35,887 bases of DNA. It comes from Limibacillus sp. (GTDB lineage Bacteria; Pseudomonadota; Alphaproteobacteria; Kiloniellales; CECT-8803). Within the stretch, counting starts at the first letter, position 1; the number at the start of each line of letters is the position of its first letter. Location of the stretch: NCBI GenBank assembly GCA_037379885.1, contig JARRJC010000024.1, forward strand, positions 35,001-70,887, read 5' to 3'. Both the position numbers and the translations under genes were made by a program. The notes beneath the pieces are model-generated. The model made no database searches. It was not told the DNA's origin and saw only the letters and a program-made list of their open reading frames with translations. Below are positions 1 through 35,887 of this stretch, one piece after another.

Positions 1-113
1 CAAGCCTTCCAAGACCACTGATCAAATCCCAAAGAGATCAAAACACAAAAGCAACCTATTCAAGACGCCAACCACAAACAAAAATCCGGCAAAACACAAA
101 AACACCCTCCTAA

Positions 114-190
<77 letters not shown>

Positions 191-195
191 AACAC

Positions 196-235
196 GTCAG
201 AACGCCCCCGAGCCCCTGGCCGGGGGCGTTCTGAC
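196..235 (+). terminator. Hairpin downstream of tRNA-fMet
   Basis: Two perfect 15-base arms (196-210 and 221-235) flank a 10-base loop, 5 bases after the tRNA CCA. There is no T-run after the stem, so it may act as a processing or stability hairpin, or as a terminator without a U-tract. Confidence 0.6.
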
Positions 236-339
236 TCCCCCCTGCACCAGAATGCCGGGGGGCGACGTCACGCACGTGAGGCTGTCGGTCAATCCTCCAC
301 TCCTCTATCCTGTCGTCGAACTGCGAGGAGGGGGCTGCC

Positions 340-1233
340 CTGGCGCTTGGCGATAAGCCGGAGATTCTGTTCATCGGACTGGGGAAGATGGGCTTGCCCA
401 TGGCGCGGCGCTTGCTTGAGGGCGGGTACGCCGTGACGGGTTCGGACAGCTCTTCTGGCGCAATGGAGGCCTTCGAGGCCCTGGGCGGCAAGAGGGGGGA
501 CCCGGCCCAAGCGGCCGCGCAGAAAGCTGTGGTCGTGATTACCATGCTCCCGGACGGTGGAACCGTCCGGAAGGTCCTGCTCGGCGAGCGCGGCCTGGCG
601 CCTTTCTTGGGCGAGGGCGCCTGCGTCATCGACATGAGCTCTTCCGCGCCCGAGGGAACACAGCAGCTGCAGCGCGATCTTTCCGCTCTCGGGGTCCCTC
701 TGGTCGATGCTCCAGTTTCCGGCGGCGTGAAGAAGGCGGTGGACGGGACGCTGGCGATCATGGCCGGAGGGGAGCCCGCGGATATCGAGCGTGTCACGCC
801 CATCCTCTCCTGCATGGGAGCAAAGATTTTCAGGGCCGGGCCCATCGGCGCCGGGCACGCCATGAAGGCGCTCAACAACTTTGTTTCAGCCGCGGGCCTG
901 ACGGCGCTCTGCGAGGCCCTTGTGGTCGGCGAGCGCTTCGGGATCGACGGAGAGGCGATGGTGGACATCCTCAACGCCTCGACGGGGCGCAACAACTCCA
1001 GCGAGGTCAAAGCCAAGCCCTTCATCCTGTCGGGACGTTACGATTCCGGTTTCGCGCTCGCTCTGATGTCGAAGGACATCGGAATCGCCGCCGCTCTGGC
1101 CGAGAGCCTGGGCCTCGACACACCGAACCTGCGGCAGAGCAATGCGCTTTGGAGGGAGGCCTTGGCCGAACTCGGACCAGAGGCCGATCACACGGAGATC
1201 TTCAAGGCGATCGCCGCCAGGAAAGGGGAGTAA
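340..1233 (+). CDS. 3-hydroxyisobutyrate dehydrogenase family NAD(P)-dependent oxidoreductase, probable CTG start
   Basis: Beta-hydroxyacid dehydrogenase family: NAD(P)-dependent oxidation of a short 3-hydroxy acid or reduction of a semialdehyde, in the cytoplasm. Visible motifs are the N-terminal dinucleotide motif IGLGKMG, the substrate motif DAPVSGG near residues 123-129, and the catalytic lysine in GHAMKALNNF near residue 176. The first ATG in frame (388) lies inside the dinucleotide motif and would remove its first glycines. Upstream to the stop at 277 the frame contains no ATG, GTG or TTG. CTG at 340 has a good Shine-Dalgarno (GAGGAG, 325-330) nine bases ahead and gives a normal 297-residue protein, so I chose it. 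The next gene follows 3 bases after the stop. The exact substrate cannot be told from sequence. Confidence 0.88.
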   Translation: MALGDKPEILFIGLGKMGLPMARRLLEGGYAVTGSDSSSGAMEAFEALGGKRGDPAQAAAQKAVVVITMLPDGGTVRKVLLGERGLAPFLGEGACVIDMSSSAPEGTQQLQRDLSALGVPLVDAPVSGGVKKAVDGTLAIMAGGEPADIERVTPILSCMGAKIFRAGPIGAGHAMKALNNFVSAAGLTALCEALVVGERFGIDGEAMVDILNASTGRNNSSEVKAKPFILSGRYDSGFALALMSKDIGIAAALAESLGLDTPNLRQSNALWREALAELGPEADHTEIFKAIAARKGE

Positions 1234-1236
1234 GCA

Positions 1237-2034
1237 ATGAGTGAGGAGACCTACGAGGTCTACGCCATCAAGTACGGCCACCACGACCGCCCGGCGCGCG
1301 AGAACTTTCTCGACGGGCGGGGCGACGACCACAACATGCCGCTCGACTACTTCCTCTGGGCCATCGTCGGAGAGGACAGGAGCTTCGTCGTGGACTGCGG
1401 TTTCGACGAGGTGACCGGGCGCGCGCGTGGGCGCAAGACCACGAGACCGCCCGCGGAGGGCTTGAAGGCCATCGGCCTGGCGCCGGAGAGGGTCGAGGAC
1501 GTGATCATCACCCACATGCACTACGATCACGCGGGCAACCACACCCTCTTTCCCGAGGCGCGCTATCACCTGCAGGAGCGAGAGATGCACTACTGCACGG
1601 GCCGCTGCATGTGCCACGGTGCCCTCAATCACGCTTTCGAGGCGGAGGACGTCGCAGCGATGGTGCGCCGGGTCTTCGAGGGCAGGGTGCGCTTCCACGA
1701 CGGCGCATCCGAGATCGCCCCCGGCCTATCGGTTCATTGGATCGGCGGGCACACCGACGGACTTCAGGTGGTCCGGGTGCGCACGCGCCGCGGCTGGCTG
1801 GTGCTCGCCTCCGACGCCTCCCACTTCTATGCGAACATGGATCAGGCGCGGCCCTTTCCGATCGTCTACAACCTGGGCGACATGCTGGAAGGCTACCGAA
1901 AGCTCGACGCCTTGGCCGAAAGCCACGCGCATGTGATTCCGGGACACGACCCTCAGGTCCTGACCCGCTATCCGGCGGCGGGCAGGGGGCTCGAAGATTG
2001 GGTTGTGCGGCTCGACGCCGATCCGCTTGCGTAA
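1237..2034 (+). CDS. Metallo-beta-lactamase-fold hydrolase (AHL-lactonase-like)
   Basis: A 265-residue MBL-fold protein. The zinc motif HMHYDH is at residues 93-98 (H93, H95, D97, H98). Further ligands fit the His of GGHTDG, the Asp of SDASH and the His of PGHD. This full HxHxDH~H~D~H set is that of class B hydrolases such as AttM/AiiA lactonases and related esterases. It starts 3 bases after the dehydrogenase and is surely co-transcribed with it. In this catabolic setting a lactone or ester hydrolysis step is more likely than quorum quenching, but both remain possible. It ends 2 bases before the stop of the convergent GntR gene, leaving no room for a terminator between them. Confidence 0.9.
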   Translation: MSEETYEVYAIKYGHHDRPARENFLDGRGDDHNMPLDYFLWAIVGEDRSFVVDCGFDEVTGRARGRKTTRPPAEGLKAIGLAPERVEDVIITHMHYDHAGNHTLFPEARYHLQEREMHYCTGRCMCHGALNHAFEAEDVAAMVRRVFEGRVRFHDGASEIAPGLSVHWIGGHTDGLQVVRVRTRRGWLVLASDASHFYANMDQARPFPIVYNLGDMLEGYRKLDALAESHAHVIPGHDPQVLTRYPAAGRGLEDWVVRLDADPLA

Positions 2035-2036
2035 CC

Positions 2037-2714
2037 TTAACCGGGCCTGGTCGAGCTCTCGGCGCGTCTCGCGCCCATGGAGGTGTGGTTCTGCTGCATG
2101 TTGGCGACCGCGACCATGTCGCCGGTCGCCATCCAGAAGGCCGTCTCCTCCAGCTCGCGCAGAAGCAACGCCAGCTCCCTTTCCGGATTTTCCTGGAAGT
2201 AGGGGAACCAGAAGGGCGCGACCTTGTAATAGTAGAGATCGTGGAGCTGGCGCAGTTCCGGGTTCTCGATCAAGGCGTTGATGATACCGTGACGCCGTTC
2301 GTTGCAGCGCCAGAAAGTCATGGCGTCGCAGGGGACGGTGAGGCTGGAGAGCTCCTCATGAAGCGCGGCCATGCCCGCAGCGCTCTCAGGCGGACAGGGG
2401 CGGGTGGCCAATCGGCCGATCATGCCGGCGACCTCGATGCGCATGGCATAGATGGCCGCCAAGGTAGAGGGGTCGCCTGCCGTCACGATGGTGCCGACGC
2501 CCCGGCGTGTCTCCACAAGCCCATGGTTCGCCAGCCGCTGTAGCGTTTCGCGCACCGGCGTGCGGCTGACCCCGAACTCCTCGGCCAGTTCGGTTTCGCG
2601 CAGGATCGCGCCGAAGGGATAGAGGGCCGTGCAGATGCGCTCCCTCAGAACTTCGTAGAGGCGCGTTTCGCTTCGCAGTGGCTCAGGCGGCTGCGGGTTG
2701 GTTTGGTGGTTCAT
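2037..2714 (-). CDS. GntR family transcriptional regulator, FadR/FCD type
   Basis: A 225-residue regulator with an N-terminal winged helix (residues about 18-85). The recognition segment AEEFGVSRTPVRETL is the GntR hallmark, and the helical C-terminal half fits an FCD effector domain. It starts 4 bases after the isomerase gene stops on the same strand, so the two are co-transcribed. The operator candidates lie upstream of the isomerase at 3535-3608, implying autoregulation together with control of the divergent amidase/M24 operon. The effector is probably a pathway acid or its intermediate (inference). Confidence 0.93.
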   Translation of the reverse strand: MNHQTNPQPPEPLRSETRLYEVLRERICTALYPFGAILRETELAEEFGVSRTPVRETLQRLANHGLVETRRGVGTIVTAGDPSTLAAIYAMRIEVAGMIGRLATRPCPPESAAGMAALHEELSSLTVPCDAMTFWRCNERRHGIINALIENPELRQLHDLYYYKVAPFWFPYFQENPERELALLLRELEETAFWMATGDMVAVANMQQNHTSMGARRAESSTRPG

Positions 2715-2718
2715 GGGC

Positions 2719-3516
2719 CTAGTGCTCCCGCAGCAAACGGCCCAGCCCTTCCAGGCGGTCCTCGGCGCCCGCCAGCCGCAGGCAGTCCCAGAGCATGGCC
2801 TGGTTCGAGCAGATCACCGGCTTGCCGATCTTCCGCTCAATCTCCTCCACCACCTCGATGCTGCGCAGCGCGCCACAGCTGAGTAGCAGCGCGTCGGCCT
2901 CCGGCTGGTCCAGGGCGCAGGCGAACTCGACCAGATAGTCCGGGGCCACCCGGATCATCTCGGTGTCGTAGCTGAGTCCCATGCCGCGCGCGGCCACCAC
3001 TTCGAAGCCTGCAGCCTTCAGATAGCGCGCCACGGCCTCGTTCAACTCCGGCAGATAGGGAGAGCCCAGGACGATGCGCTTCGCGTCCATGGCCGTCAGG
3101 GCCTTGCGCACGGATCCGGCCAGGGTGGTGGCCTTGGCCCCCGGCGCACCTTTCAAAAGCTCCTGGCGGGCCGCCTCTTCGCCCACGGCCACCGTGCCCG
3201 AGGTGCAGGCGAGGCAGATAACATCCACCTTGTCGTCCGGCAGAATCCGGGAGGCGGCGTCTGCGAGGCTTCCGCGCAGCTGCGCCAGGCTTTCACTGGT
3301 GATCTCCCGGGGCATCGCCGCGCGGGCGAAGTACCCGCCGAAGCCGGGCGGAAGGTGCCGGATCATGTCCTCCTCGATCGTCTGCTCGTTGGGGATCAGG
3401 ACAAAGCCGATCTTGCCGCGCGCGTTGCGCCCCGCATCGAAGCGGACCGGTCCCGCGGAGAAGCTTTCCAGCGATGCGACATCAGGGTGATCAAGGCGCA
3501 CGTCGCTCTCCTTCAA
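2719..3516 (-). CDS. Maleate isomerase / Asp-Glu racemase superfamily protein
   Basis: A 265-residue cytoplasmic enzyme of the maleate cis-trans isomerase/arylmalonate decarboxylase type. Two catalytic cysteines are placed as in the family: C104 in LACTSGT and C214 in LLSCGALRS. Family members isomerise maleate to fumarate, racemise amino acids or hydantoins, or decarboxylate malonates using this Cys pair. It is the first gene of a two-gene operon with the GntR regulator and is divergent from the amidase operon. Maleate-type isomerisation after deamidation of a ring-opened compound would match the neighbours, as in nicotinate breakdown, but hydantoin-type racemisation would fit as well. Confidence 0.87.
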   Translation of the reverse strand: MKESDVRLDHPDVASLESFSAGPVRFDAGRNARGKIGFVLIPNEQTIEEDMIRHLPPGFGGYFARAAMPREITSESLAQLRGSLADAASRILPDDKVDVICLACTSGTVAVGEEAARQELLKGAPGAKATTLAGSVRKALTAMDAKRIVLGSPYLPELNEAVARYLKAAGFEVVAARGMGLSYDTEMIRVAPDYLVEFACALDQPEADALLLSCGALRSIEVVEEIERKIGKPVICSNQAMLWDCLRLAGAEDRLEGLGRLLREH

Positions 3517-3534
3517 GGTCAGAAAATTGGAATG

Positions 3535-3608
3535 GATGTATACATCAAAGACCTGAAGTCATGTAAACATGCAGTTAAATTAGCGAATTGCAGTCAAGAA
3601 GTATACAT
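3535..3608. promoter_or_regulatory. Array of three ATGTATACAT-like operator candidates
   Basis: The divergent promoter region between the isomerase and the GatC-like gene has a perfect 12-bp palindrome GATGTATACATC (3535-3546). It is followed by ATGTAAACAT (3561-3570, one mismatch to the core) and AAGTATACAT (3599-3608, one mismatch). GTATAC-centred palindromes are known for FadR-type GntR proteins such as UxuR/ExuR, and a GntR gene sits in the adjoining operon. I infer these are its operators. Confidence 0.7.
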
Positions 3609-3664
3609 ATTAGCATGTTTTCGACTCAAGGCGCCGCGGCGTCTACATCCAACGGGAGACGGTC

Positions 3665-3886
3665 ATGGCACGCAGCAAGGCAACGCTCGCCACCCTCCAA
3701 GGTCTGCGGGACAGCCTGGCGTCTTTTGCCTGGCGCGATGAGGAGTTGAGCGAGCTTGTCGATCCCCGGTTCGGGATCATCACCGGGTTTGAGGATCTAC
3801 TGGACGAACTGGAATCTCTGCGTGCGCTCGACCTTGGCGAGACGCCGCCCGCCGAGGGCGTGAGCGCGAAGCGTTCGACCCCATGA
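3665..3886 (+). CDS. GatC/AtzG-like small amidase subunit
   Basis: A 73-residue acidic protein without membrane segments. Its central LLDELESLRALDLGETPPA stretch resembles the end of GatC and of AtzG, the small partner of 1-carboxybiuret hydrolase AtzE. In those systems the small subunit wraps around and stabilises the amidase. It lies directly before the amidase with a 4-base ATGA overlap at 3883-3886, which points to translational coupling and fixed stoichiometry. A purine-rich Shine-Dalgarno (GGGAGAC) lies about 7 bases before the ATG. Similarity is weak by eye, so the call rests largely on size and position. Confidence 0.72.
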   Translation: MARSKATLATLQGLRDSLASFAWRDEELSELVDPRFGIITGFEDLLDELESLRALDLGETPPAEGVSAKRSTP

Positions 3887-5304
3887 CCTTCGAGAGATCC
3901 GCGCCAGATCGCATCCCAGACTTTGCGTCGCTTGGGAGACTGGCGGCCTTGCGCGATGAGGGCAAGGTTTCAACCGGGGACATCGTGAGACATTGCCTAG
4001 CGCGGATTGCGGCGCTGAACGAGCGCAGCAAGGCCTTTATCTCGGTTGACCTGGAAGGGGCGCTTGCCCAGGCCGAGTCACTTGAGCGGAGAGAGAGCGG
4101 CGTACTTCGTGGGCTGCCTTATGCCGTCAAGGACCTCTTCGACGTGGCCGGTCAGGTGACGACGGCCGGTTCGCGTGTCTTCGCGGATCGTCAGGCTAGC
4201 GAAGATGCAGAGAGTGTCGCGCGCCTGCGCCGGGCGGGGGCGATCTGTCTGGGCAAGCTGAACCTTCACGAGTTCGCCTACGGGGCCACGGGGGAGAATC
4301 AGCTCTACGGCACGCCCGTGAACGCCTATGACCACCAACGGCTTGCCGGCGGCTCCTCCAGCGGCTCAGCCGCCGCCGTGGCCTTCGGGATGGTCCCGGC
4401 GGCGCTCGGCACCGATACCGGCGGATCGGTGCGCGCGCCTGCGGCGCTGAGCGGTCTGGTTGGCCTGAAGCCCACCCTGGGCCTGATCTCCACGCGGGGC
4501 GTGATTCCCTATTGCTGGTCACTGGATCACCTGGGCTGCATCACCAGGAGCGCGGCGGACGCGGCGTTGCTGCTTTCGGTGCTGGCGGGCCACGATCCCC
4601 TGGACCCGGCGAGCGCCGATGTCGAGGTTCAGGACTATCCGGCTGCCATCGCACCACGAGGCAGCCTGGAGGGCGTGACCATCGGGATCCCGCGTGTCTT
4701 CTACTTCGAGCGCTGCGACCCGCAGATCCTCGCCGCGAGCGAGGCGGTGATGAAGCATCTCGAGCGACGGGGCGCGCGGCTGCTCGACGTGGAGCTGCCC
4801 TCGATGGAGCGGGCGCGCAGTGTATCGCTGACCATCCAGATGCCTGAGGCGCTGAGCTATCACATGCCTCACCTGGAGGCGCGAGGCGATCTCTACAGCG
4901 AGGAGTTCCGCGCCGGGCTGGCCCTGGGGCAATGCATCCTGGCCGAACACTATGTGCGGGCGCGCCGCATGCTGACCCTCTATCGCCGGCAGGTCGATGC
5001 GCTGTTCCAGGAGGTGGACGCCCTTCTGACCCCGGCCACGCCGGTGGTGGCGCCGCCGCTCGGCAGCGTGAGGCTGGGCAGCGGAGCGGACGCCGAACCC
5101 GTGGGCAACGCCATCACGCGCTACACCACCTTCTTCAACATGACCGGGCACCCAGCCATGACCCTGCCTTCGGGCCTGCATGGAACCGGACTGCCCATGG
5201 GGGTGCAGCTTGTGGCCCGGCATTTCGACGAAGCTCTGCTGTTCCGGCTCGCCTCCTGCATCGAGAGCGCACCGGAGTTCGCCCTGCCGCCGCCAAATCT
5301 TTGA
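3883..5304 (+). CDS. Amidase-signature hydrolase (AtzE/GatA-like)
   Basis: A 473-residue amidase-signature enzyme. The Ser-cisSer-Lys triad is intact: K83 in YAVKDLF, cis-Ser S158 in AGGSSSGSAAAVA, and nucleophile S182 in GTDTGGSVR. The spacing (75 and 24 residues) equals that of GatA. It cleaves an amide or ureido C-N bond, releasing ammonia or a carbamate. The GatC-like partner next door makes an AtzE-type two-subunit enzyme plausible. It is not the tRNA amidotransferase, because gatB is absent and the gene is embedded among catabolic hydrolases. The first M24 gene follows after 26 bases, with its own Shine-Dalgarno. Confidence 0.92.
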   Translation: MTFERSAPDRIPDFASLGRLAALRDEGKVSTGDIVRHCLARIAALNERSKAFISVDLEGALAQAESLERRESGVLRGLPYAVKDLFDVAGQVTTAGSRVFADRQASEDAESVARLRRAGAICLGKLNLHEFAYGATGENQLYGTPVNAYDHQRLAGGSSSGSAAAVAFGMVPAALGTDTGGSVRAPAALSGLVGLKPTLGLISTRGVIPYCWSLDHLGCITRSAADAALLLSVLAGHDPLDPASADVEVQDYPAAIAPRGSLEGVTIGIPRVFYFERCDPQILAASEAVMKHLERRGARLLDVELPSMERARSVSLTIQMPEALSYHMPHLEARGDLYSEEFRAGLALGQCILAEHYVRARRMLTLYRRQVDALFQEVDALLTPATPVVAPPLGSVRLGSGADAEPVGNAITRYTTFFNMTGHPAMTLPSGLHGTGLPMGVQLVARHFDEALLFRLASCIESAPEFALPPPNL

Positions 5305-5330
5305 TCCCGCCGCAACGAGGAGAGCCCGCG

Positions 5331-6476
5331 ATGCATTCCAATCCCTTCAGCGACGAAGAACTGGCGCGGCGCTTGGAAGCGACGCGCGCCGCGATGGCAG
5401 GCAAAGGCGTGGAGATCGCGCTTTTCTCCGCTCCGGAGAACATCTTCTACCTGATCGGTCTGGATCACTGGGGCTACTTCGCGCCCCATGTCCTTGTCGT
5501 GCCGGCGGAGGGAGACCTGCTGCTCATCACCCGCGCCATGGAGAAGGTGGTGATCCGCAATCAGGTGCGGAACGCAGCCTTCCTTGGACACAGCGATTCA
5601 GAGACGGCGGCGGATGTCCTCATCAAGCACCTCGGAGGGGCGGGGAGAGGAAAGGCCATCGGTTATGAGGCCTGGTCCTCGGGGTTCTCCCACGCCATGG
5701 GCCTGAAGCTTAGAGACGGGGTGCAGGCGAAGGAATGGATCGATATCAGCGGTCTCCTGGATGGCCTGCGCAACGTGAAGTCGCCGGAAGAGCAGCACTA
5801 CATGCGTCTAGCCGCCCAGGCCGCCGATGCTGGGACTGACGCCGCCATCGCCGCCTGCCACGACGGCGCGCGGGAGGCCGACGTCGCCGCGGAATGTCTG
5901 GCCGCCATGACCCGGGCCGGAGGTACGCCGCCGGGCTTCGGCCCCTTCATCCGCCCGGCCCGCCGCATGGCCGAGGAACACACCTCCTGGGGCGATGGTC
6001 TGCACGCCGAGGCGGTCTTCCTGGAGGTGGCGGGCTGCGTGGCGCGCTACAACGCGCCCATGGGCAGGCTGGTCAGCATCGGCGGGATAAAGGACGAGGA
6101 TGCGGCTATGGCCGAGCTTTCGATCAAGGCTTTCGACGCCACTCTGGCGGCGCTTAAACCCGGTGCGAAGGCGCGCGACGTCTATCAGGGCTGGCAGGCG
6201 GTTGTGGACGCCGCCGGGATGCCGGAGTACCGCCGTCATCACTGCGGCTATCTGGTGGGCATCGGGTTTCCGCCATCCTGGACCGGGGGGCCGAAGGTCA
6301 ACGGCCTGCGCCATGACTCGGATCTGGAGATGCAGGCGGGCATGACCTACCACCTCATGTCCTGGTTCACCGAGACTGGGCGGGGCAACTTCTTCGTCTC
6401 CAACACGGTCCTGCTGGGACCCAACGGGGCTGAGGTCCTGAACCGCGTGCCCTATGGCCCGCATGTCACCCAATAG
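5331..6476 (+). CDS. M24-family hydrolase, creatinase/ectoine-hydrolase type (copy 1)
   Basis: A 381-residue two-domain protein with a creatinase-type N-terminal domain (about 1-145) and a pita-bread M24 domain. The ATG at 5331 follows AACGAGGAGAG and was chosen over distant upstream starts that lie inside the amidase gene. The M24 core is recognisable (GIGFPPSW, MQAGMTYHLMSW), but the Asp pair of metal-dependent aminopeptidases is replaced by EVAGCVARYN. The last ligand region reads FFVSNTVLL. This pattern is like creatinase and ectoine hydrolase DoeA, which hydrolyse small amidino or cyclic compounds without metal. It is probably not a true Xaa-Pro peptidase. It is followed by a second M24 gene. 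Confidence 0.88.
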   Translation: MHSNPFSDEELARRLEATRAAMAGKGVEIALFSAPENIFYLIGLDHWGYFAPHVLVVPAEGDLLLITRAMEKVVIRNQVRNAAFLGHSDSETAADVLIKHLGGAGRGKAIGYEAWSSGFSHAMGLKLRDGVQAKEWIDISGLLDGLRNVKSPEEQHYMRLAAQAADAGTDAAIAACHDGAREADVAAECLAAMTRAGGTPPGFGPFIRPARRMAEEHTSWGDGLHAEAVFLEVAGCVARYNAPMGRLVSIGGIKDEDAAMAELSIKAFDATLAALKPGAKARDVYQGWQAVVDAAGMPEYRRHHCGYLVGIGFPPSWTGGPKVNGLRHDSDLEMQAGMTYHLMSWFTETGRGNFFVSNTVLLGPNGAEVLNRVPYGPHVTQ

Positions 6477-6498
6477 AACCCTCGGGAGGGACATCATC

Positions 6499-7650
6499 AT
6501 GCTGGAGCATGCCAAACGGCGCATGGCTGAGTTTCAAGAACGCCTCAAAGATCAAGGGGTGGAACTGGCGATCCTGACCGATGAGGCCTCCATCGCCTAT
6601 CTGGCGGGCTTCTGGGGCTACCTCGGGATCGAGTTCGGGCGGCCGACCTTTCTTCTGGTCCGGCCTGACGAGGCGCCCAGCGTCATCACACCTCTCATGG
6701 AGAGCGAGATGGTCTCCGCCATGACCTGGGTGGAGCGGGTGCTGCCCTGGGAGGACTTCGGGCAGCGCGGCTGGCCGAGGGTGCTTCAGGAAGCGGTCGG
6801 CGCGTCGCCCAAGGAGATATGGGTGGAACGCGACCGGCTGCCGGCGATCGTCCGGAACTTCCTGGATGAGCGCTATCCGGATGCTGCCCTGAAGGACGTA
6901 GCCCCGATCCTAGGCGAGCAGCGCATGATCAAGGGGCCGGAAGAGATCGCCGTGATGCGCCAGGCGGGCCTGGTGGCCGGGGCGATGATGCGGGCGGCGG
7001 GCGACTCCCTGAAGCAGGGCGTCCCGGAGTATGAGTCGGCCCTGGCGGTGATCGATGCGGGGAGCCGCGCGGCGGCAGGATTCCTGACCGACCGCGGCTG
7101 GGAGGCTTTCGTCTCTCCCATGATCCATAACCTGCAGATCATGCAGAGCGGGCGGGATACCTCGATGGTGCACCGCCGCGCTTCGGTCAAGCGCCTGGAG
7201 CGCGGCGATCCCGTCTACTTTTGCTTTTGCAACATGGCCCAGTTCAAGCAGTACAAGCTCGGCTTCGACCGTATGTTCCATATCGGCGAGGTGAGCGACG
7301 AGGCGGCGCGGGTGCAACAGGCGGCGATCGACGCCCAGCAGGCCGCGGTTGCCGCCATCCGGCCCGGTGTTCGCGCCGAGGAGGTGGCCCAGGCCGCGAA
7401 CGAGGTCTACCGCGAACGCGGCTATGAGACGGGCTATCGCACGGGACGCTCCATCGGCGTCGCCTACCTGGAGGCCCCCGAGCTGAAGGATGGCGATAAG
7501 ACCATCCTGCGGCCCGGCATGACCTTCGCCGTCGATGGCGGCATCTCCCTCGAAGGCGCCTGCGGCGGGCGCATTGGTGATTCGCTCGTGGTGACGGAGG
7601 AAGGCAGCGACTACCTGACCGACTATCCCAGGCGGCTTCTGGTGGTGTAG
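6499..7650 (+). CDS. M24-family hydrolase, metal-ligand-poor (copy 2)
   Basis: A 383-residue paralogue of the preceding gene in the same operon. The ATG at 6499 follows GGGAGGGA at 6484-6491; an ATG at 6454 would overlap gene 1 and lacks such a site. The N-terminal domain (IAYLAGFWGY, IEFGRPTFLLVRP) is creatinase-like. In the catalytic domain the Asp pair position reads YFCFCNMAQFKQYKLGFDR, the usual TGHGIG is TGRSIG, and the usual E-P-G is replaced in the RPGMTFAVDGG region. The classic metal set is therefore missing. The two copies are strongly diverged, so they may act on successive intermediates or form a heteromer. No gene follows on this strand for 277 bases. Confidence 0.86.
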   Translation: MLEHAKRRMAEFQERLKDQGVELAILTDEASIAYLAGFWGYLGIEFGRPTFLLVRPDEAPSVITPLMESEMVSAMTWVERVLPWEDFGQRGWPRVLQEAVGASPKEIWVERDRLPAIVRNFLDERYPDAALKDVAPILGEQRMIKGPEEIAVMRQAGLVAGAMMRAAGDSLKQGVPEYESALAVIDAGSRAAAGFLTDRGWEAFVSPMIHNLQIMQSGRDTSMVHRRASVKRLERGDPVYFCFCNMAQFKQYKLGFDRMFHIGEVSDEAARVQQAAIDAQQAAVAAIRPGVRAEEVAQAANEVYRERGYETGYRTGRSIGVAYLEAPELKDGDKTILRPGMTFAVDGGISLEGACGGRIGDSLVVTEEGSDYLTDYPRRLLVV

Positions 7651-7927
7651 CCGGCTCCGAACGTCGGTTTTCCACCCTGTGGACTGATTTTCCAAGGCAC
7701 TGATATAGCTTTAGGAATCGCGGAAATCCGCGGGTCCTGGCGAGCTATGCCTTGCGAGCCGCGCAGCCATGATTCCAGTGCATCGAAAAAGCGAAACGCC
7801 GTTCTTGATTTGCTCAATATGGCGTGCCACCTAATTGGTCGAACGCAGCGATGATTCAGTTTTTCGAGGCATGGTGGTCATGCGGAGGAAAGAGGGATCG
7901 TGAACCAAACCTGAGAGGAGGCGGACG

Positions 7928-8047
7928 ATGACGAAAGATGATCTGATTCGGGAATATAACCAGCGTGCCGCTTCCTGGCCGGCGCTGCTCGGCGTCTATC
8001 TGATTCTGGTCGCTGTCATGGCCGTGTCTGCCATGTCGATCATCTAA
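7928..8047 (+). CDS. 39-residue single-span membrane miniprotein
   Basis: ATG at 7928 is preceded by an excellent Shine-Dalgarno (GAGAGGAGG). The product has a charged N-terminus (MTKDDLIREYNQRAAS) and one hydrophobic helix (about residues 18-39), ending at TAA 8045-8047. A strong rho-independent terminator lies 55 bases downstream, so it looks like a complete one-gene transcription unit. It is too short for usual gene callers. Function is not recognised. It could be a small regulatory or stress membrane protein; a role with the adjacent transporter is possible but unsupported. Confidence 0.7.
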   Translation: MTKDDLIREYNQRAASWPALLGVYLILVAVMAVSAMSII

Positions 8048-8102
8048 TCTGGACAGTCTGCCTAGCCTAGCTCCCCCCAGCGAAGCAGCTGAACGAAACA
8101 AG

Positions 8103-8137
8103 AAAAGCCCCGCTGCCAGACCGGCAGCGGGGCTTTT
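8103..8137. terminator. Bidirectional rho-independent terminator
   Basis: A perfect 15-bp stem (8103-8117 with 8123-8137) with a 5-base loop. T-runs occur in both orientations because the stem begins with AAAA and ends with TTTT. It ends the miniprotein transcript on + and the ABC importer operon on -, whose last stop is at 8161. Confidence 0.92.
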
Positions 8138-8160
8138 TGCTTTCTGCCCGGTGCAGGGGC

Positions 8161-9834
8161 TTAGTTTTCCGGCACCGCGTCGCCCACCTTGGTGGCCGCT
8201 TCGCCGACGTTGTCGACACCGCGTTCTTCCAGAAGGGTGGTCAGCCAGTTCGGATCCATCTCCGGGACGGACGAGAGCAACAGGTCCGTATAGGGATGGT
8301 GGGGCGGGGTGAACATCTCATCCTTGGGCCCCTGTTCGACGACCAGGCCCTTCTGCATCACCACGACTTCGTCGGCGATGGAACGCACCGTCGCCAGATC
8401 GTGGGTGATGAACATGTAGGCCAGGTCCAGCTCTTGCTGCAGGCGGTCGAGAAGCTTCAGGATTCCCTCGGCCACCAACTGGTCCAGTGCCGATGTCACC
8501 TCGTCGCAGATGATGAAGGTCGGCTCCGCCGCCAGCGCCCGGGCGATGCCGATGCGCTGTTTTTGGCCACCCGACAACTCAGGCGGATAGCGGTAGTAGA
8601 ACTTGGACGGCTCCAGCTCGATCAGGTCGAGCAGTTCGTCGATCCGGTTCTTCAGCGCGGCGCCCTTGAGCCCGCCGTAGAACTGCGCCGGACGGCCGAT
8701 GATATCGCTGATCATCACCTTGGGATTCAGCGCGGTGTCGGCCATCTGGTAGATCATCTGCGCCTGACGCAGCTGATCCTTGGTGCGGTTCTTGTAGCTG
8801 GGCGGCAGCGTCTCGCCCTTGAACTGAACCTCTCCGCTGGTGGGCGGGAGCAGCCCGGTGATGCAGCGCGCCGTCGTGGACTTGCCCGAACCGGACTCAC
8901 CCACCACGGCCACGGTCATGCCGGCGTAGACGTCGAAGGAGACGTCTTCGAGCACCGGCGTGTCGCCGTATGAAGCGCTGACGGTCTTGATGGAGACCAC
9001 CGGCGTGGCGTCGCCGCCGGGCCGGCTCTTCTGGTCCCGCTTGAAGCTGCGAACGGCCCAGAGGCTCTTGGTGTAGTCCTCCTTGGGATGCTGGAGCATC
9101 TCCTCGGTGGGCGCTTCCTCGACCTCGTTGCCTTTCAAGAGCACCTTGATGGTGTCTGCCATCTGCGCCACGACCGCCAGGTCGTGGGTGATGTAGATGG
9201 CGGCGGTGTTGAACTGGTCGACGATGTCGCGGATCGCGGCCAGAACCTCGATCTGCGTCGTCACGTCCAGGGCCGTGGTCGGCTCATCGAAGATGATGAG
9301 GTCCGGCCGGCAGGCCATGGCCATGGCGGTCATGGCGCGCTGCAACTGACCGCCCGACACCTGGTGAGGATAGCGAAAGCCGATCTCGTTGGGTGTCGGA
9401 AGCCGCAGCCGCTCATAGAGCTGCATGGCGTCTTCCTGGGCCTCCGTCCGCTTCTTGATGCGGTACTGGATCGGCGCTTCGGTGTGCTGGTCGATGATCT
9501 TGTGCGCCGGGTTGAAGGAAGCCGCGGCCGACTGCGCCACGTAGGCGATCCGCGATCCGCGCAGCGCCCGGAGGCTCGATTCCGGCGTGGTGGTCAGCTC
9601 CATGCCGTCGAACTCGATGGAACCGCCGGAAATGCGGCAGCCGTCCCGGGCGTACCCCATGGCGGCCAGTCCGATGGTCGACTTGCCCGCGCCGGACTCG
9701 CCGATCAGGCCCATGACCTCACCCCGGTGAAGGGTCAGGTCGACACCGTGGACGATCTCGTTCCACTTTTCGTCGGCGTAACCTTCGATCCGAAGATCTC
9801 TTATTTTGAGCAAGACGCTCTTATCAGCATTCAT
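8161..9834 (-). CDS. Peptide/nickel-type ABC transporter, double ATPase (DppD-DppF fusion)
   Basis: A 557-residue protein with two complete nucleotide-binding domains that energise the adjoining permeases at the inner membrane. NBD1 has Walker A GESGAGKST (45-53), signature VSGGQLQR (159-166) and Walker B DLIIFDEPTTALD. NBD2 has GESGSGKST (312-320), signature LSGGQKQR (420-427) and FIICDEVTSALD. Both NBDs look active, so the usual separate D and F subunits are provided by one chain. The short 270-280 stretch is the linker, and NBD1 ends with the oligopeptide-type tail region. It is the last gene of the operon, 4 bases after the DppC-like gene. Confidence 0.95.
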   Translation of the reverse strand: MNADKSVLLKIRDLRIEGYADEKWNEIVHGVDLTLHRGEVMGLIGESGAGKSTIGLAAMGYARDGCRISGGSIEFDGMELTTTPESSLRALRGSRIAYVAQSAAASFNPAHKIIDQHTEAPIQYRIKKRTEAQEDAMQLYERLRLPTPNEIGFRYPHQVSGGQLQRAMTAMAMACRPDLIIFDEPTTALDVTTQIEVLAAIRDIVDQFNTAAIYITHDLAVVAQMADTIKVLLKGNEVEEAPTEEMLQHPKEDYTKSLWAVRSFKRDQKSRPGGDATPVVSIKTVSASYGDTPVLEDVSFDVYAGMTVAVVGESGSGKSTTARCITGLLPPTSGEVQFKGETLPPSYKNRTKDQLRQAQMIYQMADTALNPKVMISDIIGRPAQFYGGLKGAALKNRIDELLDLIELEPSKFYYRYPPELSGGQKQRIGIARALAAEPTFIICDEVTSALDQLVAEGILKLLDRLQQELDLAYMFITHDLATVRSIADEVVVMQKGLVVEQGPKDEMFTPPHHPYTDLLLSSVPEMDPNWLTTLLEERGVDNVGEAATKVGDAVPEN

Positions 9835-9838
9835 CTTA

Positions 9839-10900
9839 TTACCCCTTCAGTCCGGAGGAGCGGTACAGCATCCAGTCGACGACGAAGTTCACCGCCACGG
9901 TCAGAAGCGCAATGGCGCCTGCCGGGATCAGCGGTGTGATGTCGCCAAAGGAAATCAGCGTCGCGTTCTCACGCACCATGGAACCCCAGTCCGCGGTCGG
10001 CGGCTGAATACCGAGACCCAGGAAGGAGAGACCGGCGATCAGCAGGAACACGAAACAGAACTCCAGGCCGAACTCCGCGATCAAAGGTGCTGTGGAGTTG
10101 GGCAGGATCTCCCTGCGGATCAGGTACCAGGTGCCTTCGCCGCGAAGCTTGGCCGCTTCGATGTAGTCCATCACCACCACGTTGCCGGCGACCGCGCGGG
10201 TCAGGCGGAAGACGCGGGGTGAATAGATCACCGCGACGATGATGACCATCACGTAGAGGTCCGTGCCGAAGATCGACAGCATCAGCAGCGCGAAGATCAG
10301 CGAAGGGATCGACATGATCACGTCCGCCGCGCGCCCCATGATCTGATCGAACCAACCGCCCTTGGTTGCGGCCAAGAGCCCCGCGATCGCCCCCATCAAG
10401 AAGGCGAGGAGGGTGGCCACCAGGGCGAGACCGACCGTGTTCCGCGCGCCATAGATGATGCGGCTGAACATGTCGCGGCCCAACTGGTCCGCGCCCAGCA
10501 GCATCTGCTCGTCGGGTGGAGCGAAGGCCGTGGAGATGACCTCGGCCTGCCCATAGGGCGCGATGATCGGGGCGAAGATGCCGGCGATCGCGTAGGTGAA
10601 GATCACGAAGAGACCGAAAGCCGCCGTCAAGGGAGCGGTCTTGATCTCCTTGGAGGTCTCGGTGGGCGCGATGATCACCAGGAACTCGCGGAAGGCGTAG
10701 GAGGTGCCCGCCGCGAGGGCCAGAAGACCGGCCGCGATCGTGACCGCGTAAAGAGCGCTCGGTCCGCCGACGATGCCCATGACGAAGGACACCAGGGTCA
10801 GCGAGAAGAGCAGAAGGAAGACCTGACGCTTGTTGTAGAAAGCCGCCAGGCAGGACGCCCCGATGAGGAGGGCGTAGTAACCGACTACGAAGAAACTCAT
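9839..10900 (-). CDS. ABC transporter permease, DppC/OppC type, with N-terminal extension
   Basis: A 353-residue inner-membrane permease. The canonical DppC start region (PLTAAFGLFVIFTYAIAGIFAP) begins only near residue 90, followed by the LGADQLGRDMFSRIIYGAR segment and the EAA loop region around EAAKLRGEGTW that docks the ATPase. The first ~75 residues add about three extra hydrophobic helices, not seen in standard ~300-residue DppC proteins. A downstream start would not restore a standard protein better, because the extension is hydrophobic and well formed and ATG 10900 follows a purine-rich site. It starts 12 bases after the DppB stop. Confidence 0.92.
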   Translation of the reverse strand: MSFFVVGYYALLIGASCLAAFYNKRQVFLLLFSLTLVSFVMGIVGGPSALYAVTIAAGLLALAAGTSYAFREFLVIIAPTETSKEIKTAPLTAAFGLFVIFTYAIAGIFAPIIAPYGQAEVISTAFAPPDEQMLLGADQLGRDMFSRIIYGARNTVGLALVATLLAFLMGAIAGLLAATKGGWFDQIMGRAADVIMSIPSLIFALLMLSIFGTDLYVMVIIVAVIYSPRVFRLTRAVAGNVVVMDYIEAAKLRGEGTWYLIRREILPNSTAPLIAEFGLEFCFVFLLIAGLSFLGLGIQPPTADWGSMVRENATLISFGDITPLIPAGAIALLTVAVNFVVDWMLYRSSGLKG

Positions 10901-10912
10901 GGTTTGCCCCCC

Positions 10913-11869
10913 TTACTTCGGATGCCTGAGACGCGGGTTCGTCAGGATTGCTCCGACGTCCGCGGCGAGGTTCAAGAGAATGAAGGTCGCTGCGAAGATC
11001 AGGCAGCAGGCCTGCACGATCGGGAAGTCCCGCTTCGACACGGCGTCGACCAGAAGCTGACCGATGCCGGGATAAACGAAGACCACCTCGACCAGCACCA
11101 CGCCGGTGATCAGGTATGCGAGGTTCAGGGCAACCACGTTGATGATGGGCGCCCAGGCGTTCGGCAGGGCGTGCCTGACGATCACCTTCCAGGGCGGAAC
11201 GCCCTTCAACTGGGCCATCTCGATATAGGGAGAGGCCAAGAGGTTGATGATCGCTGCGCGGGTCATGCGCATCATGTGCGCGGTCACAACCAAGACCATC
11301 GTGAGCGCCGGCAGGAAGGTCCTGTGCAGAAGCTCAGGGAGGGTCATATCCCGGCTGAGACTGGCGATGGCCGGAAACATGTCCGACTTCACCGCCAGGT
11401 ACAGGATCAGGATGTAGCCCAGGAAGAACTCGGGCGAAGAGATGGAGGTGAGGGACAGAACGTTGGCGACCCGGTCGAAGATCGAGTTGCGCAGCAGCGC
11501 CACGATGACGCCCAGCACGATCGAAAGAGGAACCGCGATCACGGCTGCATAGGCGGCCAGGAACAGCGTGTTCATGAAGCGCGGGCCGATAGCGCCGCCC
11601 ACGCGCTCGCCCGAAATCAGCGAAACGCCGAAGTCCATCTGCACTGCGCCCGCCAGCCAATCCAGGTAGCGGAAGATAGCAGGCTGATCCAAGCCGAGCT
11701 GCTCGCGCATGGCGCGGACGTTCTCTTCCGTCGCGCCCTGGCCGAGCACGGCCTGTGCGATATCGCCGGGAAGGAGTTCCACGGCGAAGAAAATGAGGAT
11801 CGAAATCACGAGAAGCGTGACCAGACCGAGCCCGAGCCGTTTCAGCACGAGCATCAGAACATCACCCAT
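10913..11869 (-). CDS. ABC transporter permease, DppB/OppB type
   Basis: A 318-residue permease with the usual six membrane helices. The N-terminal LLVISILIFFAVELLPGD and the Q-L-G-L-D-Q-P segment are typical of DppB. The coupling loop near MAQLKGVPPWKVIVRHALPNA contacts the ATPase. A strong Shine-Dalgarno (GGAGGGA) is 5 bases before the ATG. It pairs with the DppC-like subunit to form the pore for an oligopeptide or similar solute. About 165 bases separate it from the binding-protein gene upstream, and that spacer carries a stem-loop. Confidence 0.95.
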   Translation of the reverse strand: MGDVLMLVLKRLGLGLVTLLVISILIFFAVELLPGDIAQAVLGQGATEENVRAMREQLGLDQPAIFRYLDWLAGAVQMDFGVSLISGERVGGAIGPRFMNTLFLAAYAAVIAVPLSIVLGVIVALLRNSIFDRVANVLSLTSISSPEFFLGYILILYLAVKSDMFPAIASLSRDMTLPELLHRTFLPALTMVLVVTAHMMRMTRAAIINLLASPYIEMAQLKGVPPWKVIVRHALPNAWAPIINVVALNLAYLITGVVLVEVVFVYPGIGQLLVDAVSKRDFPIVQACCLIFAATFILLNLAADVGAILTNPRLRHPK

Positions 11870-11991
11870 TCTATCCCTCCAAACTTTTCGCTGACCTGCG
11901 GGAAGCTATGGATCAGCGCCCCTGTTTCCCCTGCGTCGGGTTCTCTGCGGCCTCCCGCGGCCGTGAGAACCTCTGGTCTTGATGGAAGAAG

Positions 11992-12016
11992 GCCCGGCGC
12001 CAATCTGACGCCGGGC
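11992..12016 (-). terminator. Intercistronic stem-loop after the binding-protein gene
   Basis: An 8-bp G/C stem (11992-11999 with 12009-12016) extended by weaker A-T/G-T pairs, 18 bases past the stop of the binding-protein gene in its direction of transcription. No T-run follows. Such hairpins commonly protect the binding-protein mRNA and lower permease expression, so partial attenuation is the likely role. Confidence 0.65.
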
Positions 12017-12034
12017 TTCCTCAGACCGTCTTGC

Positions 12035-13645
12035 TTAGCTGTCGAACCACCAGCGGCTGCAGGCCCGTGCGCCGTCGCACTGCCAGCTGGCCGCAAGGTT
12101 CTCGCCGTGCTGCACGTTCTTGCGGCGTGCATAGACGAAGTTGGTGAACATCGGGATGATGGTGCCACCGTCATCACGGGCGAGCTGGCACATCTCGTGA
12201 TACATCTCGGCCCGCTTGTCCTGGTCCAATTCGGCCTTGGCGGTGCGCAACAACTCATTGAAGCGCTCGTTCTGCCAATGGCTCTCGTTCCAGGCGGCGT
12301 CGTCCTTGTACGCCAGGCTGAACATCACGTCCGGAGTCGGACGCGCGCCCCACTGCACCATGCAGAAAGGCTTCTTCAGCCAGACATCGGAGTAGTAGCC
12401 GTCGTTCGGCTCACGCACGACCTTGAGGTCGATGCCCGCCGCCTTGGCCTGCTCCGAGTAGAGAACGCACATGTCGACAGCACCGGAGTAGACCGAGTCG
12501 GCCACCGAGATGTTGATCGAGAGGTTCTCATGCCCCGCCTTCTTGAGAAGCGACTTGGCCTGATCCGGATCGTAGGTCCGCTGAGGGATGTCGTCCGGGT
12601 GATACGGCATGTTCGGGGCGACGTGGAAGTCGTTGCCCGGAATGGCCGTACCAAAGGCGATCTTCTCGATGATCTCCTCACGGTTGATGGCCAGCTTCAA
12701 GGCGTTGCGAACATTGACGTCGTCGAAGGGTGCCTGATCGCAGAACATCGGCATGGTGATCGCCGCCGCGCTGGGCACGTTGTCGATCAAGATGTTCGGA
12801 TCACGCTGGAGAAGCGAGAGCGTCTTGAGCTCAAGCTGCGTCACGGCGTCCACGTCTCCGGTGACGAGCGCGGTCTGGCGGGCGTTCGGGTCGTTGAGGA
12901 CCGTCATCACCACGTCATCGAAGTAGGCGCCTTCCAGGTGCCAGCCTTCATGGCGCGTCAGGGTGCAGGAGACACCGAACTCGTTGTCGACGATCTTGTA
13001 GGGGCCGGAGCCGTCGCCGGACTGCCAGTTGGCCGATCCGTCGTCGTTGGCCGGAACGATGGCCAAGTGGTAGTCGGTCATCAGCCAGGGCAGGTCGGCG
13101 TTGCCGGTCGCCAGTTCGAAGACGACGGCGTGATCGCCATCGGCGCGGATGTCCGTGACGTCCTTCAAGAGCGCCGTGGCAGCGGAGGTGGAGTCCGGGC
13201 CGCGGTGATGGTTCATGGAGGCGATCACGTCCGTCGAAGTCACGGGCTTGCCGCTGTGGAAGCTGGCGTTCTGGTTCAGTTTGAAAGTCCAGGTCTTGGC
13301 GTCCGGGGTCGCGGACCATTCGGTGGCGATGTCGGGGCCAAGCGAGTTGTCGGGCTCGATCAAAGTCAGGTAGCTGCGGTAGGTATGCGCCAGCTGAATG
13401 ATCGAGAAGCTGAGATAGGTGCCAGGATCGTGCGTGTCCGAGGTGTTGCCGTCATGGGTTCCAAGACGGAACGTGCCACCCTTAGAAGGGGCGGCTGCCG
13501 CGGACTTCGACCAAAGGCCGGTCGCCGCACTTGCCGTGAGGCCCGCCGCCGTGGCGTAACTCACAAACTCACGGCGGGAAATCCGCCCAAGCCGTGCCTC
13601 TTCGGCAAGTCGGCTGAGCAGTTCCGGATTCGAATTCTTTTTCAT
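12035..13645 (-). CDS. ABC transporter substrate-binding protein, family 5 (SBP_bac_5), Tat-exported
   Basis: A 536-residue periplasmic binding protein of the DppA/OppA/NikA family and first gene of the importer operon. The N-terminus carries a twin-arginine motif in ISRREFVSYA (near residues 22-31), followed by a hydrophobic stretch and AAAA/P for cleavage near residue 52, so it is probably exported folded through Tat. The family signature region WTFKLNQNASFHSGKPVTSTD is clear. The ligand is unknown; Tat export is frequent in alphaproteobacterial family-5 binding proteins. A strong Shine-Dalgarno (GGAGG) precedes the ATG. The promoter should lie in the AT-rich region 13700-14000. Confidence 0.94.
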   Translation of the reverse strand: MKKNSNPELLSRLAEEARLGRISRREFVSYATAAGLTASAATGLWSKSAAAAPSKGGTFRLGTHDGNTSDTHDPGTYLSFSIIQLAHTYRSYLTLIEPDNSLGPDIATEWSATPDAKTWTFKLNQNASFHSGKPVTSTDVIASMNHHRGPDSTSAATALLKDVTDIRADGDHAVVFELATGNADLPWLMTDYHLAIVPANDDGSANWQSGDGSGPYKIVDNEFGVSCTLTRHEGWHLEGAYFDDVVMTVLNDPNARQTALVTGDVDAVTQLELKTLSLLQRDPNILIDNVPSAAAITMPMFCDQAPFDDVNVRNALKLAINREEIIEKIAFGTAIPGNDFHVAPNMPYHPDDIPQRTYDPDQAKSLLKKAGHENLSINISVADSVYSGAVDMCVLYSEQAKAAGIDLKVVREPNDGYYSDVWLKKPFCMVQWGARPTPDVMFSLAYKDDAAWNESHWQNERFNELLRTAKAELDQDKRAEMYHEMCQLARDDGGTIIPMFTNFVYARRKNVQHGENLAASWQCDGARACSRWWFDS

Positions 13646-14151
13646 AGTACCTCCGCTGTTCGCATTCTTTTTGCTTCACCGGAACCTAAGGACCGGCAAA
13701 AGGATGACATAACCACGCCAGCTTCAGCGCTGAGACAGGCCCATCCAAACTGCAGCATCCGACGCGAGACCGGATCCTGATAGTCGTTTTCCGACACATC
13801 TGTATGAAAACACGAACTCTCTCTCGGCGCGAGCAGACTCTCGAACTTTTTTGCAAAGCTTTTCCAAATTCATTTTACTATTTATTTTCAAATACTTATG
13901 TGGCATTCTCCAATGATGAGATTGAAAAACCACTCGGAGCGCTTTTCCCGATGAAAAATTTACCTGTCGCGAATAGACAATATTCCCCGGCTGGGCTCAT
14001 GTCCTTCCGCCCGTCCGGGGTAACTGGGTGACATGACCCAGAGGTGGGAGATACCGCTATCGGAGGGTGAGATCGCCCAAGCAAACGGCGTCAGGCAAGC
14101 GTCGGCCGGTAATGCCCCGAGCGCTGCGCAAGCGCCTCTTCGCAGAAGCCC
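13646..14151. other. 506-bp intergenic region with AT-rich island
   Basis: No convincing gene. Bases about 13840-13980 are far richer in A+T than the surroundings and most likely hold the promoter of the leftward ABC importer operon. I could not place a -35/-10 pair with confidence. A 75-codon frame at 13804 on + lacks a ribosome site and crosses this island, and was not accepted. A long imperfect inverted repeat lies at 13991-14041. Confidence 0.6.
13991..14041. repeat. 12-bp inverted repeat with one bulge
   Basis: Arm 13991-14003 (CTGGGCTCATGTC) pairs with 14030-14041 (GACATGACCCAG) except for one bulged C. The right arm can alternatively form a local 6-bp hairpin, CTGGGT/ACCCAG (14024-14041). 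It lies between the stop of the class V PLP enzyme gene and the importer promoter. It may be a leader structure, a terminator for the former, or an operator. Confidence 0.5.
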
Positions 14152-15408
14152 TCAGCGGGCGGTGATCGCCTGCATGGCCGTCAGGAACTGGGCCACCTCC
14201 GCCACGGAGTTGTAGTGGCAGAGGGAGACGCGCACGCAAGAGTCCAGGCCGAGCGGGTCCAGGATGTTGCCGGAATAGTGGTCGGCCTTGCGCAGGTGGG
14301 TGCGGATGCCCTGTTCGTTCAGGGTCGCCACCACATCGACGGAGGGAACGCCCTCGACCGTAAGGGAGACAAGCCCCTCTCGCGCTGGGTTGTCCACGCC
14401 GCCGATGATGTTGACCCCCGGCATCTCCGCCAGGCCCTTCAGGTTTCCAGTCCCGTGAAGCATCGCGTCGGTGAGCGACTTCTCATGGGCGTGAATCGCC
14501 TTGCCGGCTGCTTCGATGCAGGCGCGGGGGTCCTCGTCCGCCGTGAACTGGCTGCCCAGCCAGACGAAATAGTCCACCACATCCGAAAAGGTCGCGTAGG
14601 ACCCGGTGTCGCGCGTTCCAAACTCCCAGTTCTCCGCCGGTCCGCCCTTCAGCGACTCATGCCGGAGAGCCGAAAGCCGGTCCGAGATCCAGGCGACGCC
14701 GTAACCGTGCCGGGAGAAAACCTTGTAGGGCGACACCACGTAGCCGTCGATGCCGTAGGAGGCGATGTCGATGCGCCCGTGGCTGGCGTGCTGAATGCCG
14801 TCGACGATGATGTAGCAGTCCGGCGCCACCTCGCGGATCGCCTTGGCGATGGAGGCGACATCGACGCCCATCCCGGTGACGGGCGAGGTATGCAGGATGG
14901 TCGCCACCCGCGTGTCCGGCGTGATGTGGGGCCGGTAGTCTTCAGCCGTGACGCTGCCGGTCTCGTTCTTATGGGCGACCAGAACGTGTGGGCGCCCCAT
15001 GGTCTCGGCCCAGTGACCGGCCGCGCTGCGGGTCGCCGGATGCTCCAGGGTGCTGCCGAGAACCTGTCCGCCTTCGGGGGCGCCGACCACCGCGCTCCGG
15101 ATCAGGCGGAACAGCAGCTCGGTCCCGCTCTCGCCGACGAAGAACTGACCCTCCGGCGCATTGAAGAAGGTGCGCATCTTCGCCTTTGCCTCGTTGATGA
15201 CCCGCACCAGTTCGTGCGAGGCGACGTTGTCGCGCCCCTGATTGTCCGGGATCGCCGCGAAGATGGCCGAGGTCTCGACCGCCGACTTGAGGGTCAAGGC
15301 GCCGCCCGCGTTCTCGAAGAAAATGCGCGGGCCCTGGAAGGGGCAGGTATCGACATGGGCGAAGCGGTTGCGGATTTCTTCAAGCAGGCCGTCTTTCTCG
15401 GAGATCAT
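14152..15408 (-). CDS. Class V aminotransferase-fold PLP enzyme (cysteine-desulfurase-like)
   Basis: A 418-residue PLP enzyme counted from ATG 15408, which has AAGGAA upstream; an ATG 39 bases further up lacks a good site. PLP contacts are visible: stacking H123 in LEHPATR, D203 in IVDGIQHASH, and Schiff-base lysine K229 in SPYKVFSRHGYG. No SufS-type active-site cysteine loop is evident, and the context is catabolic rather than Fe-S assembly, so it is more likely an aminotransferase, lyase or selenocysteine-lyase-like enzyme of unknown substrate. It lies 70 bases after the decarboxylating dehydrogenase on the same strand and is probably the last gene of the tcu-type operon. Confidence 0.85.
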   Translation of the reverse strand: MISEKDGLLEEIRNRFAHVDTCPFQGPRIFFENAGGALTLKSAVETSAIFAAIPDNQGRDNVASHELVRVINEAKAKMRTFFNAPEGQFFVGESGTELLFRLIRSAVVGAPEGGQVLGSTLEHPATRSAAGHWAETMGRPHVLVAHKNETGSVTAEDYRPHITPDTRVATILHTSPVTGMGVDVASIAKAIREVAPDCYIIVDGIQHASHGRIDIASYGIDGYVVSPYKVFSRHGYGVAWISDRLSALRHESLKGGPAENWEFGTRDTGSYATFSDVVDYFVWLGSQFTADEDPRACIEAAGKAIHAHEKSLTDAMLHGTGNLKGLAEMPGVNIIGGVDNPAREGLVSLTVEGVPSVDVVATLNEQGIRTHLRKADHYSGNILDPLGLDSCVRVSLCHYNSVAEVAQFLTAMQAITAR

Positions 15409-15478
15409 CGAGGGTTCCTTGTGGTTTGGCTTTGGGCTGAGTCTCAAATATGACGGGAGCGGTTGCGGAGCAAGGCGA

Positions 15479-16558
15479 TTAACCCTCTGCGATCCGTTCG
15501 GCCACGGCCTCTCCGAAGGCGGCGGTGCCGAGCGGCCCGCCCAGGTCCTTCGTGCGGGTCGCCGGATACGCCAGAAGGTCGTCCAGCGTCTGGCGCATCG
15601 TCCGGCCGGCGTCTGCGCAGGCCGGAACGTCGTGGCGGGCGGAGAGCCATTCCAGCAGCATGGCGACGGAACCGATCAGGGAGGTGGGGTTCGCCTTGTC
15701 TTCGCCTGCGATGTCAGGGGCCGATCCGTGCTGGGCCTGGGCCATGCAGTGGTGGTGGCCGTGGTTGATGGAGGCGGCAAGCCCCAGGCCGCCGGAAAGT
15801 TCGGAGGCCTCGTCGGAGAGGATGTCGCCGAACATGTTCGTCGTCACGATTACGTCGAAGCGGCCCGGATCGCGGATCAGGTAGGCGGCCACGGCATCGA
15901 CGATCTGCTCCTCGTAGGCGATGTCCGGGTGCTGCGCGGCGACCTTGCGGCACTCCTCCAGGAACAAACCGTCGGACACCCGCAGGACGTTGGCCTTGTG
16001 CACCGCCGTCACTTTCTTCGCCGTCCGGAGCTTGGCCTGAGTGAAGGCCGCCTCGGCGATGCGGCGGCTGCCCTCGCGGGTCACCTTGCGCAGGGCCATG
16101 GCCAGATCGGGGGTTGGCATGAACTCGCCGTTGCCCTGGAACATGGTGCGGTCGGCGTAGAAGCCCTCGGTGTTCTCGCGCACGATCACCAGATCGAACT
16201 CGCGCCCGGTCGGGGAGGGAAGACCGGGTCGCGTGCGCGCCGGGCGCAGGTTCGAGAAGAGCTCCAGGCGCTTGCGCATCTCGCCAGAGGGGTTCAAGCC
16301 GCCTTCGGCTCTGGGTGGATAGTCGTTGTGGGACACCGGGCCCATGATGACGCCGTCGGCCCGCTTGGCGGCTTCGCCGACGCTCTCGGGAAAGGTACTG
16401 CCTTCCGTCTCCAGCGCGGCGAAGCCTATCTTCGCCTCCTGGATGTCGAAGGCCAGCCCGAAGCGCTCCCGCGCGGCCGCCAGCGCGGCTTTCATGGCCG
16501 CCGTGATCTCGGGCCCGATACCGTCGCCTTCCAGCATCAGCAGGGATAGCGGCTTCAT
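15479..16558 (-). CDS. Isocitrate/tartrate-type beta-decarboxylating dehydrogenase
   Basis: A 359-residue member of the isocitrate/isopropylmalate dehydrogenase family. These enzymes oxidise a 2-hydroxy acid and release CO2 with NAD(P) and a divalent metal. Motifs are EGDGIGPEI at the N-terminus, the NLRPAR arginines, IVRENTEGFYADR, the lysine of VHKANVL, the metal aspartates in FGDILSDEAS and the cofactor loop HGSAPDIAGEDKANP. The ENTEG segment is isocitrate/tartrate-like, whereas LeuB has ELTGG, so it is unlikely to be LeuB. Its start overlaps tcuB by 4 bases. It could act on a hydroxylated tricarboxylate produced from the TcuA product, which is inference. Confidence 0.87.
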   Translation of the reverse strand: MKPLSLLMLEGDGIGPEITAAMKAALAAARERFGLAFDIQEAKIGFAALETEGSTFPESVGEAAKRADGVIMGPVSHNDYPPRAEGGLNPSGEMRKRLELFSNLRPARTRPGLPSPTGREFDLVIVRENTEGFYADRTMFQGNGEFMPTPDLAMALRKVTREGSRRIAEAAFTQAKLRTAKKVTAVHKANVLRVSDGLFLEECRKVAAQHPDIAYEEQIVDAVAAYLIRDPGRFDVIVTTNMFGDILSDEASELSGGLGLAASINHGHHHCMAQAQHGSAPDIAGEDKANPTSLIGSVAMLLEWLSARHDVPACADAGRTMRQTLDDLLAYPATRTKDLGGPLGTAAFGEAVAERIAEG

Positions 16559-17712
16559 GAGGCTGATCCTTCTTCTTGCGATGCGGCCCGCTGGTCGGCG
16601 TGATGGCGGACCAGGGCGGCGAAGCGATAGAGCCCGTGGACGAACTTGCCATAGGGCAGGGAGACGAAGAGCGCGAGAACGAACCCGAGGTGAATGACCA
16701 GCAGCATGCCCATGGCGCTGGTATGCCGGAAGAACAGCAGCGCCAGCCCGGTAACGGCGACAAGGAAGAGCTGGGCCAGCAGGCCCATGTCCATGCCGAA
16801 GTTCCGCTGGGCCGTGGGCTCTGGATCGGTCTTGAACTTCATCCAGAAGAGGCCCCCCGATCCGATGGTCAGGCCGAAGCCGCCGAGCGTGCCGAGAACC
16901 ACCGGCGCGCTGTACCAGCTATAGGGCGCGATCCACCCGAAAACATGGTCGTAGATCGTGGCCACGGAGGTCGAGGCGAAGCTCAGCAGAAAGCCCCACA
17001 TCATGGCCTGATGCAGCCAGCGCCGGCTCTGGGTGAAGCCCTCGTGGGTGTCGTTGCAGCCGTGGCCGCCGCCGCTCAGGTGGCGCAGGGTAAGCGCGTC
17101 GTGCAGGCCCAGCGCCAGGGCCTTGCCACCGACCTGCTTGGCGCCCGATTCCCGCCAGTAGTTCCGCAGGCCCATGACGAGCGCCAGCACGGCATAGCCG
17201 AAGCTGAGGCTGCCGAGCGCCACCATCACCTCATAGGGAATGACGGCGTAGAAGGAGCCGGGGCCGCGATTGACCCCGAAGAGCGCCTGAGGATCGACCA
17301 GAAGCGCTGAGAGCAGCATGACCGCGATCAGCAGCAGGCCGGTCGCAAGGCTGACGAAGAGCCCGTTCTTCTGGAACAACCCGGCGAGCGCGCCCGGCCA
17401 GGCATGGTGCTCGTAGCTTTCCCGGCGCAGCTCGGCGAAGACCTTGGGCAGGTTGAGCCCGAACTCGTGGGGCGGCGCGTACTGGCAAGCGTAGAAACAG
17501 CCCTTGCAGCCATGACAGAGGTTGGCGAGATGCACGAGGTCCCGATTGGAGAAGGAGCGGTGCAGTTCCATGGCGGGGAAGACCGCGCAGTAGCCTTCGC
17601 AGTAGCGGCAGGCGTTGCAGATCTCCATGGTGCGGCGGGACTCCTCGAGCGTAGCGCCTTGGAGGCCGCGGGCCAGACCTACGAGAGAGACGGGTTGTTC
17701 AGCGATTGACAT
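16555..17712 (-). CDS. tcuB: Tricarballylate/citrate utilization Fe-S membrane protein TcuB
   Basis: A 385-residue protein with two ferredoxin-type clusters near the N-terminus: C32, C35, C38, C42 and C66, C69, C72, C76 (CNACRYCEGYC and CHGCKGCFYAC). About six membrane helices follow. This is the TcuB/CitB architecture, which takes electrons from the FADH2 of TcuA and passes them to the quinone pool. It overlaps tcuA by 14 bases and the dehydrogenase gene by 4 bases, so translation is probably coupled. Confidence in the TcuB family is high; the natural substrate of the pair is inferred only from family. Confidence 0.93.
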   Translation of the reverse strand: MSIAEQPVSLVGLARGLQGATLEESRRTMEICNACRYCEGYCAVFPAMELHRSFSNRDLVHLANLCHGCKGCFYACQYAPPHEFGLNLPKVFAELRRESYEHHAWPGALAGLFQKNGLFVSLATGLLLIAVMLLSALLVDPQALFGVNRGPGSFYAVIPYEVMVALGSLSFGYAVLALVMGLRNYWRESGAKQVGGKALALGLHDALTLRHLSGGGHGCNDTHEGFTQSRRWLHQAMMWGFLLSFASTSVATIYDHVFGWIAPYSWYSAPVVLGTLGGFGLTIGSGGLFWMKFKTDPEPTAQRNFGMDMGLLAQLFLVAVTGLALLFFRHTSAMGMLLVIHLGFVLALFVSLPYGKFVHGLYRFAALVRHHADQRAASQEEGSAS

Positions 17713-19093
17713 AGCGCGCCGCCTCCTGCCCGGCGATCCTTCCGAAGACCGTGCCGATGGTCATCCCGAGGCCCGCGAGATAGCCCTGTCCCAGGATGTT
17801 GCCCGCCATGATCTCACCCGCCGCCAGCATGTTCGCCGAGGGCTTGCCGTCGGCCATCTGGATCCGTGCCTTCTCATCCACCGTGACGCCCAGATAGGTG
17901 AAGGTCACGCCGGGGCGCAGGGGATAGGCGTAGTAGGGCGGCTCGTCCAGCTTGCGCGCCCAGTTGGTCTTCGCCGGCTCCAGCCCTTCGGTGCGGCTGC
18001 CGTCCAGGCCGCTGGGGTCAAACGACCCGGGCTGAACGGCGGCGTTGAAACCCTTGACCGTCTTGGAGAGCTTTGCGGGATCCAGCTCCAGTTTTCCGGC
18101 CAGCTCTTCGATGGTCCGGCCCTCGATGGGCGGGAAGACCGAGGGCATGAAGAGCTTCAGGCACTTTGTGTCGATGATCGCATAGGCGATCTGATCGGGC
18201 TGCTGCGCGACCAGCCGGCCCCAGATCGCATAGCGCTTGGGCCAGACGTCCTCGCCCTCGTCATAGAAGCGTTCGGCCTTGTTGTTGACCACGATGGAAA
18301 AGGGCACGCAGTCGAGCCGGGTCACGATGCCGCCGTCGAACTTCGGCGCGCGCGCATCGATGGCCACCGCATGGCACTGGGTCGGATCGCCGTTCGGCTC
18401 CGCGCCCTTGGCGAGCAGGTCGCGCAGCATCAGGCCCTTGTTGAAGGGCGTGCCGCGGATGATGAAGTTGGCGGCCGAGGGGCCCCAGGCCTCCGTCAGC
18501 CATTCGATGTTGCCCTGAAAGCCGCCGGACGCGACGACCAGCGCCTTGGCCCTCACGTAGTCGGGAAACCCGTGGTAACGGACTTCGGCCCCCTTGAAGA
18601 AACCTTCTTCGATGTCGAGGGAGACCACTTCGGTGTCATAGACGACTTCCACGCCCTTCTTCTCAGCCTCGGCGAAGTAGGCGTTCACCAGCGCCTTCCC
18701 GCCGCCCAGGAAGAAGGCGTTCGTACGCGAAAGGCTGAGCGTGCCACCAAGGGAAGGCTGGAAGCGTACGCCACGCTCGTACATCCAAGGCGTGACGAAC
18801 TTCGACTCGTGGATGGTCATGCGCGCCAGCTTCTCGTTGGTGACGCCGCCGGTCACCCGCAGCAGATCCTCGAAGTACTCCTCTTCGGAATAGTTCTCGG
18901 TCAGTACGTCGGTGGGCGCGTCATGAGAGCAGCGCAGGTTGCGGGTATGGCGGCTGTTGCCGCCTCGGAGCGCGCGCGGCGCATGTTCGCAGACCAGAAC
19001 GCTGGCGCCCTGTTCGCGGGCCGTCAGGGCAGCGCAAAGAGCGGCGTTTCCGCCTCCGATCACCAAGAGGTCGTAGTGCTTGTCTCTCAGCAA
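17699..19093 (-). CDS. tcuA: FAD-dependent tricarballylate dehydrogenase TcuA
   Basis: A 464-residue flavoprotein of the fumarate reductase/succinate dehydrogenase type. The N-terminal FAD motif is DLLVIGGGNAALCAA, followed by GGNSRHTRNLRCSH as in TcuA, and a C-terminal GEIMAGNILGQGYLAGLGMTIGTVFGR closes the FAD domain. TcuA oxidises tricarballylate to cis-aconitate. The start codon is TTG at 19093 behind AAGGAAAGG. It is the first gene of the leftward operon and is divergent from the AbrB-family gene, with a GTATAC palindrome in the short shared promoter region. Related FAD enzymes act on other polycarboxylates, so the substrate should be treated as probable. Confidence 0.92.
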   Translation of the reverse strand: MLRDKHYDLLVIGGGNAALCAALTAREQGASVLVCEHAPRALRGGNSRHTRNLRCSHDAPTDVLTENYSEEEYFEDLLRVTGGVTNEKLARMTIHESKFVTPWMYERGVRFQPSLGGTLSLSRTNAFFLGGGKALVNAYFAEAEKKGVEVVYDTEVVSLDIEEGFFKGAEVRYHGFPDYVRAKALVVASGGFQGNIEWLTEAWGPSAANFIIRGTPFNKGLMLRDLLAKGAEPNGDPTQCHAVAIDARAPKFDGGIVTRLDCVPFSIVVNNKAERFYDEGEDVWPKRYAIWGRLVAQQPDQIAYAIIDTKCLKLFMPSVFPPIEGRTIEELAGKLELDPAKLSKTVKGFNAAVQPGSFDPSGLDGSRTEGLEPAKTNWARKLDEPPYYAYPLRPGVTFTYLGVTVDEKARIQMADGKPSANMLAAGEIMAGNILGQGYLAGLGMTIGTVFGRIAGQEAARYVNR

Positions 19094-19122
19094 AGCTAAC
19101 GCCTTTCCTTATCCGGAGGGAT

Positions 19123-19130
19123 CGTATACG
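19123..19130. promoter_or_regulatory. CGTATACG palindrome in the tcuA/AbrB divergent promoter
   Basis: A perfect 8-bp palindrome 30 bases upstream of tcuA. The same CGTATAC core recurs at 20929-20935 just upstream of the nearby GntR gene. I infer an operator shared by that regulator. Confidence 0.55.
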
Positions 19131-19168
19131 CTTGCATGCATAATCACGTCAAGGACCGTCCCCTCTCC

Positions 19169-20218
19169 ATGCCGCTCGATCTCGCCCACCGGCTTGCCAA
19201 CTGGAAGACCTGGCTGCTGACGCTGGTCGTCGGCTTGATCGGCGCTGGTGTCTTCCACGTCTTCTCCCTGCCGCTGCCCTGGCTTCTCGGGCCGCTGTTC
19301 GCCGGTCTCATCGTAAGCCTTGCCGGTTTGAAGACCACCATGCCCCGTCCCATCAGCCTCTCGGTCCGCACCATACTAGGTGTGGCGATCGGAAGCTCCT
19401 TCCAGCCGGAGCTCTTCGACCGGGTGGGGGAGATGCTGGCGAGCCTCGCCCTGGTCCCCTTCTACGTCCTGGCCATTGCAGGCTTCGGGTATCCCTACTT
19501 CCGGAAGGTCTGCGGCTTCGATGCGCCGACCGCCTATTTCTCCGCCATGCCGGGCGGCTTGCAGGACATGACGATCTTCGGCGAGGAGGCGGGCGCCAAT
19601 GTGCGCGCGCTCTCCCTGGTGCACGCGACGCGCGTGCTGATCATCGTGGCGGTCCTGCCCTTCGTCATCACCGGGCTTTATGGTCTGGACCCGAGCCGGG
19701 TGGGCAGCGGGGCTCCGGCGGAGGCGATTCCGGTCCAGGAGCTCGCGCTCATGGCCTTTGCGGCTGGCTTCGGATGGTGGGCGGCCAAGCGGATCGGCTT
19801 GTTCGGCGCCGGGATCACGGGCCCCATGCTCCTGGGGGCCGGGCTCAGCCTTACCGGGTTCATCGAGCACCGCCCGCCCGCCGAGTTGATCGTCGTGGCG
19901 CAGCTCGTCATCGGGATGAGCGTGGGCTCGAAGTATCTGGGTTTGACGCTCTCCGAGCTGCGGCATCTGGTTGTCGCCGCGGTCGGCTACTGCGCCGCGC
20001 TCTTCCTGCTGGCGCTGCTGTTCGAGCAGATCGTCGTGGCCATGGGGGCAGCACCGCCGCTGGAGGCGCTTTTGGCCTACGCGCCGGGCGGGCAGGCGGA
20101 GATGACCATCCTCGCCATCGTGGCGGGGGCCGACGTGGCCTTCGTGGCGCTGCACCATGTGCTGCGCGTCTTCATCGTCATCCTGGGCGCACCCCTGCTG
20201 GTCAAGCGGGTGCTCTAG
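19169..20218 (+). CDS. AbrB-family integral membrane protein (AbrB duplication family)
   Basis: A 349-residue polytopic membrane protein (360 if ATG 19136 is used). It has two similar halves, each with a motif of the form MPGG..DMT / APGGQAEMTI followed by a histidine-containing helix (LVHATRVLIIV and ALHHVLRVFIVI). This is the pfam AbrB duplication family, named as a regulator in databases but built like a transporter. I prefer ATG 19169 because the earlier start leaves only 42 bases for two divergent promoters and an operator. Its position opposite tcuA makes a carrier role for the pathway substrate plausible. It converges on the GntR gene with 23 bases between the stops. Confidence 0.85.
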   Translation: MPLDLAHRLANWKTWLLTLVVGLIGAGVFHVFSLPLPWLLGPLFAGLIVSLAGLKTTMPRPISLSVRTILGVAIGSSFQPELFDRVGEMLASLALVPFYVLAIAGFGYPYFRKVCGFDAPTAYFSAMPGGLQDMTIFGEEAGANVRALSLVHATRVLIIVAVLPFVITGLYGLDPSRVGSGAPAEAIPVQELALMAFAAGFGWWAAKRIGLFGAGITGPMLLGAGLSLTGFIEHRPPAELIVVAQLVIGMSVGSKYLGLTLSELRHLVVAAVGYCAALFLLALLFEQIVVAMGAAPPLEALLAYAPGGQAEMTILAIVAGADVAFVALHHVLRVFIVILGAPLLVKRVL

Positions 20219-20241
20219 CGGGCGGGTGCTCTCGCGAGGGA

Positions 20242-20895
20242 TCAGTCGCGGGCGGCCAGTGCCACGCGGGCCTTGTAGCCGTTGGAGATATGGCGCCGGG
20301 CCAGCATCTCGGCTTTCTCCTCGTCGCCCTCCGCGATCGCTTCGACGATTCCGGCATGCTCCGCCGCCACCACCTGCCGGCGCTCGGCAAGCGTGAAGGT
20401 GGTGCCGGAGAGCAGCGCCAGATTGACCCGCATGTTCTCCAGCATCGCGTTCAGATAGCGGTTGTGACAGGCGCGGTTGATCTGCCGGTGGAAGCGCTTG
20501 TTCGCCTCGGCCAAGCCTTGCGGATCGTCGACCATGCCGGCGTGGTCGGCGACGAGGTCGCGCAGAATCTCGATCTCCTCGGGCGAGGCGTGGCGCGCCG
20601 CGAGGCGGGCCGCCGTGCCCTCAAGCACCTCACGGACCGCGTAGAGCTCGCCCAATTGGTCGTAATCCAGCTGCGCCACCACCACGCCGCGATGCGGCTC
20701 ATGCGCGACCAGGCCTTGCGCTTCCAGACGGCGCAGCGCCTCGCGGACCGGTGTCCGGCTGATCCCGAAGCGTTCGGCGAGCTGCGATTCCCGCAGCCGC
20801 GAGCCGGGCGGGAGTTCTCCGCTGTCGATCGCCGCCAGAAGCTGGTCATAGGCGTCGACGTGGGAGGAGGCGGACTTATCCGGTTTTTTGTTCAT
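20242..20895 (-). CDS. GntR family transcriptional regulator, FadR/FCD type
   Basis: A 217-residue regulator. The N-terminal winged helix includes SQLAERFGISRTPVREALRRLEAQGLV, and the C-terminal FCD-like helices carry HRQINRACHNRYLNAMLENMR, with histidines typical of metal/carboxylate binding. ATG 20895 was chosen because its CGGAG site and the GTATAC palindrome lie just upstream; a frame extension to 20937 would run through that palindrome. It sits between the tcu/AbrB and PrpF/SLC13 modules, and the shared CGTATAC sites suggest it controls both itself and the tcuA/AbrB promoters. Confidence 0.92.
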   Translation of the reverse strand: MNKKPDKSASSHVDAYDQLLAAIDSGELPPGSRLRESQLAERFGISRTPVREALRRLEAQGLVAHEPHRGVVVAQLDYDQLGELYAVREVLEGTAARLAARHASPEEIEILRDLVADHAGMVDDPQGLAEANKRFHRQINRACHNRYLNAMLENMRVNLALLSGTTFTLAERRQVVAAEHAGIVEAIAEGDEEKAEMLARRHISNGYKARVALAARD

Positions 20896-20928
20896 GGCAC
20901 GCTTGTGCTCCGTACTTTGAAGCACGAG

Positions 20929-20936
20929 CGTATACA
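20929..20936. promoter_or_regulatory. CGTATACA operator candidate before the GntR gene
   Basis: A GTATAC core at 20930-20935, about 35 bases upstream of the regulator start and 29 bases beyond the PrpF-family stop. It matches the CGTATACG site in front of tcuA. Probable autoregulatory operator. Confidence 0.5.
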
Positions 20937-20963
20937 AAAGTAGATGAAGGGGCGAGCCCGGCG

Positions 20964-22055
20964 TTACTTTCCGCCCCAGACGGATGCGGGCACCTGGATG
21001 TCGCCGCGCATCAGAAGACGAGCGGTTCGAAGGATGCCGGCGCTCTTCAGATCGAACACGCCATCCTTGATCTCGTAGTCGGCGCTGACGTCGATCTTGC
21101 CCATGGGATGCTCGATCCCGATGACCGCGGGGCTGCCCTCGGGAAGCCGGGTCAGGCCCTCGGCCACCGTGCCCGGCGCCAGGGCGCAGCAGCCGAGGCA
21201 GATCGATCCGGTCACCGCCATGGAGGGGTGGCAGTTCCAGGGCATGAAATAGCGCGCGGAGATCGCGCCGTCGGCGCGCGGCTCGCTCAGGACCGCGAAC
21301 TTGGGCGTGACGGACTTGGAGACGTCGCCCATGCCCATCAGCTTGCCGGCTTCCTGCCGGATGGCCTCGAACTTCGCGTAGAAATCGCGGTTGGCGTCCA
21401 GTTCCTTGGCGGTCTCGTAGCCGGTCAGGCCGAAGTCAGAGGCGCGCGCCACCACGATGGGCATGGCCACGTCGATGCAGGTGACCTCGATGCCGCCCAC
21501 AAGGTCCTTGGCCGAGCCGGTCGGGAAGAGGGCGCCGGTCTTGGAGCCGACCACGTCCTTGAAGTTCAGCGTGATCGGGGCCGCCGTGCCGGGCACGCCG
21601 TCGATGGCGGCTGAGCCCTCGTACTCCACCTTGCCGCCGGGCGTCTGCACGACGGCTTCGATGCGCGCCCCGGTGTTGACCGCGCGGATCTTCACGCGGG
21701 TCTCGCCGTCCTGGACCGGGACCATGCCCATTTCGATTGCGGCGGGGCCGATGCCGGAGAGGATGTTGCCGCAGGTCGGGCCGAAGTCCGCGACCTTCTC
21801 GTCCACCTTCACCTGACAGAAGAAGTAGTCGATCTCCGCCCAGTCATCCTCCGAGGGGGAGATCATCGCCGTCTTGGTGGTGACCGCCGCGCCGCCGCCG
21901 ACACCGTCGATGTTGAGCGGATGACCGGCTCCCACGGCGGCGATCAAAACCTCGCCGAGTTCCTCAAGGCTTTCGGGCAGATCGGCGCGGTTGAAGTAGG
22001 GGCCGCGCGACGAACCCCCGCGCATGAAGAGGCAGGGGATGGAGGTCTGGGGCAT
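20964..22055 (-). CDS. PrpF-family isomerase (4-oxalomesaconate tautomerase GalD-like)
   Basis: A 363-residue double-hotdog isomerase of the PrpF family, which moves a double bond in unsaturated tricarboxylates without cofactor. The N-terminal PCLFMRGGSSRGPYF resembles 4-oxalomesaconate tautomerase GalD more than PrpF, and the length matches GalD. Conserved segments include GVGGGAAVTTKTAM, FGPTCGNILSGIGP and NCHPSMAVTGS. Beside tcuA/B, an aconitate-type isomerisation is also conceivable. ATG 22055 follows GAGGAC by 8 bases. It is followed by the GntR gene 68 bases downstream on the same strand. Confidence 0.88.
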   Translation of the reverse strand: MPQTSIPCLFMRGGSSRGPYFNRADLPESLEELGEVLIAAVGAGHPLNIDGVGGGAAVTTKTAMISPSEDDWAEIDYFFCQVKVDEKVADFGPTCGNILSGIGPAAIEMGMVPVQDGETRVKIRAVNTGARIEAVVQTPGGKVEYEGSAAIDGVPGTAAPITLNFKDVVGSKTGALFPTGSAKDLVGGIEVTCIDVAMPIVVARASDFGLTGYETAKELDANRDFYAKFEAIRQEAGKLMGMGDVSKSVTPKFAVLSEPRADGAISARYFMPWNCHPSMAVTGSICLGCCALAPGTVAEGLTRLPEGSPAVIGIEHPMGKIDVSADYEIKDGVFDLKSAGILRTARLLMRGDIQVPASVWGGK

Positions 22056-22168
22056 GGCGGAGTCCTCGTTGGAGATAGAAGCGGAAAAGCGGGCGCCAGG
22101 AAGCGCGCTATCGCCCTGTCATAGGCCAGCGCGTGCAGACGCGCAAGCGGAGGCAGGTGGGACGATTT

Positions 22169-22402
22169 TCAGTGCGGTCGGCGGCTCAAAAAAGCCTCGC
22201 CCTTTGGCGTCAGTTCGACCCTGGGCGATGGGGCGTCAGGGGGCTGACAGCGCCGTACGTAGCCTGCCTGCAAGGCCTGCTCCCAGACATCCAGCCGGGG
22301 GCAGGAGGTGCGCCAGGCCTCCATGGTCTCGCTGTAGGGGCGCGGGCCGCCGCTCAGCCATTCCAGTAAATCGCGCGTCAAGGAATCGACGGAGGTTTCC
22401 AT
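22169..22402 (-). CDS. Conserved 77-residue hypothetical protein
   Basis: A small soluble protein with the central segment YSETMEAWRTSCPRLDVWEQAL followed by a basic C-terminal strand-like part (PRVELTPKGEAFLSRR). This resembles a short conserved family I recall from alphaproteobacterial genomes, and its layout suggests a winged-helix-like fold. No catalytic motif is seen. GGAAAG lies ahead of the ATG. It stands alone between the SLC13 and PrpF genes, with about 100 bases on each side, and its function is unknown. Confidence 0.75.
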   Translation of the reverse strand: METSVDSLTRDLLEWLSGGPRPYSETMEAWRTSCPRLDVWEQALQAGYVRRCQPPDAPSPRVELTPKGEAFLSRRPH

Positions 22403-22502
22403 GATCGAAGGTCTTTCCAGCTGTCTCTTTCCGGAAGCCTCAGAATAGCACAGCCGCAGTGCGCCGCCAGCCGCCGCAGCGCCCGTGATCCAGACGCTCG
22501 GA

Positions 22503-24293
22503 TCAGAGCGGCCAGACCATGAGGATCATGGGCAGGGCGACGGCCACGATGATGATCTCCAGGGGCAGGCCGACACGCCAGTAATCCCCGAAGCGGAACC
22601 CCCCGGGACCCAGGATGAGAGCGTTGTTCTGATGCCCGATCGGGGTCAGGAACGCGCAGGAAGCGCCCAGCGCCACGGCCATCAGGAAGGCGTCGGGATT
22701 GGACGACAGGCGTTCGGCCAGGGTCACCGAAATCGGCGCCATGATGACGGCGGTGGCGGCGTTGTTCAGAAGGTCGGAGACGGTCATGGTGACAACCAGC
22801 ACCATCGCCAGAACCACAAGGGTCGGAAGGCCCTCTGTCACGGCCAGGATGCCGTCGACGATCACCTGCGTGGCGCCTGTGGTCTCCAGCGCGCTGCCGA
22901 CGGGGATGAGCGCGCCCAGCAGCACGATCACCGGCCATTCGACCGATTCATAGATCTTTCGCAGCGGCAGGAAGCCGCCCAGGACCAGCGCGGCGACCGC
23001 TGCGGCGAAGGCCACGGTGATCGACACGAAGCCCAAACTGGCGGAGAGAATGGCGATGGCGAAGACCCCCACGACCCAGGGAGCGCTGCGCCCGCTTCCG
23101 TAGCTGAGGCCGCGCTCGGCGAGCGGCAGAAGATCGAGCTTCTGGAGGCCCTCGGCAAGGTGTCCCCGATCCCCGTGAAGCAGCAGCACGTCGCCAGCCC
23201 TCAGCCGCAGGTCGCGCAGCCGCCCCCTATAGGGCTTTCCCTGACGCGCGAGGCCGAGCGGCACGATGTTGTGACTGCTGGCGAGGCGGAGTTGGCCCAG
23301 TGTCCGCCCAATGAGGGCCGACTGGGGCGGGACCGCCGCCTCCATCACCTCACCCTCGCTGGACTCCAGAACTTCGGCGGCCTTGCCCTTGCTTTCCGAG
23401 AGAGTGAAGCCGGTCGTCTTGAGAAAGCGTTCGATCTCCTCCGGCGTGCCTTCGATCAGCAGGTGGTCGCCTTCCTCGAAGACCTCATAGGCGGCCAGAC
23501 GGGGCAGGCGGCGGCCGCGCCGCATCAGCGCCACCAGTTCGACGCTGATCTCCTCGGTCATTTCCTCGATCTCGCGGCGCGTCTTGCCAACGCCTTCTGA
23601 GTCCTTGGTGATCTCGATCTCGCTCAGGTAGTCGCCGAGGTCGAAGAGGCTTTCGCCGCCCTCCGCCCTCCGCTTCGGCACGATGCGCCAGCCGGCCAGC
23701 GCCATGAACAGGAGCCCGGCAAGCGCGACCGCCCCGCCGACCGGCGTGAAGTCGAACATGCGGAAAGGTTCACCCAACGCCTCACCCCGGTAGGCGGCGA
23801 TGATGATGTTGGGCGGCGTGCCGATAAGGGTCACCAGGCCGCCCAGAATGCAGCCGAAAGAGAGCGGCATCAAAAGCATCCCGGCGGGCTGCTTGCTCTT
23901 GGCCGCGCTTTTCAGGGCCACCGGCATGAGAAGCCCGAGCGCGCCGACGTTGTTCATGACCGCCGACAGGGCCGCCCCGACGCCTGACAGGCCGGCGACA
24001 TGTCCGGTCGTGCTGCCGCGCAAGGGCTCCAGGGCCTTTGCTATGGGGTCCAGGGCGCCGGAGTCCGACAGCGCCCGGCTGAGGATCAGGACCAGAGCCA
24101 CCGTGACCGTCGCTGGATGCCCGAAGCCTGAGAAGGCATCCGCGCTCGGCACCAGTCCCAGCAGGACGGCAAGCACCAGCGCGGCAAAGGCGACCACATC
24201 ATAGCGATAGCGGCCCCAGGCGAGCAGGCCCAACAGCCCGGCCAGAATGGCGAAGATGGCGATCTGGTCGACGGTCAGGGGCAAGTCGCTCAT
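22503..24293 (-). CDS. SLC13/DASS-type carrier with two TrkA-C domains
   Basis: A 596-residue anion carrier. Membrane helices lie at residues 1-205 and from about 385 to the end. Each half has the family's SNT-like hairpin (SAVMNNVGALGLLMP with TLIGTPPNIIIA; SDLLNNAATAVIMAP with FLTPIGHQNNAL). Residues about 215-375 form two TrkA-C (RCK-C) regulatory domains (DHLLIEGTPEEIERFL; RAGDVLLLHGDRGHL). Family members move di- and tricarboxylates, sulfate or similar anions, usually with sodium. Near tcuA/B and the PrpF-family isomerase, a polycarboxylate is the natural guess. It starts 73 bases after the SDR gene. Confidence 0.92.
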   Translation of the reverse strand: MSDLPLTVDQIAIFAILAGLLGLLAWGRYRYDVVAFAALVLAVLLGLVPSADAFSGFGHPATVTVALVLILSRALSDSGALDPIAKALEPLRGSTTGHVAGLSGVGAALSAVMNNVGALGLLMPVALKSAAKSKQPAGMLLMPLSFGCILGGLVTLIGTPPNIIIAAYRGEALGEPFRMFDFTPVGGAVALAGLLFMALAGWRIVPKRRAEGGESLFDLGDYLSEIEITKDSEGVGKTRREIEEMTEEISVELVALMRRGRRLPRLAAYEVFEEGDHLLIEGTPEEIERFLKTTGFTLSESKGKAAEVLESSEGEVMEAAVPPQSALIGRTLGQLRLASSHNIVPLGLARQGKPYRGRLRDLRLRAGDVLLLHGDRGHLAEGLQKLDLLPLAERGLSYGSGRSAPWVVGVFAIAILSASLGFVSITVAFAAAVAALVLGGFLPLRKIYESVEWPVIVLLGALIPVGSALETTGATQVIVDGILAVTEGLPTLVVLAMVLVVTMTVSDLLNNAATAVIMAPISVTLAERLSSNPDAFLMAVALGASCAFLTPIGHQNNALILGPGGFRFGDYWRVGLPLEIIIVAVALPMILMVWPL

Positions 24294-24366
24294 GCCTCAG
24301 ATGATGACCGCAGAAGCCGCCCGAGGCAAAGGCTCCGAGGCGAAGACGCAAAACATCCGATCCCTC

Positions 24367-25110
24367 CTAGGCGGTCGCCCCGCCGTCGATGACGTAGGCG
24401 GCGCCATTGATCTGCTTTGAGTCTCCGGAAGCGAGAAAGAGCACGAGGGCGGCGACCTCCTCGGGCAGCGTGACCCGTCCGGAGGGCGACTCCGCGTTGC
24501 TGGCGGCCAGCGCCTCGGAGGGGTCTTGTCCGCTCTGCCGGGCCTCGGCGGTCAGCATCGGGGTATCCACGTCGCCGGGACAGACCGCATTGATACGGAT
24601 TCCTTCGCCCGCATGGTCGCGCGCCATGGCTCTCGTAAGCAGCACCAGGCCGCCCTTCGACGCGCAGTAGGCCGCGGCCCGCTCGCCGCCGACCATGCCC
24701 CAGTCCGAGGCGATGTTGACGATGGAGCCTCCTCCGGCGGCCCGGATCAGGGGCAGGCAGGCGCGGCTGAGGTAGAAGGGCGCATGAAGGTTCGCTTCCA
24801 AAGTCTCCCGCCACTCCTCGTCGCTGGTTTCCTCCACCGTGCGGCGGTAGATCACGCCGGCGGCGTTCACCAGACAATCCAGCGCACCGAAAGTCTCTTC
24901 CGCTGCCTTGGCGAGGCGAGCGCAGGCGGCGGGGTCGCGTATATCACCGCTCCAAAGCGCTATCTCCGGGTTCGCCTCCTTCAGCTTCGCAAGCCTCTCT
25001 TCGCTGCGCCCGGCCGCCAGCAGCTTGTATCCGGCCCCGGCGAAGGCCGCCACGCAGGCTTTCCCGATACCCGAAGAAGCCCCTGTCACCAAGACGCGTT
25101 TCTCGCTCAT
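24367..25110 (-). CDS. Short-chain dehydrogenase/reductase (SDR)
   Basis: A 247-residue classical SDR. The cofactor motif TGASSGIGKA is near residues 10-19, NAAG is present, and the catalytic Ser, Tyr and Lys lie in NIASDWG and YCASKGG. The C-terminal INGAAYVIDGGATA closes the Rossmann domain. A basic residue after the first strand (AAGRSEERL) hints at NADP(H). The start overlaps the stop of the MlrC-GNAT gene by 4 bases, so the two are translationally coupled. Reaction: oxidation of a secondary alcohol or reduction of a ketone; substrate not predictable. Confidence 0.94.
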   Translation of the reverse strand: MSEKRVLVTGASSGIGKACVAAFAGAGYKLLAAGRSEERLAKLKEANPEIALWSGDIRDPAACARLAKAAEETFGALDCLVNAAGVIYRRTVEETSDEEWRETLEANLHAPFYLSRACLPLIRAAGGGSIVNIASDWGMVGGERAAAYCASKGGLVLLTRAMARDHAGEGIRINAVCPGDVDTPMLTAEARQSGQDPSEALAASNAESPSGRVTLPEEVAALVLFLASGDSKQINGAAYVIDGGATA

Positions 25111-27143
25111 GCCGTTCCCTTTCCTCGCTTTGCTTCACAGGCCGCCAAGAGGGCGGGCAGGTCATGCCATCCGATTCGGCTGTCGGCCTCGCTCGGCGGC
25201 GCATCAGGATCGCTGGTCTTCTTGTCGACCTTTCCGCCCAGGCGCAGATAGAAGGCGAAGGCCGCGGCGTTGTCGTCGAATACCCAGAGACAGACCGAGT
25301 TTTTGCCCTGGGCGATCAAGCGGCGGCAGGCCTCGGCGAGCAGTTTTCGACCGAGACCGCTGCCGCGCTGTTCGGGTTCGACGTGCAGATTCTCAATAAG
25401 GGCGTCGTAGTCCGGATCCTCGTCGACCAGCGCGATGAACCCCAACAGCCCCTCATCTCCCTCGGCCAGGATGACCAGATCGCCGGGATGCCTTCGCGCC
25501 AGGAAGTCCCGCCAGAAGCGTGCGCGCTCTTCATGGATCTCTCCCTCCAGATAATCATCTGAGAGGATGCCCCGGTAGGTCGATCGCCAGCTCTCGGCGT
25601 GAAGGGCCGCGATCGCTTCGGCGTCCTCCGCCCGCGCCTCGCGCAGCCGCGGTTCCCGCTTGCTGACATGGGGCGCGCGCCCGAAGAGCAGGCGCGCGCG
25701 GGGCACCCGCTCGAAGGGCAGGCTCAGGATGTCCGAAGGGGCGGGGCCGGGCGTCTCCACAGGCACGAAACGCTCGAAGAGGCCGGTGAAGGCGGCGCGG
25801 AAGTGGTTCTTGGCCTTGACGAAAAAGAGCGTCGTGGGCTCCAGCGCGAGGCCGAAATGCTCGAAGTAGGCGGGGTCGTTCACCGGCACGATGCGGCTGG
25901 TCACGAGGATGCGGACCTGTCCGCTGCGCAGGATGGCGGAGGGGCCGGGATCGACCTCCAGGCCCGCCTCCATGGGCCCCCGGTTCCTGAAAGTACCCTG
26001 GACGAGCCGCTCAACTTGGACCGTGAGCTCAAGCGGCGCGCCGAAGCTGTCGCTGAGCCTTCCGCCCAGACGGCAGTCCATCTCCGCGCCTTCTCCGGCC
26101 CTGACTGCTTCCTCCACAAGTTCCGGGTCCCAGAAGAAGGCAAAGACGCAGGGCCGCGTGGGTTTCTCCGCCAGGACTGCGCGCAGCAGGCCCGGCGTGT
26201 CGCCCGCACCGCCCGAGAAGACGTTGTCAGAGGGCTCCAGCACGGCGACGGGCCGCTGCGTGGCGCTTGCCAGAAGCTCGCCCAAGACCTCCCCGGGCGC
26301 GGGGAGCGGTTGTTCGAAGTCTGGAGCGAGACGGCGGTAGGCCTCGCGCAAGGGTTGACCCATGGCGGAGAGGGCCGCGCCACCGGCCTCCCCGCAAAGA
26401 CTGATGGCAGCGCCGCTATCAGGGCTGTCCGCGCAGGCAAAGCCCCCGAAGACCGTGACGTCGAGAAGGCCGTTGTCCTCGGCGCAGCGGGCCGCCAGCT
26501 CCGCCATCTCGGCCATGGGGCCATCGTCGGTCCGCATATTGAAGGACGTCGGCAGGAAGTCCGCAGGCAGGATCGTGGAATGGGCGGCGATCTCCCCCTC
26601 GATCTGGCGCAGCAGCAGGCTCATGGCCTTTTCCCCAGTCTCGGCCATGTCGATGTGCGGGTGGGTCTTGTAGCCGACGATGATCTCCGCCAGGCGCCCG
26701 ATCTCCGGGTTCAGGTTCGCGTGAAGATCGAAGCTGAGGGCGAGGGGAGTCTCCCCAATCACCTGGCGCAGTGCGCGCAGCAAGCAGAGTTCCGGCTGCT
26801 CGATATCCTCGCAGACGCTGGCGCCGTGAAGGCTGGCGTAGACTCCGTCCCACGCGCGGCTCCCGAGCTGCTCGAAAAGCCGATCCTGATAGGCCGGGAA
26901 GAGACCCGCCTCAATCGGCCCCGCCGGGTAAGCCGCAAGGCAATCGAGAAACAGGATCTCGACGTCGCCGTGGCGCTCCGCGGCGGTGATTGCGCCGCCG
27001 GGCTCCAGCGCCTTGCCCCGATAGAAGTCAGCCGCCGCCTTGCCGGAAAACCATTCGCGGGAACGGAAGTCCGCCTCGCGGGCCGGAAGGGGAGAAAAGG
27101 AGTTGCCTTCGTACCAGAAACGGAAGAGTGCGATGGTCGGCAT
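25107..27143 (-). CDS. MlrC-type M81 metallopeptidase fused to a GNAT acetyltransferase
   Basis: A 678-residue fusion. Residues 1 to about 490 are an MlrC/M81 protein (microcystinase C family): LFRFWYEGNSFSPL, YASLHGASVCEDIE, LSFDLHANLNPEI and YKTHPHIDMAETG carry the metal-site histidines and acids, and FSGGAGDTPGLLRAVL matches the C-terminal DUF1485 region. Residues about 498-678 are a GNAT domain with the acetyl-CoA loop EQRGSGLGRKLL. No stop, frameshift or coding change separates them. M81 proteins cleave linear peptides or unusual amides, and an attached acetyltransferase could modify the same amine. The gene leads the leftward operon with the SDR. Confidence 0.9.
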   Translation of the reverse strand: MPTIALFRFWYEGNSFSPLPAREADFRSREWFSGKAAADFYRGKALEPGGAITAAERHGDVEILFLDCLAAYPAGPIEAGLFPAYQDRLFEQLGSRAWDGVYASLHGASVCEDIEQPELCLLRALRQVIGETPLALSFDLHANLNPEIGRLAEIIVGYKTHPHIDMAETGEKAMSLLLRQIEGEIAAHSTILPADFLPTSFNMRTDDGPMAEMAELAARCAEDNGLLDVTVFGGFACADSPDSGAAISLCGEAGGAALSAMGQPLREAYRRLAPDFEQPLPAPGEVLGELLASATQRPVAVLEPSDNVFSGGAGDTPGLLRAVLAEKPTRPCVFAFFWDPELVEEAVRAGEGAEMDCRLGGRLSDSFGAPLELTVQVERLVQGTFRNRGPMEAGLEVDPGPSAILRSGQVRILVTSRIVPVNDPAYFEHFGLALEPTTLFFVKAKNHFRAAFTGLFERFVPVETPGPAPSDILSLPFERVPRARLLFGRAPHVSKREPRLREARAEDAEAIAALHAESWRSTYRGILSDDYLEGEIHEERARFWRDFLARRHPGDLVILAEGDEGLLGFIALVDEDPDYDALIENLHVEPEQRGSGLGRKLLAEACRRLIAQGKNSVCLWVFDDNAAAFAFYLRLGGKVDKKTSDPDAPPSEADSRIGWHDLPALLAACEAKRGKGTA

Positions 27144-27233
27144 GCCGCGGCGAAAACCTTTGTTTCACTAATAGATTGCGATGCTTTTCTGCTAGACTGG
27201 GCTCGACTGTAAGCAATCGGGGAGAGGAGCGCC

Positions 27234-27416
27234 ATGACCTGGCTGCAGTTCGACGGCGTTGGCGGTTCGGTCGGAGGGGCGGTGTCCCGCACGACGGGGC
27301 AAATCGGCTCGCAGAGCTTCGAGTTGGGCCCTCTCCATATCTCATTCAGCAGTCCCTGGCTTTGGGGATTCCTGGTGTTTGCCGCGCTCCTGGTGGTCTA
27401 CGTCACGCGGCGCTGA
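27234..27416 (+). CDS. 60-residue small membrane protein
   Basis: ATG 27234 follows a very good Shine-Dalgarno (GGGAGAGGAG). The first 40 residues are polar and glycine-rich (FDGVGGSVGGAVSR), then one hydrophobic helix (PWLWGFLVFAALLVVYV) ends in basic TRR, as in C-tail-anchored proteins. It is divergent from the MlrC-GNAT gene, and its last 14 bases overlap the 3' end of the convergent BKACE gene. No family is recognised. Confidence 0.65.
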   Translation: MTWLQFDGVGGSVGGAVSRTTGQIGSQSFELGPLHISFSSPWLWGFLVFAALLVVYVTRR

Positions 27417-28281
27417 AGCGCGCCCGAACCTCCGGCGCGGTGGCCGGCCGCGCGCCCGCCTTCTGGATTTCCCCCAAGGCCGCTTCCGTCCAGCGGGTGT
27501 TGCTCCAGTCGCTGCCGAAGGGAGCGTCCTCCAGCCCGACCCGCAGATGCCCGCCCCGCGCCAGTGCTTCGCCCGCGAGCGGAAGCACGTCCACCTGCAG
27601 GCCGCCGATCATCCAGGGGGCGTCCGGGTCAAGCTCCTCCATCAGTTTCAGATAGCTTTCCAGCGCGTAGCCGCGCGGCGGATAGCCAAAGGCGAAACCC
27701 TCGGAGAACATGAAGCGGTAGAGTGGCTTGGGCAGCCCCGGATAGCGTGCGGCGAGGGCCGCGCCCAGCCGCGCGAAGCCGGGCTCATAGATGGCGTAGC
27801 TGGGATGGAAACCGCGATCTCTGGCGAGCGCCAGGCCGTAGCGCACGTCCGCTTCCGGATTGCTGTAGAGAAAGCCGGGGCGGTCGGCTTCGATCTCCGC
27901 AAAGCTGGCGAAGGTGGCGCTGCCCGGATCGATCACCGCCCATTCGATAAGTCCCGCCTCGGCCAACTTACGGGTCGCCTCGAACCGGGCTTCGGGGGAC
28001 ATGGGCTCCGGCGCGTCGGCCGAGCCGCTCAGCGGCAAGGTGGGATAGACGATGGCATCGACCTCTTCGCGGATGCCCTCGATCACGGCGCGGTAGGCAT
28101 CGAAGTCGTCGCGCTGGCGACCGGTCGCCGGGTCGTAAACATGAAGATGGATCACGGCCGCGCCGAGCTTGGCGCAGGCCACGCCTTCGGCGATCAGCTC
28201 CTCGGTGGTGATGGGCATGCCCGGCTGCAGACTGCGCGACCAGGGGCCGTTGAGGGCTTCTTCCAGCGAGACCGGTGTCAT
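27403..28281 (-). CDS. BKACE family beta-keto acid cleavage enzyme (DUF849)
   Basis: A 292-residue TIM-barrel enzyme of the BKACE/Kce family. It condenses a beta-keto acid with acetyl-CoA to yield acetoacetate and a CoA ester, as in lysine fermentation and carnitine breakdown. The family's N-terminal EALNGPW segment, the zinc histidines in IHLHVYDP and the C-terminal glutamate in LRVGLEDAPFG are visible. ATG 28281 fits family N-termini better than GTG 28314. No strong ribosome site is present, and the start collides with the 5' end of the ABC-F gene. The beta-keto substrate cannot be told. Confidence 0.88.
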   Translation of the reverse strand: MTPVSLEEALNGPWSRSLQPGMPITTEELIAEGVACAKLGAAVIHLHVYDPATGRQRDDFDAYRAVIEGIREEVDAIVYPTLPLSGSADAPEPMSPEARFEATRKLAEAGLIEWAVIDPGSATFASFAEIEADRPGFLYSNPEADVRYGLALARDRGFHPSYAIYEPGFARLGAALAARYPGLPKPLYRFMFSEGFAFGYPPRGYALESYLKLMEELDPDAPWMIGGLQVDVLPLAGEALARGGHLRVGLEDAPFGSDWSNTRWTEAALGEIQKAGARPATAPEVRARFSAA

Positions 28282-28296
28282 TACTTCTGCGACCGC

Positions 28297-30090
28297 ATTG
28301 TCATCAGGATCCACCTGACCTTCGGCGGGCCACCTCTATTGGAGGGGGCGGAGATGACCGTCGGCGCAGGCCAGCGCCTTTGCCTGGTGGGCCGCAACGG
28401 TTCCGGCAAGTCGAGCCTCCTGAAGGTGGCCGCCGGGCTTATCGAGCCGGACCGGGGGGAGAGGGTGTTGAAGAAGGGCACGACGCTGCGCTACCTGCCG
28501 CAGGAACCCGACCTCAGCAGCTATGCGACGACGCTGGACTATGTAGAGGAGGGGCTGGACGCCGCCGCCGATCCCCATCGCGCGCGCTATCTGCTCGAAC
28601 ATCTGGGGCTGACCGGCGAGGAGTCCCCTGAGCGGCTTTCGGGCGGCGAGGCGCGCCGCGCGGCGCTGGCCCGCGTGCTGGCGCCGAAACCCGACATCCT
28701 GCTGCTCGACGAGCCGACGAACCACCTGGATCTGCCCGCCATCGAGTGGCTGGAGGAAGAGCTGAAGGCCTGGCGCGGAGCGCTGGTCACGATCTCGCAC
28801 GACCGGCGCTTTCTGGAGGCGCTTTCGGACTCGACCCTATGGCTCGACCGGGGGCAGGCGAGACTTCTGGAAAAGGGATTCTCCGCCTTTGAAGCCTGGC
28901 GTGACGAGACCTTGGAGTTGGAAGCGCGCGAGCGCCACAAGCTGGACCGCAAGTTGGCGGCGGAAGCGGATTGGCTGCGCTACGGCGTGACGGCGCGGCG
29001 CAAGCGCAATCAGGGCCGCCTGCGCAAGTTGATGGACCTGCGCCAGCAGCGGCGCGAGCAGCGCCAGAGGCCGGGCGCCGTACGCATGGCCGCCAGCGAG
29101 GCCGAGACCTCAAGCAAGACGGTCATCGAAGCGGCGTCGATCTCCAAGGCTTTTGGAGGGCGTTCTCTCGTCCGCGACTTCTCGATCCGCATTCAACGCG
29201 GCGACAGGGTCGGGCTCATCGGCCCGAACGGGGCCGGAAAGACCACGCTGCTGCGTCTCCTGACCGGGCAGCTGGCACCCGATAGCGGAACCGTCAAGCT
29301 GGGTCAGACGCTGGACATGGTGACCCTGGACCAGAAGCGCGAAAGCCTCGATCCCCGCTGGACTCTGAAGGAAGCTCTGGCGGGCGAGGGCGGCGACACG
29401 GTCTTCGTCGGCGGCCAGCCGCGCCACGTCGTCAGCTATATGAAGGACTTCCTATTCCTGCCGGAGCAGGCGGGGACGCCCATCGAGCGTTTATCGGGCG
29501 GAGAGCGCGGGCGGGTTATGCTGGCCCGCGCGCTGGCGCGCCCCTCCAACCTGCTGGTGCTCGATGAGCCGACCAACGATCTGGATCTGGAGACCCTGGA
29601 CCTGCTCCAGGAACTGCTCGCCGACTACGGCGGCACACTGCTGCTGGTCAGTCACGACCGTGACTTTCTGGACCGGGTCGCGACCTCGGTGATCCTGGCC
29701 GAGGGCGAGGGGCGTTGGGTCGAGTACGCGGGCGGCTATTCAGACATGCTCGCCCAGCGCGGCGCGAAGCCGGGGGCGCTGGTCAAGGAGAAGCCGAGGG
29801 ACGGCAAGCCCAAGACCGGCCCTTCCAGCGTGGAAAAGACCCCGGAGGCGAAGCGGAAGCTCTCCTTCAAGGAAAAGCACGCCTTGCAGACCTTGCCCGG
29901 TGAGATGGAGAAGCTCCGCGAGGAGATTGCGGCGCTGCAACTGGCGCTGGAGGACGGCACCCTCTACCAGCGTGAACCCGAACGCTTCCGCGCCAGCGCC
30001 GACGCCCTTTCGCGCAAGCAGGCGGAGCTGGAAGCCGCAGAGGAGCGCTGGCTGGAGCTGGAGATCCTGCGCGAGGAGTTGGGTGCCTAG
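28297..30090 (+). CDS. uup: ABC-F family ATPase (Uup-like), 5' end disturbed
   Basis: A soluble tandem ABC ATPase of the Uup/ABC-F type, linked to ribosome function and DNA-intermediate stability. NBD1 has GRNGSGKSS, LSGGEARR and LLLDEPTNHLD; NBD2 has GPNGAGKTT, LSGGERGR and LVLDEPTNDLD. The charged C-terminus from about 29850 forms the Uup coiled coil. Family-conserved sequence (IHLTFGGPPLLEGAEM) begins upstream of the first ATG in frame (28354). No ATG, GTG or TTG occurs in frame near the expected start. I give the earliest clearly coding base. GTG 28275 in another frame opens with MSLLLR, which matches Uup N-termini, so a one-base indel is suspected. Confidence 0.85.
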   Translation: MVIRIHLTFGGPPLLEGAEMTVGAGQRLCLVGRNGSGKSSLLKVAAGLIEPDRGERVLKKGTTLRYLPQEPDLSSYATTLDYVEEGLDAAADPHRARYLLEHLGLTGEESPERLSGGEARRAALARVLAPKPDILLLDEPTNHLDLPAIEWLEEELKAWRGALVTISHDRRFLEALSDSTLWLDRGQARLLEKGFSAFEAWRDETLELEARERHKLDRKLAAEADWLRYGVTARRKRNQGRLRKLMDLRQQRREQRQRPGAVRMAASEAETSSKTVIEAASISKAFGGRSLVRDFSIRIQRGDRVGLIGPNGAGKTTLLRLLTGQLAPDSGTVKLGQTLDMVTLDQKRESLDPRWTLKEALAGEGGDTVFVGGQPRHVVSYMKDFLFLPEQAGTPIERLSGGERGRVMLARALARPSNLLVLDEPTNDLDLETLDLLQELLADYGGTLLLVSHDRDFLDRVATSVILAEGEGRWVEYAGGYSDMLAQRGAKPGALVKEKPRDGKPKTGPSSVEKTPEAKRKLSFKEKHALQTLPGEMEKLREEIAALQLALEDGTLYQREPERFRASADALSRKQAELEAAEERWLELEILREELGA

Positions 30091-30097
30091 GCGAAGC

Positions 30098-32239
30098 TCA
30101 GGGTGCGGTCTCCAAAGGCGGCGCAGGCTTGGCCAGGGTCAGGTTGACGGCCAGCAGGGCCACGACCGCCGCAACGCCGGCGAAGTTGGCGAGCAGGCTC
30201 CAAGGCCAGAGACAGGCGATCCCGGCCGCGAGCGCCAGGAGCCGGAACAGCGGGTTCATGGGCCGCTCCATGCAGCCCTGGAAGCTGGCCGCCAGTCCGT
30301 AGATGCCCACCAGCGCGAAACCGAAGATCTGCAAGGCCAGGAGCCAATCGCCGGAAAGCAGCGGCGTGTAGGCGAACAGGATCGGCACGATGTAGAGACC
30401 CTTGGCGATCTTCCAACTCTGGAATCCGGTCGCCATGGGCGGCGACTTTGCGATCGCCGCGCCGGTGAAGGCGGCGAGGCAGACCGGCGGGGTCACGTTT
30501 GAGTCCTGACTGAGCCAGAAGATGATCATGTGCGCCGAAAGCAGCGCCAGGGTGAGCGCGTCCTGCGACAGGGCGGTCTCACGCAGCGAGGCGGCCAACT
30601 CCAGAGGCAGGCTGTGGATGAGGGCGCTGGCTTCCTCCATTGGCATGGGGGCCGCGAGCGCGGTCATGGCGTCGGGCTTGGCCAGCATCAGCACGGCCTT
30701 GCCCGCATCCGGCAAGGTCCCGTTCACCAGGTGCTCGATCAGGACGGAGTCCGAGATCATACCGGCGATGGCGGGCGCCGAAAGGGTCGCCAGAACGATG
30801 TAGGCCGCGGTCACCGGCAACCCCATGCCGAGCACGAGCGAGGCGAGGCCCACGAGTATGATGGCCAGAAGCAGATTGCCGCCCGCCCAGTCGGAGATCA
30901 TGAGCGAGAAGGTGTTGCCGATTCCCGCGGTCGCGATGACGTTGATGATCAGCCCCACCGCACAGAGCAGGATCGCCGTCATGATCATGTTGCGCGCGCC
31001 CAGGGCCAGGGCCTCTAGGATGGCGCGGGGGCCCATGGGACTCTGCGTGAGCCAGCTTGAGGCCACCACGGTTCCGCAGCCGATGACGGCGGCGTAGGTC
31101 GGGGTGAAGCCGACCACCAGAAGCGTGATCAAGACCGTGATGGGGATGATGAAACTGGCGCCGCCCTTCTTCATGGCGGCGCCCAGAGTCGGGCCCTCCG
31201 CTTGCATGGGCTGCATGCCCTGTCGCTTGGCTTCGATGCGCACGAAGAACGCGATGGAGGCGAAGTAGAGGATCGCGGGGAGGGCGGCCACGGCGACGAT
31301 GCGCTCATAGGGGATCAGCGTGTAGCTGGCCATGACGAAGGCGCCTGCGCCCATGATCGGCGGCATGAGCTGTCCGCCCGTCGAGGCGGAAGCCTCCACC
31401 CCCGCGGCAAACTATGCCGGGAAACCGGCGCGCTTCATCAAGGGGATGGTGATGACGCCGGTCGAAGCGGTGTTGGCGACCGCCGAGCCGGAGATGGTGC
31501 CGGTCAGGCCGGAGGCGATGACAGCCACGATGCCGGGCCCGCCGATCAGCTTTCCCGCGACCGCGCGCGCCAGGTCGATCACGAAGTCGCCCGCGCCGGA
31601 GCGCAGCAGGAAGGCGCCGAAGATGATGAAGAGGAACACATAGGTCGAAGAGATGCGCGCGATGGTGCCAAAGATCGCGTCGTCGCCGTAGAGCGAACGG
31701 AACATCACGGTCTCTAGCGAGAGCCCGCGGAACTGGAACACGCCGCCCAGGTACTGCCCCCAGAAGGAGATGTAGGTGAGTGACAGGATGATCAGGATCG
31801 GGATCACCAGGCCGGCGGTGCGCCGCGTGAACTCAATGGCGCAAATGATCAGGGTGAAGCCGGCCAGCCAGTCCAGGGTCACCAACCTGACGCCCCGGTC
31901 GTAGATCGCGTTCTCCGCGGAGGCGATGTAGATCGCCGAGGCGGCTGCCAGAATTCCCAGCGTCAGGTCTATCCAGAACCCGCCGCCCTTGACGAAGAAG
32001 CGGTTGTTCTTGAAGGCGGGGTAGTAGATCGAGCAAAGCAGCGCGAAGCCCGCGAAGTGGAAAGCGTTCCGCATCAATTCGGAGACATCGGCGATCAGCG
32101 CGAAGTAGAGGTGCGCCAGCGAGATGATCACACCCAACGTGAAGGTGATCTCCTTCCAGGGCGACTCGAGGCCGCGCAGGAGGCTGCCGCCTTCCTCGCT
32201 GTCCTGACTTGCCGCCGCAGCGGATTGCTTGTCACTCAT
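30098..32239 (-). pseudogene. TRAP transporter fused permease (TAXI type), interrupted by an in-frame TAG
   Basis: A 714-codon frame encoding the fused small and large TRAP permease subunits (4TM + 12TM) that move organic acids with sodium or proton gradients. Codon 276 (31412-31414 on +, read TAG on -) is a stop inside the conserved IPLMKRAGFPA/x/FAAGVEASASTGGQLMPP segment. The family usually has Glu at that position, so a single G to T change (GAG to TAG) explains it. The frame is intact on both sides, giving pieces of 275 and up to about 437 residues. The second piece could restart at GTG 31399. Unless read through, re-initiated or a sequencing error, the transporter is inactive. Confidence 0.88.
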
Positions 32240-32312
32240 CCCTTGCTCCCTAGCCCAAGGCGGCGCCTATCCCGGCGCCCGTTATTCGTCTTTCGCCGCT
32301 TAGGGCGATCGG

Positions 32313-32345
32313 AAAAGGGGCGGCGCGGATGCCCGTCGCCGCCCC
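32313..32345 (-). terminator. Stem-loop between TAXI binding-protein and permease genes
   Basis: A 9-bp G/C stem (32337-32345 with 32317-32325), an 11-base loop and then TTTT in the leftward transcript, 28 bases past the binding-protein stop. It looks like a rho-independent or attenuating terminator that favours binding-protein over permease expression. Confidence 0.75.
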
Positions 32346-32373
32346 TGGTTTTCCGAAGCTCGAAAGCCCGGCC

Positions 32374-33399
32374 TTACTTGGCCATCAGGCTCTCAGGGAT
32401 GTCGATGCCGACTTCCTTGTAGTAGCGCGCGGCGCCGGGATGCAGCGGCGCGGGCAGGCCGGCGATGGCCTTTTCGATGGCCATGGCCTTGGTGGCCGGG
32501 TGGATCGCCTGGAGGAAGGCAAGGTTCTCATAGATCGTCTTGGTGATCAGGTAGACATGCTCCTCCGGGATATCCGCGTGCACGGCCAGGAAGTTGGGCT
32601 GGGCGATGGTCTGGATGTCCTCGTCCTGGTTCGGGTAGGAACCGGCTGGGATGGTGTAGGGCGTCCAGAGGCCCATGCCGCCGTCGGCTTGCTTCATCTG
32701 CTCTTCGGTCATGGACAGGAAGGTGACGCTGTCGGAAGCAGAAGCCAGAAGCTGGGAAACGGCGCCGGTGGGCACGCCGCCGGGCATGCCGACGCCGGTG
32801 ACCTGGCCGTTCTGGAGCGCTTCGGCCGAGGGGCCGTACCCGGCGTAGTACTGCTCGAACTCCGCATCCATGTCGACGCCCAGGTTCTGCATGATCATTT
32901 TGTTGGAGCCGATGGTGCCGGAGTTCTGACGGCCCATCGCGACCGTCGTGCCCTTCAGCTTCATGAAGTCGGAGATGGTGCCGGTCTCGGCGTAGTCGTT
33001 CGAGATGATGAACTGCTCGACGTTCTGCCACAGCATGGAGATCGAACGCAGATGCTCCTGCTTGCCGTCCGCCTCGACCGGGCCGACGCCGTTGACGGCG
33101 TAGAAGCCGAAGAGGCCCTGCAGAATGGCGAACTGCGCCTCTTTCTCGCGGATCAGCCGCACGTTCTCGCCGGAACCGGCGGAGTTGATGGCGGACATGC
33201 CGATGCCCTCGCCGGGCTGCAGCTTGACCTTGGTCAGGGTGGCGAGCGCCACGCCGACGGGATAGTAGGTGCCGCCGGTGGAGGCGGTGGCCAGGATGTA
33301 GTTGGTGTCCTGGGCCTCGGCCGGCTTGCTGCCGGTTGCCAGGCCGGTGGAAACGACCGCGGCCATGGCGGTCAACATGAGACGACGGGTAAGAGCCAT
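32374..33399 (-). CDS. TAXI-family TRAP transporter solute-binding protein
   Basis: A 341-residue periplasmic protein with an N-terminal signal peptide (MALTRRLMLTAMAAVVS...), cleaved near residue 30 at AEA/Q. The TAXI signature ATASTGGTYYPVGVALA starts the mature protein, and NSAGSGENVRLI and RQNSGTIGSN are typical ligand-site segments. It delivers an organic acid, possibly glutamate- or 2-oxoglutarate-like as in known TAXI proteins, to the permease encoded next. AAGGGAGG lies ahead of the ATG. The gene follows the GntR gene on the same strand after a 221-base gap, which should contain its promoter. Confidence 0.94.
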   Translation of the reverse strand: MALTRRLMLTAMAAVVSTGLATGSKPAEAQDTNYILATASTGGTYYPVGVALATLTKVKLQPGEGIGMSAINSAGSGENVRLIREKEAQFAILQGLFGFYAVNGVGPVEADGKQEHLRSISMLWQNVEQFIISNDYAETGTISDFMKLKGTTVAMGRQNSGTIGSNKMIMQNLGVDMDAEFEQYYAGYGPSAEALQNGQVTGVGMPGGVPTGAVSQLLASASDSVTFLSMTEEQMKQADGGMGLWTPYTIPAGSYPNQDEDIQTIAQPNFLAVHADIPEEHVYLITKTIYENLAFLQAIHPATKAMAIEKAIAGLPAPLHPGAARYYKEVGIDIPESLMAK

Positions 33400-33484
33400 T
33401 GGTTATAAACCTCCCTTGGTTCAGATCTCGTATATGGTCTCCGCCAGTGCCCAGCAGCACCGTCGGGATTCGGGTCGGGCAGGG

Positions 33485-33507
33485 GGGTCCGTCAGTGCGG
33501 CGGACCC
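33485..33507. repeat. 7-bp hairpin between GntR and TAXI genes
   Basis: GGGTCCG (33485-33491) and CGGACCC (33501-33507) with a 9-base loop, upstream of the TAXI binding-protein gene. No T-run. It may be a weak terminator of the GntR transcript or a leader structure; nothing else was recognised in 33400-33620. Confidence 0.35.
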
Positions 33508-33620
33508 GCTGGTACCCTCGACGCAGTAGCCGGCGCCGTCAGCGGCGACCCCTTTGGTTGGCATGAGCATTGCCGATGCCGACCTGTGGGTCGAGTCCTT
33601 ATGAAACATTCCCGCGGCGA

Positions 33621-34319
33621 TCATGCTCCGATCTCTCCGCAGTCGAGCCGGTTGCAGGCGCCCTTGAGGTGCGTGAGCGTGGCGGCATGCGCCTGTTCGG
33701 GATCGCGCGCTTCCACCGCCTTGAGGATCGCGCGGTGCTCGGCCAGCACCTTTTCGGGCAAGCCTTGGGAGCGTGAACTGTTGCTGCGCGCAATGCCGAT
33801 CTGCTCCAGAATCTGGCTGTCCAAGAGCTTCAACAGCTTTACGAAGAGCTCATTTCCGCTCGCCTCGGCGATGCTGAGATGAAAGGCGAGGTCTGCTTCC
33901 TGGCCCTGCCCGCCGTCGCGCGTTTCACGCTCAAGCAGCTCGAAGCTGCGCTGCATTTCCTCAAGCGCTTCCGGCGACGCCCGCTTGGCCGCCAGGGCAG
34001 CCGCATCGCATTCCACGGCGGCGCGCAACTCATAGAGTGCGCGCAGATGCTCTTGATCGTCGGTGCTGTCGAGCCGGAAGACGTTTCCGCTGGAAGCGGC
34101 CACGAAGGCGCCGGCGCCCTGGCGCGTCACCACGATGCCGTCCCGGCGCAGGCGTGCGATGGCTTCGCGCACGGCGCTGCGCCCGGCATCGTAGTGACCG
34201 GCCAGCGCGCTTTCGGTGGGCAGACGGTCGCCCGAGGCGAACTCGCCCTCCAGAATGCGCTCCGACAGGTCTTGGGCGATGCGGTCCGATAAGGACGATC
34301 GCACCCGTGGCAGGGCCAT
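33621..34319 (-). CDS. GntR family transcriptional regulator, FadR/FCD type
   Basis: A 232-residue regulator with an N-terminal winged helix containing TESALAGHYDAGRSAVREAIARLRRDGIVV and a C-terminal FCD domain (LAFHLSIAEASGNELFVKLL, with D/H metal-site residues). GGGAGG precedes the ATG by 9 bases. It lies upstream of the TAXI-TRAP genes on the same strand and divergent from the flavin reductase/monooxygenase genes. A palindrome TTGTCGGACAA sits 48 bases before its start. Control of the transporter and possibly the divergent operon is likely but inferred. Confidence 0.93.
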   Translation of the reverse strand: MALPRVRSSLSDRIAQDLSERILEGEFASGDRLPTESALAGHYDAGRSAVREAIARLRRDGIVVTRQGAGAFVAASSGNVFRLDSTDDQEHLRALYELRAAVECDAAALAAKRASPEALEEMQRSFELLERETRDGGQGQEADLAFHLSIAEASGNELFVKLLKLLDSQILEQIGIARSNSSRSQGLPEKVLAEHRAILKAVEARDPEQAHAATLTHLKGACNRLDCGEIGA

Positions 34320-34367
34320 GAAGAAGGCCTCCCTCGCTCCATTCTTGTTCCCGACTATTTCGTCAGG

Positions 34368-34378
34368 TTGTCGGACAA
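34368..34378. promoter_or_regulatory. TTGTCGGACAA palindrome, GntR operator candidate
   Basis: An 11-bp palindrome with a central G in the divergent region between the GntR gene and the flavin reductase gene. The TTGTC-N-GACAA shape is common for FadR-type GntR operators. It is likely bound by the adjacent regulator. Confidence 0.55.
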
Positions 34379-34451
34379 GTTAACGGAATGCCTCTCAGGG
34401 TCAAGCCAACGGCAGTCCGGCTAGCGCCTTTGACGCCTCTCGTCACTTGCA

Positions 34452-34481
34452 TTGACAGACGGTCGGGTCTGGGCGTAATGG
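34452..34481 (+). promoter_or_regulatory. Sigma-70-like promoter for the flavin reductase operon
   Basis: TTGACA at 34452-34457, an 18-base spacer and TAATGG at 34476-34481, about 80 bases before ATG 34561. The -35 is perfect and the -10 is partial. Confidence 0.5.
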
Positions 34482-34560
34482 AAATCCAAAGCGCTCAAGT
34501 GGGCACGCAGTGAGCCTAATCGGTGTGTGCCAATCCTGGTTTTTGATTGGGGTTGGCAGC

Positions 34561-35559
34561 ATGACATCCGGAACACCCAGCAGAGATATCGAGGGGACGG
34601 GTCCCTCCAGCGGCGAGGCGCCCTACGACGAGCGCGCGCTTCGGCGCGCTTTCGGCGCTTTCACGACCGGCGTCACCATCGCAACCACGCTGGACTGCGA
34701 TGGGAAGCCTTGGGGCTTCACGGCGAACTCCTTTACCTCGGTCTCTCTCGATCCACCCCTCCTTCTCGTATGCCTGGCCAAGACGGCAGGCAGCTACGAG
34801 GCCTTCCTGAAGGCCGAGCATTTCGCCATCAACGTGCTCTCAGCCGCCCAGCGCGACGCTTCCGTGGCCTTCGCGACGCTGGGCGCCCGCAAGTTCGATG
34901 CCGTTCCTTGGCGCAAGGAGAAGAGCGGTGCACCGGTGCTCGATGGCGTGGTCGCCTGGTTCGACTGTGCGCTGGAGCAGGTGGTGAAGGCCGGGGACCA
35001 TGCGATCCTGATCGGTCGGGTTCTGGCCTTCGACAGCAACGGGGAGGAGCCGCTCGCCTACTGCCGGGGGGCTTACCTTTCCTTTGAGTTGAACCGCATG
35101 GCGCTGCGGGCCGCCGAGGACTCCGGGCACCTGAGCGTCGCCGCCATCGTGGAACGGGGCGATACGATCTTCCTGCTGAACGACCCGGTGAGCAACCGGC
35201 TGAGCCTGCCCAGGGCGCCGCGCTTCGGGCGCCCGGATGACCCGGAGAGCCTGATAGGCCTTCTGAAGAAGGAGGGGGTCTCAGCGCGTCTGCCGTTCCT
35301 CTTCGCGGTCTATGAGGAGTCCGGCAAAGAAGTCGTGGTCTATCGCGGCGAGGCGGTCGGCGAGATCGTCAATCCCGGCGGCAACCGGCGCTTCTTCGCG
35401 CTGGACGACCTGCCCTGGGAGCGCATCGCCGACCCGGCGCTGAAGAGCATGCTGGAGCGCTACCGCCGGGAGCGGAAGGCAAGCGCCTTTGGTCTCTACA
35501 TAGGCACCGCTGAGGAAGGAGCGGTTGAACCCCTGCCGGAAGAGGAGGAGCGGTCATGA
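34561..35559 (+). CDS. Flavin reductase-like domain protein with Nudix-like C-terminal half
   Basis: A 332-residue protein from ATG 34561; a GTG at 34510 would add 17 residues without a better ribosome site. Residues about 20-170 form a flavin-reductase/FMN-binding domain (FGAFTTGVTIATT, GFTANSFTSVSLDPPLLLVCL, the usual NSFTSVSLDPP motif). Residues about 185-325 resemble a Nudix-type fold (FFALDDLPWERI...MLERYRRE) but lack a proper Nudix box, so hydrolase activity is doubtful. It likely supplies reduced FMN to the luciferase-like monooxygenase encoded next, which it overlaps by 4 bases. The role of the C-terminal half is unknown. Confidence 0.85.
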   Translation: MTSGTPSRDIEGTGPSSGEAPYDERALRRAFGAFTTGVTIATTLDCDGKPWGFTANSFTSVSLDPPLLLVCLAKTAGSYEAFLKAEHFAINVLSAAQRDASVAFATLGARKFDAVPWRKEKSGAPVLDGVVAWFDCALEQVVKAGDHAILIGRVLAFDSNGEEPLAYCRGAYLSFELNRMALRAAEDSGHLSVAAIVERGDTIFLLNDPVSNRLSLPRAPRFGRPDDPESLIGLLKKEGVSARLPFLFAVYEESGKEVVVYRGEAVGEIVNPGGNRRFFALDDLPWERIADPALKSMLERYRRERKASAFGLYIGTAEEGAVEPLPEEEERS

Positions 35560-35887
35560 AGTTCTCTCTCTTTGCCCACATGGAGCGTCTGGATCCCAAT
35601 CAGGACATGCGCCGCCTGCACGCTGAGTTCCTGGAACTCTGCGACATGGCCGAAGACGCTGGCTTCGAAGCGATCTGGACCGGCGAACATCACGGCATGA
35701 ACTTCACCATCGCGCCGAACCCCTTCTTGAACCTCGTTGATCTGGCGCGCCGGACCAGCCGGGTGCGCCTTGGCACCGGCACCATCGTCGCGCCCTTCTG
35801 GCATCCCATCAAACTGGCGGGCGAGGCGGCCATGACCGACATCCTCTGCGATGGGCGGCTGGAGATCGGGCTGGCCCGCGGGGCCTA
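35556..35887 (+). CDS. LLM-class flavin-dependent monooxygenase (partial, runs off the window)
   Basis: The first 110 residues of a luciferase-like monooxygenase. The N-terminal FSLFAHMERLD, the AEDAGFEAIWTGEHHG segment with the flavin-side EHH, and VRLGTGTIVAPFWHPIKLAGEAAM...DGRLEIGLARG are family hallmarks. Such enzymes use FMNH2 from a partner reductase and O2 to oxidise organic substrates. ATG 35556 overlaps the flavin-reductase stop (ATGA), so it forms a coupled two-component system. The 3' end lies beyond 35887. Confidence 0.92.
   Translation, partial: MKFSLFAHMERLDPNQDMRRLHAEFLELCDMAEDAGFEAIWTGEHHGMNFTIAPNPFLNLVDLARRTSRVRLGTGTIVAPFWHPIKLAGEAAMTDILCDGRLEIGLARGA

Follow-up and report, generated by a model that had tools for sequence, protein, structure and literature searches.

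What might be the common task of an amidase, a EutA-like enzyme and two M24 proteins devoid of metal ligands, when their genes lie side by side in conserved order in one genome after another? The best explanation, to which we give about an even chance, is that they form a conserved module for the breakdown of one small carboxylated nitrogen compound, most likely a cyclic or open amidine, a guanidine or a hydantoin-like molecule.

Gene organization of the module

The core of the module occupies positions 2037–7650 of the window, the whole stretch of 35,887 nucleotides that was analysed. Here the genes for a GntR regulator and a EutA-like protein diverge from those for a small protein, an AtzE-like amidase and two M24 proteins, designated M24a and M24b:

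2037..2714, minus strand: GntR-family regulator with an FCD ligand domain (PF00392 65 bits, PF07729 30.6 bits, both over cut-off)
2719..3516, minus strand: EutA-like protein, TTG start (TIGR02990 195.8 bits, PF17645 106 bits)
3536..3545, no strand: operator-like palindrome ATGTATACAT within the region of the divergent promoters
3598..3608, no strand: second operator-like site GAAGTATACAT, 63 bases beyond the first
3665..3886, plus strand: small protein of 73 residues, presumed amidase partner, overlapping the amidase start by 4 bases
3883..5304, plus strand: AtzE-like amidase-signature enzyme of 473 residues (PF01425 377 bits)
5331..6476, plus strand: M24a, which belongs to the DoeA-like branch of M24 proteins and lacks metal ligands
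6499..7650, plus strand: M24b, an M24 protein that shares features with creatinase and lacks metal ligands

An earlier, sequence-only reading had described four packed plus-strand genes for an amidase and two M24 proteins, and this was borne out, with gaps of −4, 26 and 22 bases between successive genes and profile matches over cut-off. The M24a start at 5331 was chosen from orthologs, as the open frame has its first ATG at 4932, inside the amidase gene; M24a residue numbers count from base 5310 (no ATG), seven residues ahead of the likely start. An MBL hydrolase gene and a hydroxyacid dehydrogenase gene are also present in the window, convergent to the GntR and EutA-like genes as that reading had noted, but their membership of the pathway was rejected, since they are found in none and one of 80 related loci, respectively. 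The idea of a catabolic system thus holds for its conserved synteny and its metal-ligand-free M24 pair, but not for these two genes. The ABC transporter, the interchangeable nitrilase, the sarcosine oxidase link, the relationship to EutA and the operator-like sites described below go beyond that reading.

M24 proteins without metal ligands

Both M24a and M24b match PF00557 and PF01321 above cut-off, and in Foldseek searches both match M24 (pita-bread) structures with a probability of 1.00, based on two models with a mean pLDDT of 82.6 for one and 70.6 for the other, the M24b model being weak at residues 316–324, R317 included. In prolidase 5cdl the M24 metal site has five ligands, D, D, H, E and E; the corresponding positions read E239, P250, Y314, M350 and S364 in M24a, and C242, G255, R317, D346 and G360 in M24b, so that the metal ligands are not present in either protein. 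The absence of ligands noted earlier holds in every row compared: none of the five positions varies among 98 aligned rows of M24b, and four of the five are constant among 15 aligned rows of M24a (position 350 being M, L or H), the window sequence being present twice in each set. A histidine matching the catalytic histidine of creatinase is retained in all M24a and M24b rows compared. H225, G47, R48 and P49 are found in 98/98 M24b rows, and the phenylalanine of the FGRP motif, which in creatinase contains the substrate arginine, in 96/98.

M24a leans towards ectoine hydrolase. Its ligand positions (E, P, Y, M, S) nearly reproduce those of DoeA (E, P, Y, M, T) and its best Foldseek E-value is to DoeA 6twk, yet it is only 25% identical to H. 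elongata DoeA and scores 185 and 139 bits against two models of ectoine hydrolase (DoeA/EutD), below their cut-offs of 575 and 613. By query TM-score M24b comes closest to creatinase and DoeA; it is 28% identical to creatinase 1chm, and carries aspartate at two creatinase glutamate positions. The equivalents of creatinase histidines 324 and 376 are R317 and G360, the H324/R317 pairing being that of the HMMER alignment, with H324 out of register in another alignment. In the phylogenetic tree M24a, M24b, DoeA and creatinase form separate clades: M24b does not group with 1chm, and M24a (support 100/100) and DoeA (100/100) are separate clades inside a wider DoeA-like group (32 rows, 100/98). A true DoeA (754.7 bits against a cut-off of 613, 64% identical to H. 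elongata DoeA) and a true creatinase (73% identical to 1chm) are encoded elsewhere in the same genome, which argues against plain ectoine or creatine as the substrate.

Relatives of M24b are widespread, with 224 related stretches in the genome contigs searched and orthologs about 70% identical. M24b is matched in 12 plasmid records, 11 of which label the protein as Xaa-Pro peptidase or aminopeptidase P.

Amidase, small protein and nitrilase

The amidase belongs to the amidase signature family, as seen from its PF01425 score and from the residues K83, S158 and S182, which are identical in AtzE and presumably serve as the Lys-Ser-Ser catalytic triad. Overall it is 37% identical to AtzE, and scores 332 bits against the AtzE model TIGR02715, below the cut-off of 425.75. 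The two-part amidase proposed earlier is upheld by gene order, but the GatC/AtzG likeness of the small protein is positional, with weak homology only. This protein is conserved beside the amidase in related loci, and in plasmids its best match lies 16–105 bases from M24a or M24b in 14/14 records. Searches against Pfam, NCBIfam, the PDB and AtzG gave no match for it, none of 11 members of its family matched PF13318, and hhalign gave a probability of 0.3% against one AtzG sequence; a PF13318 search of genomes stayed silent in the controls as well, and so carries no weight on absence. The likeness to GatC is weak (hhalign probability 13.5%, score 21.2 versus 18.7 for the best of 40 column shuffles), and a canonical GatC is encoded elsewhere in the same genome. 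The protein is at most a putative AtzG/GatC-like partner of the amidase, presumed so from its position and not from homology.

In most related loci this place is taken by a nitrilase-type hydrolase, unrelated to the amidase and closest to N-carbamoylputrescine amidase (121.7 bits against a cut-off of 410). Near M24b, 57 of 80 loci have the nitrilase, ten the small protein and amidase, none both (at the limits used), and 13 neither. In L121 the nitrilase adjoins M24b and the amidase adjoins M24a within a single locus, so that equivalence of the two types of amidase is not a given.

EutA-like protein and regulation

The enzyme divergent to the amidase genes had been assigned to the maleate isomerase family, next to a GntR regulator. 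This arrangement stands, and within that superfamily, which includes maleate isomerase and Asp/Glu racemase, the protein is closest to EutA and to arylmalonate decarboxylase. Its TIGR02990 score is under the cut-off of 318, as is that of a Roseibium relative in locus L091 (228.7 bits). Both catalytic cysteine positions are occupied, C104 in 36/37 rows (with one gap) and C214 in 37/37.

Some GntR homolog is located at most 7 kb from M24b in 44/80 related loci. Within the window the core GTATACAT has three matches over both strands, two of them in the palindrome and one at 3601–3608, where 0.08 are expected. Of 16 loci that have a GntR gene in divergent orientation, 11 carry a related core upstream of M24b, a count that is no independent test, since the pattern was picked with the window and a listing already in view. 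Paired operator-like sites 62–72 bases apart also occur in L086, L111 and L156.

The EutA-like protein and the almost DoeA-like ligand pattern of M24a raise the question of a variant ectoine/5-hydroxyectoine cluster, in which M24a would be a diverged ectoine hydrolase, EutA would serve 5-hydroxyectoine, and the amidase would replace the EutE deacetylase. Transporters of rhizobial relatives are annotated as EhuABCD ectoine importers, a dehydratase of the threonine/serine family, to which EutB belongs, is encoded near M24a in Mesorhizobium AR07, and in its relevant passages PMC13188858 (2026) classes two-eutD clusters without eutE as putative ectoine clusters. Against this are the genuine DoeA elsewhere in the genome, the distance of M24a from DoeA in score, identity and clade, and the absence of eutB, eutC, eutE and enuR from the genes identified at positions 388–13645 of the window. 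On balance we consider this variant decidedly unlikely.

Transporter

The core is followed by an oligopeptide-type ABC transporter (8161–13645) that belongs to the module:

8161..9834, minus strand: ABC transporter ATPase with two ABC domains, oligopeptide/nickel class (87% identical in L086 and L091)
9839..10900, minus strand: ABC transporter permease (PF00528; 86% identical in L086 and L091)
10913..11869, minus strand: ABC transporter permease (PF00528; 87% identical in L086 and L091)
12035..13645, minus strand: ABC transporter solute-binding protein, family 5 (PF00496 255 bits; 68–70% identical in L086, L091 and L155)

A transporter of this type, 68–87% identical, stands beside L086 and L091, and a 70% identical binding protein beside L155. 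A transporter of the oligopeptide type is also compatible with peptides. Elsewhere the transporter varies from locus to locus and includes a BCCT betaine-type protein (over cut-off), Ehu-type systems and others; the labels TRAP, Pot-type and OpuAC are a reading of the sequences, family models having been applied to the BCCT and the window transporter. Of the loci in the BCCT group, 5/6 contain EutA. This diversity may mean that several substrates are handled.

Scavenging of peptides or opines, with the transporter supplying two M24 aminopeptidases and the amidase, would fit the oligopeptide/nickel/opine class of the transporter and the Xaa-Pro peptidase annotation of the M24 proteins in public records. 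It is nevertheless very unlikely, given that the metal-binding residues are missing from both M24 proteins in all rows compared, that other loci employ other transporters (BCCT and Ehu-type among them), and that EutA-like and nitrilase partners are ill-suited to peptides.

Conservation across genomes

The complete set of EutA, M24b, M24a, small protein and amidase occurs together in four Roseibium/Labrenzia loci (L091, L133, L136, L155), two of which also have transporter genes resembling those of the window; synteny beyond a single strain, one of two points on which the earlier proposal hinged, is thereby established. Across 61 genomes of the order, the window counted, 6/7 EutA homologs of at least 44% identity have an M24b-family gene in their neighbourhood, 8/9 nitrilase homologs of at least 45% identity adjoin M24b, and 3/3 amidase homologs (E ≤ 1e-120) are no more than 5 kb away from M24b, the identity limits having been fixed after the lists were seen. 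Below these limits are 12 more EutA matches (34–41%) and 13 more nitrilase matches (36–44%) without an adjoining listed M24b. EutA is absent within 5.5 kb in 51/80 loci, partly owing to short stretches, and the genes flanking M24b outside the module are very mixed. These 80-locus counts rest on tblastn and not on gene calls, which in the related loci are greedy long open reading frames, with an antisense frame over M24b in 17 loci. M24a orthologs were rejected as a guide to synteny: three that are 57–58% identical (in genomes G016, G054 and G042) stand without amidase, M24b or EutA in the 5.4–20 kb read.

Several relatives carry further genes. SoxB and SoxA follow the set in L086, L091 and L155, and M24a in L062 and L204, the SoxA beside L086 scoring over its family cut-off. 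A SoxB relative was found in 9/105 loci (one at 24% identity), and none in the window. Genes for both hydantoinase A and hydantoinase B are present in L099, L102 and L154, and L084 has one for hydantoinase B; as a relative of the latter occurs in only 4/105 loci scanned, hydantoinase was rejected as a core member.

These genes, which also speak for the proposed module, bear on a route for creatine, creatinine or N-methylhydantoin, in which an M24 protein would open or cleave a guanidino compound, the amidase or nitrilase would decarbamoylate the product, and sarcosine oxidase would take over the N-methyl amino acid. Such a route would also be in keeping with the GRP motif retained in M24b and its aspartates at two creatinase glutamate positions. 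We nonetheless regard it as unlikely, because the genome has its true creatinase elsewhere while M24b is only 28% identical to 1chm, the two creatinase histidines are replaced by arginine and glycine, and the SoxB relative is confined to few loci and missing from the window; creatinine, moreover, is not an obvious resource for rhizobial and free-living marine hosts.

Proposed pathway and significance

Returning to a module for one small carboxylated nitrogen compound, we infer all of the reactions, their order and the class of substrate; what was observed is which genes are present and in what conserved order, the lost metal ligands, the separate clades, the swapping of amidase types and the operator-like sites. 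The ABC transporter would bring the compound in, and the GntR repressor would sense the compound or an intermediate. M24b and M24a, having lost the metal site while keeping the catalytic histidine, may hydrolyse C–N bonds as creatinase and ectoine hydrolase do, whereupon the amidase and its small partner, or in most of the 80 related loci the nitrilase-type hydrolase, could cut the amide or ureido product. The two-cysteine EutA-like enzyme might invert a stereocentre or isomerise a double bond. A folate-linked enzyme of the sarcosine oxidase type would act next in several relatives, which suggests that one version of the substrate, at least, carries an N-methyl group. The original proposal, that a cyclic or ureido nitrogen compound is broken down, is plausible. 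Whether this amounts to a new pathway for a nitrogen compound common in seawater and legume soil, with two new metal-free M24 families and interchangeable amidase types, appears to us evenly poised.

The broader interest lies in M24b: despite its peptidase annotation the family lacks a metal site, and its setting in marine and rhizobial bacteria is a conserved and catabolic one. Should the proposal be true, an entire annotation class would be wrong, and a compound used by many roseobacters and symbiotic rhizobia would still have to be named. The module offers a short, testable list of genes, a candidate operator and host strains that are at hand.

Comparison with known systems

No description of the module was found in open-licence PMC papers. 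Among the nearest known systems are the two-EutD clusters of Thermodesulfobacteriota and Bacillota, which, in the relevant passages of PMC13188858, share two EutD-like M24 proteins, the lack of EutE and, often in Bacillota, EutA; the word 'amidase' is absent from the main text of that paper, and the proteobacterial M24b/amidase module from those passages.

The AtzG-AtzE 1-carboxybiuret hydrolase of the cyanuric acid pathway (atzDGEHF) has a small protein encoded directly 5′ of an amidase to which that of the module is related, but the small protein of the module has no detectable AtzG similarity, its amidase falls below the AtzE cut-off, and AtzD, AtzH and AtzF are not among the window genes identified. 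AtzE is reported to be insoluble when AtzG is missing (PMC6219798). The ectoine/5-hydroxyectoine cluster (ehu/ueh-eutABCDE, doeABCD) has in common with the module a EutA-family protein, a metal-ligand-free DoeA-like M24 protein, an amide-hydrolysing second step, a GntR-type regulator and an adjacent importer. It differs in that M24a and M24b are clades apart and the true DoeA resides elsewhere in the genome, in its EutE deacetylase, where the module has an amidase-signature enzyme with a small protein, or a nitrilase, and in its MocR-type regulator EnuR as opposed to a GntR protein with an FCD domain. With the creatinase and sarcosine oxidase pathway the module shares the M24 fold, the catalytic histidine, the GRP motif and, in some relatives, sarcosine oxidase, and is set apart from it by the low identity of M24b, the arginine and glycine at the H324 and H376 positions, and its amidase and EutA partners. 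On the proposed reading the module is a parallel to the ectoine and creatine pathways and not a copy of either.

Organization of the gene cluster

The four tightly packed genes claimed by the sequence-only reading are real, and lie opposite a divergent pair of genes on contig C24 (35001-70887) of a 3.1 Mb genome assembled in 128 contigs. The relevant features, in window numbering, are as follows:

388-1233, convergent with the EutA-like and GntR genes: hydroxyacid dehydrogenase
1237-2034, convergent with the EutA-like and GntR genes: MBL hydrolase
2037-2714, divergent from the four-gene run: GntR/FCD regulator
2719-3516, divergent from the four-gene run: EutA-like gene
3536-3545, divergent promoter region: operator-like site ATGTATACAT
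3598-3608, divergent promoter region: operator-like site GAAGTATACAT
3665-3886, + strand: small protein, 73 aa
3883-5304, + strand: AtzE-like amidase
5331-6476, + strand: M24a, first of two M24-family proteins devoid of the family's metal ligands (start set by orthologs; the earliest ATG of the open frame, at 4932, falls within the amidase gene)
6499-7650, + strand: M24b, the second such protein

The pattern GTATACAT has three matches in the window, counting both strands together, all in the divergent promoter region, against 0.08 expected. Upstream of M24b, a TGTATACA or GGTATACC core occurs in 11 of the 16 loci whose GntR gene lies immediately ahead and divergent, and in 5 of the remaining 62 (0.81 sites expected over all 78). 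Since the operator pattern was picked after inspection of the sequences, this enrichment is only supportive of a candidate operator role.

Two other regions of the window, both on the - strand, were noted. Positions 14152-19093, immediately upstream of the transporter operon and on its strand, encode TcuA and TcuB, both of which pass an NCBIfam cut-off. They also encode a relative of isopropylmalate/tartrate dehydrogenase and an aminotransferase resembling cysteine desulfurase; no homologs of this stretch were found among ten related loci at E<=1e-8. Positions 25107-27143 encode an M81/MlrC-family protein carrying a C-terminal GNAT acetyltransferase domain in a single reading frame.

Conserved neighbours of M24b

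Scanning 84,980 species genomes with M24b returned 224 relatives, and neighbours were counted by tblastn in the best 80 of these, a choice that favours close relatives. Among these best 80 of 224, a nitrilase-type C-N hydrolase gene lies within 2.5 kb of M24b in 57 and the amidase within 6 kb in ten, always with the small protein; at these distances none has both and 13 have neither. Of these 80 loci, 55 extend 4.5 kb or more ahead of M24b and 3.5 kb or more beyond it; here the counts are nitrilase 39, amidase 9, both 0 and neither 7. Also among the best 80, 44 loci have a GntR homolog no more than 7 kb from M24b, 29 have EutA up to 5.5 kb away and eight have M24a up to 9 kb away. A window-type solute-binding protein is nearby in three; the hydroxyacid dehydrogenase was found in one and the MBL hydrolase in none.

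EutA, M24b, M24a, small protein and amidase are all present in four loci (L091, L133, L136, L155), and two more (L086, L112) have the last four of these. The window's transporter genes have counterparts of 68-87% identity beside L086 and L091, and its solute-binding protein has one of 70% identity in L155. L143 likewise has transporter genes (66-80% identity), GntR, EutA and M24b, but with the nitrilase, on a contig that stops soon after the set. In three Ruegeria loci (L101, L106, L110) small protein and amidase come after M24b, and M24a is missing. Two exceptions place M24a-small protein-amidase at a distance: 7-9 kb off in L121, where the nitrilase adjoins M24b, and 8-9 kb off in L149, which has no nitrilase.

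A check not seeded from M24b covered 61 genomes of the order, the window's included, of which 23 contain M24b (E<=1e-60). At identity limits chosen after the lists were viewed, six of seven EutA homologs (at least 44%) share a neighbourhood with an M24b-family gene, and eight of nine nitrilase homologs (at least 45%) adjoin M24b; a further 12 EutA matches (34-41%) and 13 nitrilase matches (36-44%) adjoin no listed M24b. Five of the six EutA homologs are less than 200 bases from the M24b-family gene and the window's own less than 3 kb, with three of these M24b relatives just 42-44% identical. All three amidase homologs at E<=1e-120 are no more than 5 kb from M24b.

M24a and M24b form separate lineages

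The best PDB match of M24a is ectoine hydrolase DoeA, and that of M24b is creatinase (1chm). Prolidase 5cdl has the metal ligands D, D, H, E and E; the five corresponding residues are E239, P250, Y314, M350 and S364 in M24a (numbered from base 5310), E, P, Y, M and T in DoeA, and C242, G255, R317, D346 and G360 in M24b. In alignments in which the window is present twice (itself and its own locus), the M24b pattern is unvarying across 98 rows, while four M24a positions are invariant in 15 rows and position 350 is M, L or H. Every aligned row of both retains the catalytic His. The creatinase GRP motif is found in 98/98 M24b rows, preceded by F in 96, and M24b has Asp at the positions of creatinase E262 and E358.

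The AlphaFold model of M24b has a mean pLDDT of 82.6, with weak stretches at 204-212 and 316-324, the latter including R317; that of M24a, built from nine sequences, is modest (70.6). In Foldseek, DoeA ranks first for M24a by E-value, with a slightly higher query TM-score for creatinase (0.80 vs 0.77); for M24b prolidases rank first by E-value, and creatinase and DoeA share the highest query TM-score, 0.81.

A maximum-likelihood tree of 60 rows resolves separate clades for M24b (23 rows, support 100/100), M24a (14 rows, 100/100), DoeA including a Shinella paralogue (10 rows, 100/100), and creatinase with a protein of the window's own genome (2 rows, 100/99). A wider group of 32 rows unites M24a and DoeA (100/98), with a program warning that long branches meet, so that deeper joins are unsafe. 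The own genome encodes DoeA at C10:70524-71693 (754.7 bits, cut-off 613), which shares 64% identity with the H. elongata enzyme; the creatinase-clade protein of the own genome, on contig C4, is 73% identical to 1chm across 367 residues. The separate clades of M24a and M24b, their low identity (25% for M24a to DoeA, 28% for M24b to creatinase) and the presence of DoeA and creatinase elsewhere in the genome argue against either being an ectoine or creatine hydrolase.

The amidase, the small protein and the EutA-like protein

Against the AtzE model the amidase reaches 332 bits, under the cut-off of 425.75; it has 37% identity to the AtzE protein from Pseudomonas sp. ADP, with which it shares the positions of the Lys-Ser-Ser catalytic triad. 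The 73-aa protein has no convincing match in Pfam, NCBIfam or PDB and none to AtzG; its score against GatC is weak (21.2, the best of 40 column shuffles reaching 18.7). Its gene overlaps the amidase start and is kept beside the amidase, and by virtue of this position we presume it to be the amidase partner. Relatives at E<=1e-3 occur in 14 of 72,556 plasmid-collection records (some near-duplicates), in all 14 with the best place 16-105 bases from M24a (nine) or M24b (five). AtzE is described as insoluble without AtzG, an obligate partner that has no catalytic role (PMC6219798).

In the EutA-like protein, the two catalytic positions of its superfamily are both Cys (C104 in 36 of the 37 rows, the other being a gap; C214 in every row), in contrast to arylmalonate decarboxylase 3dtv, which has Gly at the first. 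This points to probable racemase or isomerase chemistry rather than decarboxylation. EutA itself is described in a 2018 review as a proposed racemase of 5-hydroxyectoine.

Wider genomic contexts

Rhizobial plasmids contain two forms of the module. In the first, seen in Mesorhizobium AR07 and Paraburkholderia phenoliruptrix, GntR and EutA diverge from M24b-small protein-amidase, and an ABC transporter is present; in the second, an Ehu-annotated transporter diverges from M24a-small protein-amidase-sarcosine oxidase. In Shinella and S. terangae, M24a is grouped with a DoeA paralogue and sarcosine oxidase. Next to the L086 set lies a SoxA-family protein that exceeds its cut-off and has a GcvT-like part, a feature suggesting folate-linked N-demethylation. 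No SoxB relative was found in the window; the genome has two SoxA-type genes over cut-off, one in a separate cluster ~28 kb before the window start. The nitrilase most resembles N-carbamoylputrescine amidase, with a score far under cut-off. Hydantoinase A and B genes adjoin M24b in L102 and L154 and lie ~6-8 kb from it in L099, and L084, read from this gene onward, has hydantoinase B. The sarcosine-oxidase, nitrilase and hydantoinase neighbours suggest chemistry of an amidine, ureido or hydantoin-like kind but do not single out one substrate.

Several further arrangements were observed. A sarcosine oxidase-type gene set with SoxB and SoxA relatives occurs at L208:2238-7444, on C24 of the own genome and ~30 kb to the left of the cluster in the window. 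A tandem DoeA-like M24 pair followed by a sarcosine oxidase set stands opposite an Ehu-type transporter in Shinella and Sinorhizobium terangae (L062:8786-11149, L204:8765-11149); this is a second candidate pathway, whose substrate may be an N-methylated compound. The Leucothrix locus (L084:2034-12869) is operon-like, encoding hydantoinase B, FAD oxidoreductase, HpcH aldolase, aminotransferase, epimerase, SDR, NADH:flavin oxidoreductase, M24b, nitrilase and LysR. In six gammaproteobacterial loci (L093, L094, L104, L105, L120, L125) M24b adjoins a BCCT betaine-type transporter and a binding protein that we read from its sequence as OpuAC-like; EutA is present in five of the six (L104 reaches just 93 bases ahead of M24b), four have a RidA-like gene, and neither amidase type was found in these stretches.

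Comparison with known systems

No published description of the M24/amidase/EutA module was found in the open-licence literature. Nearest to it are clusters of Thermodesulfobacteriota and Bacillota that have two eutD homologs but lack eutE, which a 2026 study lists as putative ectoine clusters. We class the module, as one not previously described in that literature, as a variant of the ectoine/creatine type of pathway.
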